Source: Pontiella agarivorans (GTDB lineage Bacteria > Verrucomicrobiota > Kiritimatiellia > Kiritimatiellales > Pontiellaceae). From it: a DNA stretch of 64,000 bases. The position numbers were made by a program, and so were the translations under genes. The notes beneath the pieces were generated by a model. The model was not told the origin of the DNA, did no database searches, and saw nothing but the letters and a program-made list of their open reading frames with translations. Below are positions 1 through 64,000 of this stretch, one piece after another (position 1 is the first letter of the stretch; every line of letters starts with the position of its first letter). Location of the stretch: NCBI RefSeq assembly GCF_034531395.1, contig NZ_JARVCO010000002.1:124001-188000 (forward strand). The letters run 5' to 3'.

Positions 1-375
1 AGTCTGCTGGATATTTTTCCAACCCTGAACGATATCTGTGGTTTTCCGGCTGTGGAGCGGCTGGATGGAGAGAGTCTGGTTCCGCTGATGCAGAATCCCG
101 GAAAGAAGACCGGGCGTGCGGTGGTCATCACCACCAAGTATAAGACGCATGCGGTTCGCACTGACCGGTGGCGCTATATTCGCTATGCGAACGGAGACGA
201 GGAACTTTACGACCAGAAGAAAGATCCGAAGAATTTTACGAACCTGGCCGAAAACCCGGAATATGCCGGGGTTAAGGCCGAGTTAAGCCGGCTTCTTCCG
301 GCGTATAACGCCCCAATCAATCCTACGGGCAACTGGAAGAAAAAAAGCCCGGAACTCCAAGCTGATCATAAATGA
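1..375 (+). CDS. Sulfatase, C-terminal fragment (cut by window edge)
   Basis: The reading frame is open from base 1 and ends at TGA 373-375, so only the last 124 residues of a larger protein are present. The visible part begins SLLDIFPTL and continues with LDGESLVPLM. This is the usual pattern of the S1 sulfatase C-terminal subdomain, where the ...DLFPT...DG.SL.PLL segment is followed by the four-stranded sheet. The later RTDRWRYIRYANGDEELYD segment matches the sulfatase tail motif (R..R.RYI.Y.nG..ELYDl.kDP.E..NLA). The catalytic formylglycine site lies upstream, outside the window. Sulfatases of this kind are exported and remove sulfate esters from glycans. Its place at the head of a run of glycan-degrading genes fits that role. 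Substrate unknown. Confidence 0.9.
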   Translation, partial: SLLDIFPTLNDICGFPAVERLDGESLVPLMQNPGKKTGRAVVITTKYKTHAVRTDRWRYIRYANGDEELYDQKKDPKNFTNLAENPEYAGVKAELSRLLPAYNAPINPTGNWKKKSPELQADHK

Positions 376-450
376 AGCAGGTCCGGCCCGCTCCGCCGTT
401 TGGTGGGTGGACGGCAAGGGAAGTTGATCAATAAATAAAAGGGAAAAATA

Positions 451-1077
451 ATGAAAAGAAAGTGGATTATTCTCGGTGCAGCAGGTGTCTTGTTTGCGGC
501 GGCAACAGCAACCGCCGGGACGGCAAAACATGCTGCACGAGTCATGGTTAAAGGGGAGCTGGAGAAGGAACGTGAATCATCCAAGGATGAACGGGAGAAC
601 AGCAGCACCCGGATTAAGTCGGAAAGTCAGCATTATGAACTGCAGGTGACGGTTTCAAATGTCATCAAAAAGGACGGTACATTTGATTTGGAGTGGTATT
701 TCTTTAAGCGGAATCTGGATTCAGAAGGCGAAAAGAGTGAGCCGGTTTTGTGTGAAAAAGACAAGGTGACACTCTCTATTGCCGGAATGAAGCGGGTTCA
801 GCATTCCGTACATTCCGCTGAACTGATCTGGAAAGAAACAAAAACAAGTAAATCGAGCAGCAATAATAACAGCTCGGGTTCTTCCGGCGGCAAAACCTTC
901 AGCGGATCCATGTATGACGGTTATGTGATTCTGGTCAGAAATGAAGGGCAGATTGTTGCGAAATATTCAGATGAACGAAAGTATCTGACTCCAACCTGGA
1001 TGGGTCGTTTGGATATGCCGGTTGAAGCGGGAAGTGCACGGTCTTCTGCTCCGAAAAAGAAGAAAAAGAAGAAATAG
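451..1077 (+). CDS. Secreted protein of unknown function with a lysine-only tail
   Basis: A 208-residue protein. An N-terminal signal peptide (KRK followed by a hydrophobic stretch ending in ATATAG) indicates export. The mature part has a charged region rich in Glu, Lys and Ser at residues 30-55. After a beta-rich middle comes a Ser/Asn/Gly linker (about 130-150), then a short beta segment and a C-terminal run of seven lysines after SSAPK. I do not recognise a family. A purine-rich AGGGAAAAATA precedes the ATG. The gene lies between the sulfatase fragment and the GH2-like/lyase fusion, so a role at the cell surface in glycan handling is possible but unproven. The basic tail could contact acidic polysaccharide or the envelope; that is speculation. 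Confidence 0.7.
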   Translation: MKRKWIILGAAGVLFAAATATAGTAKHAARVMVKGELEKERESSKDERENSSTRIKSESQHYELQVTVSNVIKKDGTFDLEWYFFKRNLDSEGEKSEPVLCEKDKVTLSIAGMKRVQHSVHSAELIWKETKTSKSSSNNNSSGSSGGKTFSGSMYDGYVILVRNEGQIVAKYSDERKYLTPTWMGRLDMPVEAGSARSSAPKKKKKKK

Positions 1078-1188
1078 AACGCCGGTTCCGGCATCGGGTT
1101 TTCTACGATGCTGTATACAAAGGACCATGTTTGTTTCATGATATTCAGGGATCATACGTCGGGGAACGTATTTTCCCTGAAAATCTGA

Positions 1189-1311
1189 GGCGGAAAAACG
1201 AATAGAAAATATGGGCACTCCGTCGATTCAGCCATAAAACGTCTTTACCTGACGATGCCGAACAAAGAGATGAACGATATCGCCAGAGCTTTTAATGTTG
1301 AACAGGAATAA
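1189..1311 (+). pseudogene. Possible C-terminal gene remnant
   Basis: An open stretch of 40 codons without a plausible start ends at TAA 1309-1311. It reads ...KYGHSVDSAIKRLYLTM followed by PNKEMNDIARAFNVEQE. The composition looks protein-like (amphipathic helices) rather than random, and a stop at 1186-1188 closes it upstream. It may be the tail of a gene lost by deletion. I cannot name a family, and chance is not excluded. The rest of the 1078-1311 spacer shows no recognisable element. Confidence 0.2.
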
Positions 1312-4300
1312 ATGATGAAAATAAACCGACCAATCTTTTCCTTATCGCGCAGCATCTTGCTGGGCTGCTTGATAAGTTCCACCGCCTGGACGGAAAAAAT
1401 AAATTTTAATGCCGACTGGCGGTTTCTCCGACAGGACGTTTCCGGAGCGGATTCCGTGGAATTCGATGATCGCGGATGGACGCAGGTTTCGGCTCCGCAT
1501 ACGTATAATGACACCGATACGTTCGATGATTTTTCTCCGTCCGGACACCGCGGTGAAATGAATCAGTGGGGTGGAAAAACCTGGTACAGGAAAACGTTCA
1601 CGGTTCCCGCAGACTGGAACCGAAAAACGGTGATTATCGAATTTGAAGCGGTTCGGCAACTGGCGGATATTTATTGCAATGGTGTGAAAGTCGGACATTG
1701 TGAAAACGGATTCGTTCCGTTTGGGGCAGACCTCAGTGCTCATCTGAAGCCGGGGCAGGAAAACGTCATTGCTGTGGCCTGTGACAACAGTTTTGTGAAA
1801 GACACCGATTTCGGTGGGGACCGAAAACAGGTTTGGCATCATTTTGCAGGCGGTGCAAAGCTGCCCTGGAATAATCCGCATTGGCACCCGGCGCACGGCG
1901 GAATTTATCGCAATGTATTTCTGCATGTCAGTGAACCGCTTCACCTGACCCAGCCGCTTTACAACAACATGGAAACGGTCGGTACGTATGTATATGCACT
2001 CAATCCGTCGCGGGAATCCGCGGAAATCGGTGTTGAGGCGGAAGTTAAAAATGATACCGGTTCGCGGCAGAACTTTACGGTTCGTAGCCGCGTGGTCGAT
2101 CGTGATGGCCAGACCGTACTGACAATGGAGTCCGAAACCGCTCTTCCGGCCGGCGATAAGACGGTGGTGAAAAACCGCGGTGTGTTGAGGAACCCCGAAC
2201 TTTGGGAACCGAAATATCCCTATCTGTATACAGTTGAAACGGAAATTGTTCAGCATGGCAGTGTGGTCGATTCCAACTGTGTTCCGTTTGGCGTGCGCTG
2301 GATTGAAATGTCCACGGACTGGGGGTTCAGTATTAACGGCCGGCATTTAAAACTGCAGGGGTGGGGAATGAAATCGGTTGATGGCTGGCCGGGGCTCGGT
2401 GCGGCTAATCCAGACTGGATGCATTACTATACGTTAGAGAAGATTACAGAAGCCGGGGGCAATTTTCTGCGCTGGGGCCATACCTGCGGCGGGCCGGTTC
2501 ACCTGAAAGCGGCCGACCGTCTCGGTATTGTTACGATGCAGCCGGGAGTTGACGGAGAAGGGGATTGCGAGGGCCATGCCTGGGACATCCGTCTGAATGC
2601 ATGGCGCGATGTGGTGATTTATTTCCGCAACCATCCGGCACTGCTTTTCTGGGAAGGCGGAAACCAGAGTACCTCCCGGAAACATGCGGCTGCACTGCGG
2701 AAGGTGGTGGATAAATATGATCCGTATGGCGGACGGGCCTATGGACACCGTCGTGCAAATAATGTGGTCATGCCGTTCAGTTCGATGTCGATCAGTACCG
2801 AAGGTTCCGGCTACATCAAATCGCTTCCGACGGTTGAGGGGGAATATAATCGCGAAGAATCTCCGCGCCGGGTCTGGGATCGTAAAACGCCGCCATATGA
2901 AAACTGGCATGCCATTGGCAGCTATGATCTGACGGCCGAACAGTATGCGCTCAATCAGCTTTATCACTATGAGAAAATATCCCGCCTTTCACACGGCGGC
3001 GGGGCAAACTGGATCTTTGCCGATTCAACCAGTGGAGGACGTGTTGAGACCGAAGTGACGCGGGCCAGCGGCGAACTCGATGCCATGCGTCTTCCGAAAG
3101 AGGCCTATCATGTCTGCCGGGTCATATTTACTGATGAACCCGACCTCCATCTGATCGGCCATTGGAACTATCCGGAAGGAACGGTTAAGGATATCCACGT
3201 TGTTGCCGACTGCGATGAGATCAGCCTGCAGTTGAACGGGAAAGAAATCGGTAGAAAACAGGCCGTAACCGCATTCTGGAAACCGAAAAAGACTAAGAAG
3301 GCAAAAGGTTCTGCTAATGTTGCACCCACAACATGGAAGCATCCCATGCTTTTCACTTTTCCGGGCGTGACCTGGGAAGCGGGCCGGCTGATTGCAGTCG
3401 GTTTCAAAGACGGTCAGGAAATCGGGCGTCATGTGCTGACGACGGCCGGTCCTGCGGTTGCATTACGCCTTACCCCGCTCACCGGCCCGGCCGGTCTGCT
3501 GGCTGATGGCAGTGATGTGGCGGTGTTCGATGTGGAAGCGGTAGATCAAAACGGGAACCGTTGTCCGACCTTTATCGGTCGCTGCGATTTTAAGATGACG
3601 GGGCCCGGCATCTGGCGCGGTGGGTATAACAGTGGAAAAGAAAAATCGACCAATCATACCTTCCTCGATCTGGAAGCAGGGATTAACCGCGTGATCATTC
3701 GGTCCACCCGTGAGCCGGGGACGATAAAGCTTACGGCAGCGTCTGAGGGGCTGCAGTCTGCAACTGCGACCGTGGAAGCCCGGTTTTTCGACGGCACAGG
3801 AGGGATGAGTCAGGTCATGCCGCCGATTCCAGAGCAGGGGATGCTGACGTCGCTTCCATTACCGGGTCCGCTTCCGAAAGCCGTAAAGCCGGCGGCTGAA
3901 AATGCGAAGAAAAAATACCGTTCCGTGTTGATTGATGATCTTTCTTATTCCGGACCATCCGGTGATGCGCGGATTGTAAAAGCTGAACCGAACGGGGCGA
4001 TGTTTACGGACCAGAGTATGAGGTTCGGTACACTGCCCGCCGGTCTTGCCAAAGGGGAACAGATCCGTTTCCCGAATGCAGACTGGAATTATTCTGCCGT
4101 CGATCTGCTTCAATTTAATGTTAAACAGGATGCGGATGTTTATGTGGCGCACGATGTGCGCCTGACCGAAAAAATGGAGTGGCTGAAAGAATACACCGAT
4201 ACGGGTATAATGCTGACCATCGGCAGGCATCAGTGGCAGCTGTTCAGGAAAACGGTGAAGGCGGGCGATTCGGTGCTGATGGGCAGCAATACAGAGAGCC

Positions 4301-5445
4301 ATGGACCGGAATGCCGGATGATGACTGTGTTTGTTGTGCCTTCCGATCAGTTTGATATTACGGCAATTGAAACGCCGCGTATTTTGGAAAAGGCGGCAAA
4401 ATATCTGAAAGAGGCTCCACGGACGGTAACCGCCGACCGTTGCGAACGCAGTGCCGGCGGGCTGCACGATTTTTATTCGGAGGGTGATTATTGGTGGCCC
4501 AATGCGAAAAATCCGGACGGCCCTTATATTCGACGTGATGGCGAAAGTAATCCGGCCAACTTTATTGCCCACCGCCAGTCGATGATTCGGCTCAGTGATA
4601 TCATGGGTACCTTGACATCTGCCTATCTGATTACCGGGGAGGAAAAATATGCTGCTCAGGCGGTTGCTCACCTGAAGGCCTGGTTTGTTGATGAGGGGAC
4701 ACGAATGAACCCGAATCTTCTCTATGGTCAGGCGATTTCCGGCCGTTATACCGGCCGCAGTATCGGCATCATCGACACGATCCACCTTGTGGAAGTGGCG
4801 CTCAGTGCCAAAAAGCTGGAAAGATCCAGATCTTTTGCAGAAGCGGATCAGCAAGGGGTCAGGCACTGGTTTCGCGACTATCTTCGTTGGATCAATACGC
4901 ATGAATACGGGATAAAAGAGCGCAAAGCCAATAATAACCACAGTGTTTGCTGGTGTATGCAGGCCGCAGCTTTTGCTCATTTGGTGGGCGATGAAGAACT
5001 GCTTGCCGCTATTCGTGAACAGTTTAAAACCCGTTACATCCCGAAAATGATGGATGAGAAAGGCGGCTTCCCGCATGAGCTGGGGCGAACCAAACCTTAT
5101 GGCTATTCGCTGTTTATGATCGATGCTATGGCGGGAGTTGCGCAGCTGGCCTCTATTGAAACGGATGATCTCTGGAATTTTGAGATGGCGGACGGGCGGG
5201 GCATGAGGCTCGGTATGGAGTTTATTATACCCTACATTCAGGATAAGAGCCGCTGGCCTTTGAAACCGGATATTATGTATTGGGAGGAGTGGCCGGTACG
5301 GCAGCCGTCCCTGCTGATGGCCGGCTTGCACTTCGGCCGTTCGGATTACCTGGAGATATGGAAAGGGCTTGATGCGGATCCGACAAATTATGAAGTGCTG
5401 CGGAATCTGCCGCTGCGTCATCCACTGCTGTGGATTTCAAACTGA
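1312..5445 (+). CDS. Secreted fusion of a GH2-like domain and an alginate-lyase-fold lyase domain
   Basis: A 1377-residue exported protein. After a signal peptide (to about residue 27) come the GH2 sugar-binding jelly roll (about 30-190), an immunoglobulin-like domain, and a GH2-type barrel (about 330-640). Ig-like domains follow, then a C-terminal alginate-lyase-like (alpha/alpha) domain (about 1010-1370). In the barrel the usual acid/base motif G-N-E is WEGGNQ, so position 452 is Gln; a conserved-looking VEGEY at 508-512 could supply the nucleophile. The C-terminal domain has FYSEGDYWW at 1054-1062 and the NNNHS motif at 1207-1211, whose His is typical of PL5/PL38-like lyases that cleave uronic-acid polymers. 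ATG 1315 is an alternative start. The protein probably acts on a uronate-containing sulfated polysaccharide. Whether the GH2 part is catalytic is open. Confidence 0.75.
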   Translation: MMKINRPIFSLSRSILLGCLISSTAWTEKINFNADWRFLRQDVSGADSVEFDDRGWTQVSAPHTYNDTDTFDDFSPSGHRGEMNQWGGKTWYRKTFTVPADWNRKTVIIEFEAVRQLADIYCNGVKVGHCENGFVPFGADLSAHLKPGQENVIAVACDNSFVKDTDFGGDRKQVWHHFAGGAKLPWNNPHWHPAHGGIYRNVFLHVSEPLHLTQPLYNNMETVGTYVYALNPSRESAEIGVEAEVKNDTGSRQNFTVRSRVVDRDGQTVLTMESETALPAGDKTVVKNRGVLRNPELWEPKYPYLYTVETEIVQHGSVVDSNCVPFGVRWIEMSTDWGFSINGRHLKLQGWGMKSVDGWPGLGAANPDWMHYYTLEKITEAGGNFLRWGHTCGGPVHLKAADRLGIVTMQPGVDGEGDCEGHAWDIRLNAWRDVVIYFRNHPALLFWEGGNQSTSRKHAAALRKVVDKYDPYGGRAYGHRRANNVVMPFSSMSISTEGSGYIKSLPTVEGEYNREESPRRVWDRKTPPYENWHAIGSYDLTAEQYALNQLYHYEKISRLSHGGGANWIFADSTSGGRVETEVTRASGELDAMRLPKEAYHVCRVIFTDEPDLHLIGHWNYPEGTVKDIHVVADCDEISLQLNGKEIGRKQAVTAFWKPKKTKKAKGSANVAPTTWKHPMLFTFPGVTWEAGRLIAVGFKDGQEIGRHVLTTAGPAVALRLTPLTGPAGLLADGSDVAVFDVEAVDQNGNRCPTFIGRCDFKMTGPGIWRGGYNSGKEKSTNHTFLDLEAGINRVIIRSTREPGTIKLTAASEGLQSATATVEARFFDGTGGMSQVMPPIPEQGMLTSLPLPGPLPKAVKPAAENAKKKYRSVLIDDLSYSGPSGDARIVKAEPNGAMFTDQSMRFGTLPAGLAKGEQIRFPNADWNYSAVDLLQFNVKQDADVYVAHDVRLTEKMEWLKEYTDTGIMLTIGRHQWQLFRKTVKAGDSVLMGSNTESHGPECRMMTVFVVPSDQFDITAIETPRILEKAAKYLKEAPRTVTADRCERSAGGLHDFYSEGDYWWPNAKNPDGPYIRRDGESNPANFIAHRQSMIRLSDIMGTLTSAYLITGEEKYAAQAVAHLKAWFVDEGTRMNPNLLYGQAISGRYTGRSIGIIDTIHLVEVALSAKKLERSRSFAEADQQGVRHWFRDYLRWINTHEYGIKERKANNNHSVCWCMQAAAFAHLVGDEELLAAIREQFKTRYIPKMMDEKGGFPHELGRTKPYGYSLFMIDAMAGVAQLASIETDDLWNFEMADGRGMRLGMEFIIPYIQDKSRWPLKPDIMYWEEWPVRQPSLLMAGLHFGRSDYLEIWKGLDADPTNYEVLRNLPLRHPLLWISN

Positions 5446-5455
5446 AGGGATGATT

Positions 5456-7792
5456 ATGAATAATTTAAAAATGCTGTTTTTGCTGCCGGTTTTTATCGGC
5501 ATTCAACTCTCACATGCCGCTGATTTTAAACTCTGGTATGACCGGCCGGCAAAGGAGTGGATGGCCGGTTTGCCGCTGGGGAACGGCCGGTTGATGGCTG
5601 TGGTGCAGGGTGGAATTGAAAAAGAAACCATTCAGCTGAATGACGATACCATGTGGACGGGTCAGCCGGTTCAGCGCGATAAACCCGGGGCATATAAATA
5701 TCTGGATGAAGCACGCCGTTTGATGTTTGAAGGGCGTTATTTTGAAGGGGAGCGGGTGGTCCAGAATCATATGCAGGGCCTTGTGCTTGCAATGGGCATG
5801 AGCACCTATCAAACCTCCGGCGATTTAAAACTGAATTTCCGCCATGGCGGTAAAGCAACGGATTACCGTCGGGAGCTGGATCTCAGTACAGGAATTGCCA
5901 GTGTTCGTTATACCATTGACGATGCAACCTATACTCGCGAAGTATTTGTCAGTCCGGTCGATCAGGCGCTGGTCGTCCATTTGACGTGTGACAAACCCGG
6001 GAAGCTTTCGGTGGATGTTGAGCTGGATCGTTCGCGCGCCGGCATCGAACGTTTGGCTCCGGATCGTTTGTCGATGACCGGCGTTGCCAAACCTAAAACC
6101 AATCCAGGCTGGATTGGTGTATCTTTTGAAACGCAGGTGCAGGTTGAAAATACGGGCGGTACGCTGGGCGAAAGCAAAAATGGAATCCGTGTGGAAGGTG
6201 CAGATGAAATTACGCTGCGTCTGGTCACTTCGACCGACTATCGCGGTGAGGATCCAAACACGGTCTGTGAAACGCGCCTGGCGGACGTTGGGCAGAAGCC
6301 GTTTTCCAACCTTCGGAAAGATCATGTTGAAGAACATCGCCGGCTGTTCAATCGGGTGGATTTGAATTTGGGCGAAGCACCTGATCTGCCGACCGATAAG
6401 CGGCTCGCGGCGTTCCGCAACGGGGCAAAGGATCCGTCGCTGGTGGCTCTTTATTTTCAATTTGGTCGTTATCTTTTGATCAGCAGTTCCCGTCCGGGTT
6501 CGATGTGTGTCAACCTGTGGGGTAAATGGGTGAACAGTCTGGAGCCGGCCTACGATGCGGACTATCACATCAATATCAATATTCAGATGAACTACTGGCT
6601 CGCGGAAATATGCAACCTGTCCGAGTGCCATGAGCCGTTTTTCGATCTGCTCGATAATCTGCGTCCCCGAGGCCGCATTACGGCCCGAGAAACATACGGG
6701 GCCCGTGGTTTTACTGCGGGCTATGCAACCGATGCCTGGTATTTTACCAGTCAGATCGGGAATGCTCCATATGGGGTGTGGCCGATGGCGCCGGCGTGGA
6801 TGTGCAACCATCTCTGGCAGCATTATCTCTATGGGGGGGATTTACAGTATTTGGAAAATCGCAGTTATCCGATCATGAAAGAAGCCTGCCAGTTCTTCCT
6901 CGATTATCTGGTGGAAGATCCAACGACGGGATATATGGTTTCGGGGCCGTCCACTTCGCCGGAAAACCGGTTCAAAGATCCGTCTACGGGCAAATCGGTT
7001 TCGCTTTCCATGGCACCTTCCATGGATACGCAACTGATTACCGATCTTTTCAGCAATACGATTGAAGCCGGCAGGGTATTGAAAAAAGACCGAAAGTTCC
7101 GTCGCAAGCTTGAAAAAATGAAGGCGCGTTTAATGCCGATGCAGATTGGAGAAGACGGTCGGCTGCTCGAATGGGCCAAGCCCTTTAAGGAGCAGAACAA
7201 AGGTCATCGGCATATTTCCCATTTGTGGGGACTTTGTCCGGGCAATCTGATTACAGAAAATACACCGGAGTTTTTTGATGCGGCGCGCAGATCATTGGAT
7301 GTCCGGGTGGAAAATGGCGCAGCGGATTCACCGGAATATCAGGGTATCGCTGCCTGGGTTCTGTGTGCCTATACCCGTCTGCATGATGGTGAAAAAGCGT
7401 ATGGATTGTTGAATCATATTTTGACAAAAAGTTCCTGGAATAATCTGTTTGCTGTCGGTGAGCGGGGCCGTACCCGTGAGATGTTTGAAACCGATGTGAA
7501 CTTCGGGGCCACCTCGGCCATTGCCGAAATGCTGGTGCAAAGTCATGATGGATTCATTCAGCTGCTTCCGGCTCTTCCTGCAGCATTATCGGACGGCACG
7601 GTGAAAGGGTTGTGCGCACAGGGAGGATTTGAAGTTTCCATGGATTGGAATAACGGCGTGCTGAATGAAGTTTCCGTGAAGTCTCTGAACGGTAATATCT
7701 GTGCATTGAAATATGGTGAAAAATTGATCGAATTCGAAACCGTGGAGGGGAAGAGTTATCGGTTTGATTCTAGACTGGAGAACATCAAATGA
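5456..7792 (+). CDS. Alpha-L-fucosidase, GH95 family
   Basis: A secreted enzyme of 778 residues, normal for GH95, predicted to release alpha-L-fucose (or alpha-L-galactose) from oligosaccharides. The signal peptide is MNNLKMLFLLPVF... ending before ADFKLWYDRPA. The N-terminal beta-sandwich begins with the family pattern WMAGLPLGNGRLMAVVQGG and LNDDTMWTG. The helical barrel carries NINIQMNYW (N373, N375), SPEN with E503, GHRHISHLWGL, and D680 in ETDVNFG. These match the catalytic Asn/Asp and acid positions known in Bifidobacterium AfcA. The usual DGNFGG is DVNFGA here. The frame is open from 5369, but ATG 5456 was chosen because GAAGGG lies six bases upstream. The stop overlaps the next sulfatase start (ATGA), so the two are translationally coupled. 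Confidence 0.9.
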   Translation: MNNLKMLFLLPVFIGIQLSHAADFKLWYDRPAKEWMAGLPLGNGRLMAVVQGGIEKETIQLNDDTMWTGQPVQRDKPGAYKYLDEARRLMFEGRYFEGERVVQNHMQGLVLAMGMSTYQTSGDLKLNFRHGGKATDYRRELDLSTGIASVRYTIDDATYTREVFVSPVDQALVVHLTCDKPGKLSVDVELDRSRAGIERLAPDRLSMTGVAKPKTNPGWIGVSFETQVQVENTGGTLGESKNGIRVEGADEITLRLVTSTDYRGEDPNTVCETRLADVGQKPFSNLRKDHVEEHRRLFNRVDLNLGEAPDLPTDKRLAAFRNGAKDPSLVALYFQFGRYLLISSSRPGSMCVNLWGKWVNSLEPAYDADYHININIQMNYWLAEICNLSECHEPFFDLLDNLRPRGRITARETYGARGFTAGYATDAWYFTSQIGNAPYGVWPMAPAWMCNHLWQHYLYGGDLQYLENRSYPIMKEACQFFLDYLVEDPTTGYMVSGPSTSPENRFKDPSTGKSVSLSMAPSMDTQLITDLFSNTIEAGRVLKKDRKFRRKLEKMKARLMPMQIGEDGRLLEWAKPFKEQNKGHRHISHLWGLCPGNLITENTPEFFDAARRSLDVRVENGAADSPEYQGIAAWVLCAYTRLHDGEKAYGLLNHILTKSSWNNLFAVGERGRTREMFETDVNFGATSAIAEMLVQSHDGFIQLLPALPAALSDGTVKGLCAQGGFEVSMDWNNGVLNEVSVKSLNGNICALKYGEKLIEFETVEGKSYRFDSRLENIK
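7636..7650. repeat. TTCCA-N5-TGGAA palindrome
   Basis: TTCCATGGATTGGAA within the GH95 gene. It is one of two copies with T or C instead of a purine after TTCCA, so this one may be a chance match. Confidence 0.45.
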
Positions 7793-9303
7793 AGAAAAAA
7801 TGGGTACTGTGGGCCATTCTTATCGCGGCGGGTCTGGCATCGGCCGTAACCAAACCGAATGTAATTCTCATTATGGCCGATGATCTTGGATCGGGTATGT
7901 TGAGTTGCTATGGCCAGAAAATTGTAAAAACGCCGAATATTGATCGCTTGGCGGCGGAGGGTATGCGGTTTAATAACTATTATGGATCGACCTATTGTGC
8001 GCCGTCGCGCTGGACGTTGTCGACCGGCATGCATGATGGTCGCATCGGCGGATGGGGGTCCAATAAAGCCGGGCTTCCGATTCTGCGCGATTCGGGAAAA
8101 ATTACCGAAGAAGAATATCAGAAACGCTTTGCCCAGATGAAAAAGGATGCATTTCCCATTGCTGAAAATGAGGTTTTCCTTGGTCAAATCGGGCAGAAGG
8201 CCGGGTATAAAACCGCCCAGTTTGGTAAACTTGATAATGGATTCCTGACCTGGCATGAGCGGGTGAAACGTTATGGCTGGGATGATTATGACGGGTTTTA
8301 CGATCACCAGCGCTGTCACGGATATTACCCGCCATACCTCTGGCACAATGGCGAGCGCTATGAACTGCCGGGCAACACCGATCCTGCATGCGGGAAATAT
8401 TTGGAGGTGGATGATCTTCCCGCGGGGAGCGGTGGCGAAACCCATTCGCAGATTCTGATGATCGGAAAGGTGCTGGAATATATCCGTGAACATAAAGATA
8501 CTCCTTTCTTCCTCTACCATCCCACGCAACTTCCGCACGGCGAAATCGGCATTCCCGAAGTTCATCCCGATTTCGTGAATGACAAGCGTCTGACCTATGA
8601 AGAAAAAAAATATGCTTCAATGGTCAAAATGCTGGATGATCATGTCGGTCTGATCATGACTGAACTTAAAGAGCTGGGAATGGATGAGAATACCATTGTG
8701 TTCTTCACCGCCGATAACGGACATTGTGCCTATTACAGCGATGTGTACACAGGGTTCAAAAATCAAAAGCTTGATGATGGAACCACCTTTGATTTAGGCG
8801 ACAACAAATGGCGCAGCCACGGGGATGTGTTTAACGGCGGTGGCGGTCTTGCCGGCGCAAAACGGAGCGGCTTTCAAGGTGGAATTCTTTGCCCGATGTT
8901 TGTGCGGTGGCCCGGAAAAATTAAGCCGGGTACGGAGACGGATTTGCTGAGCACGCACTACGATTTTATGGCTACGCTGGCCGATCTCGGCGGAGTATCG
9001 GTTCCAAACGGGAAAGACAGTATTTCCTATCTTCCGACGTTGCTGGGTGAGCCGCAGAAGCAGAAGCATGATTTTATTGTGATTCAGAATAAGCGGTTTT
9101 ATATGGGCAGCAGTACGGTGATTGATTCCAAGGGCTGGAAACTGATTGAGGTCGGCGGGAAAGCACGGGATCAATATCAGCTCTATAATATTCTGGACGA
9201 TAAGATGGAGACGAAAGAGCTTTCTTCGGAATATCCTGAAAAGGTGGAGGCGTTGAAAAAGACCTTGTATCGCGAAGTGGGATCTGAGCGTCCGGACCTT
9301 TGA
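7789..9303 (+). CDS. Secreted S1-family sulfatase with C-A-P-S-R motif
   Basis: A 504-residue exported sulfatase. A signal peptide (MKKKWVLWAILIAAGLASA) precedes KPNVILIMADDLG, which holds the metal-binding Asp pair. The formylglycine motif CAPSR has its Cys at residue 70 and is followed by TGMHDGRIG. FFTADNGH supplies the second metal-binding Asp/Asn pair, and FGKLDNGFLTW is the lysine-containing motif. It is close to the sulfatase at 29115 along its whole length (shared KRYGWDDY/KRFGWDHY, RCHGYYPP/RCHGFYPP, STHYDF/TVHYDF), so the two are paralogues. The start overlaps the fucosidase stop, so the pair are coexpressed. The substrate is a sulfated sugar of the same glycan. No formylglycine-generating enzyme is in the window. 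Confidence 0.9.
   Translation: MKKKWVLWAILIAAGLASAVTKPNVILIMADDLGSGMLSCYGQKIVKTPNIDRLAAEGMRFNNYYGSTYCAPSRWTLSTGMHDGRIGGWGSNKAGLPILRDSGKITEEEYQKRFAQMKKDAFPIAENEVFLGQIGQKAGYKTAQFGKLDNGFLTWHERVKRYGWDDYDGFYDHQRCHGYYPPYLWHNGERYELPGNTDPACGKYLEVDDLPAGSGGETHSQILMIGKVLEYIREHKDTPFFLYHPTQLPHGEIGIPEVHPDFVNDKRLTYEEKKYASMVKMLDDHVGLIMTELKELGMDENTIVFFTADNGHCAYYSDVYTGFKNQKLDDGTTFDLGDNKWRSHGDVFNGGGGLAGAKRSGFQGGILCPMFVRWPGKIKPGTETDLLSTHYDFMATLADLGGVSVPNGKDSISYLPTLLGEPQKQKHDFIVIQNKRFYMGSSTVIDSKGWKLIEVGGKARDQYQLYNILDDKMETKELSSEYPEKVEALKKTLYREVGSERPDL
9126..9140. repeat. TTCCAR-N3-YTGGAA palindrome
   Basis: TTCCAAGGGCTGGAA, inside the sulfatase gene; it encodes part of SKGWK near the C-terminus. Confidence 0.6.
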
Positions 9304-9316
9304 AATGACTGAATTT

Positions 9317-9352
9317 TTCCAGACCTTGGAAATGAGTTTCCAGGGTCTGGAA
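9317..9352. repeat. Tandem palindromes forming a long hairpin
   Basis: Two copies lie 21 bases apart: TTCCAGACCTTGGAA at 9317-9331 and TTCCAGGGTCTGGAA at 9338-9352. The two also pair with each other: CCAGACC with GGTCTGG and TTGGAAA with TTTCCAG give a 14-bp stem with one wobble. This sits just after the sulfatase stop and could act as a terminator or RNA-stability hairpin, although there is no long T run after it. The rest of the 9304-9557 spacer holds only short unassigned open stretches. Confidence 0.65.
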
Positions 9353-9557
9353 GCCGGAAACCTGTTCTGCTGCAGAACGGCAGGTGTGATGAACCGTATG
9401 TTTACATGACGTACAAGGGGATTGATTGAGCGCGAAACCTGATCCGCGGTGTTCAATATGCTGCAGACGGTGATCTTCCGGATGGCTGATGCGAAAGAGC
9501 CGGGGTTGCTTGATGGCAAAGCGAACAGGGAATAAATAGACAAGGGCAGGAAATACA

Positions 9558-11384
9558 ATGAAACGAAATCTTTTATGGGCGACCGTCTGTCTGCTGGCTT
9601 GCGGTGCACATGCTGCACAGAACCCGCAGGATAAACCGAATGTGATTGTCATCGTGACGGATGATCAGGGATATGGTGATTTGTCGTGTCACGGGAATCC
9701 GTGGTTGAAAACCCCGGAGCTGGATCGGCTGCATGATGACAGTGTAAGGCTGACTGATTTCCATGTTGATCCCACCTGCGCGCCGACGCGGGCGGCTTTG
9801 ATGACCGGGCGGTATTCCGCCCGAACCGGGGTGTGGCTTACCTATGGAAGCCGTCATCATCTGCGTAAAGATGAAGTCACGATGGCGGATGTCTTTAAAG
9901 CCAATGGATACCGAACAGCGATTTTCGGAAAATGGCATCTGGGCGATAACTATCCGTTCCGGCCAACCGATCGCGGCTTTGATGAGGCACTGATTCATGG
10001 GGGCGGCGTGGTTGCAGAAACGCCCGATTATTGGGATAATAATTATTATGACGATACGTATTTCAGGAATAATAAACCGGAAAAAGTGAAGGGCTATTGC
10101 ACGGAAGTCTGGACGGATGAAACGATTCGGTTTGTGACGGAAAATAAGGACCGTCCGTTTTTCTGCTATCTTGCGTATAACGCGCCGCACGGGCCGTTGC
10201 ATGTGCCTGAAAAATATCGAAAACCATATGAAGCGGAACAGGGGAAAAGGCGCGCGGCTTTTTATGGCATGATTGGGTGTATTGATGAACATATCGGTCG
10301 GTTGCGTGAAACGCTGAATGAACTCTCGCTGGAACGGGATACGATTGTGGTCTTTTTGAACGATAATGGAACCAACGGCGGTGCGGGAATTGATGGGGAC
10401 GGGCGTAACGGCTGGGTTAAGGATGGATTCAATGCGGGGATGCGCGGCCGGAAAACATCGCGCTACGAGGGCGGACACCGAGCGGCCTGCTTTATTCACT
10501 GGCCTGCAGGAGGATTGGACGGCGGACGGGATGTGAACGGTGTGACGGCTCAGATTGATCTGCTTCCCACATTTGTGGATCTCTGCGGTCTTCAGTTTAA
10601 GGAAAAACTCCCGTTGGACGGGATTTCGCTGGCCGGTTTTCTGAAGTCGGGCAGGGTACCGGTGAACCGGACGGTGGTTGTGCATGATCAGGGCCGATTC
10701 GGCCACCCAGTTGAAGACGGTCTGCTGATTAAGTATAAAGACTATTCCGTGATGCAGGGGAACTGGCGTCTGGTTGGTAATGAACTGTATGACATTCATG
10801 CCGATCCATCGCAGCGTACAGATATCGCGGCGTTGCATCCTGAAAAGGCGGAGCAGCTGAAAGCTGCTTATGAGTCGTGGTGGAACAGTGTTTCCGTAAA
10901 GGGGGATGAATACAACCCGTTCATTATTGATCCTGCAAAACAGCAGACCGTGCTGATCTCCTCGCAGAATCTGCTGGGCGGCAACGTGGCCTATAGTCAG
11001 CGTTCCGTTCGTAAAGGAGAGGGCGGGGAATATGGCTGGACATTTATTGATGTGGAGAAGCCCGGAAAATATCAGATTTCGCTGCGCCGCTGGCCGCGCG
11101 AATCGGGATTGGCGATTCGGGCCGAGGCTCCGAAGTATCCGATGAACCCTTCCACCCACATGATGTCGAAAACGCCCTGCAAGGTGTTTGAGGTGGAGCG
11201 TGCCCGACTGCAGATTGGCGATTTTGACCAGGTTGTGCCGGTGAATGAAATGGACGAGGAAGCGATATTTAATGTGGAACTGTCGAAAGGTGAACAGCGC
11301 ATTCAGACGTGGTTTCTGATGGCTGACGGTGACTCGCGTGCCGCATATTATACTTATATTGAGCCTGTTTCTTCCGCGTATTGA
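9558..11384 (+). CDS. Secreted arylsulfatase with extra C-terminal beta domain
   Basis: A 608-residue S1 sulfatase. The signal peptide (MKRNLLWATVCLLACGAHA) is followed by KPNVIVIVTDDQGYGDLSCHG with the first metal-binding Asp pair. The formylglycine motif is CAPTR with Cys 74, the Thr variant common in arylsulfatase A-like enzymes. FGKWHLGDNYPFRPTDRGF is the strongly conserved Lys/His block, and FLNDNGTNGG holds the second metal site. About 120 residues beyond the usual end form a beta-rich extension (from YNPFIIDPAKQQ to the stop) seen on some arylsulfatases of marine polysaccharide degraders. AGGA lies nine bases before the ATG. It is more distant from the sulfatases at 7789 and 29115 and so probably has another position specificity. 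Confidence 0.9.
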   Translation: MKRNLLWATVCLLACGAHAAQNPQDKPNVIVIVTDDQGYGDLSCHGNPWLKTPELDRLHDDSVRLTDFHVDPTCAPTRAALMTGRYSARTGVWLTYGSRHHLRKDEVTMADVFKANGYRTAIFGKWHLGDNYPFRPTDRGFDEALIHGGGVVAETPDYWDNNYYDDTYFRNNKPEKVKGYCTEVWTDETIRFVTENKDRPFFCYLAYNAPHGPLHVPEKYRKPYEAEQGKRRAAFYGMIGCIDEHIGRLRETLNELSLERDTIVVFLNDNGTNGGAGIDGDGRNGWVKDGFNAGMRGRKTSRYEGGHRAACFIHWPAGGLDGGRDVNGVTAQIDLLPTFVDLCGLQFKEKLPLDGISLAGFLKSGRVPVNRTVVVHDQGRFGHPVEDGLLIKYKDYSVMQGNWRLVGNELYDIHADPSQRTDIAALHPEKAEQLKAAYESWWNSVSVKGDEYNPFIIDPAKQQTVLISSQNLLGGNVAYSQRSVRKGEGGEYGWTFIDVEKPGKYQISLRRWPRESGLAIRAEAPKYPMNPSTHMMSKTPCKVFEVERARLQIGDFDQVVPVNEMDEEAIFNVELSKGEQRIQTWFLMADGDSRAAYYTYIEPVSSAY

Positions 11385-11450
11385 ATCATTCTGCGCCGTT
11401 TTTTTAAGGTATTTGAGCCTGGCCTGAATTCGGCGAGGCTTTTCAGTATC

Positions 11451-11503
11451 CTATTGTTTTTTGTAGTCAACGGGGGGAGAGAACTACAAGTCCTACTTTT
11501 TGC
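11451..11503 (+). promoter_or_regulatory. Bipartite regulatory element, copy 1 (upstream of beta-helix gene)
   Basis: CTATTGTTTTTTGTAG at 11451-11466, then 15 bases, then the AACTACAAG...TTTTTGC box at 11482-11503. The CTAC/CTAT half-sites start 33 bp apart. The box ends in TTGC, which could serve as a -35 element with TTTAAT about 18 bases on. The ATG of the regulated gene is 103 bases downstream. Confidence 0.6.
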
Positions 11504-11606
11504 CTTTGCGGAATATCCCATGCTTTAATGTGCTGACCGTAGAGAAGGGTTGAACCGGTTATGGTTCCGGATATGACCGTTCCGCGGAATTTCAAAGAGG
11601 ATAACG

Positions 11607-14600
11607 ATGAATGCACATAAATGGATGGCCAGTTTACTGGTACTCTGGCTTGCGGGAATGAATGCCGAGGCGTTTTACGATCCGTCCTGTGAAACGCATG
11701 CCGTGGTAACAAACGTGATGGACTTTGGTGCAGTTGGCGATGGGGTGGTCAATGATTCCGCCGCATTCCAGGCTGCGATTGATTCGGTCACGGCCAACGG
11801 AGGCGGGGATGTTGACGTTCCGGAGGGTACATATCTTCTGAAGGGGATTCGGCTTAAATCGAATGTTCATTTACGGGTTGATTCATCTGCGGTACTGAAC
11901 CTCGATGTTCCAACGGACGGTTCGTCGGGCGGAACCATGATAACGATTGACGGGCATCCAGACTGGCTGGAGAATTCAAGTGTTCAGGGCGTAGGCGGAA
12001 AATTCACGGTTAATTTTCCGGAAGGTTCGAAGGGCACCCGGTTTATTCAGGTCAAAAAGGCCCGCAATTTTCTGCTGTCAGATTTTCACGTAAACGGGAA
12101 TCTCTCTGCTTACAGCTCCGTGGTTTTCGGTCCCAGCGGTTTCGATGAAGCAACGCGCGGAATGCCTACGCAGGGGACCATGCGGAATGTGAGTATTTCG
12201 AATTCTGAGTATGGTTATGGTCTGATTCAGTCGCAGGCTTGCGATTCTATACTGTTCACGAACCTGCACGCTAATGGCGGGGTGGCACTCCGTATGGAAA
12301 CGGGCTGGGATAAGATGGGTAACCTGCAGTACGGGGGAGTGTTTAATGTGGTCGGCCGTAATATTTCCGCCGAAAATGCTAAGGCGGCTGTGATGATGGC
12401 CCCGGTGGGGCTGCAACAGGGGCTGGTCGATATTGATGGGGTCTATGCAACAAACTGTGCGTCCGCGGTTCAGATTTCCGCGGGGGGGCTGCGTAATTTG
12501 TATAATCCGGATATTTTTCCGGGAACGTATGCCGAGGGCTCGTCCGTTCGCAATGTGACCGCGGTTTTTGGAATGTCGGCTCAGTATAAAAAAATGCCTG
12601 ATGAGTATCCGTCGGAATTTTCAGGTCTGTTTTCAAACGTTTCCCACAGTGTCTACGGGGCGCCCATCATTGGCCCCTCCTTATCGGCCGTGAATAACAG
12701 CAATGAGCGTGTGACGATCGAGAATGTAAAAACATATGGGTTTGATTATGTGCCGCCTATACAAGGAGACGGATACGCGCAGACCGCTGAATCATTCACT
12801 GCCACAAACTATACGGCAAACATGGATGGTGATTTTTGGGCTGCAACTGCCAACCTGAATGCGGGCGGTACCAACTGGATCAGTGGGGATGGGGCGGTTG
12901 GCCGGATTGATTTGACGACTGCGGAAGCGGAGAATCATGCGCTGAATTATTGGGGATTTGCGCTGGAAGCGGGGGAGGATGCTACGATTGCTTCCGATTT
13001 CCGTTATTTTCATCAGTCCGGCGGTGATCTTTCAGGCAATCTGAACGAAGCGGCTTTCGGACTGTTGTTCAGCACGGATCCGGATCCGGCTATCGGAGCC
13101 GATGGTTACTGCCTGCTGGGCAACAAGGGCAACGGAATCGGACTGGTTGAAGAGGCTCTGAGCCTGATCGCGCATACCAACCTGAATGTGGATACCGCTT
13201 CCGGCGGTTGGAGCGACTGGTTTCGGCTCAAATGGACTATTGAGCGGGGTGATGAAAATTATCGGGGAACTCCTTCGATTTATGACGAAAGCGGAATGCT
13301 GATTTACAGTGGCTCTACCATTGATCTCGGCGTGGCAAACGGGACTGAAATCTGGGCCGGTTATACCACCGGCACAAACCGTGTCGGCGGCCGCATTTCC
13401 GACTTCAGCGGCCTGGAACAGGTTGAAGCGGATAATTTTGTTTTTGAAGTAAGCTATATCAATGAGGCTCCGATATGGCTCGATACACCAAGCCGGTTCT
13501 ACGCCACCGTCGATACGGAATATACCACCTCGTTGCGAGGAGCGGTGCTGGAGCCGAACGGGAAACTGGTTAAGTATACCAGGCTGCAGGGGCCGGATTG
13601 GTTGACGGTTGAAGCCGATGGCTGGATTACAGGAATGCCGGATATTTTTGACATTGGACCGAATATATTCGAATTGGTGGCCACGGACTATGAGGGGCTT
13701 TCTAGTACCAACACCGTGATTGTTACGGTGGCTTCATCGAGTGGTGGAATGTTCAGTGTGCCGCCGGTTGAAGATACCTATGTTCAGGGGCTTAATCCGA
13801 CCAATAACTATGGATCAAGCCGCACCATGGGGCTGCAGGATCATGCTGTAAAACAACGGATCGCTTATTTGAAATTTGATCTGTCTCAGATTCCCGGGGA
13901 TCAACTGACGAATGCTTTTCTGCGACTAAAGGTCAGCGATCCTGACCCGGCTATGCATCAAACGGTTTGGTCGGTTGCCGATGACAGCTGGCAGGAAGAC
14001 ACGGTTACCTATTCAAACCGGCCCGCTCTCGTTAGCGGTGTGTCGGGGGCTCCGGTTCCGGTTCCTGATTTTGGTTGGTGGGCCGAATTGAATGTTACCG
14101 GAGCTGTTCAGGGAGAATGGGCGGGGGATCAGACGGTTTCTTTGGCGTTGGTTGCCTCGAACGGATTTCAGACTGCATATCATTCTTCGGATGATATGCC
14201 CGGTCACCGTCCGGAATTGGTCGTGCAGACGGTTCAGACCAATAATACGGCACCGGTATTTACTGAATCGCCCATGGATGGAGGTACTGCATTGATTCAT
14301 GCGGACTATACCTTCAGCCTGTCAGATTTTGCTGTCGATGAGGATGGAGATGAGTTGAATTTCCGCATTGTCAGTGGCCCGGAATGGCTTGTTGCCCGTT
14401 CTGACGGAGTGCTGACAGGTACGCCGAATGAGAAGGATTCGGGCTGGAACCGCTGGGAGGTGCTGGCCGCTGACGGGATTAATCCGGCGGTTACCGGTGA
14501 GTTGAATATTTGGGTGGAAGAAAATGATTCAGAACTTCTTTCAATACTTAATCCGGTGGCCGATACGTACGTTCAAGGGGGAACGCGCAGTAATAATAAC

Positions 14601-15407
14601 TATGGCACTGAAAGTACGGTGAGCTGCAAATACAAGTCCAATAATGAAAACTGGACCTACGAGCCTTATCTCCGTTTTGACCTTTCAGCGGTTTCCGGGG
14701 CCTCTATAACCAATGCCACGTTACGTTTGAAAGTGCAGGCCATCGATGATGTCGCCACATCTGTACACACGGCTTATTTCGTGGCCGATGACAGCTGGGG
14801 AGAAACTAATCTGACCTGGAATACAAAGCCTTTATGGAGTACTTCGCTTGATGCCGCACCACGCCCTTCTTCCGCGGGATTATGGATTGAGCTGGATGTG
14901 ACCCAGCAGGTTTCGGCGGAATGGCTGGGTGATGGCTTGTTTTCAGTTGCGCTGATTGCATCGACCAAGGACAAAGTTGACTATTATTCCCGAGAAGCGC
15001 TCTCCGTCAGTGATCGTCCTCAGCTGGTTATTCAGGCCATTGGCTCTGAGCATTCAGCATGGAACGCCTTTATTTCGGATTATGGTCTGGGGGGATTAAA
15101 AAATAATCATTCGGACAGCGACGGCCTGGACGACTGGGGGGAATATGTGTTCGGAGGAAATCCGACCAATCCGGCGGACACCGGAACGCAACCTGTCTTT
15201 GATGCCGCTTCTTCCAATTACATTTTTTCGCTTATCGGGGATGATCATGTGGTTGCTCATGTCCTCACCAATGCCGATCTGGTTGGCGGAAACTGGGGGA
15301 CAAATGCCACGGTGAACGTGACTGCGACCAACGGAGTTCTCGGCGCTTACACGAACCGTGTGAATATGGAGACCGACGAATTGTTCATTAAACTGCTGGT
15401 GGAATAG
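11607..15407 (+). CDS. Secreted pectate-lyase-superfamily beta-helix protein with two CBM96/DNRLRE-like modules
   Basis: A 1266-residue exported protein. After the signal peptide, VTNVMDFGAVGDGVVNDSAAFQAAID is the pectate lyase 3/GH28-type N-terminal motif, and a right-handed beta-helix runs to about residue 390. A concanavalin-like segment spans about 400-610, followed by an Ig-like He_PIG-type domain (about 615-710). A first DNRLRE-like domain (about 715-870; VEDTYVQG...NNYGSS, YLKFDLS, DDSWQEDTVTYSNRP) is followed by another Ig-like domain and a second DNRLRE-like copy (about 980-1140; VADTYVQG, YLRFDLS, DDSWGETNLTWNTKP). The tail has YGLGG...DSDGLDDWGEYVFGGNP, an aspartate-rich putative calcium-binding motif shared with the next gene. 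AGAGG precedes the ATG. It probably cleaves or binds an acidic or galactan-type glycan; exact activity unknown. Confidence 0.75.
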   Translation: MNAHKWMASLLVLWLAGMNAEAFYDPSCETHAVVTNVMDFGAVGDGVVNDSAAFQAAIDSVTANGGGDVDVPEGTYLLKGIRLKSNVHLRVDSSAVLNLDVPTDGSSGGTMITIDGHPDWLENSSVQGVGGKFTVNFPEGSKGTRFIQVKKARNFLLSDFHVNGNLSAYSSVVFGPSGFDEATRGMPTQGTMRNVSISNSEYGYGLIQSQACDSILFTNLHANGGVALRMETGWDKMGNLQYGGVFNVVGRNISAENAKAAVMMAPVGLQQGLVDIDGVYATNCASAVQISAGGLRNLYNPDIFPGTYAEGSSVRNVTAVFGMSAQYKKMPDEYPSEFSGLFSNVSHSVYGAPIIGPSLSAVNNSNERVTIENVKTYGFDYVPPIQGDGYAQTAESFTATNYTANMDGDFWAATANLNAGGTNWISGDGAVGRIDLTTAEAENHALNYWGFALEAGEDATIASDFRYFHQSGGDLSGNLNEAAFGLLFSTDPDPAIGADGYCLLGNKGNGIGLVEEALSLIAHTNLNVDTASGGWSDWFRLKWTIERGDENYRGTPSIYDESGMLIYSGSTIDLGVANGTEIWAGYTTGTNRVGGRISDFSGLEQVEADNFVFEVSYINEAPIWLDTPSRFYATVDTEYTTSLRGAVLEPNGKLVKYTRLQGPDWLTVEADGWITGMPDIFDIGPNIFELVATDYEGLSSTNTVIVTVASSSGGMFSVPPVEDTYVQGLNPTNNYGSSRTMGLQDHAVKQRIAYLKFDLSQIPGDQLTNAFLRLKVSDPDPAMHQTVWSVADDSWQEDTVTYSNRPALVSGVSGAPVPVPDFGWWAELNVTGAVQGEWAGDQTVSLALVASNGFQTAYHSSDDMPGHRPELVVQTVQTNNTAPVFTESPMDGGTALIHADYTFSLSDFAVDEDGDELNFRIVSGPEWLVARSDGVLTGTPNEKDSGWNRWEVLAADGINPAVTGELNIWVEENDSELLSILNPVADTYVQGGTRSNNNYGTESTVSCKYKSNNENWTYEPYLRFDLSAVSGASITNATLRLKVQAIDDVATSVHTAYFVADDSWGETNLTWNTKPLWSTSLDAAPRPSSAGLWIELDVTQQVSAEWLGDGLFSVALIASTKDKVDYYSREALSVSDRPQLVIQAIGSEHSAWNAFISDYGLGGLKNNHSDSDGLDDWGEYVFGGNPTNPADTGTQPVFDAASSNYIFSLIGDDHVVAHVLTNADLVGGNWGTNATVNVTATNGVLGAYTNRVNMETDELFIKLLVE

Positions 15408-15707
15408 TCGCTCCATTATTCAATCGATTGTGGCGGTTGCGGCGTTTTGTGCGTTGTTGCCGACTGCATTTGAGCATCGATGGAATAGCCGATTTCATAA
15501 AGCCGGAAGAATAAATTCCGGACTCAGATTTGAGATTCGAAAAGGGGGCTACAACATGATGTAGCCGATATGGGGAAATAACTACAAGACCCATATTTTG
15601 CAATTCTGCCTGTCCTGGGTTTACATAGTATAGCTAGTAGTCAGAGGTCTGGCTGGGCCCGGTGGCGCAGTGGCAGGCAGGACGAAAAAAAATAAGGAGA
15701 AGGGATA
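15408..15707. other. 300-base spacer with hairpin and regulatory element
   Basis: It contains the hairpin CCGGAA-N7-TTCCGG (15503-15521), which lacks a T run, the regulatory element described separately at 15549, and a possible -10 region around TACATAGTATAG (15624-15635). No gene is visible. Confidence 0.5.
15549..15601 (+). promoter_or_regulatory. Bipartite regulatory element, copy 2 (upstream of LamG/Fn3 protein)
   Basis: CTACAACATGATGTAG at 15549-15564, 15 bases, then the AACTACAAGACC...ATATTTTGC box at 15580-15601. The CTACAA half-sites start 33 bp apart. The ATG lies 107 bases after the box, close to the spacing of copy 1 (104) and copies 4-5 (114, 86). Confidence 0.6.
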
Positions 15708-18700
15708 ATGAGAGGAAAAAGAGCTGTTTTTACCCTGCTGATAAGTATGGGGGTACTATCAACAACATGGTCGGCGCCATATATAAACGCCGATTTTAAT
15801 ACCGGCAGCGGTGATCTCGCAACCGTAGATGCGGACTGGTCCAAAGTGGAAAATACACCGGGAGATGCCTTTACTCTGGGGGGCGGTGTGGCAACAACGA
15901 CAGGCACTTTTCCGGAAATCACAAACGGCACACGTGCGGTTTATTTTACGGGGGCCTCGGTTGGAAATGACATAGGCCATAAATGGACGGGTTCGGTTGA
16001 TTTTTCGTTCACCAGAACTGCGGAATATGGTCCTGATACATTCGATAAACAGCTCTTTACATTGGGTGAAGGCAATACGGAAACCAATGAACTGGATATT
16101 GGTCAAAGCGATCTGGGGATACAATTGAGACTTAGAAACACTGGTGCTCTCCGGGTTGGCGTCAGGGATGCCGATGCGTGGAATAACCCGTTGCAGGTAA
16201 GTGATGCATTTATCGGTGCCACGAATAATACATCCGCCACAACCACCGATGATCTTCGCCTGACATGGATCTATCGAAAAACCGCAGTGTCCAATGTCTA
16301 CGCGTTTACGGCATCGATCATTAATCTGGATACGATGGAGACCAACAGTATGGAGAAAATCCAATATCTGAACGAATCCATCTTCTGGAATGAGGTGACG
16401 AATCCGCGTTTTCTGCTGCAGGCTGAAAATTCAAGTTATACGAATGATAACTATGTGACCACAGCGATTGATAGCTTAACTGTATCGGTGGAAAGCAATG
16501 CCCCGGCAGTTTTACAATTTGGTTCGGTTGTTGCTGCGGGGAACGATGCCGCTGTTTTTCTTTCCTGGGATGATGTAGTTGAAGCCACGGCTTACGATGT
16601 AAAGCGTTCGGATAGCATTGATGGCACGTACACGACATTGACCGGCGGAGCGGACATTACGACCAATGTTTTCTCGGATACGCAAAGCCTCGTTAACGGA
16701 AATACGTATTTCTATAAAATCACCGCAAAAGCAGGTGCGCTTTCTGCGGATTCCGATCCGGTTGAAGCGACTCCCGATCAAATCGTGGAGGTCACCGGTA
16801 CGTTTATCGATACCACCTTCACGAATAGTGCGATCTATGCGAATGGTGATCTGGCCAATCAAACCGGCTGGCGTGCAAACAGGAATTCGCGCAGTGGTGC
16901 TTTCACTGTTGATACTGCAGGAAACGGGTTTGCGACTGCCGTTGCAAGCGCCGCAAGCACAAACGAGGCTTCGGTTTACTGGAAGGACTACAGTACGAAT
17001 GCGGTTGGCGCAATCTGGAGCGGCGACTTTGATTTCAAGATCACTGCAGATTCCGTCCTTGCAGAGGAAGGCGTTATTCTCAACTTCGGTGTTACGTCGG
17101 ATGTTGAAGAAAAGGGGATCAGTCATTTAGAAAGTCACAATGCCGTGATTACCACCTGGCTGACACCGGGCGGCAACTTGCGCATTGGATTGAACGCAAG
17201 GTTTATTGGTCAGACGGATCTGATTAACGTGGCGGCGGAAGATCTCGGCTGGGATCCGGCATCCACGAATATTCCGGACTTTGAGACGGACCTTATTGAG
17301 TATGACTGGAGCATCCGCAAAACCTTGGGCGGTAATTATAACGCAGAGCTCACTGTTACCGTGGAAGGTATTTCAACGAACACGGCGACTCTTCAATATG
17401 CCAACAATGAGCCGACCGAAATGTATAATGCCGGTGTAGCCCACTTTGCGATGTCGCACCGGATCCCGGGTATGGAGCTGGTTGATATTGCTGTGGACCG
17501 TGTGACGGTGACGCATGCTGACACGAGCCCGGTTCCGGTTACTGAACCGACCATTAGCAGTGTTACCCAGGGGAACCTGGAACTTAACGTGTCCTGGGGA
17601 TCAAAAGGCGATGAAACCGGAGGATTCAATGTTTACCGTTCATCGACCGGTACAGATCCGGAAGACTTCGTGTTGTACACCAATGTAACGACGGCGGGCT
17701 TCGTGGATACGGGATTGGAAAATCTGCGGGTATATGCCTATAAGATTAAAAGTGTGTTCCCGACCGGTGAGAGTGAATTCAGTAACATGGTGGCAAACCG
17801 TGCGCTGGTTACAGCTCAGGTAGACGGCATGTTCTGGAGCGCGGCCGGCGGCAATGGCACGCTGAACTATAACAAAACCATCTCGCAGACCTATTCGGGA
17901 GTATCTTCGAATGGAATCACCTTGAAAACCGGAAACGGCTTTGAGGGATCCAAGGTGGAAGCGTCCAAAATCGATGATGGATACAATACGAGTGCTTCGC
18001 CGCTTATCTATGGATGGCTCCAGGAGGAAACAGAGATACCCGTGGCTACAACTACGTTTTGGAATAAAAACGGAAATGACCGAATCCGCTACAGGAACAA
18101 TAACGGTGGAATCAATGCGAGCCTGGACTATGTTCAGATCGACACTGCCGTCGATGCCTCTGTCGGAACGTTTATCATGTATGCAGGTACCTGGGGAGGA
18201 AACACCCGGGCTGCTATCAGGAACAACGGAACGTGGTATGCCAGTAAAACGACCAGCAACAATGATGAGCAGTCGATTGACATGGCTACAGAGACCTGGG
18301 CCGTTTTCTCCACTCCTGAAGCGGGCGATGATTATGTGGATGTGAGTGATGGTTCCTTTGCAACTGTTACGTTTGACCGGGTGGATGCTGTCGGCATCTT
18401 GCGCGGGAAAAATACGGACACCGGCAATAAATCCACAGCGTACTTTTCATTGGTTATCCAGGATCGGGCTTCGGATTTCCAGAGCGCCATGTTTGACTAT
18501 GGTCTCTATAATGAAGATGCCGCAGCCACGAATGACTATGACGGCGACGGAGTAGACAATGTGAGTGAATGGGGATTGGGCGGTGATCCTGCCGATGGAT
18601 CCAAGAGTGGTCTTCAGGTTCGTCGCACGGAAGTGGATGAAAATGGAAACTTTATCTATATCTATCCCCGACTGCCGGACACAGAGCTTCGGCCGACTTA

Positions 18701-18896
18701 CAGCATTGCCAGCGATAATAATCTGACCATTGCGCCTGGATTCGTTGAGCTGACAGAGGGGGTTGATTATACTGAAGACGGATATGGCCCGAGCTGGTCT
18801 ACGAACGGAATCGGGGCAAACTTCGATGCTGTCACCAATACCATTCCGACTGCGGGTATTCCGAGGGAGTTCTTCAAACTCATCATCACCGAGTAA
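15708..18896 (+). CDS. Large secreted protein with LamG-like and fibronectin type III domains
   Basis: A 1062-residue exported protein without a catalytic motif that I recognise. A signal peptide (to about residue 22) is followed by a jelly-roll region starting INADFNTGSGDL (about 25-255) and a first Fn3 domain (about 262-355; LSWDDVVEATAYDVKRS, NTYFYKITA). A second jelly-roll copy (about 360-600; IDTTFTNSAIY) is followed by a second Fn3 domain (about 605-695; VSWGSKGDETGGFNVYRSS, VYAYKI). A beta-rich region (about 700-920) leads to the tail DYGLYN...DYDGDGVDNVSEWGLGGDP, which matches the tail of the beta-helix gene upstream. The two-fold jelly roll plus Fn3 layout suggests an internal duplication. 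AAGGAG lies before the ATG. It is likely a surface or secreted glycan-binding protein. A perfect terminator follows. Confidence 0.7.
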   Translation: MRGKRAVFTLLISMGVLSTTWSAPYINADFNTGSGDLATVDADWSKVENTPGDAFTLGGGVATTTGTFPEITNGTRAVYFTGASVGNDIGHKWTGSVDFSFTRTAEYGPDTFDKQLFTLGEGNTETNELDIGQSDLGIQLRLRNTGALRVGVRDADAWNNPLQVSDAFIGATNNTSATTTDDLRLTWIYRKTAVSNVYAFTASIINLDTMETNSMEKIQYLNESIFWNEVTNPRFLLQAENSSYTNDNYVTTAIDSLTVSVESNAPAVLQFGSVVAAGNDAAVFLSWDDVVEATAYDVKRSDSIDGTYTTLTGGADITTNVFSDTQSLVNGNTYFYKITAKAGALSADSDPVEATPDQIVEVTGTFIDTTFTNSAIYANGDLANQTGWRANRNSRSGAFTVDTAGNGFATAVASAASTNEASVYWKDYSTNAVGAIWSGDFDFKITADSVLAEEGVILNFGVTSDVEEKGISHLESHNAVITTWLTPGGNLRIGLNARFIGQTDLINVAAEDLGWDPASTNIPDFETDLIEYDWSIRKTLGGNYNAELTVTVEGISTNTATLQYANNEPTEMYNAGVAHFAMSHRIPGMELVDIAVDRVTVTHADTSPVPVTEPTISSVTQGNLELNVSWGSKGDETGGFNVYRSSTGTDPEDFVLYTNVTTAGFVDTGLENLRVYAYKIKSVFPTGESEFSNMVANRALVTAQVDGMFWSAAGGNGTLNYNKTISQTYSGVSSNGITLKTGNGFEGSKVEASKIDDGYNTSASPLIYGWLQEETEIPVATTTFWNKNGNDRIRYRNNNGGINASLDYVQIDTAVDASVGTFIMYAGTWGGNTRAAIRNNGTWYASKTTSNNDEQSIDMATETWAVFSTPEAGDDYVDVSDGSFATVTFDRVDAVGILRGKNTDTGNKSTAYFSLVIQDRASDFQSAMFDYGLYNEDAAATNDYDGDGVDNVSEWGLGGDPADGSKSGLQVRRTEVDENGNFIYIYPRLPDTELRPTYSIASDNNLTIAPGFVELTEGVDYTEDGYGPSWSTNGIGANFDAVTNTIPTAGIPREFFKLIITE

Positions 18897-18938
18897 GCGG
18901 TTCAATTACCGCGCCCTGAATTGAGGGGTGCGGGTTCG

Positions 18939-18967
18939 AAAACCCCGTCGGTATCCGGCGGGGTTTT
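18939..18967 (+). terminator. Rho-independent terminator
   Basis: AAAACCCCGTCGG, loop TAT, CCGGCGGGGTTTT: a 13-bp stem with one G-U pair and a T run at its 3' side. It ends the 15708 gene; the flanking A run could also let it work on the other strand. Confidence 0.85.
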
Positions 18968-19052
18968 CTGTGTAAAAACGACCTTGGTTCATGGGCGGAT
19001 GAAGAACCGGAATGAAAACTGATCGACGGTGCAGCGTACGGGTTCGGGCGCA

Positions 19053-19106
19053 CTACAAAATCTACTAGCGAATGGAGTATGCAGAACTACAATACTCATA
19101 TTTTGC
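19053..19106 (+). promoter_or_regulatory. Bipartite regulatory element, copy 3 (upstream of vWA-kinase-regulator unit)
   Basis: CTACAAAATCTACTAG at 19053-19068, 16 bases, then the AACTACAATACT...ATATTTTGC box at 19085-19106. The first palindrome is the weakest of the five and the half-site distance is 34 rather than 33. This copy would put the two-component genes under the same control as the degradation genes. A T-rich -10 candidate (TTTAAT/TTAATG) follows near 19125-19131. Confidence 0.55.
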
Positions 19107-19246
19107 CTTATTTAATCCTTCGGTTTTTAATGCTCAATTGGTTTTTCCGGTGATGGGGTGGGCCCGTCAAACCGGTCGTAATGATTTTCTTTCTGGATAC
19201 CTCTGTGTGTCTGAAGCGGCACGATTGTGCAAGGAGCTGAACTGCA

Positions 19247-20563
19247 ATGTTTAAATCATCAAAAAAAGGTTTCTTTGCGAAACACGCCAAGTCCAGTGCC
19301 GCAATGATCAGTCTTGGCATTCATGCGGTTTTAATTGTCGTTGCACTCTCTTTTGTTGCGGTCACGGTGATCCAGAAAGACGAGCAGAAATTCGAGGCGA
19401 AGCCCGTTCAACGCCCTAAGATGCCGTTGAAAAAACTGCAGGTTCCGGTGAATATTAAGAAAAAGAAGATCCAAAAGCCGAAGCTGCGCAAACGCATTGT
19501 TGTGAAGCCGAAGCTGGCGAGTGTTCCGGAGATCCGGATGCCCGAAATTGCAGGGGTTAAAGGAGGGCTTGGAAATGCGGTCGGCAATGGGCTGGGTGGA
19601 ACGGGGAGCATCGGTTTTTCCATGCCCGAATTCGAATTATTCGGGGTTAAAGGCCGGGGCGAAAAAGTGTTCATTGTACTGGATGCTTCGGGGCATATGA
19701 TGACCGATGGGATCGGTGGAATTCCGGCCTATACGATTATCAAGAATGAGCTGGTACGGATTCTTGAGGAATTGAACTCGGCTGTGATTTTCAATATTGC
19801 GGTTTATGGCGGTGGGGATTATATGCTGTTTCCGGATATGGTGCCGGCAACGCCGGGCAATGTGGAAAAGGTGAAGGAGTGGCTGGCTCCGCTGAATGCC
19901 GTTTCTAAAAATATGGGGGATAGAGATTACGGCCCCAAAACGCTGGCTTCGCGCGAAAATTCGATTCGTATTGATACAAAGGTTGACCCGCTGCAGAGCG
20001 GTGTCGGCGAATGGGTGCGCCCGACCATGCAGGGTATGCAGCAACAGGCGGATGTCTTTTTTGTGCTCTCCTGTCGCTGGGGTAAACTGCGCTATAAAAC
20101 GGCTGATGCCGGAGCGTGGGATGAAAATAAACAGGCCCGGTGGAAAAAGGCCGTAACCAAGGCAAAGGCTTTGCACAAGAAGGAAAACAATGTCCGGCGA
20201 AAGAAGGGACAGCCGCCGCGGGTGGTCACCGGCGGAGACCGGGGTTTGGTTAAAGCCTATCTGCCCGGTGAAGATCTGTCTCCGAAAAATACATATCAGG
20301 ACTATACGCCGCGGGAAATTGTGGAAGCACTTTCCAATGTCTGGAAAGAGCAGCGTTCAAAAAGTCAGTTGCTTACCCGCCGACTTGGAAATATGAAAAA
20401 GAGCGATTTTTCGGTGAATGTGATTCATTTTGTAGCTGAAAATTCGGATGATGGAAAAGAAGAACGTTTTGCGAAGGTTGCCAGTCTGACCCGGGGGGAT
20501 TACCGGGAAATTAAAGGGCTGGCCGCTATTCAAAGCTATGTGAGTACTGAGCCGGAGCTTTAA
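19247..20563 (+). CDS. Membrane-anchored TonB-like/vWA-domain protein
   Basis: A 438-residue protein. A short basic N-terminus is followed by one transmembrane helix (about residues 19-41). A Lys/Pro-rich linker (about 45-105) resembles TonB or other energy-transducer proteins, and a Gly-rich segment leads to a von Willebrand A-like domain (about 135-430) starting VFIVLDASGHMM. The MIDAS motif DxSxS reads DASGH, so the last Ser is His and metal binding may be altered. It is probably anchored in the inner membrane with the vWA domain in the periplasm. It lies 67 bases upstream of the histidine kinase and very likely shares its transcript. It may be a periplasmic partner in sensing or surface assembly; its function is unknown. 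Start supported by AGGAG nine bases upstream. Confidence 0.7.
   Translation: MFKSSKKGFFAKHAKSSAAMISLGIHAVLIVVALSFVAVTVIQKDEQKFEAKPVQRPKMPLKKLQVPVNIKKKKIQKPKLRKRIVVKPKLASVPEIRMPEIAGVKGGLGNAVGNGLGGTGSIGFSMPEFELFGVKGRGEKVFIVLDASGHMMTDGIGGIPAYTIIKNELVRILEELNSAVIFNIAVYGGGDYMLFPDMVPATPGNVEKVKEWLAPLNAVSKNMGDRDYGPKTLASRENSIRIDTKVDPLQSGVGEWVRPTMQGMQQQADVFFVLSCRWGKLRYKTADAGAWDENKQARWKKAVTKAKALHKKENNVRRKKGQPPRVVTGGDRGLVKAYLPGEDLSPKNTYQDYTPREIVEALSNVWKEQRSKSQLLTRRLGNMKKSDFSVNVIHFVAENSDDGKEERFAKVASLTRGDYREIKGLAAIQSYVSTEPEL
20332..20346. repeat. TTCCAR-N3-YTGGAA palindrome
   Basis: TTCCAATGTCTGGAA inside the vWA gene, encoding part of SNVWK. Confidence 0.6.
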
Positions 20564-20630
20564 GCCTGAAGCATAAACTCCAAGTATTCTTTCGTAAACA
20601 GACCTTTGAAATGGTTACTTTTCAAGCAGG

Positions 20631-23582
20631 ATGAGAATCTGGAATTTTACGGATCATTTAAAGGCAGGAGGCATCGTTGCGGCGGTGCTGCTGGTCTGTG
20701 TATGTCATGCGGTAACGAATGAAGTATCGGAAAAGGTCCTGTTTGATATCGATTTTCAGGATCACCCTCTGAGTCGGTGGGACTCCCGATATGGGGGGGT
20801 GCCGATTATCAATTGGGGATTTGCTCATGTGGTCGAAAATCCCGCCGATCCGGGCAATCGATATCTTGAGCATCGCCCGGGGTTTACCGCCCATGGGGGG
20901 ACTGGGGATGTCAACTGGGTGGGGCAGGGGCTGAACCGTAAGATTCCCCGGCTGGAACCGGGGCAGGAGTTGCGCCTGAATTTTGATTGCCGTCTTTTTT
21001 TCAGAAATACCCGGACGGGAATGAATTTGCTCGAATGTCTGGTGACGAAGCCGGAGTCCTCGGCCAGGGATGAATTTCCGGTAAAAATCGGGCATTGGGG
21101 GGGCACTTTTTACCGGAATCGGCGTTTGGGTTTTAAATTGATGCAAACTCCGCGGATTGCCGGGCGCGCCAGTCCGGATGGTTATCTGGGTATTGCTCTG
21201 AAGCCGGTAAGCTATTGGGCGGCGGATCTGCATATCGATTTGAATGATATTGGCGTTCATCATCTGGGACGGGACGATGCGGACACAGAAAGCGACGCGC
21301 TGAATGTCACCTATACCGTGAGCCGGTATGATCGAGCTCCGTTTGTTATAAACTCGGTTATGGTTTCCAATACGGTGACCGCTGCGGTCTGGCAGGGATA
21401 TTCCACTTCTCGAAAAGCCGAGACCATGCTGGATGACGGATTGTTTATCGGCTTCGGTTCTGATTCTGATCTCTCCGGGGATGAAGGTTTCGAGATGGAT
21501 AACATCCGCTGTTCGGTCGGGAAAGGGTTCCAAACGCTGGAAAAGTTTAAAGCCCAGAAAAAGAGAGGGGCGGTCGGTCAGGAAGAAAACGTTGTTTATG
21601 AAACAGCCATTCAGACGGTTTCATCTGAAGGACCTCTTGAGCAGGAGCCGCCCTTTCTGCTTTCGATTCCCGGAAAGCTGAAAGAGATTGCTGCTCGGAA
21701 AGCTGAAATTAAATCGGAAATAAAAACGCTTCCGGTAGTGCAGGAATCGCTGCAGTTGAATGCGTACGGGTATCATGGCGGGTATCTTCCCGCTTTGGAT
21801 AAACTGCCGGAGGAACCCCGCTGGATGCTCGATATTGAGTTTCAGTCCGGAGCACGTGTGGAAGAGGTGGTGCTGGTACCGGCTATTGATCGCCGTTTTG
21901 ATGATTCCCGCGGCTATGGATTTCCGAAAAGATTCCGTGTGCTTCAGGTTTTTCACGATGGATCATCGCGGATTGCGCGGGAGTGGATGACGGAAGATTG
22001 TCCCGATCCTGGCCGCATGCCGATGGTCATAAAAATGCCGGATCCCCGCAGTAACCGTTTCCGTGTTGAGGTGTTTCGGGGCAGCCGGGAAGGGCAGAAA
22101 GAGGTTTTTGCTCTGGATGAATTTATGGGGGTGGTTCGTCAGGAAATCTTCCGCTCAGTCAATGTGGAGGCAAAAACGGTTTATGAAGCGCGGCCCTATT
22201 GGGGGAAGGGATATCTCACCGATCATAAAACCAGTCTGGGATTGCCGACGGCCCGCAGAACCAGCGGTATTGCAAGTGGTACCTCCGAAGATTTTTCGGT
22301 GGCTTTTGATCGTCCGCCCAAGAAACCTATCGTTCTTGAAATCGATCTCGGACAGAACCGTCGACTGGGGTGGGTGACACTGTTTCCTGCAAAATCGCCT
22401 GAGGGAATTCTGATTCCCGGATATGGTTTTCCCGGGAAAATCAATATGGAGATGGTTCCGGAGTTGCAAAACGGGAAACGAGGGAAAACCATTGAACTTG
22501 AAACCGCCTGGGAAGGTGGAAATCCGGGAAATAATGTGGTGCGGCTTGAGGGGCGATCTGAAGCGGGGCGCTGGATTCGATTTATTATTGATAAACTGCC
22601 CCGGCATTATGGGGCCAATACATTTGCTCTGGGGGAAATCAACGTTTATCGGAGCGGTGAAGTTTTTCCCATTCAGCAGGTCAATTTTGAAGGATTTCCG
22701 CCGGGAACTGAAGAGAATGCTGCGTTGCTGTGGGACGGGAAAGCAGGGGGACAGCCCATCATGTTTTTGTTCGACTGGCTTAAACAGTTGGAACAGAAAC
22801 ATAAATTGACCAAAGAGCTGAGCCGACTTTCCATGAATGAAAGGCTGTTTCAGGCGCGCTGGAATGGCTTCCTGCGGTCGGTGTTTATTGTGATTCTGGT
22901 GATTGTTGTTTTGGGGGCCGTTCTGGTGGCTTTAGGGGCTATTGTCCTTCGCAGGCGTCACGCAAAGCAGTTACGACAGCAGATTACCGAAGATCTGCAT
23001 GATGAAATCGGAAGCAAGGTCGGGGCCATTAATCTGTATGCGAGCCTGGTGAGAAAGACCGCATCTGATCCCCGGGCGATTGAAAGCAACCGGAGGATTG
23101 AGGTGATTGCCAAGGAAATGCAGCAGTCTTTGCGGGATGTATTATGGTTTACCAATAATAATACCGATACCCTTCGGGATGTGGTTCAGAAACTGGCCGA
23201 AATAGCGGAGGCTATGGTGCCGCCTTCGATTTTGAAACTCGATCGTTCTCCATCCTACGAAATTCCGGAGTCGACTATTTCCATTCAGGTGAAACGAAAT
23301 GTCTTGTTGATTTTCCGGGAGGCCGTGCACAATGCAACACAGCATTCCGGGGCCACAAAAATTGAGGTTCGGATTCGATGGAGTAAACCGGGGCTGGTCG
23401 TGACGGTTTGGGATAATGGAGCAGGATTTATTTTTGAGGATCTTTCCCTGAATGGAAAAGATAAGCGCCGACATTTGGGCCTCGAAAGCATGCAGCGCCG
23501 GGCGATGCAGATAAAAGGTGAATTGACGATTGAGTCCAGTCCGGGAGAAGGTACTGAACTGAAGTTGAAACTGAAAATCTAG
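20631..23582 (+). CDS. Sensor histidine kinase (HisKA_3/NarX-type) with large extracytoplasmic lectin-like region
   Basis: A 983-residue kinase. A signal-anchor (about 10-28) is followed by a long extracytoplasmic region. This begins with a jelly-roll segment (DIDFQDHPLSRWDSRYGG, about 38-290) and continues with two discoidin/F5-8C-like segments (about 380-520 and 540-700). In the latter, LDIEFQSGARVEEVVLVPA and LEIDLGQNRRLGWVTLFPA are repeated patterns. A transmembrane helix spans about 751-772. The HisKA_3 motif DLHDEIGSK gives the phosphorylated His 790, and the HATPase domain has EAVHNATQHS, DNGAGF and PGEGT. It passes phosphate to a NarL-type regulator, whose gene follows 15 bases on. 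The periplasmic fold repertoire suggests direct sensing of a glycan or its products. The start codon ATG 20631 has CAGG close by; no better one was seen. Confidence 0.88.
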   Translation: MRIWNFTDHLKAGGIVAAVLLVCVCHAVTNEVSEKVLFDIDFQDHPLSRWDSRYGGVPIINWGFAHVVENPADPGNRYLEHRPGFTAHGGTGDVNWVGQGLNRKIPRLEPGQELRLNFDCRLFFRNTRTGMNLLECLVTKPESSARDEFPVKIGHWGGTFYRNRRLGFKLMQTPRIAGRASPDGYLGIALKPVSYWAADLHIDLNDIGVHHLGRDDADTESDALNVTYTVSRYDRAPFVINSVMVSNTVTAAVWQGYSTSRKAETMLDDGLFIGFGSDSDLSGDEGFEMDNIRCSVGKGFQTLEKFKAQKKRGAVGQEENVVYETAIQTVSSEGPLEQEPPFLLSIPGKLKEIAARKAEIKSEIKTLPVVQESLQLNAYGYHGGYLPALDKLPEEPRWMLDIEFQSGARVEEVVLVPAIDRRFDDSRGYGFPKRFRVLQVFHDGSSRIAREWMTEDCPDPGRMPMVIKMPDPRSNRFRVEVFRGSREGQKEVFALDEFMGVVRQEIFRSVNVEAKTVYEARPYWGKGYLTDHKTSLGLPTARRTSGIASGTSEDFSVAFDRPPKKPIVLEIDLGQNRRLGWVTLFPAKSPEGILIPGYGFPGKINMEMVPELQNGKRGKTIELETAWEGGNPGNNVVRLEGRSEAGRWIRFIIDKLPRHYGANTFALGEINVYRSGEVFPIQQVNFEGFPPGTEENAALLWDGKAGGQPIMFLFDWLKQLEQKHKLTKELSRLSMNERLFQARWNGFLRSVFIVILVIVVLGAVLVALGAIVLRRRHAKQLRQQITEDLHDEIGSKVGAINLYASLVRKTASDPRAIESNRRIEVIAKEMQQSLRDVLWFTNNNTDTLRDVVQKLAEIAEAMVPPSILKLDRSPSYEIPESTISIQVKRNVLLIFREAVHNATQHSGATKIEVRIRWSKPGLVVTVWDNGAGFIFEDLSLNGKDKRRHLGLESMQRRAMQIKGELTIESSPGEGTELKLKLKI
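21528..21542. repeat. TTCCAR-N3-YTGGAA palindrome
   Basis: TTCCAAACGCTGGAA inside the histidine kinase gene (encodes FQTLE). The identical 15-mer recurs at 57904. Confidence 0.65.
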
Positions 23583-23597
23583 GTTGAGGATTGAACC

Positions 23598-24251
23598 ATG
23601 TCTAAAGAGAATAAAGCCGTAAGCATCTGGCTGGTGGAGGATGAAAAGCATTACCGCGAAGCGATGGTGTGCCACCTGGAGCTGGACGATCGCATCACCC
23701 GCGTTGAGAGTTTCGGTTCCTATGAAAAAGCATTGGTCAAGTTAAGCCGGACCGACCTGCCGGATCTCATTCTGCTGGATCTCCATCTGCCGGGTATCAA
23801 CGGAATTGAAGCTGCAACTGCCTTGAAGCATCATTATCCGGAATTGAATGTTCTCGTGCTGACCAGCTCATCTGACCGAAAGTCGGTTTTTGATGCCATT
23901 TGTGCCGGTGCCAATGGGTATCTGGTAAAGAGCGACTCGATCGAGGAGATTCTTCAGGGCATTCATCAGGTCTTGGATGGCGGGGTGCCGCTGAGTCGTG
24001 AAGTGGCCTCGTATGTCCTTGATACTGTCCGTTCCATGGCACCTAAAAGCTCCAAGGTTGAACTGAGCGAACGCGAAACTGAAATTTTACGTCTGTTGGC
24101 TGACGGCGAAAGTCGAAAGAAAGTGGCGCACAAGCTGCATATCGCAGTGGCCACTGTCGATTATCACCTGCGCAGCGTCTACGAAAAGCTTCAGGTGCAT
24201 TCCACCGCCGGGGCCATCGGGGAAGCTTTCCGTCAGAAACTGATTGATTAA
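23598..24251 (+). CDS. NarL/FixJ-family response regulator
   Basis: A 217-residue cytoplasmic regulator. The receiver domain (about 8-125) has the acidic pair in WLVEDEK, the phospho-acceptor Asp 61 in LLDLHLPGI, and the switch Thr/Ser in VLTSS; GYLVK gives the conserved Lys. The LuxR-type helix-turn-helix (about 152-215) starts LSERETEILRLLADGES and ends ATVDYHLRSVYEKLQV. It is the cognate partner of the kinase just upstream. Regulators of this class bind inverted-repeat half-sites of about seven bases as dimers. The CTACAA inverted repeats found upstream of five units here, including its own, are plausible targets. That assignment is inference. TGAGGA precedes the ATG. Confidence 0.92.
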   Translation: MSKENKAVSIWLVEDEKHYREAMVCHLELDDRITRVESFGSYEKALVKLSRTDLPDLILLDLHLPGINGIEAATALKHHYPELNVLVLTSSSDRKSVFDAICAGANGYLVKSDSIEEILQGIHQVLDGGVPLSREVASYVLDTVRSMAPKSSKVELSERETEILRLLADGESRKKVAHKLHIAVATVDYHLRSVYEKLQVHSTAGAIGEAFRQKLID

Positions 24252-24411
24252 CGTGTGCCGTACAGGTGACGGCATCTCGGTGGTATGCTGAGCGTGTCGA
24301 AATCAGGCGAGACTGCAGGTGTGCCGCGGTTCGTTTCTTGTTCATATCCCGTATTTAAGGGTCCGTGCCTTTTTTCGAGCGGTCTGTTTGGCCGTTGCTG
24401 ATGCTGCACAA

Positions 24412-24426
24412 TTCCAATGATTGGAA
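24412..24426. repeat. TTCCAR-N3-YTGGAA palindrome
   Basis: TTCCAATGATTGGAA in the spacer, 60 bases upstream of regulatory element copy 4. Confidence 0.65.
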
Positions 24427-24485
24427 CCGGGACGGAACACGGGCTGCGCTGCTGGTGAGGCGATGTGTTCATTTAGACAGAGGTG

Positions 24486-24538
24486 CTATAGCATTTTGTA
24501 GTGAAGGGGCTTTCACAACTGCAATTTCCATAGTTCGC
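24486..24538 (+). promoter_or_regulatory. Bipartite regulatory element, copy 4 (upstream of PEP-CTERM gene)
   Basis: CTATAGCATTTTGTAG at 24486-24501, 15 bases, then the AACTGCAATTTC...ATAGTTCGC box at 24517-24538. Half-site starts are 33 bp apart. The box differs from copy 5 at one position only. Confidence 0.6.
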
Positions 24539-24651
24539 GTTTCAATCCCTTACATGCTTTCATTTGTACCGTCCAATGTAATCGTTGGATGTCCTGTCGA
24601 GTGGTCAACACCGCACGCAGGCGATTGAAAATAAAGATAGGAGAATGAAAT

Positions 24652-25524
24652 ATGAACAAATGGATTATAGGTGCAGCCTTATTCGCCATTGGCGTAGGTG
24701 CGCAGGCGGCTGTGATCACTTCTTCTGCGGATGGAGTTCTTGATGCCGCTGCTACATGGGATGGCGTGAACAGTCCAACGAACGCAAATTCAGACACATG
24801 GAATTCTGCTGGATATGACCATAGCTGGCAGAAAAATAAGACGTATTACGGAACGTATGTTGTTCAATCCGGTACGACGGTCACGGGTTCGGGGAACTTT
24901 GACCATGTTCAGTTTGAAAATATGACTCTCGCTGGAGGAACGCTGCAGGGTGCCAGGGGGCAGGAATATACTGTGGACGCAAATCTCGCGGTTATATCGG
25001 ACTCACTGGTGACGGTTAGACGGTCAGGGATTATTAAAGGCGATGGGACTGCAACACTGACCGGTAACGGGAATTTAACGATTTTACAGGACACGGATGC
25101 AAATGATAGCGGGGATGAGTTTGCATTAGGCATGGGGATGGATATGACAGGTTATACCGGTAATATTCTCTTTACAACGGATGGCGGCGGCAGTGGTGCC
25201 GACACATTTGACCTACAAATTCTAGGGGATACATCTGCTGCTGGAACATTTGGACTTGCGCTTGAGAATCAAGCTACTGGAGATGTTTCAGTACGGTTGG
25301 ATCTGGGAACCAGTAATGACTTTACAGTGCAAGCACTTTCTTTCGGGGGCACTACCGTTGCCAACGGAACGTATACGGCTGCTGACCTGACGACCGCAGG
25401 ATTTGGTGATTGGGTTGCCGGCAGTGGCAGCACGGTTACGGTTATTCCGGAACCGGCCACGCTGGGTATGGTTGTTGCAATGGGGGTGGGAGTGCTCTTT
25501 ATTCGCCGCCGATTCATGATGTGA
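24652..25524 (+). CDS. PEP-CTERM-anchored secreted beta-rich protein
   Basis: A 290-residue protein. A signal peptide (MNKWIIGAALFAIGVGAQA) is followed by a Thr/Gly/Asn-rich, repetitive beta region like the passenger part of autotransporter or beta-helix proteins. The last residues are VIPEPATLGMVVAMGVGVLF then IRRRFMM. This is the PEP-CTERM sorting signal: Pro-Glu-Pro, a hydrophobic helix and a basic tail. In known systems exosortase EpsH/XrtA cleaves there and transfers the protein to the surface or exopolysaccharide. No exosortase is in the window. The mature protein may bind or organise glycan at the cell surface. The gene is a single unit: regulatory element upstream, two strong inverted repeats downstream. 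Confidence 0.85.
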   Translation: MNKWIIGAALFAIGVGAQAAVITSSADGVLDAAATWDGVNSPTNANSDTWNSAGYDHSWQKNKTYYGTYVVQSGTTVTGSGNFDHVQFENMTLAGGTLQGARGQEYTVDANLAVISDSLVTVRRSGIIKGDGTATLTGNGNLTILQDTDANDSGDEFALGMGMDMTGYTGNILFTTDGGGSGADTFDLQILGDTSAAGTFGLALENQATGDVSVRLDLGTSNDFTVQALSFGGTTVANGTYTAADLTTAGFGDWVAGSGSTVTVIPEPATLGMVVAMGVGVLFIRRRFMM

Positions 25525-25584
25525 GGGCGATAATGGAAGAGCGCTGTCGGATTCCGGCTGCGTTCTGTTGCTCCATTTAATTTT

Positions 25585-25644
25585 CAATGGAGATTCGGGT
25601 GACAGGTTTCCCTCCTCTTATCCTGGAATCCCGAATCTCCATTG
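25585..25644 (+). terminator. Long inverted repeat, terminator-like
   Basis: CAATGGAGATTCGGG at 25585-25599 pairs perfectly with CCCGAATCTCCATTG at 25630-25644, with a 30-base loop and TTTTGAT after it. It follows the PEP-CTERM gene. Confidence 0.55.
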
Positions 25645-25651
25645 TTTTGAT

Positions 25652-25680
25652 AAGCGCAGTGCTTCGGCACTGCGCTTTTT
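25652..25680 (+). terminator. Rho-independent terminator
   Basis: AAGCGCAGTGC, a TTCG tetraloop, GCACTGCGCTT then TTT: an 11-bp perfect stem with a stable tetraloop. Confidence 0.88.
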
Positions 25681-25788
25681 GATTGTCTGTTTCTGCTTTG
25701 CGGAGTGGTTTGTCGGTATGGTTGATTGATTCGAGCCCGCCTTCTGTGCGCGCGGTGGCAGACCCCTGCAGGGTCGATGCGATGCGGG

Positions 25789-25841
25789 CTACAAGATCTT
25801 GTAGTTTCGGTGTAATGACAACTGCAACTTCCATAGTTCGC
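25789..25841 (+). promoter_or_regulatory. Bipartite regulatory element, copy 5 (upstream of sulfatase/GH operon)
   Basis: A perfect 16-bp palindrome CTACAAGATCTTGTAG at 25789-25804, 15 bases, then the AACTGCAACTTC...ATAGTTCGC box at 25820-25841. Half-site starts are 33 bp apart. This is the best-formed copy and stands in front of the five-gene run from 25927 to 35559. Confidence 0.65.
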
Positions 25842-25926
25842 TCATCGCGCTGTGCCTGTGTTTCAATTTTATCATATGTTCCACAGGAATATCTGCAGGA
25901 ACGGTATTACAAACAGGAAATAAGAT

Positions 25927-27429
25927 ATGTCCAAATTAACCGCTTTATGTACGTTGGCGCTGACCGTCTCCGTATCGTCTTTCGGCCATGCAAAGCCGAA
26001 TATTATATTTGTTTTAGTCGATGATCTGGGGTACGCGGATGTGGGATTCAACGGGTCCACTTATTACGAAACGCCCAATATTGACCGGTTGGCCGGGGAA
26101 GGGCTGGTGCTTGAGAATTCCTACATGTATCCAACCTGTTCTCCGTCGCGCACTGCCATTGCGACCGGAAAACAATCGTTTCGCACCGGAGTCTATACGG
26201 TGCCGGTTCTGGAGCGGGGGAGTGATCAGGAAAATATTTTTTCCCGCTGGACCGTTGGCGAAGAGCATACCATGTACAGTCAGCCGCTGGCGGATTCGGG
26301 CTACAAATCCATTCATCTCGGCAAATGGCATCTTGTCGGACCGTATCCGAAGGAAGAGATGGAAGGAACCTGGCCGCGCAGTGAAAAACTGGATCAGCCG
26401 GATCCCTGGGATTATAGCTGGGCGGCCTATCACAAGTCCGAGGCCTGCGCGAAATACTATCCCCGGGGTCGCGGTTATCTGAAAAATATCGGGGGCACAT
26501 ATCGTGGCGATCCGGCATTGGAAATCGACGGCTATAAGGGCGAGACCGGCGGCTATTTTGCTCCGTTTAATAATCCGTTCATGGACCAGAAAAATCCGAA
26601 AGATAAGTGGTTGACCGATCATTTGACGACCGAGGCGATTGATTTTATGGATGAGCACAAAGACGAGCCGTTCTTTGTTAATCTGCACTATTATACCGTG
26701 CATCGCCCGATTCGCGGCCGCAGCCCGGAGCTGGTTGAAAAGTATGTGAATAAATCCGGTGATCCGGTAACCGGACAGGGCATGCAGGCCAAGCCGAAAG
26801 ATAAACTCAAGAGTGCTGAATATGCCAGCATGATTGAATCGCTCGACGACAATATCGGACGTATTGCGGATTATCTGGAACGGAATAACCTGCGTGAAAA
26901 TACATTGATTCTGTTCAGTTCGGACAACGGACAAAATGTCGGAGCCAACAAAACGCTGAGAGGTAAAAAAGGCTGGATATACGAAGGGGGGATTCGTGTG
27001 CCTACGTTTATGAACTGGCCCGGGAAAATCAAACCCCGGCGTTCCAAAACCCCGATTAGCGGACTGGATTATTTCCCGACGTTTATGGAGGTTGCCGGAA
27101 TAAAATACAACGGAGTGCTGGATGGAGATTCCATTGTCGGATTGTTCACCGGTGAACCCCGGAACTTGCAGGAGCGTCCGTTATTCTGGCATTTGGCCAG
27201 CCGGTTCCATCATGGAACCTGTTCGGTGATTCGTAAGAATAATTTCAAATTGATTCAGTTCCTCAAGGATGGATCGCTTGAGTTGTATAATTTAGAGAAA
27301 GACCCGGCGGAAACCCATAATCTGGCCGCAGAACATCCGGAAGTCGCACAGAAGCTGCTCCGGGAGCTGACCGGCTGGCGTAAACAAAACAGTATTCCGC
27401 TGCCTCCGGAATCTCCTTTGGATTACTGA
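25927..27429 (+). CDS. Secreted S1-family sulfatase with C-S-P-S-R motif
   Basis: A 500-residue exported sulfatase, first gene of a five-gene run. The signal peptide ends at about GHA and is followed by KPNIIFVLVDDLGYADVGFNG with the metal-binding Asp pair. The catalytic motif is CSPSR with Cys 71, the full canonical form. HLGKWHL gives the conserved Lys/His, and LFSSDNGQNVG the second metal pair. The C-terminal subdomain holds LDYFPTFMEVAG and ELYNLEKDPAETHNLA. It is clearly a different subfamily from the 7789/29115 pair. The next gene starts 19 bases after the stop. It is expected to desulfate the glycan attacked by the neighbouring hydrolases. Confidence 0.92.
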   Translation: MSKLTALCTLALTVSVSSFGHAKPNIIFVLVDDLGYADVGFNGSTYYETPNIDRLAGEGLVLENSYMYPTCSPSRTAIATGKQSFRTGVYTVPVLERGSDQENIFSRWTVGEEHTMYSQPLADSGYKSIHLGKWHLVGPYPKEEMEGTWPRSEKLDQPDPWDYSWAAYHKSEACAKYYPRGRGYLKNIGGTYRGDPALEIDGYKGETGGYFAPFNNPFMDQKNPKDKWLTDHLTTEAIDFMDEHKDEPFFVNLHYYTVHRPIRGRSPELVEKYVNKSGDPVTGQGMQAKPKDKLKSAEYASMIESLDDNIGRIADYLERNNLRENTLILFSSDNGQNVGANKTLRGKKGWIYEGGIRVPTFMNWPGKIKPRRSKTPISGLDYFPTFMEVAGIKYNGVLDGDSIVGLFTGEPRNLQERPLFWHLASRFHHGTCSVIRKNNFKLIQFLKDGSLELYNLEKDPAETHNLAAEHPEVAQKLLRELTGWRKQNSIPLPPESPLDY

Positions 27430-27448
27430 GTGATAAGGAAAATAAGCA

Positions 27449-29113
27449 ATGAGCACATATGCACGAATCAATATTTTAGTCGGCCTGTCTGTCGGGATTG
27501 CCGCCGTGACGGCGAACGGCATGGAAAAAAAGAAACACGTTGTTGAGCGGGAACGGCCTGCGGAATGGAAAAACCTTGTTTTCGGCGGGCGGTTTGCGGA
27601 TCGCTTTCTGCCGATGCCGGATCTGGGAGGAATGACTTCGGATACGTGGGGTGAAACAAACGTGGTTCCGCGCGAAGTACGCAATGGCATCGAAGATCCT
27701 GAGTGGTCCTACTGGGGTGGAAATACGATGCTGGAAGAGGATGGAAAGTTTCACCTGATGGTGGCGCGCTGGCCGGAAGACGCACCGAAAGGACACATGT
27801 CGTGGTTCGATTCAGAAGTCGCGCATGCGGTGTCCGACTCGCCGTATGGTCCGTTTGAGGTGACGCAGGTGATCGGTCCGGGGCATAACCCAACCTATTA
27901 CCGCACGCAATCGGGGCAGTACATGCTCTACATTATTGACGGCTGGTACACTGCGGATTCCGTGAACGGTCCGTGGACTGAAGTTGAGGTGGAGTACGAC
28001 AGTCGTGATCGGAAAAATACAAAACAGAAAAATTATCTTCATAACAATACCTTTATCAAACGGGAGGATGGCTCCTTCTATATGCTGAACCGCCACGGAC
28101 AGGCTTGGTTCAGCAAAGACGGTATTGATACGTATTATCGGGTTTCGCCGGAAATCGTCTATCCGAAAGTTCCCGGGCGGTTTGAAGATCCGCTGGTCTG
28201 GAAGGACCACATTCAATATCACCTGATCGTGAATGACTGGGCGGGCCGGATTGCCTGGCACCAGCGTTCCAGGGATGGGGTCAACTGGGTGGTGGAGCCG
28301 GGTGAGGCCTATATGCCGGGGATTGCCGTCAATGAAAATGGAACCAAAGAAGATTGGTTTAAGTTCGAACGAATTCGCGTGGTTCAGGATGAATATGGGC
28401 GCCCGTTTGCCGCAAATTTTGCAGTTATTGATGTGTTGAAACACAGCGATCTGCCCAACGATAAGCATAATTCAAAGCTGATTGTGATTCCCATGACGGT
28501 TGGTCGTCTGCTTACCGTGATGAATAAAGAACCCATTACCGCCGAGACCAAAACCATACGGGTAAAGGTTCAGGCGGAAGACGACTTTAATCCCCATACC
28601 GATCTGGACCTGGACTCGCTGCGTTTCGGAGCCTCATCCGAGGTTAACTTCGGGCGCGGTTGCAGAGTGGTCAAAAGCAGAAAACAAGGGGATGACCTGG
28701 TTCTTGTTTTTGATGCAAAAGGAAACGGTTTTTCAGAGGAAAATTTTGCAGGAAAGCTGCTCGGAAAAAATAAAGAAGGAAAAATGCTGTTCGGATGGAC
28801 GCGTCTTCCGGGCATTGACTATCTTGAGCCGATTCTTTCCGCACGTCTTCCGGTTTTTAAAGGGAAAACCGCAAACGTGGAGGTGCAGAATTTCGGTCAG
28901 GTTGCTTCAGAATCGGCTGTTGTTACGGTGATCGTGGATGACCGGGAGGTGGCATCCGGTGCTGTGCCTGCACTGAATCCTTTTGAAAAGATTGATGTGA
29001 AATTGAAGACGGGAAAGGTGCAGCTTACGCCGAAATCAAAAATTACCGTTCGCCTTGACTGTAAAGGCAAAACGGTTGAAGAGCTGACCCGATCGATGAA
29101 AGAAAGGAAGTAA
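27449..29113 (+). CDS. Secreted GH43-like five-bladed propeller glycosidase (putative)
   Basis: A 554-residue exported protein. After a signal peptide, residues about 70-370 show repeated blades typical of clan GH-F/GH43-like propellers. Examples are YWGGNTMLEEDGKFHLMVAR, HAVSDSPYGPFEV, DGSFYMLNRHGQAWF and GRFEDPLVWKDHIQYHLIV. EDPLVW resembles the acidic motif that closes the active site in such enzymes. The C-terminal quarter (about 430-554) looks like a CARDB-type beta domain (ANVEVQNFGQVASESAVVTVIV). The exact GH family is not certain; GH43, GH117 or an unclassified relative are possible. It lies between two sulfatases and ends one base before the next ATG, which argues for a single transcript. 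TAAGGA lies before its ATG. Confidence 0.6.
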   Translation: MSTYARINILVGLSVGIAAVTANGMEKKKHVVERERPAEWKNLVFGGRFADRFLPMPDLGGMTSDTWGETNVVPREVRNGIEDPEWSYWGGNTMLEEDGKFHLMVARWPEDAPKGHMSWFDSEVAHAVSDSPYGPFEVTQVIGPGHNPTYYRTQSGQYMLYIIDGWYTADSVNGPWTEVEVEYDSRDRKNTKQKNYLHNNTFIKREDGSFYMLNRHGQAWFSKDGIDTYYRVSPEIVYPKVPGRFEDPLVWKDHIQYHLIVNDWAGRIAWHQRSRDGVNWVVEPGEAYMPGIAVNENGTKEDWFKFERIRVVQDEYGRPFAANFAVIDVLKHSDLPNDKHNSKLIVIPMTVGRLLTVMNKEPITAETKTIRVKVQAEDDFNPHTDLDLDSLRFGASSEVNFGRGCRVVKSRKQGDDLVLVFDAKGNGFSEENFAGKLLGKNKEGKMLFGWTRLPGIDYLEPILSARLPVFKGKTANVEVQNFGQVASESAVVTVIVDDREVASGAVPALNPFEKIDVKLKTGKVQLTPKSKITVRLDCKGKTVEELTRSMKERK

Positions 29114-29114
29114 T

Positions 29115-30677
29115 ATGAAAATACATTTGTTTGCAATGGCTGTCAGTGTTCTTGCAGTTGCCATGGGGGCGTTTGCCGATCCCGCAGCGGAGCGTCCGAA
29201 TATTATCCTGATTTTGGCCGATGATCTCGGCCCCGGAATGCTGAGCTGCAATGGGCAGAAGATCGTTAAAACACCGCATATCGACCGGTTAGCCGATGAG
29301 GGCATTTCCTTTGAAAATTATTATGGCGGCGTTTTTTGCGCTCCCGCCCGTTGGATGCTGATGACCGGCATGCATGACGGGCGCATCGGCGGGCTGGAAA
29401 ATAACCGGGCCGGATTGCTGATTAAACGTGACTCAGGGGAAATTACTGAAGAGGAATTTCAGAAGCAGTTTGCGGAACTGAAAGCAAAGGCGCATCCCAT
29501 TGCAGACAACGAGGTGTTTCTGGCCGAGGTGGCCCGGCAGGCAGGGTATAAAACCGCCCAGTTTGGCAAGCTTGATCGGGGATTCCTGACTTGGCATGAA
29601 CGGGTAAAACGGTTCGGCTGGGACCACTATGAGGGACTTTATTCGCATGTCCGTTGTCACGGCTTCTATCCGCCCTATATCTGGCGCGACGGCGAAAAGG
29701 TGGAGCTTGAGGGGAATCCGTATCCTAACTGTGGAAAAGCCAGTCAGGACGGTATGGACGAGCCGGTCGGCAAGTTCGGAAAAACGTATTGTCCGGATGT
29801 GTTTGTGGAGAGTCTGCTGACTTATATCCGGGAGCATGGCGAAGCCGTTCGAGCGGGAAAGAAGGTGAAACCGTTCTTTATTTATCATCCTTCCCAGTTA
29901 CCGCATGGACCGTCGGCCGTTCCTTATATTCACGAAGATTATATCAATGATAAACGTCTCGATCTTTCGGAAAAAAAGTATGCCACCATGGTTAAGTTTC
30001 TGGATAACCATGTCGGACGGATTATGGACGAGCTGAGAACGCAGGGGCTCGACGAGAATACCATCGTTTTCTTTGCCTCCGATAACGGGCACGAAATGTA
30101 TTCGGGACCGTTCATGGACTATAAAAAACAGAAAACGCCGGATGGAGAACGGTATGATTTGCTGGATCATAAGTTCCGCACTTCCGAGGTTGACGATGTG
30201 TTCAATGGTGCCGGCGGTCGTGCGGGCCTGAAGCGTTCCGGATATCAGGGCGGCATGCAGTGTCCGTTGTTTGCCCGCTGGCCGGGAAAAATTTCAGCAG
30301 GACAGAAAACAAAACTGCTGACCGTGCATTATGACTTTCTTGCAACGGTTGCTGATCTTGGCGGCATTGAAGTTCCGCGGGGCAAGGATGGGATTTCTTA
30401 TCTGCCGACTATGCTGGGTAAGCCGCAGACGAAAAGTCACGACTATGTGGTTGTGCATAACCGCCATAGAATTATGGGCGGCAGTGCTCTGATCATGAAG
30501 GACGGTTTTAAACTGATTGAGGACAATAGAACCGGAGAGTATCAGTTGTATAACATTCTGGAGGATAACGAGGAGCGGCATGAACTGTCGGCCGAATATC
30601 CGGAAAAAGTCAGGCAGATGGCGAAGATCCTCAAACGCGAGATTGATTCGCCGCGTCCTGATCTGGAAACGAATTAA
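29115..30677 (+). CDS. Secreted S1-family sulfatase with variant C-A-P-A-R motif
   Basis: A 520-residue exported sulfatase, paralogue of the one at 7789. The signal peptide ends near AFA. RPNIILILADDLGPGMLSCNG holds the first metal site, and FFASDNGHEM the second. The formylglycine motif is CAPAR with Cys 75: Ser, the most common fourth residue, is Ala. The minimal CxPxR is kept, so conversion to formylglycine is still likely. FGKLDRGFLTW and KRFGWDHYEGLYSHVRCHG match the 7789 enzyme closely. One base separates it from the GH43-like gene. Having two close paralogues in the two halves of the locus suggests duplication and possibly different positional preference. Confidence 0.9.
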   Translation: MKIHLFAMAVSVLAVAMGAFADPAAERPNIILILADDLGPGMLSCNGQKIVKTPHIDRLADEGISFENYYGGVFCAPARWMLMTGMHDGRIGGLENNRAGLLIKRDSGEITEEEFQKQFAELKAKAHPIADNEVFLAEVARQAGYKTAQFGKLDRGFLTWHERVKRFGWDHYEGLYSHVRCHGFYPPYIWRDGEKVELEGNPYPNCGKASQDGMDEPVGKFGKTYCPDVFVESLLTYIREHGEAVRAGKKVKPFFIYHPSQLPHGPSAVPYIHEDYINDKRLDLSEKKYATMVKFLDNHVGRIMDELRTQGLDENTIVFFASDNGHEMYSGPFMDYKKQKTPDGERYDLLDHKFRTSEVDDVFNGAGGRAGLKRSGYQGGMQCPLFARWPGKISAGQKTKLLTVHYDFLATVADLGGIEVPRGKDGISYLPTMLGKPQTKSHDYVVVHNRHRIMGGSALIMKDGFKLIEDNRTGEYQLYNILEDNEERHELSAEYPEKVRQMAKILKREIDSPRPDLETN

Positions 30678-30700
30678 AAGACTTCGGGGTTGCTGGAGAA

Positions 30701-32539
30701 ATGAATATGAAAATGATGAAACAGCGCCGCTTTATGGTTGCGGCATTAACGCTCTTCTCCGCCCAGGTCTGGGCGGGGGGCAGTTCGCCGAAAGTTGTGA
30801 ATGTGGCCGACCATGGGATTGTTCCGGGGCGGGATGTCAGCGCCGATGTCAACCGTTTGCTGGAAGCCGTGAAAGGGAAGAAGGGCGTTACGCTCTACTT
30901 CCCGAAAGGGGTTTATGAGTTCAAGCCCGAGAACGCGGTCGAAAAATACCGTGCTGTGACCAATCACGACAACAGCTTAAAGCGCCTGGCCTTTCCGCTG
31001 TTCGGATTCTCGGATTTTACGCTCGATGGCGGCGGTTCAACGTTTCTGTTTCATGGACGCATCTGCCCGATTACTCTGGACGGTTCATCCGGGGTAACTC
31101 TGAAAAATTTCACCATCGACTGGGATACGCCTTTTCATCATGAACTCAAGGTGGTTGAACGCAACGAAGCTGCGAATACCTTTGTTGCTGAAATCAGCCC
31201 CATGAAATATGGTTTTGAAGTCAGAGATGGCGAGTTGTGGCTGGGACACCGCAGCTGGCAGGATCAGCTCGGTCAGAATATCCCGTACGATCCGAAAACG
31301 GGGGCTCCTTATTGGGATACGCGGCGTTATATGCTGAATCGTAAAAGGGCCCGCGCCAAAAAGGTCGGAGAAAACCGGGTGGAACTGAAGAATGCAACCA
31401 GAGAGGCCCCGCCGATCGGAGCCGTATTGTGTACCTATGGCAACGGGCCGACAAACCGCCTGGCCCAGGCGATTCACATTGACCGCTCTAAAGATACCTA
31501 TATCGAAAACGTTACCGTGCTTGCGGGCGGGGGAATGGCGCTGATTGCCGAGCGTGCTGAAAATGTTCATCTGAACGGATTTGTGGTTACTTCGGCCGAT
31601 GGCCGCACGCTCGCCACCCGCGCTGATGCGACCCATTTCCTCGGTTGCAAGGGACTTGTGAAACTTGAAAACTGCCGGCTGGAGCACATGGCGGATGATG
31701 GAATTAATGTTCACGGGGCCTACATCAAGGTCAATGAATACCAGGGGAATAAAACATTCCTCTGCGAAATCAGCCATCGTCAGCAGAAAGGGTTGGTTTT
31801 CTGTGAGCCGGGCGACCGGGTTGCAATCACGTCGCGGGAAACGGTACTTCCGCTATATGAAACGACCGTTGAACAGGTTGAAATTCTTGATGAATCGTAC
31901 CTCTCAATCACCGTTGCGGATGTTCCGGAGAAAATTCCTTCGGGGCCGCTCTCAATGGAAAACATCACGTGGTATCCGGATGTGATCATGAGAAATAACA
32001 TTATCCGGGACAACCGCGCACGCAGTGCCTTGATTACAACCAAGGGCCGGGTGCTGATCGAAAATAATTATTTCTCATCTCAGATGCATGGCATTCTGAT
32101 CGAAGGGGATAACAAGGCCTGGTACGAATCCGGCGGCGTTCGCGATGTTACCATCAACAACAATGTGTTTGAGAATATAGGGTATGGAACAGGGGAGCAT
32201 TATCCGCTATACGCTGCGCCGCTGTATCTGCCGGAACAACACCACGGTGATGACCAGTATCACTGGAACATTCGGTTTACCAACAATAAAATCAAGAGCT
32301 ACAACGGGCTGCTGGCCCATGCTTCAACTGTAAAAGGTCTGGTTCTTTCCGGGAACATCATCGAGCTGAGTAAAGACTATCCGAACGGGTGTGAACTGCC
32401 CGCCGTTGATTTGGACTACTGCAGAGACGCGGTGATTGAAAATAACACGTTCAAGGGTTTTGAAGATACGATGAAAGTGGAGCAGAAGGGCCGTTGCCGC
32501 GGAGTGGTTGTGCAGAAAAACAGCGGACTTTCCGGGTGA
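30701..32539 (+). CDS. Alpha-1,3-galactosidase, GH110 family
   Basis: A 612-residue exported right-handed beta-helix enzyme. GH110 removes terminal alpha-1,3-linked galactose, as in blood-group B structures and some carrageenan-derived oligosaccharides. Family patterns visible are LAFPLFGFSDFTLDGGGS, FLFHGRICPI, VTLKNFTIDW, MADDGINVHGAY with the Asp pair 332-333 as candidate catalytic residues, MRNNIIRDNRARSALITT and the AWYESGGVRDVTINNN block. Length is normal for the family. The signal peptide is after a basic start; ATGs at 30707 and 30716 are alternatives, since GGAG is only four bases from 30701. It lies in the sulfatase/GH43-like/GH2 run and points to a galactan-type substrate. Confidence 0.88.
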   Translation: MNMKMMKQRRFMVAALTLFSAQVWAGGSSPKVVNVADHGIVPGRDVSADVNRLLEAVKGKKGVTLYFPKGVYEFKPENAVEKYRAVTNHDNSLKRLAFPLFGFSDFTLDGGGSTFLFHGRICPITLDGSSGVTLKNFTIDWDTPFHHELKVVERNEAANTFVAEISPMKYGFEVRDGELWLGHRSWQDQLGQNIPYDPKTGAPYWDTRRYMLNRKRARAKKVGENRVELKNATREAPPIGAVLCTYGNGPTNRLAQAIHIDRSKDTYIENVTVLAGGGMALIAERAENVHLNGFVVTSADGRTLATRADATHFLGCKGLVKLENCRLEHMADDGINVHGAYIKVNEYQGNKTFLCEISHRQQKGLVFCEPGDRVAITSRETVLPLYETTVEQVEILDESYLSITVADVPEKIPSGPLSMENITWYPDVIMRNNIIRDNRARSALITTKGRVLIENNYFSSQMHGILIEGDNKAWYESGGVRDVTINNNVFENIGYGTGEHYPLYAAPLYLPEQHHGDDQYHWNIRFTNNKIKSYNGLLAHASTVKGLVLSGNIIELSKDYPNGCELPAVDLDYCRDAVIENNTFKGFEDTMKVEQKGRCRGVVVQKNSGLSG

Positions 32540-32556
32540 GTATGGGGATGATAAAA

Positions 32557-35500
32557 ATGAAAAGATGGATCATAACAGCGGGTTTGTTGTTGAGTTGCTC
32601 GTTGCAGTCACACGCCGTTCAATTGTCATTAAATGAAGGGTGGAAATTTATTCAGCAGGATGTTGCCGGAGGCGAATCGCTGTCTTTCAGCGATTCCGCA
32701 TGGCGTACGCTTGATGTCCCGCATGATTGGAGTATTGAGGGCGAGTATGACGCGTCCAACCCGATGGCCGATGCCTGCGGCTATCTGCCGGCCGGCATTG
32801 GGTGGTACCGGAAAACCATCCCGGTAAAGCCCGAGTGGAAGGGCAAATATGTTGAAATCGCATTTGACGGGGTCTGCATGAACAGCACGGTCTGGGCAAA
32901 CGGCAGGAAACTTGGCGACCGTCCCTACGGCTGGAGCTCCTTCGCTTATGATATCAGTGATTTGGTGGACAGCGCCAACAGTATAACCTTTGCGGTCCGT
33001 GTGGATAACGAAAAACAGCCATCCGCCCGCTGGTATACGGGAAGCGGGATTTACGCCAATACCTGGTTGAATATCAAGGACAAGGTGCATGTGGCGCGCG
33101 GCGGCATTTTTTTCCGAACGTTGGAAGTCGATGAAGCTAAAGCCACGGTTCAGGTCAGTACCGAGGTGGTCGGTGATCCCCGTGCCGAAGTCTCTCATCA
33201 GCTTTTTTCCAAGGATGGGAAAAAGGTTGCGGAAGGTTTCCAGACGCTGGAAATCGAGCAACCGAAACTTTGGAGTGTGGAAAATCCGAATCTTTATACG
33301 CTGCGGACTTTGGTGAAGTCCGGAGGACGGGTTGTTGATCAGGTGGATACCCGGGTAGGTATCCGGGTGGTTGAATGGAAGGCGGAGACGGGCTTCTGGC
33401 TGAATGGAAAAAATGTGAAACTGCGCGGCGTCTGCAACCATCAGGATGCAGGGCCTTTAGGCGCGGCAGTGCCGGAGAAGATTATTCGCTACCGCTTGGA
33501 ACAGATGAAGGCCATGGGCTGCAACGCCATCCGTACGGCGCATAATCCGATGACGCCTGAGTTTTATGATATGTGCGATGAACTCGGTTTATTGGTCATG
33601 GATGAGATTTTTGACGGCTGGTACCAGAAGGCGGAACATGATTACGGTGCTCATGCTTTTGCTGAGTGGTGGGACCGGGACCTGACCGACTGGATCCTGC
33701 GCGACCGCAATCACCCGTCGATTATCATCTGGAGTGTCGGCAACGAAACCAAGGGAGAAGAGATGGGGCGGAAGCTGGTGGAGCGCTGCCATGAGCTGGA
33801 TCCTACCCGGTTGGTCACCTCCGGGCATTCCGCGCATGAAGTGATGGATGTGTTCGGAGCCAACGGCGGCAGTGAGAAACTGGGCTTTTTTGATACGCTT
33901 GAAACCGACCAGCCTTTTGTCGGGACGGAGAATACCCATACTTTTCAGGTGCGCGGTTACTACCGCACAAAAACGTGGTACCGGAACGGCTATCCCAGCA
34001 CGCGGCACAATCCGCATTATTATCCGGACCTGACGGATGAGGAAGTCTTTACCTACGATTGGATCGATGAAGCAGACCGAGCGCACCCGAAGCACATTTT
34101 CTTTTCCAGTTATGACAACGCAACGGTGCGCCTGACTTCGCGCCATAACGTTGAAATGATTCGCGATATTCCACGCTTTGCCGGCTCATTTCGCTGGTGC
34201 GGTTACGATTATCTGGGGGAAGCAAAATACCACGGCGGCTGGCCGTTTAAATCTTTCTCCGGCGGCGCGGTTGATTTGGCGAATTTTGAGAAGGATCTGT
34301 ATTACATGTACCAAAGTCAGTGGACAGAAAAACCGATGGTTCATATTCTGCCGCACTGGACTCATCCGGCAATAAAACCCGGAACCAAGATTCCGGTTCA
34401 GGTATATTCCAACTGTGATGAAGTTGAATTGTTTTTGAACGGTAAATCGCTGGGGATACAGAATCCCGGAAAAACGCACGATAAAATGGCGTGTCAGTGG
34501 ATGGTCGGCTGGGAGCCGGGCGAGCTTAAGGCTGTTGCGCGCAGCAACGGAAATGTCAAAATCGAAAAAACCATGCAGACAGCCGGGGCACCGGCGAAGC
34601 TTGCGCTGTCGGTCGACGGGGAGCCGCTTGCGGAAAATGGGAAAGATATTGTTCAGCTGCGTGTGGCGGCGCAGGATGAACAGGGAATCTTTTATCCCTA
34701 TGGTGAAAACCGTACCTGGTTCCATGTCATCGGTCCCGGCCGAATTCGTGCGCTTGGAAACGGCAGCCCGGTCGATATTGAAAAGCATCAGGGGGTGGAT
34801 AACCGCCGGGCCTTTTTCGGGTTAACCCGTGCCTTTGTTGAAGCATCTGGTGAAAACGGCGATATTGCCGTGCTGGCAAGCAGTATTCTGGGGGAACGGA
34901 AGCTCGTATACTCGAATCGGGTGAGCATCGATTCCAAACTGATTGCCCTGCGTGGAAAATTACCGGCAACCTCCATTGAAATCTTTTATACGACCGATGG
35001 TTCAGAACCGACTGAGCAGTCGTCTCCCTATAAAGGGGCCTTTACGGTTCAGCCGGGTACCACCGTCAAAGCACTGGTGGTGCTAAACGGGAAACCGGTA
35101 CAGGTGCTGGAAGAACGTTTCGCATCCGATGTGGGTATGGTTTGGAAAAGCAGCGTGCAGGGATCATCGGTTCCTGCAGGAGAACAGGCTGAACGGGCGG
35201 AATTGAACGGGGCATCCATCGTGTCGAAAGGTCAGTTTCGCGGAGAGGGTTTTATTAAATTCAACGGCACTCCCGGCGCTTTTGTACAATGGTACTATGA
35301 GAACGACGGCGATTCAGGCGACGGCAGTCTGGTTATCCGCTATGGGGGAGTTGCAGCGAAAGGGAAAGGCCACCGGATAAAAGTCATGATGAACGGTGAA
35401 ACGGTGAGCAAAAACCTGCTGCTTCCAAACAGCGATAAAGTGGGTCAGAAGTGGAGTGTTGTGAAGGTTCCAATTCAAGTGGAGCGCGGTGCCAACCGCA

Positions 35501-35559
35501 TTCGTCTGGAACCTCTCACTGAAGCAGGCCTATGCATTGACGAAATATCCATCCGATAA
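32557..35559 (+). CDS. Secreted GH2 beta-galactosidase-like enzyme with chitobiase-C-like and CBM domains
   Basis: A 1000-residue exported enzyme. The start MKRWIITAGLLLSCSLQSHA at 32557 is preferred because GGGGA lies about nine bases upstream; the frame also has ATGs at 32542 and 32548. The order is GH2 sugar-binding domain (about 20-175), Ig-like domain, and barrel (about 275-580). HPSIIIWSVGNET gives acid/base Glu 397 and FVGTEN gives nucleophile Glu 458. Ig/DUF4982-like domains follow, then IFYTTDGSEPT (about 810-855), typical of a chitobiase C-terminal repeat. A CBM6/35-like domain (about 870-1000) closes the protein. Both catalytic Glu are present, unlike in the GH2-like fusion at 1312. 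It likely removes beta-galactose or a related sugar after the sulfatases and GH110 have acted. Confidence 0.88.
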   Translation: MKRWIITAGLLLSCSLQSHAVQLSLNEGWKFIQQDVAGGESLSFSDSAWRTLDVPHDWSIEGEYDASNPMADACGYLPAGIGWYRKTIPVKPEWKGKYVEIAFDGVCMNSTVWANGRKLGDRPYGWSSFAYDISDLVDSANSITFAVRVDNEKQPSARWYTGSGIYANTWLNIKDKVHVARGGIFFRTLEVDEAKATVQVSTEVVGDPRAEVSHQLFSKDGKKVAEGFQTLEIEQPKLWSVENPNLYTLRTLVKSGGRVVDQVDTRVGIRVVEWKAETGFWLNGKNVKLRGVCNHQDAGPLGAAVPEKIIRYRLEQMKAMGCNAIRTAHNPMTPEFYDMCDELGLLVMDEIFDGWYQKAEHDYGAHAFAEWWDRDLTDWILRDRNHPSIIIWSVGNETKGEEMGRKLVERCHELDPTRLVTSGHSAHEVMDVFGANGGSEKLGFFDTLETDQPFVGTENTHTFQVRGYYRTKTWYRNGYPSTRHNPHYYPDLTDEEVFTYDWIDEADRAHPKHIFFSSYDNATVRLTSRHNVEMIRDIPRFAGSFRWCGYDYLGEAKYHGGWPFKSFSGGAVDLANFEKDLYYMYQSQWTEKPMVHILPHWTHPAIKPGTKIPVQVYSNCDEVELFLNGKSLGIQNPGKTHDKMACQWMVGWEPGELKAVARSNGNVKIEKTMQTAGAPAKLALSVDGEPLAENGKDIVQLRVAAQDEQGIFYPYGENRTWFHVIGPGRIRALGNGSPVDIEKHQGVDNRRAFFGLTRAFVEASGENGDIAVLASSILGERKLVYSNRVSIDSKLIALRGKLPATSIEIFYTTDGSEPTEQSSPYKGAFTVQPGTTVKALVVLNGKPVQVLEERFASDVGMVWKSSVQGSSVPAGEQAERAELNGASIVSKGQFRGEGFIKFNGTPGAFVQWYYENDGDSGDGSLVIRYGGVAAKGKGHRIKVMMNGETVSKNLLLPNSDKVGQKWSVVKVPIQVERGANRIRLEPLTEAGLCIDEISIR
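33238..33252. repeat. TTCCAR-N3-YTGGAA palindrome
   Basis: TTCCAGACGCTGGAA inside the GH2 gene (encodes FQTLE, as at 21528 in the kinase). Confidence 0.6.
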
Positions 35560-35881
35560 CTGCTTTAGGAGTGTGTTGCGATAGCTTGAAAAAACGTTCG
35601 GATCCATCCCGCTTGGGAAAAGCGCAAGTTTTCCGGCTTGAATGACAAGGCGCGGCTGTATACGAAAAATCTGAAAATTAACGGACACTGAAATAGACAT
35701 TAAAATCGGGGTGCTTCACGTATTTCTTTTTTTTCAATATTCCCTTGGCTGAAATGTAGGCTGTTTTAAATCATCAGAATACATAGGATGAACGTCGTTC
35801 ATTCGGTGGTTTTTTTGCGAAGACGAATTTGATCTTTTGCAAGATCAGGGTACATATAGGCTAACTCAAGCGGGAATCGTT
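35560..35881. other. 322-base spacer
   Basis: It contains a stem-loop GGAAAA-N7-TTTTCC at 35616-35634 and a small hairpin GATCTT-ttgc-AAGATC at 35831-35846, neither with a clear T run. It lacks the bipartite element found before other units. It marks the end of the degradation locus. Confidence 0.4.
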
Positions 35882-36871
35882 ATGGAAAAAATACGTTGGG
35901 GCATCATCGGATGCGGTGGGATTGCGAACAAGTTTGCCGACGGATTGTCCGTACTTCCGGCCGGCCGGCTCTATGCCGGGGCCTCGCGTACACCGGGCAA
36001 CGCGGAAGTGTTTATTCAAAAACACGGCGGCGAGGCGGCTTATACAGATTATGCAACCCTGGCGGCCGATCCTAAAGTGGATGCCGTTTATGTGGCGACT
36101 ACGCATAATTTCCATTTTGAGAATGTGAAGCTTTGCCTAGAATACGGAAAACATGTGCTCTGCGAAAAACCGATGACGCTCAATGCACGGCAGGCCGCTG
36201 AACTGACTCAGCTGGCTGCCGCGAAGGAGCTTTTTCTGATGGAGGCGATGTGGACGCGGTTTATTCCGGGAATTTGCGAACTGGAGCGTCTGCTGAAGGA
36301 AGGGGTGATCGGGGCCGTCCGTTCTGTCCGGGCGGACTTTCATATCGGCGGCCGGGAGTTTCCGAAAGACGGGCGTCTGTGGAGCCGCGATCTGGCTGGC
36401 GGATCACTGCTTGATCTGGGGATTTATCCCATTACTTTTGCCGATATTGTTATGGGGGGTGACCGGCCGGAAACCGTCAAAAGCGATGCCTGTATGGGCA
36501 CAACGGGTGTAGATAACCGGTCGTTTTATCAGCTGACGTATCCCGGCGGACGTTTTGCGCAACTGAGTTCTTCGTTTACATCCAGTGCACCGGTTGAGGC
36601 GGTGATTGCCGGGGAATCGGGGTTTATTCGTGTGCCGAACTTTTTTCATCCGGTTGAATTTGAAATCTGCCGTTTCGGCGAAGATTCGGAAACGTTGAGG
36701 TTTCCATTCCCCGACGAAGAGGGTTTTAAATTTGAAATTGAGGAAGCCATGAACTGTATAGCCGCTGGAAAAACGGAAAGTACGGTTCATCCGCTTTCAA
36801 AAACGCGACAGATTCTAGAGCTTATGGATACACTTCGTGCGCAATGGAATTTTGTGTATTCCGGAGAATAA
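35882..36871 (+). CDS. Gfo/Idh/MocA-family NAD(P)-dependent oxidoreductase
   Basis: A 329-residue cytoplasmic dehydrogenase of the glucose-fructose oxidoreductase / myo-inositol dehydrogenase type. The Rossmann motif IGCGGIANKFADGL starts ten residues from the N-terminus. EKPMTLN contains the near-invariant Lys in the EKP motif, and DLGIYPITFADIV holds the GIYP pattern typical of dihydrodiol/xylose dehydrogenase-like members. ATG 35882 was chosen over 35837 because it places the nucleotide-binding loop at the usual distance from the start. It may oxidise a sugar released by the upstream enzymes, but the substrate cannot be read from sequence. The isomerase gene starts 27 bases downstream. Confidence 0.88.
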   Translation: MEKIRWGIIGCGGIANKFADGLSVLPAGRLYAGASRTPGNAEVFIQKHGGEAAYTDYATLAADPKVDAVYVATTHNFHFENVKLCLEYGKHVLCEKPMTLNARQAAELTQLAAAKELFLMEAMWTRFIPGICELERLLKEGVIGAVRSVRADFHIGGREFPKDGRLWSRDLAGGSLLDLGIYPITFADIVMGGDRPETVKSDACMGTTGVDNRSFYQLTYPGGRFAQLSSSFTSSAPVEAVIAGESGFIRVPNFFHPVEFEICRFGEDSETLRFPFPDEEGFKFEIEEAMNCIAAGKTESTVHPLSKTRQILELMDTLRAQWNFVYSGE

Positions 36872-36898
36872 TCCCGAATAGTAAAGGCAGAGGTGAAT

Positions 36899-37861
36899 AT
36901 GAATTATTATCCCTTGAAGTTTAAGCCGGTATACAAAGATTACCCGTGGGGCAACCGTCGGCTTCCGGCTTTGTTTGATCGTGACGAACCCGACGGGATT
37001 TATGCCGAATCGTGGGAGATTTCGACGCATCGCGACGGAGAGAGTGTCGTGGTGAACGGGGAGCTGGCGGGAAAGACGCTGTCCGAGGTGCTTGCCGTTT
37101 CCGGAAAAGATATTCTGGGGGACGGGGTCGAGGGCGACGATTTCCCCCTGCTGATCAAACTGATCGATGCGGCCAAACCGTTGAGCGTGCAGGTGCATCC
37201 CAACAACGGAAATGCCGAAGCGGTGCAGGGCGAACCCAAAACTGAAATGTGGTATTTCCTGAATGAGAAACCGTCGCAGATCTTCTGCGGACTGAAGCCG
37301 GGGACCACACGTGAAGATTTTGTCCAGGCCATTGAAAAGGAATCGTTCGATGAAATTCTTCGGGTGGTGCCGGCGGAAAAAGGCGGTGCGGCATTTGTTC
37401 CGGGCGGGCGTGTGCATGCGATTGATGCCGGATGTCTGATTCTCGAAATTCAGCAGAATTCAAATACAACCTATCGCGTGTATGACTGGGGGCGGGTTGG
37501 AAACGATGGGAACCCGCGCGAGCTGCATATTGAAAAAGCGCTGCAGGTTATTGATTTTGACGATGCCGCAAGTCCCGTGTGCGAGCCGAAGGTGACTGCT
37601 GCCGGAGTTCGGAAAATCTGTGCATCCGATTTTTTTCAGTTGGATGAACTTTCAGTTGCGGAGGAAATGGAACAGATCGCTGATGGATTAAGTTTCCATG
37701 CGCTGTTCTCGGCCGATGGCGGGTTTGATATTCACTATGGAGACGGGCAGGTTGAACCCGTTTCCAAGGGCGAATCTGTATTGGTTCCCGCCGCCATGGG
37801 GCCCTATATCCTGAAGGCTCGGGAAAAAATCGTGGTGCTTAAAACCACGGTCCCGGCATAA
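36899..37861 (+). CDS. manA: Mannose-6-phosphate isomerase, class I
   Basis: A 320-residue cytoplasmic, zinc-dependent enzyme interconverting mannose-6-phosphate and fructose-6-phosphate. The start YPLKFKPVYKDYPWGNRRL is typical of the short bacterial ManA/Pmi type. Zinc ligands are seen in VQVHPNN (Gln and His), KTEMWY (Glu) and GGRVHAI (His). QQNSNTTYRVYDWGR is the conserved catalytic stretch that includes the Arg. ATG 36899 has GAGG five bases upstream; a GTG at 36893 is less likely. It feeds mannose into glycolysis or, in reverse, supplies precursors for GDP-mannose and GDP-fucose. Its last codons overlap a terminator used by the convergent beta-galactosidase gene. Confidence 0.92.
   Translation: MNYYPLKFKPVYKDYPWGNRRLPALFDRDEPDGIYAESWEISTHRDGESVVVNGELAGKTLSEVLAVSGKDILGDGVEGDDFPLLIKLIDAAKPLSVQVHPNNGNAEAVQGEPKTEMWYFLNEKPSQIFCGLKPGTTREDFVQAIEKESFDEILRVVPAEKGGAAFVPGGRVHAIDAGCLILEIQQNSNTTYRVYDWGRVGNDGNPRELHIEKALQVIDFDDAASPVCEPKVTAAGVRKICASDFFQLDELSVAEEMEQIADGLSFHALFSADGGFDIHYGDGQVEPVSKGESVLVPAAMGPYILKAREKIVVLKTTVPA
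37824..37850 (-). terminator. Terminator for lacZ-type gene, inside manA 3' end
   Basis: Read on the minus strand: CCGTGGT, loop TTTAAGC, ACCACG, then ATTTTTT. It is 18 bases beyond the beta-galactosidase stop and lies within the last codons of manA. Confidence 0.6.
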
Positions 37862-37867
37862 TCGGGG

Positions 37868-41131
<3,264 letters not shown>

Positions 41132-41181
41132 TCAAGGGTATGCGGTACGTATGGTTCGTATTCTTTTTTGCGGTAGAATGT

Positions 41182-41970
41182 ATGGAAAATTTTCTGAAAG
41201 TTATATTGCTGGCGGTGATTCAAGGCGTTACGGAGTTTCTGCCGGTCAGCAGTTCGGGGCATCTGGTGCTGTCGAAATATTTCCTGGGGCTGGACGCGTC
41301 GGGCGGGGCTTCGCTGGAAATTGTTCTGCATGCGGGCACGCTGATTTCAATTCTTGCTTTTTACCGGAAGCATCTGGCTGAGGTAATTACGGGTGTATTA
41401 AAAGGACGGCGGGAGTCGATTCGTTTTGTATTGCTGATTCTGTTGGGCTGTATTCCGGCCATTATCGTCGGGTTTTCGCTGAAAGATCAGCTGGAAGCCG
41501 CGTTTGCGCATCCGGTTTACGTGTCCTGTGCACTGATCGCCACCGGTCTTTTTCTGATTGCCTCGCATTTTCCAAAGGCTGGAAATAAAAAGGTGGGCTG
41601 GATTTCCGGGTTGATCATCGGCATTGCTCAAGCCTGCGCCATGATGCCGGGAATCAGTCGTTCGGGTTCAACCATCGGGATGTCACGTTTTCTGGGTATT
41701 GAACCGAAAGAGGCTGCGGAATATTCATTTCTCATGTCGGCTCCGCTGCTCGCAGGGGTGAGCCTGCTTTACCTGCTTGACTGCTGTAAAGAGGGGAATT
41801 CTTCCGGAAGCAGCGTGGTTGAGCTGGTAGTCGGTTTTGCGGTTTCCGCTGTCGTTGGTTATTTCTCGCTTAAATGGCTGGTTTCACTGCTGCAGCGCGG
41901 CCGATTCTGGCGTTTCGGGATCTATTGCCTCAGCGTAGGTCTCATTACACTGGTGCTTTTTCTGGTCTGA
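41182..41970 (+). CDS. uppP: Undecaprenyl-diphosphatase (UppP/BacA)
   Basis: A 262-residue inner-membrane phosphatase that recycles the undecaprenyl carrier for peptidoglycan and other polymers; in some bacteria it gives bacitracin tolerance. About seven or eight hydrophobic helices are visible. The two family motifs are present: TEFLPVSSSGHLVL near the start and MPGISRSGSTIGMSRFLG in the middle. The start MENFLKVILLAV at 41182 fits the family, although the frame is open from 41140. It reads away from the beta-galactosidase and has its own promoter region. The stop is 67 bases before the FMN riboswitch. Confidence 0.93.
   Translation: MENFLKVILLAVIQGVTEFLPVSSSGHLVLSKYFLGLDASGGASLEIVLHAGTLISILAFYRKHLAEVITGVLKGRRESIRFVLLILLGCIPAIIVGFSLKDQLEAAFAHPVYVSCALIATGLFLIASHFPKAGNKKVGWISGLIIGIAQACAMMPGISRSGSTIGMSRFLGIEPKEAAEYSFLMSAPLLAGVSLLYLLDCCKEGNSSGSSVVELVVGFAVSAVVGYFSLKWLVSLLQRGRFWRFGIYCLSVGLITLVLFLV
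41570..41584. repeat. TTCCAR-N3-YTGGAA palindrome
   Basis: TTCCAAAGGCTGGAA inside uppP. Confidence 0.6.
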
Positions 41971-42001
41971 TAAATTCCAGATTAGGGATGTATCTTTACA
42001 C

Positions 42002-42031
42002 TTGCGCATTCGATAGGTTCGCATCTATAGT
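42002..42031 (+). promoter_or_regulatory. Sigma70-like promoter of the riboflavin operon
   Basis: TTGCGC at 42002-42007, an 18-base spacer, and TATAGT at 42026-42031. It ends six bases before the riboswitch, which fits a transcription start at about 42037. Confidence 0.5.
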
Positions 42032-42036
42032 GCTCC

Positions 42037-42158
42037 GATCTTCAGGGCAGGGTGAAATTCCCGACCGGCGGTGACAGTCCGCGAGTTTTCCAGAGTTTGG
42101 AAGACAGGAGGCAGTGAAATTCTGCCACCGACAGTATAGTCTGGATGAGAGAAGATGC
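42037..42158 (+). promoter_or_regulatory. FMN riboswitch (RFN element)
   Basis: P1 is ATCTTC (42038-42043) with GAAGAT (42151-42156). The conserved blocks AGGGCAGGGTGAAATTCCC, GACCGGCGGTGACAGTCCGC, GGCAGTGAAATTCTGCC, CCGACAGTATAGTCTGGATG and GAGAGAAG appear in order. It binds FMN and represses the riboflavin genes downstream. A variable stem contains the palindrome TTCCAGAGTTTGGAA (42088-42102). A terminator follows. Confidence 0.95.
42088..42102. repeat. TTCCAR-N3-YTGGAA palindrome inside the FMN riboswitch
   Basis: TTCCAGAGTTTGGAA forms the tip of a variable stem of the RFN element, between the GTCCGCGAG and AGGAGGCAGTG blocks. Confidence 0.7.
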
Positions 42159-42183
42159 ATGCGTAGCTGTGTCTATGCAAAAT

Positions 42184-42215
42184 CCCCTGAAGGTATATGG
42201 TCTTTAAGGGTTTTT
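42184..42215 (+). terminator. Riboswitch-linked terminator
   Basis: CCCCTGAAG and CTTTAAGGG form an imperfect stem followed by five T, between the riboswitch and ribBA. This is the usual arrangement for transcription attenuation by FMN. Confidence 0.6.
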
Positions 42216-42231
42216 GACAACAGGAGCAGTT

Positions 42232-43437
42232 ATGAATGAGAAAATATTCGATCCGATTGAGGATGTGATCGAAGCCTTCCAAAACGGTGAAATCATTGTG
42301 ATGACCGATGACGAGGATCGCGAAAATGAGGGCGATCTGATCTGCGCCGCTGAAAAAGTCACACCGGAAATCATCAATTTCATGGTAACCCACGCCCGCG
42401 GTCTGGTCTGTATTCCGATGGAGGAACAACAGCTTCGCAAATTGGGCCTTTCGCGTATGACGCCTGCCCATTCGTCCGATAAATATTATACGGCATTTAT
42501 GGATTCGGTTGATGTGCGCAACGGAACGACCACCGGCATCAGTGCTGCGGATCGGGCCCGTACGGTTCAGGCCCTTATCTCCGAAGACAGTCAGGCGCAG
42601 GATTTCATTAAACCGGGCCACCTGTTTCCGCTCAAAGCCGTTAAGGGCGGCGTGCTCGAACGGGCCGGCCATACGGAAGGTACGGTTGATCTTGCCCGGA
42701 TTTCAGGAATGAAACCGGCCGGTGTCATCTGCGAAATTCTTCGGGAAGACGGCGATATGATGCGCCTGCAGGAACTTCGTAAATTTGCAGATCAGCATGG
42801 GTTGAAAATGACGTCTGTCGCCGAGGTGACTAAATACCGCTATGTGCACGAAAAGTTGGTCAACATGGAGCGGGAGATCAATATGCCGACCGATGCCGGA
42901 CCGTTTCGCATGCGGCTCTACAGTTCGTACGTTGATCATAAGGATCATCTTGCATTGGTCTGCGGCGATGCTTCATCCGGAAAAGTTCCGCTCGTGCGTG
43001 TGCACAGCGAATGCCTGACCGGGGATGTGTTTCATTCCCAGCGGTGCGACTGTGGGCAGCAGCTGCATGCTGCCATGCATGCTGTTCAGGAGCATGGCTA
43101 CGGAGCGATTGTTTACATGCGGCAGGAAGGGCGCGGCATTGGACTGGCTAAAAAGCTGCATGCGTATGAGCTGCAGGAACAGGGCATGGATACCGTTGAA
43201 GCCAACGAACATCTCGGTTTTGATGCTGATCTGCGCGATTACGGAATCGGTGCGCAGATTCTGAATGATATGGGGATGAGCAGGATTAATCTGCTGACGA
43301 ATAATCCGGCTAAGATCATCGGTCTGGATAAATACGGCATAAAAGTGCAGGAGCGGGTTCCGCTGGTTCTGAAGCCGGGCAAGTTCAACGATTTCTACCT
43401 CGCGACTAAACGCGATAAAATGGGCCATCTGATTTAA
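42232..43437 (+). CDS. ribBA: Bifunctional 3,4-dihydroxy-2-butanone-4-phosphate synthase / GTP cyclohydrolase II
   Basis: A 401-residue cytoplasmic enzyme providing both precursors of riboflavin. The N-terminal RibB half has MTDDEDRENEGDLICAAE, with acidic metal-binding residues, and TEGTVDLARISG. The C-terminal RibA half has RVHSECLTGDVFHSQRCDCGQQL, whose three Cys bind zinc. It also has MRQEGRGIGL, with the catalytic region, and LLTNNPAKI. CAGGAG lies before ATG 42232; an upstream in-frame ATG at 42214 overlaps the terminator and is unlikely. It is the first gene of the FMN-controlled operon and is followed after nine bases by ribH. Confidence 0.96.
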   Translation: MNEKIFDPIEDVIEAFQNGEIIVMTDDEDRENEGDLICAAEKVTPEIINFMVTHARGLVCIPMEEQQLRKLGLSRMTPAHSSDKYYTAFMDSVDVRNGTTTGISAADRARTVQALISEDSQAQDFIKPGHLFPLKAVKGGVLERAGHTEGTVDLARISGMKPAGVICEILREDGDMMRLQELRKFADQHGLKMTSVAEVTKYRYVHEKLVNMEREINMPTDAGPFRMRLYSSYVDHKDHLALVCGDASSGKVPLVRVHSECLTGDVFHSQRCDCGQQLHAAMHAVQEHGYGAIVYMRQEGRGIGLAKKLHAYELQEQGMDTVEANEHLGFDADLRDYGIGAQILNDMGMSRINLLTNNPAKIIGLDKYGIKVQERVPLVLKPGKFNDFYLATKRDKMGHLI

Positions 43438-43446
43438 GGAAAGATT

Positions 43447-43959
43447 ATGGGAAAAGGTATTTCAAAAACAATTGAACCGATTGGCGGAATAGGTGCAAAT
43501 CAGATTCTCGGCCATCTTGATGCTGCCGGACTGCGCTTCGGTATTGTGGTGGCTCGCTTCAATGATGAACTGACCGATGAGCTGGCCCGTTCGGCGTATC
43601 AGTGTCTGGTGCAGAACGGGGCAAAGCCGGAGACCATTGATGTGGTTCGGGTTCCGGGTGCGTATGAAGTTCCGGTGATTGCGGAAAAGATGGCGGCGTC
43701 GAAACATTATGATGCGCTGATTGTACTCGGTGTTGTGGTTGAAGGTGAAACGCAGCATGCGCAGATGATTATTGATACGACCGGTCAGACGGTGCTCGAT
43801 ATTTCCTGTCGTTATCAGCTTCCGGTAATCAATGAAATTGTCGGTGTCCGGAACTGGGCACAGGCGGAGGCCCGCTGTCTCGGCGGCGAAAACACCCGCG
43901 GCTGGTATGCCGCCGAAGCGGCCGTTGAAACGGCGCGTGTAAACAGAAAGCTCGGATAG
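43447..43959 (+). CDS. ribH: 6,7-dimethyl-8-ribityllumazine synthase
   Basis: A 170-residue enzyme joining the two products of RibBA-RibD to form lumazine. Typical segments are FGIVVARFNDELTDELARSAY, VVRVPGAYEVPVIAEKMA, LGVVVEGETQHAQ (the catalytic His) and NEIVGVRNWAQAEARC. The N-terminal extension of about 25 residues before LRFGIVV is longer than in many homologues but not unusual. RibH assembles into capsids of pentamers. The gene is followed by nusB after five bases, a common ribH-nusB pairing. Confidence 0.95.
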   Translation: MGKGISKTIEPIGGIGANQILGHLDAAGLRFGIVVARFNDELTDELARSAYQCLVQNGAKPETIDVVRVPGAYEVPVIAEKMAASKHYDALIVLGVVVEGETQHAQMIIDTTGQTVLDISCRYQLPVINEIVGVRNWAQAEARCLGGENTRGWYAAEAAVETARVNRKLG

Positions 43960-43964
43960 CCGCC

Positions 43965-44423
43965 ATGCAGAAGAAAAAAGTAAACGGACGTCGGGAAACG
44001 CGCGAGTGGATTGTGCAGTTCCTTTTTCAGCTCGATTTTAATCCGGAACCCATCGATATCGCGTTGAAAGATTTCTGGGAAGAAAAAGATCCCGTTCCGC
44101 GTGAGAAAAACTATGCCGAAGAAATCATCAAAGGCGTGGTGCAGCACAAAGAAGAGCTGGATGAAAAACTGTCGCAGTATGCCAAACGCTGGAACTCCGA
44201 CCGCATGGGGGCTGTCGATCGGACGGTTATGCGCGTTGCTCTTTTTGAGATGCTTTACCGTGATGACGTTCCTCCGGTGGTTTCAATTAATGAAGCCGTG
44301 CATTTTGCCAAGGACTTCAGCAGTTTTCAGTCGGGCCGTTTCGTCAACGGGGTGCTTGACCGGATTCGGCAGGAAATCGACCGGCCGGCGCGCACAACCT
44401 ATAAACCGCGGGGTGATAAATAA
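43965..44423 (+). CDS. nusB: Transcription antitermination factor NusB
   Basis: A 152-residue all-helical RNA-binding protein that with NusE forms the antitermination complex on ribosomal RNA leaders. It begins KVNGRRETREWIVQFLFQLD, matching the R..ARE.A...LYQ.d pattern, and has KRWNSDRMGAVDRTVMRVALFEMLY, the hallmark I..VDR..LR.A..E..f. VVSINEAVHFAKDFSSFQSGRFVNGVLDRI completes the domain. The stop shares a base with the ftsY start (TAATG). Confidence 0.93.
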   Translation: MQKKKVNGRRETREWIVQFLFQLDFNPEPIDIALKDFWEEKDPVPREKNYAEEIIKGVVQHKEELDEKLSQYAKRWNSDRMGAVDRTVMRVALFEMLYRDDVPPVVSINEAVHFAKDFSSFQSGRFVNGVLDRIRQEIDRPARTTYKPRGDK

Positions 44424-45322
44424 TGGCAGGGTGGTTGCGTGCACTGAGAAAAACGCGCTCAATTATCGGCCGGGTATTCTCCTCGAAAACCAATCTCGAA
44501 GAGATGGCGGTTGAGGAAATTGAAGAAATTCTGCTGCGTTCCGATGTGCCGGCCCGCCTGACGATGAAGATCGTCGATGAACTGGAATTTCCGACCCGCA
44601 AGGCCTCACGTCGCGAACGGCTGACGGATATGTTGATTAAAGAGCTCGGCGAAACGCCGGACTTTCATTGGCCGTCCGATAAAAAACCGTACGTGCTGAT
44701 GCTGCTAGGAATCAATGGTTCGGGAAAAACCACGACGGCAGCAAAACTGGCAAAAAAGGCAATGAACGAAGGTCGCAAGCCCATGCTTTGCGGATCGGAT
44801 ACCTTTCGCGCGGCGGGATCGTCCCAGCTCAAACTGTGGAGCGAGAAAGTCGGGTGCGATTTTGTCGGCGGTGAAATGGGGCACGATGCGGCGGGCGTAG
44901 CGTTTAATGCCGTTGAAGCCGCCATCGAGAAAAACTGTGATGTCGTTATGGTGGATACCGCCGGTCGGATGCATACCAAAACCCCGCTGATGGATGAGCT
45001 GCCGAAAATGTGCCGCGCAATGAACAAGCGCCGCGCGGGCGCTCCGGATGAGGTCTGGATGGTGCTCGATGCCTCATTGGGCCAGAATGCGGTTATTCAG
45101 GCCAAACAGTTTAATGAGGTGGTTCCGCTGACCGGAATTGTTGTTACAAAACTGGATGGCTCCTCTAAAGCCGGATTTCTCTTTTCCGTGAAAAACGAAC
45201 TTCATGTGCCGATCTTGTTTGCCGGTCTCGGCGAAGGCGAAGACGACCTCGTGCCTTTCGATCCACAGGCCTTTGTTGATGCGCTCTTCGATGATGAAGG
45301 ATCCACAGAGTCCCCGGATTAG
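44423..45322 (+). CDS. ftsY: Signal recognition particle receptor FtsY
   Basis: A 299-residue GTPase that docks SRP-ribosome complexes at the membrane. The N-domain (about 1-75) leads to GINGSGKTTTAAKLA (G1), DTFRAAGSSQLKLW (G2), DTAGRMHTKTPLMDEL (G3) and TKLDGSSKAGFLFSV (G4/G5). The acidic A-domain found in E. coli FtsY is missing, as in many other phyla. G2 has AAGSSQ in place of the commoner AAAVEQ, and the last motif has KAG in place of KGG. These small changes keep the fold recognisable. It is translationally coupled to nusB. Confidence 0.93.
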   Translation: MAGWLRALRKTRSIIGRVFSSKTNLEEMAVEEIEEILLRSDVPARLTMKIVDELEFPTRKASRRERLTDMLIKELGETPDFHWPSDKKPYVLMLLGINGSGKTTTAAKLAKKAMNEGRKPMLCGSDTFRAAGSSQLKLWSEKVGCDFVGGEMGHDAAGVAFNAVEAAIEKNCDVVMVDTAGRMHTKTPLMDELPKMCRAMNKRRAGAPDEVWMVLDASLGQNAVIQAKQFNEVVPLTGIVVTKLDGSSKAGFLFSVKNELHVPILFAGLGEGEDDLVPFDPQAFVDALFDDEGSTESPD

Positions 45323-45333
45323 TAGGGTTATTT

Positions 45334-45563
45334 ATGAGTGATGATCAGACTCAGGCCATTATTGGCGCGGCGATGAAAGTTCATCGTGAACTTGGGTGTG
45401 GATTTCTTGAAAATGTATATCAGCACGCTCTGGCGGTTGAGTTGAGCAAACAGGGAATTTCCTTTGAGAAGGAAGTTGAGCTTCCTGTTTACTATTCGGG
45501 AGTAAAACTCGGTTGATTAACTTTGGCACCAAGAGCCTCCAATTTAAGCGATTTGTGAATTAA
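45334..45563 (+). pseudogene. Decayed GxxExxY-family gene with internal frameshifting deletion
   Basis: The 5' part encodes IIGAAMKVHRELGCGFLENVYQ and goes on to VELPVYYSGVKLG, the clear N-terminal half of a GxxExxY protein (normally about 120-130 residues). It stops at TGA 45514-45516 after 60 codons. Starting at 45513 in another frame, LINFGTKSLQFKRFVN ends at TAA 45561-45563, which is the usual C-terminus of the same family. The middle (roughly 50 residues, including the D-LLV...VELK core) is gone. The break lies at the repeated GxKLG motif, which suggests deletion by short-repeat recombination. The intact family function is unclear. It interrupts the ftsY-ribD spacing. Confidence 0.85.
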
Positions 45564-45584
45564 TCCCTATAATCAGAGAAATCA

Positions 45585-46595
45585 GTGGATAAAGACCAAA
45601 CATATATGATGCGGGCGATTGAGCTGGCGAAGCAGGGTGAAGGGTTGACCCGCCCGAATCCGCCGGTGGGTGCTGTGCTGGTACTGGACGATCAGATTAT
45701 TGCCGAGGGCTGGCATAAGAAAGCGGGATCGGATCATGCGGAGCGCGCCTGTCTGAAAAAACTGCCGCCGATGCCGGTAAATCTTAAGGATGCAACGCTC
45801 TATGTGACACTGGAGCCCTGTTCGACCCATGGGAAAACGCCGCCCTGCACAGATATTATTCTGGAAAAAGGGGTCGGCCGCGTGGTGGTTTCGGTGGTGG
45901 ATCTGAATCCGGCGCATGCGGGCCGCGGCCTGACCATCCTTGAAGACGCAGGTGTTGAAGTGCGTTCGGGGGTCTGCGAAGAGGCCGGGCGCGAGCTGAT
46001 TGCTCCGTTTGAAAAAAGGATTACCACCGGGCTGCCCTTTGTGACCCTTAAGCTGGCGTCGACCCTCGATGGAAAAATCGCGGATTGCAACGGCGATTCA
46101 AAATGGATCACCGGTCCCGAAGCGCGCGAGCGGGTGCAGGACATGCGCCGGCGTGCGGATGCGATTATGGTCGGTGCGGCCACGGTCCGTGCGGATGATC
46201 CGTCACTCCTGCCAAGGCCTTCCGGGGGGCGGAAACCGTGGCGGGTGATTGTCGGAACCCATATTCCGGAAGGTTCCAGGGTCCGGACCGATGAATTTGC
46301 GAATCAGACGCTGGTGCGCAGTGGTGATTTAAGAATAATTTTAAAGGAACTCGCAGAAAAGCAAGGTGTGATGCATGTCTTCTGTGAAGGGGGCGGTAAA
46401 CTGGCGGCGGGACTGATTGGAGCAGGGCTTGTGGATGAATTGGCCTTGTTTATGGCTCCGAAACTGCTGGGTTCTGACGGGCTTCCAAACTTTGGAAAAA
46501 ACGGTGCCCTGATGGCGGAGATGACGAATTTGAGGTTCCAGTCTTTGGAACGAGTGGGGAAAGACATACTGATTAAAGCGATACCGGAGGATTGA
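45585..46595 (+). CDS. ribD: Bifunctional diaminohydroxyphosphoribosylaminopyrimidine deaminase / 5-amino-6-(5-phosphoribosylamino)uracil reductase
   Basis: A 336-residue cytoplasmic enzyme for the second and third steps from GTP to riboflavin. The deaminase half has RPNPPVGAVLV, SDHAERACL (zinc His and catalytic Glu) and PCSTHGKTPPC with the zinc Cys pair. The reductase half has LKLASTLDGKIA, SKWITGPEARERV, MVGAATVRADDPSL and FCEGGGKLAAGL. The start is GTG 45585; ATG 45606 would cut the first helix, so GTG is preferred. It contains two TTCCA palindromes in its last third. The next gene starts two bases after its stop. Confidence 0.95.
   Translation: MDKDQTYMMRAIELAKQGEGLTRPNPPVGAVLVLDDQIIAEGWHKKAGSDHAERACLKKLPPMPVNLKDATLYVTLEPCSTHGKTPPCTDIILEKGVGRVVVSVVDLNPAHAGRGLTILEDAGVEVRSGVCEEAGRELIAPFEKRITTGLPFVTLKLASTLDGKIADCNGDSKWITGPEARERVQDMRRRADAIMVGAATVRADDPSLLPRPSGGRKPWRVIVGTHIPEGSRVRTDEFANQTLVRSGDLRIILKELAEKQGVMHVFCEGGGKLAAGLIGAGLVDELALFMAPKLLGSDGLPNFGKNGALMAEMTNLRFQSLERVGKDILIKAIPED
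46483..46497. repeat. TTCCAR-N3-YTGGAA palindrome
   Basis: TTCCAAACTTTGGAA inside ribD, 53 bases before the next copy. Confidence 0.65.
46536..46550. repeat. TTCCAR-N3-YTGGAA palindrome
   Basis: TTCCAGTCTTTGGAA near the 3' end of ribD. Confidence 0.65.
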
Positions 46596-46597
46596 TT

Positions 46598-47227
46598 ATG
46601 TTTACAGGAATTGTACAGCGGCTTGGAAATATCGTGGATATTCAAATGGAGGGCACGGCGGGACGGATCACGATGGTGCCGAACCGTCCGTTTGATAAAG
46701 CGGTGAATCTGGGCGACAGCATTGCGGTGAACGGTACCTGCCTGACTGTGGCCGACATGGATGGCGATAAGCTGATGTTTGATGTACTGGGGGAAACGTT
46801 TGATAAAACCAATCTGGGTGAAAAAACGCCGGGCGATGTGGTGAATCTGGAGCAGGCGCTGGCGCTGGGCGATACATTGGGCGGTCACATTGTTACAGGA
46901 CATGTGGACAACACCGGCACGGTGGCGAAGGTGGAGGAAGTGGGCCGCGACAAAAAGTTCACGATCGAATGCTCCAGAGACATGCTGATGCTGATGGTTT
47001 ACAAAGGTTCGATCGCTATTGACGGTATTTCGCTTACGGTGGCGGAGTTGACCGACAGTGGATTTGTTGTTCATATTATTCCGCACACGCTGCAGGAAAC
47101 GGATATGTCGGCGTTCAGCGTCGGTACCAAGGTAAATTTGGAAGCGGATATTCTGGGCAAGCACGTGCAGCGTATTCTGGAATTCGGCGGCGGACAGGAT
47201 TACCGCCTTAACCTTAACGGTGAATAA
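46598..47227 (+). CDS. ribE: Riboflavin synthase, alpha chain
   Basis: A 209-residue enzyme that converts two lumazine molecules into riboflavin and a pyrimidine. The first lumazine-binding repeat starts MFTGIVQRLG and carries GDSIAVNGTCLTV. The second has GGHIVTGHVDNTG and GSIAIDGISLTV. CGGAGG lies eight bases upstream of ATG 46598; the in-frame ATG at 46592 overlaps ribD. The tail is extended slightly (GGGQDYRLNLNGE). Its TAA overlaps the next start, so the operon continues. Confidence 0.95.
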   Translation: MFTGIVQRLGNIVDIQMEGTAGRITMVPNRPFDKAVNLGDSIAVNGTCLTVADMDGDKLMFDVLGETFDKTNLGEKTPGDVVNLEQALALGDTLGGHIVTGHVDNTGTVAKVEEVGRDKKFTIECSRDMLMLMVYKGSIAIDGISLTVAELTDSGFVVHIIPHTLQETDMSAFSVGTKVNLEADILGKHVQRILEFGGGQDYRLNLNGE

Positions 47228-47952
47228 TGCATTTCTTTAAAGTCAGTCTGATTGTTCTGTTTCTGCTCGGCGGGTTTGCGGTGCAGGCCCAAAAGATTTT
47301 TCTGGTGATTGATGATGCCGGATTGGCGCTGCATGAGACGCAGCAGTTTCTGGATATTCCGGTTTCGATGACCATCGCGGTGCTGCCGCACCAGAAGCAG
47401 ACGAAGCAGGTCTGTATTGCAATCGGCCGGGACCGGAATAAAGAGATTATTCTGCATCAGCCGATGGAGGCCTATAACGATAAAAAAAATCCGGGAGTCG
47501 GTGCGATTATGAACACCACGCCGCCATCCGAAGTTCGGAAAATTCTGGATCAGAATTTCCGTTCCGTACGCGGAGCGGTCGGTATGAACAATCATATGGG
47601 TTCCCGGGTGACGGAAAATCCGGAGCTGATTCGTGAAATGCTGCGTTTCTGCAAAGCACACGACATGTTTTTTCTCGACAGTAAAACCGCCTATAATTCG
47701 CAGGTACCGCGCATTGCGAAAGAAAACGGTATGCACGTGGAAGAGCGACATGTTTTTCTGGATATTAATCATGACCGGGCCTACATCCGGCGCATGTGGG
47801 GCAGTGCGGTTAATAAAGCCAAAGAAAATGGTTACGTCATTGTAATTGCCCACGTGTGGAGTAAAGAGAGCGCGGCGGCAATCCGCGACAGTTATGAGGG
47901 GCTGCTGAACCAGGGCTATACTTTTCATAAGCTTTCGGAGCTTTACAAATGA
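47227..47952 (+). CDS. Secreted divergent polysaccharide deacetylase family protein (YibQ-like)
   Basis: A 241-residue protein with an N-terminal signal peptide ending before QKIFLVIDDAG. The pattern KIFLVIDDAGLALHETQQFLDIP, ILHQPMEAY, GAVGMNNHMGSRVT and FFLDSKTAYNSQVPRIAKENG is typical of the PF04748 divergent deacetylases (YibQ). These keep the NodB-like barrel. Family members sit near cell-wall hydrolases and may act in envelope polymer turnover, but activity is not well established. It overlaps ribE by one base and the next gene by four, so it is cotranscribed with the riboflavin genes. Confidence 0.88.
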   Translation: MHFFKVSLIVLFLLGGFAVQAQKIFLVIDDAGLALHETQQFLDIPVSMTIAVLPHQKQTKQVCIAIGRDRNKEIILHQPMEAYNDKKNPGVGAIMNTTPPSEVRKILDQNFRSVRGAVGMNNHMGSRVTENPELIREMLRFCKAHDMFFLDSKTAYNSQVPRIAKENGMHVEERHVFLDINHDRAYIRRMWGSAVNKAKENGYVIVIAHVWSKESAAAIRDSYEGLLNQGYTFHKLSELYK

Positions 47953-48812
47953 GCGTTCCAACTGTTGGAAACCGGTCTGTGCTGGTTACCGGCTGTTCTT
48001 CGGGGATCGGTTTGGCGACGGCGGAGATGTTGCGTTCCAGAGGCTGGAAAGTTTTTTCGACAGCACGGAAAGCGGACGATATCGACGCCCTTAAACTGGC
48101 GGGCTTTGAAGCGGTTAAACTGGACCTTTCATCCAGTGAATCTATTCAGACTGCGGTAGAGTGGGTGCAGGTGAAAAACGGGGGGGAGCTTGGCGCGCTG
48201 GTGAACAACGCCGGTTTCGGTATGCCCGGTGCCATTCAGGATCTTTCTCGTGAGGCCATGCGCCGTCAGTTTGAAGTGAATGTTTTCGGTCTGCAGGAAC
48301 TGACCAACAGTTGGATTCCGGTTTTTCGAAAACAGAGATTCGGCCGGATTGTGAATGTGAGTTCGGTGGTGGGGCGTCTTGCGCTTCCGTTTATGGGTAT
48401 TTATTCGGCCTCAAAATTTGCGCTTGAGGCGATCAGCGATGCTCAGCGTGTGGAGCTTTCGCCTGAATCGATTTCGGTTTCACTGATTGAACCAGGGCCG
48501 ATCCGCACGCGTTTTTCGACTAACTGTGCCGGTGAGGGTGAGGATAAGCTGGATGTGGAATCCTCAAAATTCGGGGCGGCTTACAGGCAGTATTTTGATA
48601 AACGCCGGAACGGAGGAATGGCGGAGGACCGGTTCCGTCTTCCGCCGGAAGCTGTGGCCCGGAAAATCCTTCATGCGCTGGAATCTCCGAAACCTAAAAT
48701 CCGCTACAAGGTTACGATTCCTGCTTATGCCGGTGATTTTGCGGCGCGCTTTGTGCCGGCGCGGCTGATTGACCGGTTGATGACCGGTCATGTGAAGAAG
48801 CGTTTCGGCTGA
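47949..48812 (+). CDS. Short-chain dehydrogenase/reductase (classical SDR)
   Basis: A 287-residue NAD(P)-dependent oxidoreductase. VLVTGCSSGIGLATAEML is the TGxxxGIG nucleotide loop, LVNNAGFGMPG the NNAG motif, VNVSSVVGRLALPFMGIYSASKFALEAISDA the Ser-Tyr-Lys catalytic set, and IEPGPIRTRF the PG motif. Length and pattern resemble SDRs that act on fatty or steroid-like substrates, but substrate is unknown. The ATG overlaps the stop of the upstream gene (ATGA). Two TTCCA palindromes lie in its first hundred bases; the first covers codons 3-7 and may extend the N-terminus. Confidence 0.93.
   Translation: MSVPTVGNRSVLVTGCSSGIGLATAEMLRSRGWKVFSTARKADDIDALKLAGFEAVKLDLSSSESIQTAVEWVQVKNGGELGALVNNAGFGMPGAIQDLSREAMRRQFEVNVFGLQELTNSWIPVFRKQRFGRIVNVSSVVGRLALPFMGIYSASKFALEAISDAQRVELSPESISVSLIEPGPIRTRFSTNCAGEGEDKLDVESSKFGAAYRQYFDKRRNGGMAEDRFRLPPEAVARKILHALESPKPKIRYKVTIPAYAGDFAARFVPARLIDRLMTGHVKKRFG
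47956..47970. repeat. TTCCAR-N3-YTGGAA palindrome at SDR start
   Basis: TTCCAACTGTTGGAA covers codons 3 to 8 of the SDR gene, so a hairpin could form over the translation start. Confidence 0.7.
48035..48049. repeat. TTCCAR-N3-YTGGAA palindrome
   Basis: TTCCAGAGGCTGGAA inside the SDR gene, 79 bases after the previous copy. Confidence 0.65.
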
Positions 48813-49201
48813 TTTTCCGGCTTGGCGGAGTTGGGATTTGTGCAGGACAGCGGTTGGTATTGGGGGAACGGTTGGTCGGGAGGCAGTTCCGGAGTTTCCG
48901 GCTTATACCTGTTTGATTCCTTCTCGGTATAAGCCTCGTCGTCCAGAATTTCCGAAGTTTCACCAGAGGAAGCCGGAGGAAGGATTCTGTATTTTCCGAG
49001 TCCTCCAGCGAGCGGGTGGTAAAAATATACCCGTATGTTTCAGCAAGTGGTATGACTTTTTATTCTCAGAATGAATGGATCGCCTCTGCCGAACTGAACA
49101 GTTTGCAGACTGTGCGGCGACGAACTTCTTTTCAATGAAGCCCGGAAAAATAACAAGATTGCCTTGTTATCCGCATGGTAAAAATTTCCGTCGGAAACGC
49201 A
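48813..49201. other. 389-base spacer between convergent genes
   Basis: It holds the inverted repeat at 48900 and otherwise only short open frames without family features (48838-49074, 49075-49266 and others). No RNA gene or mobile element is seen. Confidence 0.45.
48900..48935. repeat. Perfect 10-bp inverted repeat
   Basis: GGCTTATACC at 48900-48909 and GGTATAAGCC at 48926-48935 with a 16-base loop, between the convergent SDR and TPR genes. There is no T run on either side, so a terminator role is weak. Confidence 0.5.
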
Positions 49202-50365
49202 TCAGCGTTTTCGGGCATCGGAAATATATTTCAGCATTTGTTCACCTTTTGCTGGGTCGCTGCTGACCAGTTCTTTGGCTTCACGTTCGGCATCATTCCA
49301 TTTTTTCTGTTTGGCATACGCGAGCGAAAGCATGTAGCGCGCATCGGAAAAGGCGGGATCCAGATTTACGGCATTATTGCAGGCGGTGGCGGCGTTTCCG
49401 AAGTCGCCCTTCGCATAAAAGGCCAGCCCCATGTTGTAATAAGCACTTTTCTGTTTGGGGTCGGCCATGACGGCTTTTTTGTACTGGGCAATGGCTTCAT
49501 CGTATTTCTTCTGGCTGTGCAGGCGGGAGCCTTCCGCGATATAACGGGCGGCTTCTGCAGGATTCACCCGTGTGGCTGTATTGCTGTTTGCGGGTGACGT
49601 TACCGGTTTTCCGCCGAGACGGGCAATGGCGTTGTTGGCGGCGGGGGTATGGCTTCCGTCAGAGCCGGCTTTCGCGAGGTATTGCTTGTAATAAGTCATG
49701 GCTGCGGTGGTGTTTTTGGCATACCACTCATAGATAGAGGCCAGATTGTACAGGGCCGGGGCGTAGTCGGGATAGGCGGCGGTTACCTGCTTCAGGCGGG
49801 CAATTGCGCGGTTGCTGTCTTTCGTCTGGTGCAGTATGGCCAATGCGAGTGCATTTTGAGTGGCTGGATCCTGCGGGTTCAGCGTTGCCGATTTGGTCAG
49901 TTCTTTCGTGGCTCCGGCCCAGTTTCGTTTGCGCAGTTCAATCATGCCGAGAATGGCGAGAGCGGTCTCGTTTTTCGGTTCTGCACCCAGCACATTCTGC
50001 AGGGCCACCTCTGCGTCATCCAGCTGGTCACTGTGATAGAGCGCAATGCCGAGGTTCAGGTTGGCTCCCGATAAGGTTTCGGTCAGGTTGACCGACTGAC
50101 TGAAGGCCTCTGCTGCGGCATCCGCTTCGCCCAGTTCCCAGAGTACCAGGCCGAGTTCATTCAGTGCCGCAGATTTTTTTTCGTTTTCAGAGGTGCGGTT
50201 GATGGATTTTTCCAGCAGCGAGCGGGCGCGGACGAGATCACCGTTTTCCCAGGCGCTCATGGCTTTGGCATACTCTTTTTCACCGGTTTTGGATCCGCAT
50301 CCGGCAAACATCACCAGTGCCGCAAAAATGCCGGTGCATGTGAATATCACGTTCTTTATCTTCAT
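49202..50365 (-). CDS. TPR-repeat lipoprotein
   Basis: A 387-residue protein exported as a lipoprotein: the lipobox is LVMFAGC with Cys 23. About eight to nine tetratricopeptide repeats follow (NELGLVLWELGEADAAAEAF, NLGIALYHSDQLDDAEVAL, AILGMIELRKRNWAGATKEL and others). A Thr/Asn-rich linker (about 250-265) precedes two last repeats (YNMGLAFYAKGDFGNAATAC). It is likely a periplasmic scaffold of the outer or inner membrane. Function is not given by the sequence. Its start overlaps the stop of the YjbQ-type gene by four bases, so both come from one transcript. Confidence 0.88.
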   Translation of the reverse strand: MKIKNVIFTCTGIFAALVMFAGCGSKTGEKEYAKAMSAWENGDLVRARSLLEKSINRTSENEKKSAALNELGLVLWELGEADAAAEAFSQSVNLTETLSGANLNLGIALYHSDQLDDAEVALQNVLGAEPKNETALAILGMIELRKRNWAGATKELTKSATLNPQDPATQNALALAILHQTKDSNRAIARLKQVTAAYPDYAPALYNLASIYEWYAKNTTAAMTYYKQYLAKAGSDGSHTPAANNAIARLGGKPVTSPANSNTATRVNPAEAARYIAEGSRLHSQKKYDEAIAQYKKAVMADPKQKSAYYNMGLAFYAKGDFGNAATACNNAVNLDPAFSDARYMLSLAYAKQKKWNDAEREAKELVSSDPAKGEQMLKYISDARKR

Positions 50366-50772
50366 TGTTCCGAAATTCCTTTAACCCACACTTGCCGTGT
50401 GCGGGGTCCATCAAACTCACAAAAGTAGAGGCTTTGCCATGTTCCAAGCTGCAGTTTTCCGTTGGCAACAATGACCTGTACCGAATTACCCATCATACTC
50501 GCTTTTACATGGGCTGCCGTATTCCCTTCAAAATGCCGGTAGCCACCTTCCCAGGGCACCACACGGTCGAGTACCTGCTCCATGTCTGCTGAGACATCGG
50601 GGTCAGCATTCTCGTTAATGGTTATCCCCGCGGTCGTATGCGGGATGAAAACCGTAATTATACCTTCCTGAAGTCCTGTTTCTAGCACATATTCTGCCAC
50701 TTGGTGATCGATCTTCAAAAAGTCTGTTCGTGCGCGAGTCTGGAGGGAAAAGCTCTTCATGAGTATGAACAT
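50362..50772 (-). CDS. YjbQ/UPF0047 family protein
   Basis: A small cytoplasmic protein of about 136 residues from the YjbQ (UPF0047) family. HTTAGITINENADPDVSADM and GNTAAHVKASMMG are the two conserved blocks, with His, Glu, Asp and His forming the presumed active site. Some members complement thiamine-phosphate synthase mutants weakly, so the physiological role is open. The frame is open from 50832, but ATG 50772 was chosen because AGGG lies seven bases before it; ATG 50760 (MKSFSLQ) is the other candidate. It is the first gene of the pair with the TPR lipoprotein. Confidence 0.87.
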   Translation of the reverse strand: MFILMKSFSLQTRARTDFLKIDHQVAEYVLETGLQEGIITVFIPHTTAGITINENADPDVSADMEQVLDRVVPWEGGYRHFEGNTAAHVKASMMGNSVQVIVANGKLQLGTWQSLYFCEFDGPRTRQVWVKGISEQ

Positions 50773-50965
50773 ATCCGAACCCTGCAGATTTAGAAGCGGA
50801 AAGTTTTGCAGAGGCTGAAAAATATGCCGCATGATGATGGGCTTTCATTCAGAGAGTATGATCGTGTCTCCCGAATGGACGGGCGGTATCGTATTTTTGC
50901 CGGCAGGATGGCTTTGAATTTATGGGGTATATCGCTTAAATGAGGGGATGAAAGGGAAGGGCTAA

Positions 50966-52237
50966 TTGGGTTTTCCAGAGGAACATATTTTGACGTTGAG
51001 CGGGATGGCGGTACTGCTGTTGTGCTCTGCTTTTTTTTCGGGAACGGAAACGGCCTTGTTTTCGCTGAGTCGGGATCAGATTAAAAAACTGCGCGCCCAC
51101 GGACGGCATGTTGATCGGTTGCTGGTTCTGTTACGGGACAATCCGGCGGGACTGCTGGTGGCTATTTTATTTGGCAACCTCGTCGTGAATATTCTGTTTT
51201 TCTGTATGAGTGCGTCCTTTGCGCTCGAAATCGGGAACACATACGGCGAGTGGTGGCAGGCGCTGATCGGTTTTGCGGTGCTGGTGACGGTTATCCTGAG
51301 CGGAGAGATCTTTCCGAAAGCGATTGGAATATCGTTTCCGGAACGTATCGTGAGGCTGAATTCACCGCTGTTGAGTTTCTGGTTTCATTTTATGGGTCCG
51401 GTTCGGATGGCGCTGGAAATCATTACCCGGAAAATGGAGCCTTCCGAAGAGCATGATAACCGCATCGATTCCCGGGAACTGAAAATGCTGATTGAGGTGA
51501 CGCACCACGATCCAACCTTTGGAAAACAGGAAAAGGCGATTGTGGAGGATATTGTGAATCTGCCGGAAATTCGGTTGCGCGAAATTATGGTGCCGAGGGT
51601 GAGGCAGCTGTTTCGCCGGGCTGATGCCCCGGCTGGAGAGGCTTTGGCTGAGGCGGCGGAGCAGGAGCTTGAGCTGATTCCGATTTATGAAGAGGACGAG
51701 GATAATATTGTCGGTGTGGTGGAGGTGAGTGATCTATTTGCAAATTCAGATCCCGACAAACCCTTGAAGTTGTTTTCCCGTCCGGTGCGTTTTGTGCCGG
51801 AAACCAAACGCGCCGATGCCATGTTGCGTGAATTTATGGATGAAGAACTGCGGATGGTCTGCGTGGTGGATGAATATGGGGGACTTGCGGGAACGATTAT
51901 GCTGGAAGATCTGCTTGAAGAGGTGGTGGGCGAGTTCGATGCCATGGAGGTTCCGCAGGTTGAGCAGCTCAGCGAAACGACATATCGGTTGCAGGGGAAT
52001 CTAGGCATTCGCGAATGGCGCAGCCTGTTTGTCGGCTTTCTTCATGAAGAGATGATGCGCGATTTGGCGCTGGATACCTTGAGCGGTCTGGTGGTCTCGC
52101 TGTTGAAACGGCTTCCGGCTACGGGCGATGTGGTTGAGGTGGGCAACCTGCGTTTTACGGTGGAGCAGGTGCGCTCAAACCGGATCGAGACCGTTTTGCT
52201 GGAATTGGTTATGGCTGATGATGGAGGTGACGCATGA
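50966..52237 (+). CDS. CNNM/CBS-domain membrane protein (HlyC/CorC family)
   Basis: A 423-residue inner-membrane protein. The DUF21/CNNM domain (about 8-190) begins with hydrophobic helices and FFSGTETALFSLSRDQIKKL, the hallmark of the family, and has EIFPKAIGISFPERIVRL. A CBS pair (about 205-325) follows: REIMVPRVRQLFRR, VVEVSDLF, VVDEYGGLAGTIMLEDLLEEVVGEF. The CorC/HlyC transporter-associated domain (about 335-420) ends the protein. Relatives are linked to Mg2+ or Na+ transport. The start is TTG 50966, with GGAAGG five bases upstream. It overlaps the second CNNM gene by four bases. Confidence 0.9.
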   Translation: MGFPEEHILTLSGMAVLLLCSAFFSGTETALFSLSRDQIKKLRAHGRHVDRLLVLLRDNPAGLLVAILFGNLVVNILFFCMSASFALEIGNTYGEWWQALIGFAVLVTVILSGEIFPKAIGISFPERIVRLNSPLLSFWFHFMGPVRMALEIITRKMEPSEEHDNRIDSRELKMLIEVTHHDPTFGKQEKAIVEDIVNLPEIRLREIMVPRVRQLFRRADAPAGEALAEAAEQELELIPIYEEDEDNIVGVVEVSDLFANSDPDKPLKLFSRPVRFVPETKRADAMLREFMDEELRMVCVVDEYGGLAGTIMLEDLLEEVVGEFDAMEVPQVEQLSETTYRLQGNLGIREWRSLFVGFLHEEMMRDLALDTLSGLVVSLLKRLPATGDVVEVGNLRFTVEQVRSNRIETVLLELVMADDGGDA

Positions 52238-53220
52238 TCAGTACCGTCACCGTCATTCTGCTCGGCTTTGCTTTTTCCGCCTTGTTTTCGGGAGTGGAAA
52301 CGGGAAGCTATACGATCAATCGCATCCGGCTCGAAAGGCGGGTGCGGGAACGGAAGACATCGGCTGTGATTCTGCAGAACATGCTGGCGCAGTCGCACAT
52401 CTTCATTTTCACCGTACTGATCGGAAATAATCTTGCCGTTTACCTGCTTTCCGCGGCCGTGACCGATCTTTATATTTCTTCCGGAGTTTCCTCGGGGAAC
52501 CTGCTGCTCGGCTTTATTCCATGGAATGCTGAAACTGCCGCAACGCTCACCCTGATGTTTCCGCTTTTCCTGTTTGCAGAAGTCGGGCCGAAAAATCTGT
52601 TCCGGAAAAAGGCCGATGTGCTCATGTATCGTTTTGCCGGCCTGATGAAACTGCTGGTCTGGGGGTTTTATCCGTTCACCTGGCCGCTCAAGAAAATCTT
52701 CAGTCTGTTGACCCATGGCTCAAAAGACGCCGGGCGCGACCTGCACCGGCTGTCGCCCGATGCGCTCAAGGAATATTTTTCGACCAGTGAGCGGGAGGGG
52801 GTCATTTCTTCGGAGCAGAGCCGTATGATGGATAATGCAACAACGATGCATAGTATTCCGGTGCGTATGCTGATGTCGCCGATCAAAAAAGTGCCGGCGC
52901 TTCAGGATTCCGCCACCGTCGGTGACTTTAAAAGGCTCGTTGCCCGGCGCGAAACCACCGAGGCGATACTAATGCATCGGCACATGGCGGTGGGTATGAT
53001 TACGATGTTTTCGCTCATCAACCGTAATCTGGAGGATGACGAACCGCTTAAACCCTATGCCGACGATCTGCTGTATATTGAAGAAAACCGCAATCTGAAA
53101 TCGGCTTTTTACCGGCTTCGAAAACATCCGCGCCACCGAGCAGTGGTTACGGATGCCCGGGGGCATCCGGTCGGGTTTATCCGGCTCGAAGATATTGCGC
53201 GGTATATTGTGAAGAAATAG
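52234..53220 (+). CDS. Second CNNM/CBS-domain membrane protein, short form
   Basis: A 328-residue partner of the gene upstream, with the same family start ALFSGVETGSYTINRIRLERR and four predicted helices. A divergent CBS region follows (VRMLMSPIKKVPALQ... AVVTDARGHPVGFIRLEDIARYIV). It lacks the C-terminal CorC/HlyC domain, which the upstream gene has. A pair of CNNM genes, one long and one short, is common in bacteria and suggests a heteromeric complex. Coupling by ATGA points to joint synthesis. Confidence 0.88.
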   Translation: MISTVTVILLGFAFSALFSGVETGSYTINRIRLERRVRERKTSAVILQNMLAQSHIFIFTVLIGNNLAVYLLSAAVTDLYISSGVSSGNLLLGFIPWNAETAATLTLMFPLFLFAEVGPKNLFRKKADVLMYRFAGLMKLLVWGFYPFTWPLKKIFSLLTHGSKDAGRDLHRLSPDALKEYFSTSEREGVISSEQSRMMDNATTMHSIPVRMLMSPIKKVPALQDSATVGDFKRLVARRETTEAILMHRHMAVGMITMFSLINRNLEDDEPLKPYADDLLYIEENRNLKSAFYRLRKHPRHRAVVTDARGHPVGFIRLEDIARYIVKK

Positions 53221-53231
53221 ACGACTGCGGT

Positions 53232-54005
53232 TCAGCTGCCGGTCGGTGAAAGCGGTTCAACGGGCAGCCACTCCAGTACGCGCCGGATGGCTGCATCCCA
53301 GTAGTCCCATTTATGTGCACCTGCGGATTCCTCGTAGGTGAGATAAAGCCCTTTCTCCGACGCGGCCTCGCGAAAGCGGACCGAGTCGGGGTGGAGCCAG
53401 TCGTCGACTCCGCAACACACATAGAATTCGGTGTCGGGGATGGTTTCCAGATTCCGGACGGCATGGATCAGGTCGTTTCCAGACTCTGGAACTTTTTCGA
53501 TGGAATCAAAGACCGCACCGAATGTGCGCAGTCGGGGTTCATCCCAATCGTCATTAATATGTGCGGCGAGATCGAGCGCGCCGGAAAGCGATGCCGCATG
53601 CGAAAAGAGATCGGGACGTCCCAGAGCCAGTTTCACGGCGCCGTATCCACCCATGGATGTGCCGGCCACAAACGTATTCTTCCACGTATTGGAAACCCGG
53701 AACCACTGGCTGATGCGGGCGGGAAGTTCTTCAGAGAAAAAGGTCCAGTAGTCCGAACCATGGGCCATATCGGTATAAAAACTCTTGTGGGCATCCGGCA
53801 TGACCACAACGAGGTTGAGGTCCATTACATAACGTTCAATGGAGGAACGGCGGATCCATGAGGTGTGATCGCCGGAAAGGCCGTGCAGCAGATAGAGTAC
53901 GGCGGGCGGCGTTTTCCAGGCCTCGGAACGTTCGGGCAAAATAATGTTCATGCCGACCGATTGCTGGAGAGAACGGGCATAAAAATGGGTTTGTAACAGG
54001 GCCAT
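53232..54005 (-). CDS. Esterase of the D-like/PF00756 family
   Basis: A 257-residue alpha/beta-hydrolase. VLYLLHGLSGDHTSW carries the oxyanion loop, FVAGTSMGGYGAVKLAL holds the nucleophile Ser, a C-terminal ...CCGVDDWL... may provide Asp, and AGAHKWDYWD the His. Similar proteins include S-formylglutathione hydrolases, acetyl-xylan esterases and tributyrin esterases. Which ester it cleaves is unknown. ATG 54005 was chosen because AGGA lies seven bases upstream; TTG 54011 is in frame. Its start is ten bases after the stop of the channel-like gene, so the two are probably cotranscribed. It contains two TTCCA palindromes. Confidence 0.88.
   Translation of the reverse strand: MALLQTHFYARSLQQSVGMNIILPERSEAWKTPPAVLYLLHGLSGDHTSWIRRSSIERYVMDLNLVVVMPDAHKSFYTDMAHGSDYWTFFSEELPARISQWFRVSNTWKNTFVAGTSMGGYGAVKLALGRPDLFSHAASLSGALDLAAHINDDWDEPRLRTFGAVFDSIEKVPESGNDLIHAVRNLETIPDTEFYVCCGVDDWLHPDSVRFREAASEKGLYLTYEESAGAHKWDYWDAAIRRVLEWLPVEPLSPTGS
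53477..53491. repeat. TTCCAR-N3-YTGGAA palindrome
   Basis: TTCCAGACTCTGGAA inside the esterase gene. Confidence 0.65.
53680..53694. repeat. TTCCA-N5-TGGAA palindrome
   Basis: TTCCACGTATTGGAA inside the esterase gene; C instead of purine at position 6. Confidence 0.55.
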
Positions 54006-54014
54006 ATTCAATTC

Positions 54015-55019
54015 CTATATGGATTGATCCGATTCGTCGGGCTGGCGGATGGCCACCAGGGTATCACCGAGGCGGAGACGCATTTCGGGACCGGGGTCGA
54101 ATGCTGTGGTGCCATCGTTGTGTTTTACGGCAATCACCAGCGCGCCGAGGGTCTGACGAACACGTGCTTCGGCGAGCGACTGGTTGAGCATGGTGCTGTT
54201 ATCTCCAATTTCATGTTCGATCACTTCGAGGGCAATGCTTTTATCGCTGGCCACCAGTTCCACCAGATCGACTACATACGGGCGGGTGAGGAGCTGCGTG
54301 ATCTGATTGACCCCTGTGGAGATCGGCGAAACGACGCGGGATGCACCGGCTTTGTGAAATTTCCGCGTGTTGTCCGGATCGTGCACACGGGCAATTATCC
54401 GCAGTTCGCTACTCAGTCCGCTGGCCGTCAGGGTAAGAAAGAGATTGTCGGCATCGGTGCCCAGCGCGGCCACCAGGGATTCCGCCTGCTGCAGGTTGGC
54501 CTGCTCCAGAGTTTCTTCTTCTGTGGCGTCGCCGGGAATATGAGGAATACCCAGCTGATCCATCCGTTTGGCGGCATCCTCGTTATCATCAATGACCACA
54601 AAAGGTTTTCCTGCAGACATCATTTCGGAAACCAGCCGGGTGCCGGTCCTGCCGTAGCCGCAGATGATTATATGCTGTTTCATTGAGGCGATTTTTTTCA
54701 TCATGGATCTTCTCCCGAGAACATTGGTTACGCTGCGCTGGAACATGAATTCGGCAAATCGGCCGAGGCTGTAGGCCATGACGCCGACGCCGCCGAAAAT
54801 GAGCAAGGAGGTGAACATCCGGCCGGCATCGGAAAGGGGATGTACTTCGGTAATACCTACGGTGGAAATGGTGATGACGGTCATGTAGAAGGCGTCAAGA
54901 GCGCCCCAGCCTTCAAGTTGCATATAGCCCACGGTTCCGAAAATCAGAATCGCCAGAATCGCGCCGCCGCCGTTGCGGATTCCGGCCCGAAGCTGGTCGT
55001 TAATGAGCTTGGTATGCAT
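54015..55019 (-). CDS. Two-helix K+-channel-like protein with RCK (TrkA-N/C) domains and altered filter
   Basis: A 334-residue protein: one helix at about 20-38, a pore loop, a second helix at about 68-85, then a RCK domain (about 113-235) starting HIIICGYGRTG, the nucleotide-binding pattern of TrkA-N. A TrkA-C domain spans about 250-330. It resembles MthK-type channels that gate on ligand binding. The pore sequence is TISTVGITEVHPLSDAG, where canonical channels have TVGYGD or TVGFGE. The filter Gly-Tyr-Gly is thus Gly-Ile-Thr, which may alter ion selectivity or conduction. It is upstream of the esterase on the same strand. Confidence 0.85.
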   Translation of the reverse strand: MHTKLINDQLRAGIRNGGGAILAILIFGTVGYMQLEGWGALDAFYMTVITISTVGITEVHPLSDAGRMFTSLLIFGGVGVMAYSLGRFAEFMFQRSVTNVLGRRSMMKKIASMKQHIIICGYGRTGTRLVSEMMSAGKPFVVIDDNEDAAKRMDQLGIPHIPGDATEEETLEQANLQQAESLVAALGTDADNLFLTLTASGLSSELRIIARVHDPDNTRKFHKAGASRVVSPISTGVNQITQLLTRPYVVDLVELVASDKSIALEVIEHEIGDNSTMLNQSLAEARVRQTLGALVIAVKHNDGTTAFDPGPEMRLRLGDTLVAIRQPDESDQSI

Positions 55020-55093
55020 GGAAACAGTAAAACGGATTCATTCGGCACTTTCCAAACCTAAATTCTTTTTAGTAGCTTGGGTTTTGAGGTTTT

Positions 55094-56068
55094 ATGCATT
55101 CATTTACCAGAACAGTTTTTCTCGGCCGTGTGGCCCTTTTTGCGGGAGGATTCGCTGCAGTCAAGACCGAGGCCAGAGCGTCATCAGGGACGGTGTCATT
55201 GAGCTATATTGCGCGATTATACTCCATGAAGATCAGTATCTTCGGGAAGAAAATCCGCATGGAAAACAAATATAACCGGGTTGAAATTGAAACCAACAGC
55301 CGGCGGGCCTATGTCAACGGCGTTATGATCTGGCTGCATGAGCCTTGCCGGAAACAGAGCAGCGGGTGGGCCATTCGGGAAGTAGATTTTAAGAAGGGCA
55401 TCGATCCTATTCTGCGTACCTACGCCTATGCGCCGAAACGTATGCCCCGGCTGGTGGTGTTGGATCCGGGGCACGGCGGAAAAGATACCGGATCGATCAG
55501 CCCGAAAGGCTATCGGGAAAAGGATATTGTGCTCGATATTTCCCATCGTGTCCGCAAGTTGCTGGAGGCCAAGGGAATCCGGGTTCGCATGACACGTACC
55601 GGTGATACTTATCCGCAGCTCGACGCCCGCACCGCATATGCTTACAAAAACGGGGCCGACCTGTTTGTCAGCGTCCATGCCAATGCAGCCGGCGCGACCT
55701 CTGCGAGCGGCGTGGAAACATTCATCACTGCCGCTGCCGGATATGATTCGAGCAATCATTACGGGCAGGCCGGCGATAAATTTGCATTTAAAAACAACAC
55801 CTATGATGCGCTCAACGCCGCACTCGGCTTTTCCATCCACAGTAATATAATGAAAATGACCAAACGCGACGACCGCGGCTTGCGTCGGGCCCGCTATTCT
55901 GTGCTGAAGCATTGTTCCTGTCCGGCTGCGTTGGTGGAGTGCGGTTTTTTGACCAATCCCGACGAGGAATCACTGCTTAACACTTCCAGCTACCGGGAGA
56001 GCTGTGCGCGCGGTATTGCCAACGGGGTGCTTGGCTACTTTACACTGATGAAGCGGGCCTTGAGATAA
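55094..56068 (+). CDS. N-acetylmuramoyl-L-alanine amidase (Amidase_3)
   Basis: A 324-residue enzyme that cuts the bond between muramic acid and the peptide in peptidoglycan. The first 20-30 residues look like a signal peptide region (FLGRVALFAGGFAAVKTEARA). A beta segment precedes the catalytic domain (about 120-320): VVLDPGHGGKDTG with the zinc His, YREKDIVLDIS with the Glu ligand, LFVSVHANAA with the second His, and AALVECGFLTN with the catalytic Glu. GAGG precedes ATG 55094. No LysM or SPOR domain is seen. It may take part in cell separation; the region is otherwise rich in envelope genes. Confidence 0.92.
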   Translation: MHSFTRTVFLGRVALFAGGFAAVKTEARASSGTVSLSYIARLYSMKISIFGKKIRMENKYNRVEIETNSRRAYVNGVMIWLHEPCRKQSSGWAIREVDFKKGIDPILRTYAYAPKRMPRLVVLDPGHGGKDTGSISPKGYREKDIVLDISHRVRKLLEAKGIRVRMTRTGDTYPQLDARTAYAYKNGADLFVSVHANAAGATSASGVETFITAAAGYDSSNHYGQAGDKFAFKNNTYDALNAALGFSIHSNIMKMTKRDDRGLRRARYSVLKHCSCPAALVECGFLTNPDEESLLNTSSYRESCARGIANGVLGYFTLMKRALR

Positions 56069-56146
56069 TGCAGGAATTTACACTCACCTAATACACCTTA
56101 TTGCAATACGTCTTTTGCGGTTGCAACCCGGTGACGAAGCGCGTAG

Positions 56147-57901
<1,755 letters not shown>

Positions 57902-57903
57902 TT

Positions 57904-57918
57904 TTCCAAACGCTGGAA
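57904..57918. repeat. TTCCAR-N3-YTGGAA palindrome between convergent genes
   Basis: TTCCAAACGCTGGAA, three bases after the thiC stop and three before the korB stop. A hairpin here could terminate both transcripts. Confidence 0.7.
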
Positions 57919-57920
57919 AT

Positions 57921-58973
57921 TCAGCGGTGAAGCTCGTTGATTTTCGCGAGTTCATCCGCTCCGGGGCAGAGCTTTTCCTCATCGAGATCACGCAGCGGGG
58001 TTGAGTTGGTATTCATGGTTTCGTGAATTTCCTGCGAACCTTCGTCCATGAACAGAATGCCGGTCAGCACTTTGTCCTGTGCTTTGCATTCCTGCATCAT
58101 GGTCAGTGCGGATGTGCGGCTGTGAACATCATGCTTGGAATTCATTTTGTGCAGGTTGATCATGGAGCCGTCATGCATTGTGACGCGCTCATCGGTTCCT
58201 TCGTTATATTCGGCCGTTATTTCTTCCGCGTGGGGCACATAATCCACCGTATTGGTGGAGGCCATGTGCTGCCGTATGTAGTCATAGGCTTTGGTGGAGC
58301 CCGGCACGTTGTTGAACGTGACGCACGGCGAGATGACATTGATGAAGGCGAACCCTTTATGGGCAATGGCGGCCTGAATGATCGGAATCAGCTGTTCTTT
58401 GTCACCGGAAAAACTGTTGGCCACAAAGGTGGAGCCGAGCTGCAGGGCAATGGCGCAGAGATCAATCGGTTCGAGCGCATTGGGTTCACCTTTTTTTGAT
58501 TTCGATCCGATATCCGTGGTGGCGGAATCCTGCCCTTTGGTCAGTCCGTAGACACCGTTGTTTTCACAGATGTACACCATGTTGACGTTGCGGCGGACCG
58601 CATGAACAAATTGGCCCATACCGATCGAGGCGGTGTCGCCGTCGCCGGAAACGCCGATGTAGAGCAGGTCGCGGTTGGCCATGTTGGCTCCGGTTGCGAC
58701 GGATGGCATACGGCCGTGCACCGAATTGAAGCCGTGAGAATTTCCGAGAAAATAGGTCGGCGTTTTGGAAGAACAGCCAATCCCGGAAAGTTTGGCCACG
58801 CGGTGCGGAGGAATGGACATTTCGAAGCACGCCTCGATAATCGCGTTGCTGATCGAATCGTGACCGCAACCGGCGCAGAGCGTGGAGACTGCGCCTTCAT
58901 AATCCTTGGTGGTATAGCCCAGCTCGTTTTTGGGCAGGTTCGGGTGACGGAATGCAGGAATTTTATAGCTCAT
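57921..58973 (-). CDS. korB: 2-oxoacid:ferredoxin oxidoreductase, beta subunit
   Basis: A 350-residue thiamine-diphosphate subunit. STLCAGCGHDSISNAI holds the first cluster Cys residues and IGCSSKTP the typical CSS motif. GVSGDGDTASIGMGQFVHAVRRN and MVYICENNGVYGLTKGQ form the ThDP/Mg site. FAFINVISPCVTFNN supplies the fourth cluster ligand. It pairs with the next subunit to decarboxylate 2-oxoacids (most likely 2-oxoglutarate or a branched-chain or pyruvate-like acid) with ferredoxin as acceptor. It is nine bases downstream of korA and has AGGAG before its ATG. Confidence 0.93.
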   Translation of the reverse strand: MSYKIPAFRHPNLPKNELGYTTKDYEGAVSTLCAGCGHDSISNAIIEACFEMSIPPHRVAKLSGIGCSSKTPTYFLGNSHGFNSVHGRMPSVATGANMANRDLLYIGVSGDGDTASIGMGQFVHAVRRNVNMVYICENNGVYGLTKGQDSATTDIGSKSKKGEPNALEPIDLCAIALQLGSTFVANSFSGDKEQLIPIIQAAIAHKGFAFINVISPCVTFNNVPGSTKAYDYIRQHMASTNTVDYVPHAEEITAEYNEGTDERVTMHDGSMINLHKMNSKHDVHSRTSALTMMQECKAQDKVLTGILFMDEGSQEIHETMNTNSTPLRDLDEEKLCPGADELAKINELHR

Positions 58974-58982
58974 GGTCAGCTC

Positions 58983-60830
58983 CTAGTAAAAACGGCTTCG
59001 GCGGCGCGGTGAAGTGGTGGTCTGTAAGATCCAGTCGCGGATTTCGTGGCGGATGAAACGGGCTGTGATGGGGCTGCCGTCAAAATGCAGCAACGGGACC
59101 AGGCGTTCCGGATCAAAATCATACTCATTGATCAGCAGGGTGCGCATCTGGGCATCGCGGTTTTGTTCAACCACAAAGACATATTCATGTTCCTCAATAA
59201 ACTGCCCGACTTCATCGGAAAATGGAAATGCCTGAATGCCCATGCTGTCGAGTGAAATGCCGTGCAGGCTGTTGAGGTGGTGGAGGGCTTCCAGCGTCGA
59301 GGCCTCGGACGTGCCGTAGTGGATGACTCCCACGGTGCAAGGTTTGTTGGTTTTACGGATAATCGGTTTTGGCACATGTTCACTGGCCGTTTTCCATTTT
59401 TTCTGGAGGCGCTCCATATTCTCAATGTACTTCTCGCCGTTTTCCGTGTAGATCGCATATTCATCTTTGGATGTTCCGCGCGTAAAAAATGCCCCTTTTG
59501 TCGGATGGGTTCCGGGATAGGTGCGGTATGGTACGCCGTCTCCGTCTACATCCAGATAGCGTCCGAAGCGCTCCGTCATGTTTTCCAGATCTTCTTCCGT
59601 GTAGACTTTGCCCCGGTCATATTTCCGGGTGTCGTCCCATTCGAAGGGATCGGACATGTTGTCATTCATGCCGAGATCGAGATCGGACAGTAAAATGACG
59701 GGCGTCTGGAAACGTTCTGCCAGATCAAATGCCTTGGCGGTATATTCAAAACATTCTTTCGGCGTAGACGGATAAAGGCAGATGTGTTTGGTGTCGCCGT
59801 GCGAGGCATAGGCCGCGGCCAGCACGTCTGATTGCTGGGTGCGTGTCGGCATTCCGGTGGAGGGGCCCGAACGCTGGACATCAATCAGTACAGAAGGAAT
59901 TTCCGCAAAATAGGCCAGCCCGAGAAATTCATTCATCAGGGAAAGTCCGGGGCCGCTGGTGGCTGTGAAAGCGCGCGACCCGTTCCAGGAGGCACCGATT
60001 ACCATGCCGATGGCGGCCAGTTCGTCTTCGGCCTGAACGATGGCATAATTTTTCCGGCCGGTCTCCGGATCCATGCGGAATTTGCGGCAGTAGCGTGCAA
60101 AGTTATCAATGACGGATGTGGACGGCGTGATGGGATACCAGCCCGCCATGGTGGCACCGCCGTAAACGGCACCGAGACCACAGGCTTCGTTGCCGTCAAT
60201 CAGGATTTTGTTGCCCACATTGTCGCGCCGCTCAATCCGGTAGGCGATAGGGCAGGCATGCATTTTTTTGGCCATTTCATAACCGGTGGTTACGGCATTG
60301 ACGTTGGGGGCGATCAGCTTTTGCTTCCCTTTAAACTGGTCGCTGATCAGCTGTTTGAAAACATCAAGTTCCATATCGAACAGTGCGGCGAGCACTCCGA
60401 CATACATGATGTTTCGGAAGAGCTGGCGGTGGCGGGGGTCATCGTAGAGTTCTCGGCATTTTTCGGTCAGCGGGATGCCGATAAAATCGATGTCGTTTCG
60501 GCGGAGAGCCGGTGGGAGCTGTTTGGTGGAGTCATAAATAAAGTAGCCGCCTTTCTCCACTTCGTTGATGTCGCGTTCCATGCTTTGCGGATTCATACCA
60601 ACCATGATGTCGATGCCGCCGCGGCGTCCGAGGAATCCGTTTTCATTGATACGCACTTCGTACCAGGTGGGTAAGCCCTGGATGTTTGACGGGAAAATAT
60701 TCTTGGGGCTGATCGGAATACCCATACGGAAAACGGCTCGGCTGAACAGTTTGTTGGCACTGGCCGAGCCGGTGCCGTTGACGTTGGCAAATTTGATGAC
60801 AAATTTATTGGTGATGATGTCGCGTTTCAT
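58983..60830 (-). CDS. korA: 2-oxoacid:ferredoxin oxidoreductase, fused gamma-alpha subunit
   Basis: A 615-residue chain where the gamma domain (about 10-190; NGTGSASANKLFSRAVFRMG, GIDIMVGMN) is fused in front of the alpha domain (about 205-600). The alpha part begins GNEACGLGAVYGGATMAGWYPITPSTSV and includes VQAEDELAAIGMVIGASWNGSRAFTATSGPGLSLM, then DVQRSGPSTGMPTRTQQSD. This is the KorA organisation of 2-oxoglutarate:ferredoxin oxidoreductases. The substrate cannot be fixed from sequence. It lies between the flavoprotein gene at 60860 and korB, all on the minus strand with short gaps. Confidence 0.93.
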   Translation of the reverse strand: MKRDIITNKFVIKFANVNGTGSASANKLFSRAVFRMGIPISPKNIFPSNIQGLPTWYEVRINENGFLGRRGGIDIMVGMNPQSMERDINEVEKGGYFIYDSTKQLPPALRRNDIDFIGIPLTEKCRELYDDPRHRQLFRNIMYVGVLAALFDMELDVFKQLISDQFKGKQKLIAPNVNAVTTGYEMAKKMHACPIAYRIERRDNVGNKILIDGNEACGLGAVYGGATMAGWYPITPSTSVIDNFARYCRKFRMDPETGRKNYAIVQAEDELAAIGMVIGASWNGSRAFTATSGPGLSLMNEFLGLAYFAEIPSVLIDVQRSGPSTGMPTRTQQSDVLAAAYASHGDTKHICLYPSTPKECFEYTAKAFDLAERFQTPVILLSDLDLGMNDNMSDPFEWDDTRKYDRGKVYTEEDLENMTERFGRYLDVDGDGVPYRTYPGTHPTKGAFFTRGTSKDEYAIYTENGEKYIENMERLQKKWKTASEHVPKPIIRKTNKPCTVGVIHYGTSEASTLEALHHLNSLHGISLDSMGIQAFPFSDEVGQFIEEHEYVFVVEQNRDAQMRTLLINEYDFDPERLVPLLHFDGSPITARFIRHEIRDWILQTTTSPRRRSRFY

Positions 60831-60843
60831 GACGGGGGCTCAC

Positions 60844-60858
60844 TTCCAGGGGTTGGAA
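60844..60858. repeat. TTCCAR-N3-YTGGAA palindrome
   Basis: TTCCAGGGGTTGGAA in the 29-base gap between the GltD-like gene and korA. Confidence 0.65.
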
Positions 60859-60859
60859 A

Positions 60860-62668
60860 TTATTGATTTTCTTCATTTTTGCGGTGGTACGGCTTGGGCG
60901 AGATATAGAGAAATTTCTGCATATCCCAGGCTGAGGTCGGACAGCGTTCAGCGCACAGCCCGCAGTGCAGGCAGACATCTTCATCTTTCACCATCACCCG
61001 TCCGGTTTTCAGATTTTCCGAAACAAAAATCTGCTGTCCGAGGTTCAGTGCCGGAACGGTCAGGCTGCGGCGCAGTTCGGCTTCTTCTTTATTTTGTGTG
61101 AAGGTCAGGCAGTCAACCGGACAGATATCGATGCAGCCGTCGCACTCGATACACTTCTCTGCGGTGAATACGGTTTCAACATCGCAGTTCAGACAGCGTT
61201 CCGCTTCCTCAAAGGCAGTTGCGGCATCAAACCCGAGTTCCACTTCAACGGTATGACTTTTAATGGCTTCCTGCAGATCGAGGTGAGGTACGGCGTGGCG
61301 TTCCTCTTCGGTGACTGAGCTGGCGTAGCTCCAGTCATGAATGCCCATTTTCTGACTCAGCAGGTTGGTGCTCGGATCGGGGCGGTCGGTCAATTCCTGA
61401 CCGTGGAGGAACATATCAATCGAAAGCGCGGCCTGATGCCCCTGGGCAACGGCGGTGATAATATTTTTCGGTCCGAAGGCGGCATCGCCCCCGAAGAACA
61501 CCATAGGATTACTGGATTGATAGGTTACTTCATCGACGATTGCCATGCCGCGTTCATCAAAATCGATGCCGATATCCCGTTCAATCCACGGGAACGCATT
61601 GGCCTGGCCGATTGCCAATAACACCAGACTGCAGGGAATGGTTTCGGTGCGGCCAACCGGGGTGAACACCTCGCGGCCGTCTTCATCGATGGAATAGTCG
61701 ATGACTTCGAACGTCATGGCTTTCAGTTCGCCGTCTTCCACAACGTATTCGAGCGGACTGTGGTTTTCAATGATCGGAATCCCTTCGGCCTGGGTGTCTT
61801 CAATTTCCCAGGGGGAAGCGACCATGGCGGAGATCGGCGTGCGCAACACGACTTTGACATTTTTGGCGCCAAGACGCAGTGCCGTGCGGCAGCAGTCCAT
61901 GGCTGTGTTTCCTCCGCCGATTACAATAACGTCTTCCGGAGCTGTGGTAACGTGATCAAAAGCCACCTGAGCCAGCCACTGTACGCCGACCTGGATATTT
62001 TTTCCGCCGTCGTGTTCCCAGCCGGGGAGTTTGAGCTGGCGGCCGGTGGGGGCGCCGGTTCCCACAAAGACGGCGTCGTAGCCTTTGTCCGTGAGGGCCT
62101 TCATGCTTTCAATGCGCGTATTAAAGTGGGCGTTTACGCCCATATCCAGAATATAGCCGGTCTCTTCGTCGATGACTTCTTCCGGAAGCCGGAAAGAGGG
62201 GATCTGCTGACGCATAAAACCGCCGGCGCTGCCGGTGGCTTCGAAAAGATCAATTTCATAGCCGAGCGGCATAAGGTCGCGGCATACAGTTAAGGCGGAG
62301 GGGCCGGCACCGATGACGGCCAGTTTAAAGCCGTTTTTTATTTTTGGAATTTTGGGTAGCCGGTCTCTGATGTCCTCCTTCATATCGGCGCAGACGCGCT
62401 TCAGGCGGCAGATGGCCACCGGTTTTTCTTCAATGCGGCCCCGCCGGCAGGCCGGTTCGCAGGGGCGGTCGCAGGTTCGACCCAGAATTCCGGGGAAAAC
62501 GTTCGATTCCCAATTGATCATATAGGCATCGGCATATCTGCCGGCTGCAATCAGTCGAATATACTCCGGAACGGGAGTGTGCGCAGGGCACGCGTGTTGA
62601 CAGTCTACTACTTTGTGAAAGTACTCCGGGTGGCTCGTATCTGTGGGCTTCACTCTGTATTTCTCCAT
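60860..62668 (-). CDS. FAD-dependent oxidoreductase (GltD-like) fused to a C-terminal 2[4Fe-4S] ferredoxin domain
   Basis: A 602-residue protein. The N-terminal iron-sulfur region has CQHACPAHTPVPEYIRLIAAG and RTCDRPCEPACRRG. The FAD site is LAVIGAGPSALTVCRDL, and VIGGGNTAMDCCRTALRLGA is the NAD(P)-binding loop. Both match glutamate synthase small subunits. The C-terminus adds AEKCIECDGCIDICPVDCL and EDVCLHCGLCAERCPTSAW, two 4Fe-4S motifs. It is the first gene of a minus-strand operon with korA and korB. The combination suggests it shuttles electrons from the oxoacid enzyme to NAD(P) or accepts them for another partner; that role is inferred. Its GltD-like half need not make glutamate. Confidence 0.9.
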   Translation of the reverse strand: MEKYRVKPTDTSHPEYFHKVVDCQHACPAHTPVPEYIRLIAAGRYADAYMINWESNVFPGILGRTCDRPCEPACRRGRIEEKPVAICRLKRVCADMKEDIRDRLPKIPKIKNGFKLAVIGAGPSALTVCRDLMPLGYEIDLFEATGSAGGFMRQQIPSFRLPEEVIDEETGYILDMGVNAHFNTRIESMKALTDKGYDAVFVGTGAPTGRQLKLPGWEHDGGKNIQVGVQWLAQVAFDHVTTAPEDVIVIGGGNTAMDCCRTALRLGAKNVKVVLRTPISAMVASPWEIEDTQAEGIPIIENHSPLEYVVEDGELKAMTFEVIDYSIDEDGREVFTPVGRTETIPCSLVLLAIGQANAFPWIERDIGIDFDERGMAIVDEVTYQSSNPMVFFGGDAAFGPKNIITAVAQGHQAALSIDMFLHGQELTDRPDPSTNLLSQKMGIHDWSYASSVTEEERHAVPHLDLQEAIKSHTVEVELGFDAATAFEEAERCLNCDVETVFTAEKCIECDGCIDICPVDCLTFTQNKEEAELRRSLTVPALNLGQQIFVSENLKTGRVMVKDEDVCLHCGLCAERCPTSAWDMQKFLYISPKPYHRKNEENQ

Positions 62669-63024
62669 GCTGCCTGAAAATATGGGGTATTACGCACCAG
62701 CTTAACAGGCATTACCTTAGTTTAGGCAATATAAATCACAGAGTTATGAGCATTTCAGCATTAAAATACCTAAATCTGTAAAAAGTTATCACTTATGCCT
62801 CAATGGGTATTTTTATATCGGTAAAAAATAGGTTTTTACTGGGAAATTTTAATATTTCTTCATCGAGGGGATTTTTCGGGAAATGGAGTGTCAGGATCGT
62901 TAAATCAAGAAAAATACGGTTTGCGGGGCGCTCAGGGGGGAGATATTTCCGGGTGAATGGAATGGTTCTGCTGAAACAGGGGCTTAATCGATATTTTTAA
63001 ATCGAATAATGGAAGGAGAGTTCC

Positions 63025-63074
63025 GGGGAGGGTGTTTTTCGGGGAGCAAGGGGGTGTGGGGGAGAGGGGTGGAG
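63025..63074 (+). promoter_or_regulatory. G-rich tract, possible MraZ binding region
   Basis: Repeated GGGG/GTGGG units at roughly five- to ten-base spacing (CGGGGAGCAAGGGGG, TGTGGGGGAGAGGGG). Known MraZ proteins bind TGGG-N5 direct repeats upstream of their own gene, so this could be the operator. Match is approximate. Confidence 0.35.
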
Positions 63075-63163
63075 TATGTGCCCATTTGTGTTATATTCAT
63101 TTTGAGGATTCGTGATTTTCCATCTGTAAGGCGAATTACCTTTGAAATAGTGGAATTAATCTT

Positions 63164-63193
63164 TTGACTGCGGCGGTCTTATGGTGGCATAAA
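63164..63193 (+). promoter_or_regulatory. Candidate mraZ promoter
   Basis: TTGACT at 63164-63169, an 18-base spacer, then CATAAA at 63188-63193. AAGG precedes the mraZ ATG. Confidence 0.4.
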
Positions 63194-63227
63194 ATCCCAT
63201 GAAAGGGAGCAAGGTGGAGTAAGGATC

Positions 63228-63683
63228 ATGGAAGCACAACAGAATATAGCGTCACTGTTCGTGGGATCGTTTACGCATTCCCTTGATGCCAAGAGGCGTA
63301 TGATCTTTCCGTCGGCCTGGCGGAATTTGGCGGGGGGATCGAATCAGCTGTTTGCTTTTCCGCATCCGGAGGAGAAGTGCCTCTATTTATATACTGCAGC
63401 GGAAATGATGCGGCGTATTGATGAGTTGCGGAACAGTGGATCCATCGATGCGGGCGATCAGCAGGCCATCCGGTCGATTACGGCCGGTGCGGAGTTGCTG
63501 ACGTGGGATGCGCAGGGGCGTATTCGGATCGGCGAAAATCTGCTGGCCCATATAGAGGTTAAGGAGCAGCTGGTGCTGGTGGGTGCGCTGACGCGCATCG
63601 AGCTTTGGAGCGCGGAGAATTTTGATTTAGCGCTGCCGCAGGAATCATCTGCGGCAGAGAATGTGTTTTTTGGTGGATATTAA
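63228..63683 (+). CDS. mraZ: Transcriptional regulator MraZ
   Basis: A 151-residue DNA-binding protein, first gene of the division and cell wall cluster. Two AbrB-like repeats are seen: FVGSFTHSLDAKRRMIFPSAW and ELLTWDAQGRIRIGENLLAHI, each with the D-KGR type motif in slightly changed form. MraZ assembles into rings and represses its own operon and others. The gene is followed by a small unknown ORF and rsmH. Its position before rsmH is conserved across bacteria. Confidence 0.93.
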   Translation: MEAQQNIASLFVGSFTHSLDAKRRMIFPSAWRNLAGGSNQLFAFPHPEEKCLYLYTAAEMMRRIDELRNSGSIDAGDQQAIRSITAGAELLTWDAQGRIRIGENLLAHIEVKEQLVLVGALTRIELWSAENFDLALPQESSAAENVFFGGY

Positions 63684-63718
63684 AAATTAGGAAGGAATGG
63701 ATTGCCGGCGGTAAACGG

Positions 63719-63952
63719 ATGAGTGGAACCGGCAGTTTTTGGGGAAACGGGATGAGTATGTTGGATGTGGCAAAGTATCTGAGTTATTCGCGTTCGATTG
63801 ATAATTCAAAAGATCGTGAGCGGGTTTTCAGCCTTAAACAGGTGAATTCCGGCCATCTTTTCTCCTGTCTTTACAGCACGGGACGTCATTGGTGTTTTGG
63901 GCGAGAACAAGCTGAAAGCGAACAGTTTCCAACGTTTGGAAAAGGGGCTTAA
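63719..63952 (+). CDS. Small unknown ORF between mraZ and rsmH
   Basis: A 77-codon frame that begins MSGTGSFWGNGMSM and has no recognised family, no signal peptide and a mixed composition. Its TAA overlaps the rsmH ATG by one base (TAATG), which is typical for coupled genes. But the ribosome site for rsmH (AAGGGG) lies inside it and a TTCCA palindrome is embedded in its last codons. It may be an artefact of a short spacer or a genuine small protein. Confidence 0.35.
   Translation: MSGTGSFWGNGMSMLDVAKYLSYSRSIDNSKDRERVFSLKQVNSGHLFSCLYSTGRHWCFGREQAESEQFPTFGKGA
63927..63941. repeat. TTCCAR-N3-YTGGAA palindrome before rsmH
   Basis: TTCCAACGTTTGGAA, a near-perfect palindrome whose 3' arm is ten bases from the rsmH ATG, so a hairpin could lie beside the ribosome site. 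Confidence 0.7.
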
Positions 63953-64000
63953 TGCATATTCCTGTCATGCTCAACGAGTGCCTTGAAGCGCTTATTACAG
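63952..64000 (+). CDS. rsmH: 16S rRNA (cytosine-1402-N4)-methyltransferase RsmH, N-terminal fragment
   Basis: The frame from ATG 63952 reads MHIPVMLNECLEALIT up to the window end. HIPVMLNE-LEAL is the conserved start of RsmH (MraW). Only 16 residues are visible, so identity rests on this motif and on its place after mraZ. Confidence 0.85.
   Translation, partial: MHIPVMLNECLEALIT

Follow-up and report, generated by a model that had tools for sequence, protein, structure and literature searches.

The genome of Pontiella agarivorans, a marine bacterium that degrades seaweed sugars, carries ten copies of a bipartite, promoter-like element in which a distal palindrome is followed, after 15 or 16 bases, by a proximal box, and five of these lie within the window, the 64-kb stretch of DNA analysed here (G000:C2:124001-188000; the genome, G000, comprises 4.44 Mb in 12 contigs). 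We consider it likely, at a probability of roughly 0.75, that the elements are activator-binding parts of promoters, with the product of the response-regulator gene at 23598 occupying both sites and activating transcription from them. We class the system with NarL-family two-component regulons whose operators lie in tandem.

Bipartite elements precede exported sulfatase and glycan genes

All five palindrome-box pairs reported for the window by the initial annotation were found where it had placed them, with spacers of 15, 15, 16, 15 and 15 bases and a start codon 86-141 bases downstream (n = 5) (Table 1). The consensus given for the palindrome, CTAYA-N6-TGTAG, is exact in three of these copies but imperfect at 11451 and 19053. 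Similarly, the distance of 33 bp, originally counted between CTRCAA half-sites, does separate the CTAY half-sites, but a CTACAA start occurs in only two of the four copies with a 15-base spacer, the remaining two beginning CTATTG or CTATAG. The proximal box is itself a weak inverted repeat, with YRTA on its right side in most copies from the window, from Pontiella sulfatireligans F21 (G022) and from a second cluster on contig C12 of G000. The targets comprise, as had been proposed, exported sulfatase and glycan genes together with the sensor operon. Over 879 aa, target 1 shares 73% identity with a protein of the P. sulfatireligans cluster, and target 2 has a full-length homologue in that species (38%) that is also preceded by an element.

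Table 1. Elements, candidate regulatory proteins and target genes (window positions unless a contig is named)
Feature	Position	Strand	Description
Element 1 distal palindrome	11451..11466	+	CTATTGTTTTTTGTAG, imperfect
Element 1 proximal box	11482..11503	+	AACTACAAGTCCTACTTTTTGC; end abuts inferred -35
Element 1 inferred -10	11524..11529	+	TTTAAT, part of TGnT extended -10
Target 1	11607..15407	+	Exported pectate-lyase-like protein with CBM96, 1266 aa
Element 2 distal palindrome	15549..15564	+	CTACAACATGATGTAG
Element 2 proximal box	15580..15601	+	AACTACAAGACCCATATTTTGC
Element 2 inferred -10	15621..15626	+	TTACAT, without TG
Target 2	15708..18896	+	Exported protein, family not assigned, 1062 aa
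Element 3 distal site	19053..19068	+	CTACAAAATCTACTAG; degenerate right arm; spacer 16
Element 3 proximal box	19085..19106	+	AACTACAATACTCATATTTTGC; precedes VWA-kinase-regulator operon
Element 3 inferred -10	19126..19131	+	TTTAAT, without TG
Target 3, first gene	19247..20563	+	Membrane-anchored VWA-like protein; VWA_3 below curated cut-off
Sensor histidine kinase	20631..23582	+	HisKA_3/HATPase_c; large conserved N-terminal region
NarL/LuxR-type response regulator	23598..24251	+	Likely reader of the elements; recognition helix ATVDYHLRSVYEKL
Element 4 distal palindrome	24486..24501	+	CTATAGCATTTTGTAG
Element 4 proximal box	24517..24538	+	AACTGCAATTTCCATAGTTCGC
Element 4 inferred -10	24558..24563	+	TTTCAT, with TG
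Target 4	24652..25524	+	PEP-CTERM protein; C-terminal similarity, no Pfam match
Element 5 distal palindrome	25789..25804	+	CTACAAGATCTTGTAG, perfect
Element 5 proximal box	25820..25841	+	AACTGCAACTTCCATAGTTCGC
Element 5 inferred -10	25862..25867	+	TTCAAT, with TG
Target 5	25927..27429	+	Exported sulfatase
Additional copies	C2:518, C2:66520, C2:86638, C2:106519, C6:34321		C6:34321 on the minus strand

Another repeat in the window, the palindrome TTTCCA-N5-TGGAAA, occurs six times in the 64 kb (9316, 20331, 33237, 41569, 57903 and 63926) with none expected from shuffles; some copies lie inside genes, and it is also frequent at C2:770-810 kb and C10:860-900 kb.

Ten copies in the genome depart from chance

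The claim of five copies is correct for the window but undercounts the genome, which holds ten in two sequence subtypes. A genome-wide search combined with an in-gene check recovered five further copies ahead of functionally related genes and none within genes. Three of the five precede sulfatases (two identified by Pfam, the one at C2:634 by its own sequence) and two precede pectate-lyase-like proteins; in all five a start codon follows just downstream in the correct orientation. These outside-window copies form the subtype GACTACRR...GTTTTGC, with fixed differences at box position 1 (A or G) and in the 'GT' before TTTGC.

Across the 4.44 Mb, the exact box pattern matched five times on the forward strand, at the five window sites, with no match on the reverse strand and none for a reversed-pattern control. 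When both parts of the element were searched together with up to three mismatches, nine matches were obtained in G000 against zero in the control, and the spacer-16 variant at 19053 was added to these as the tenth copy; at the same tolerance, the other 57 genomes gave four matches, and the reversed control matched 25 times in the full set of 58. The box, at the identical five sites, was also the highest-ranked motif when 14 upstream regions of the window cluster were searched de novo. The box alone with three mismatches showed no genome-wide excess (105 matches, 129 for the reversed control), so only the bipartite form or the exact box is informative. A class-wide pattern search of 346 genomes found an excess only in G000, G022 and G005, matches elsewhere looking like chance, and a kinase-alignment scan of named genomes yielded no additional element.

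Element spacing differs by one helical turn between relatives

The same palindrome and box are found with a spacer of 4 in P. sulfatireligans (four copies) and in the genomes G032 and G005 (one copy each), whereas in G000 the spacer is only ever 15 or 16. Half-sites are therefore 22 bp apart in these three genomes as opposed to 33 bp in G000, a difference of exactly 11 bp. A search in which the distance between TGTAG and CTRCAA could take any value from 3 to 18 gave, in genomes with real copies, only 17 and 6 (spacers 15 and 4). With nothing between 22 and 33 bp, and the relatives exactly one helical turn shorter, these spacings lend independent support to the initial idea that the two sites are helically phased.

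In P. sulfatireligans, the four copies precede the homologue of the gene at 15708, two PEP-CTERM genes and a sulfatase, and surround the kinase and regulator orthologues, the gene order being that of the window. Because the sulfatases are only 26% identical, the pairing of their promoters follows from position and not from clear orthology. The shift from 33 to 22 bp in related promoters can serve as a natural experiment on helical phasing and on geometry change across a whole regulon. The G005 copy is a lone element of the 22-bp type beside a truncated response-regulator remnant (G005:C1:2094995-2096070), ahead of alpha-L-rhamnosidase and sulfatase genes; no member of the regulator clade described below was found in G005 among the matches listed.

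A NarL/LuxR-type regulator as the candidate reader

Domain matches to Response_reg (3.5e-21) and GerE (6.3e-16) identify the 23598 protein as a NarL/FixJ (LuxR-type) response regulator, whose nearest solved structures are VraR, NarL and DevR. The kinase directly upstream, encoded at 20631, has HisKA_3 (4e-06) and HATPase_c (7.1e-12) domains, as a partner kinase should. Several hundred of its residues are highly conserved among paralogues (AYGYHGGYLPALDELPEEPRW onward), with no Pfam match ahead of the kinase domains, and this N-terminal region is probably periplasmic.

Among 45 related regulators placed in a tree, those of the window, G002, C12, G032 and G022b formed one clade (support 99/91). 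The recognition-helix core [VI]DYHLR is common to all five, each has CTACAA boxes adjoining, and elements occur where a clade regulator lies, the exception being the copy beside the truncated remnant. Another close relative of the 23598 regulator, at G022 C1:3460452, has no recognisable element adjoining. No such element was found near the different-clade regulators surveyed (C2:786 kb, G022, G019 and G014), and de novo motif searches around other kinase paralogues (C2:787 kb, C10, G022 at 3.46 Mb and 1.08 Mb, and G025) returned start-codon-like or other weak motifs, with no bipartite element among the matches listed.

The best-surviving alternative, although an unlikely one, is that another regulator reads the element, either the one at C2:102613 for the five outside-window copies or the C12 paralogue by cross-talk, leaving the 23598 protein to read part of the set only. 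The two subtypes split exactly between the window and the rest of the genome, two of the five outside-window copies flank a different sensor-regulator pair (C2:100.5-103.2 kb), and the C12 paralogue has the same recognition-helix core. Nevertheless, the C2:102613 regulator falls in another clade and its surveyed relatives have no such element nearby, the C12 paralogue has a box type of its own, and the 15 bp spacer, common to both subtypes and not found in any other genome searched, fits a single reader. We take the 23598 regulator to be the likeliest reader, as first suggested, on the strength of the co-occurrence of its clade with the elements, and predict from sequence that it controls the regulon.

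The C12 paralogue, at C12:849106, appears with a kinase and with sulfatases in a sister regulon of the window's (G000:C12:837002-874818). Around its gene, seven single-box promoters of the type ACTACAANATYCGTAC are spread over 38 kb (C12:837,002-874,818), and boxes of this type were found nowhere else save for the related window boxes. A TA-rich hexamer follows 19-21 bases further on in 7/7, and the upstream palindrome is absent from the five of the seven that were scanned. The sulfatases at window positions 29115-30677 and at G000:C12:876495-878036 are 78% identical over 517 aa, which suggests that duplication or exchange between the two clusters was recent. A transposase-like ORF with an integrase-type C-terminus (G000:C12:845342-846205) lies immediately upstream of the C12 kinase gene.

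Three geometries can be distinguished: sites three turns apart (G000), sites two turns apart (P. sulfatireligans, G005 and G032) and a single site (the C12 paralogue). The unusual feature is a single geometry throughout each regulon, one turn different between relatives. We tentatively propose, at a little below even odds, that all three belong to one regulator clade, with the geometry fixed for each regulon, and that corresponding promoters shifted their spacing together by one turn, so that operator geometry would evolve in whole-turn steps set by the regulator.

Promoter layout and proposed activation

When the 16 collected copies from four genomes were aligned on the box, TGnT started 17 or 18 bases past it in 14 of the 16, compared with a mean of 0.7 at other offsets. 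We interpret this motif as an extended -10; its hexamers include TTTAAT, TTCAAT, TCCAAT and TCTAAT. A conserved extended -10 at a fixed offset marks the copies as promoters with the box set against the -35, in agreement with the earlier proposal that the box ends at the -35: a weak TTYGC is abutted by the box, and the extended -10 lies downstream. Relative to the inferred start, and with an uncertainty of one or two bases, the layout places TTYGC at -35, the CTRCAA half-site at ~-51 to -46 and the centre of the 16-bp site at the box at ~-43.5, the palindrome being centred at ~-76.5 with the 15 bp spacer and at ~-65.5 with the 4 bp spacer.

In the mechanism that we favour, the 23598 regulator would be phosphorylated with the 20631 sensor kinase as its partner and would then bind as a dimer to the distal palindrome (the strong site, ~-76.5), a second, weaker dimer occupying the proximal box (~-43.5) beside the poor -35. 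Genes for exported sulfatases and for pectate-lyase-like and PEP-CTERM proteins would be activated, the sensor operon would also be a target and hence autoregulated, and the signal would presumably be a glycan product. Binding, activation, cooperativity, autoregulation and the nature of the signal are all what we infer from this arrangement.

Some NarL-family members repress, and a box that abuts or overlaps the -35 could allow the regulator to block RNA polymerase until a signal arrives; we regard such repression as improbable, given that the weak -35, the strong site upstream and the extended -10 fit an activator and that both close precedents, NarL at ogt and BvgA at fha, activate. It is highly improbable that the box and -10 form the promoter of an alternative sigma factor, with the palindrome serving a separate regulator. 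That reading would account for the conservation of both box and -10-like motif at a fixed distance, but the conserved CTRCAA at ~-51 to -46 lies too far upstream to be a -35 and no conserved box sits at -35 itself, TGnT points to a housekeeping-type sigma factor, and the half-site is common to box and palindrome.

Mean pairwise identity between copies is 0.86 in the palindrome arms and 0.83 at box positions 1-8, but falls to 0.41 in the spacer, 0.29 downstream and 0.25 over the 40 bases upstream; because arms and box are conserved while flanks and spacer are unrelated, the copies are not recently copied DNA. It is accordingly scarcely credible that they are dispersed repeats or functionless remnants of duplicated promoters, even though paralogous sulfatase clusters imply gene duplication and two G022 copies have longer common flanks, when every copy lies upstream of a gene in the correct orientation and species differ in spacing by one helical turn.

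Comparison with known systems

In P. agarivorans, histidine kinases and response regulators have been described close to genes for sulfatases and glycoside hydrolases, with a suggested role in substrate sensing, in passages of PMC10880615 that name no operator, promoter or regulon. Literature searches found no papers on a Pontiella promoter or a Kiritimatiellota motif, and no described operator or regulon in the host phylum. Genomes of this phylum are rich in sulfatases, and linking a motif to a particular sensor-regulator pair makes regulons and the glycans they sense predictable from sequence.

The statement in the initial annotation that no motif like this had been described holds for the sequence only: promoters served by NarL (ogt) and BvgA (fha) are close precedents for the architecture. 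The NarL operator consensus is TACYYMT-N2-AKRRGTA, that is, TAC-N10-GTA in a 7-2-7 arrangement. The palindromes described here differ in being TAY-N8-GTA (TAC-N8-GTA in place of TAC-N10-GTA), and only the total length of 16 agrees. At the Escherichia coli ogt promoter, NarL activates from two sites separated by 33 bp, one at -44.5 and the other at -77.5, and is also able to act from -67.5 (PMC7419079). Both systems have a NarL-family response regulator and a tandem pair of inverted-repeat sites of which one lies against the -35, here at an inferred -43.5 and -76.5, with a spacer of 15/16 and the box ending ~19-20 bases before the -10. Unlike ogt, the present system has a degenerate proximal box and is predicted to serve sulfatases rather than the nitrate response. 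The seven C12 single-box promoters resemble yeaR-yoaG, where one site lies just upstream of the -35.

At Bordetella fha, BvgA occupies one face of the DNA as dimers repeated at 22-bp intervals, with a strong inverted heptad furthest upstream and the last site against the -35 (PMC7250471). This NarL-family system resembles ours in the layout of the inverted heptad (TAAGAAATTTCCTA, 7-0-7, compared with the 14-bp core TACAAGATCTTGTA here), in its weaker downstream sites, the last of them against the -35, and in the 22 bp seen in G022, G005 and G032, whose six copies are the only ones predicted to have a BvgA-like geometry. BvgA differs in using three or more dimers rather than two sites, in its unrelated sequence and target genes, and from G000 in the 33 bp found there. 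Because NarL at ogt and BvgA at fha match the geometry, the architecture is already known; what is new is the operator sequence, the regulon, the host phylum and the one-turn shift in spacing between species.
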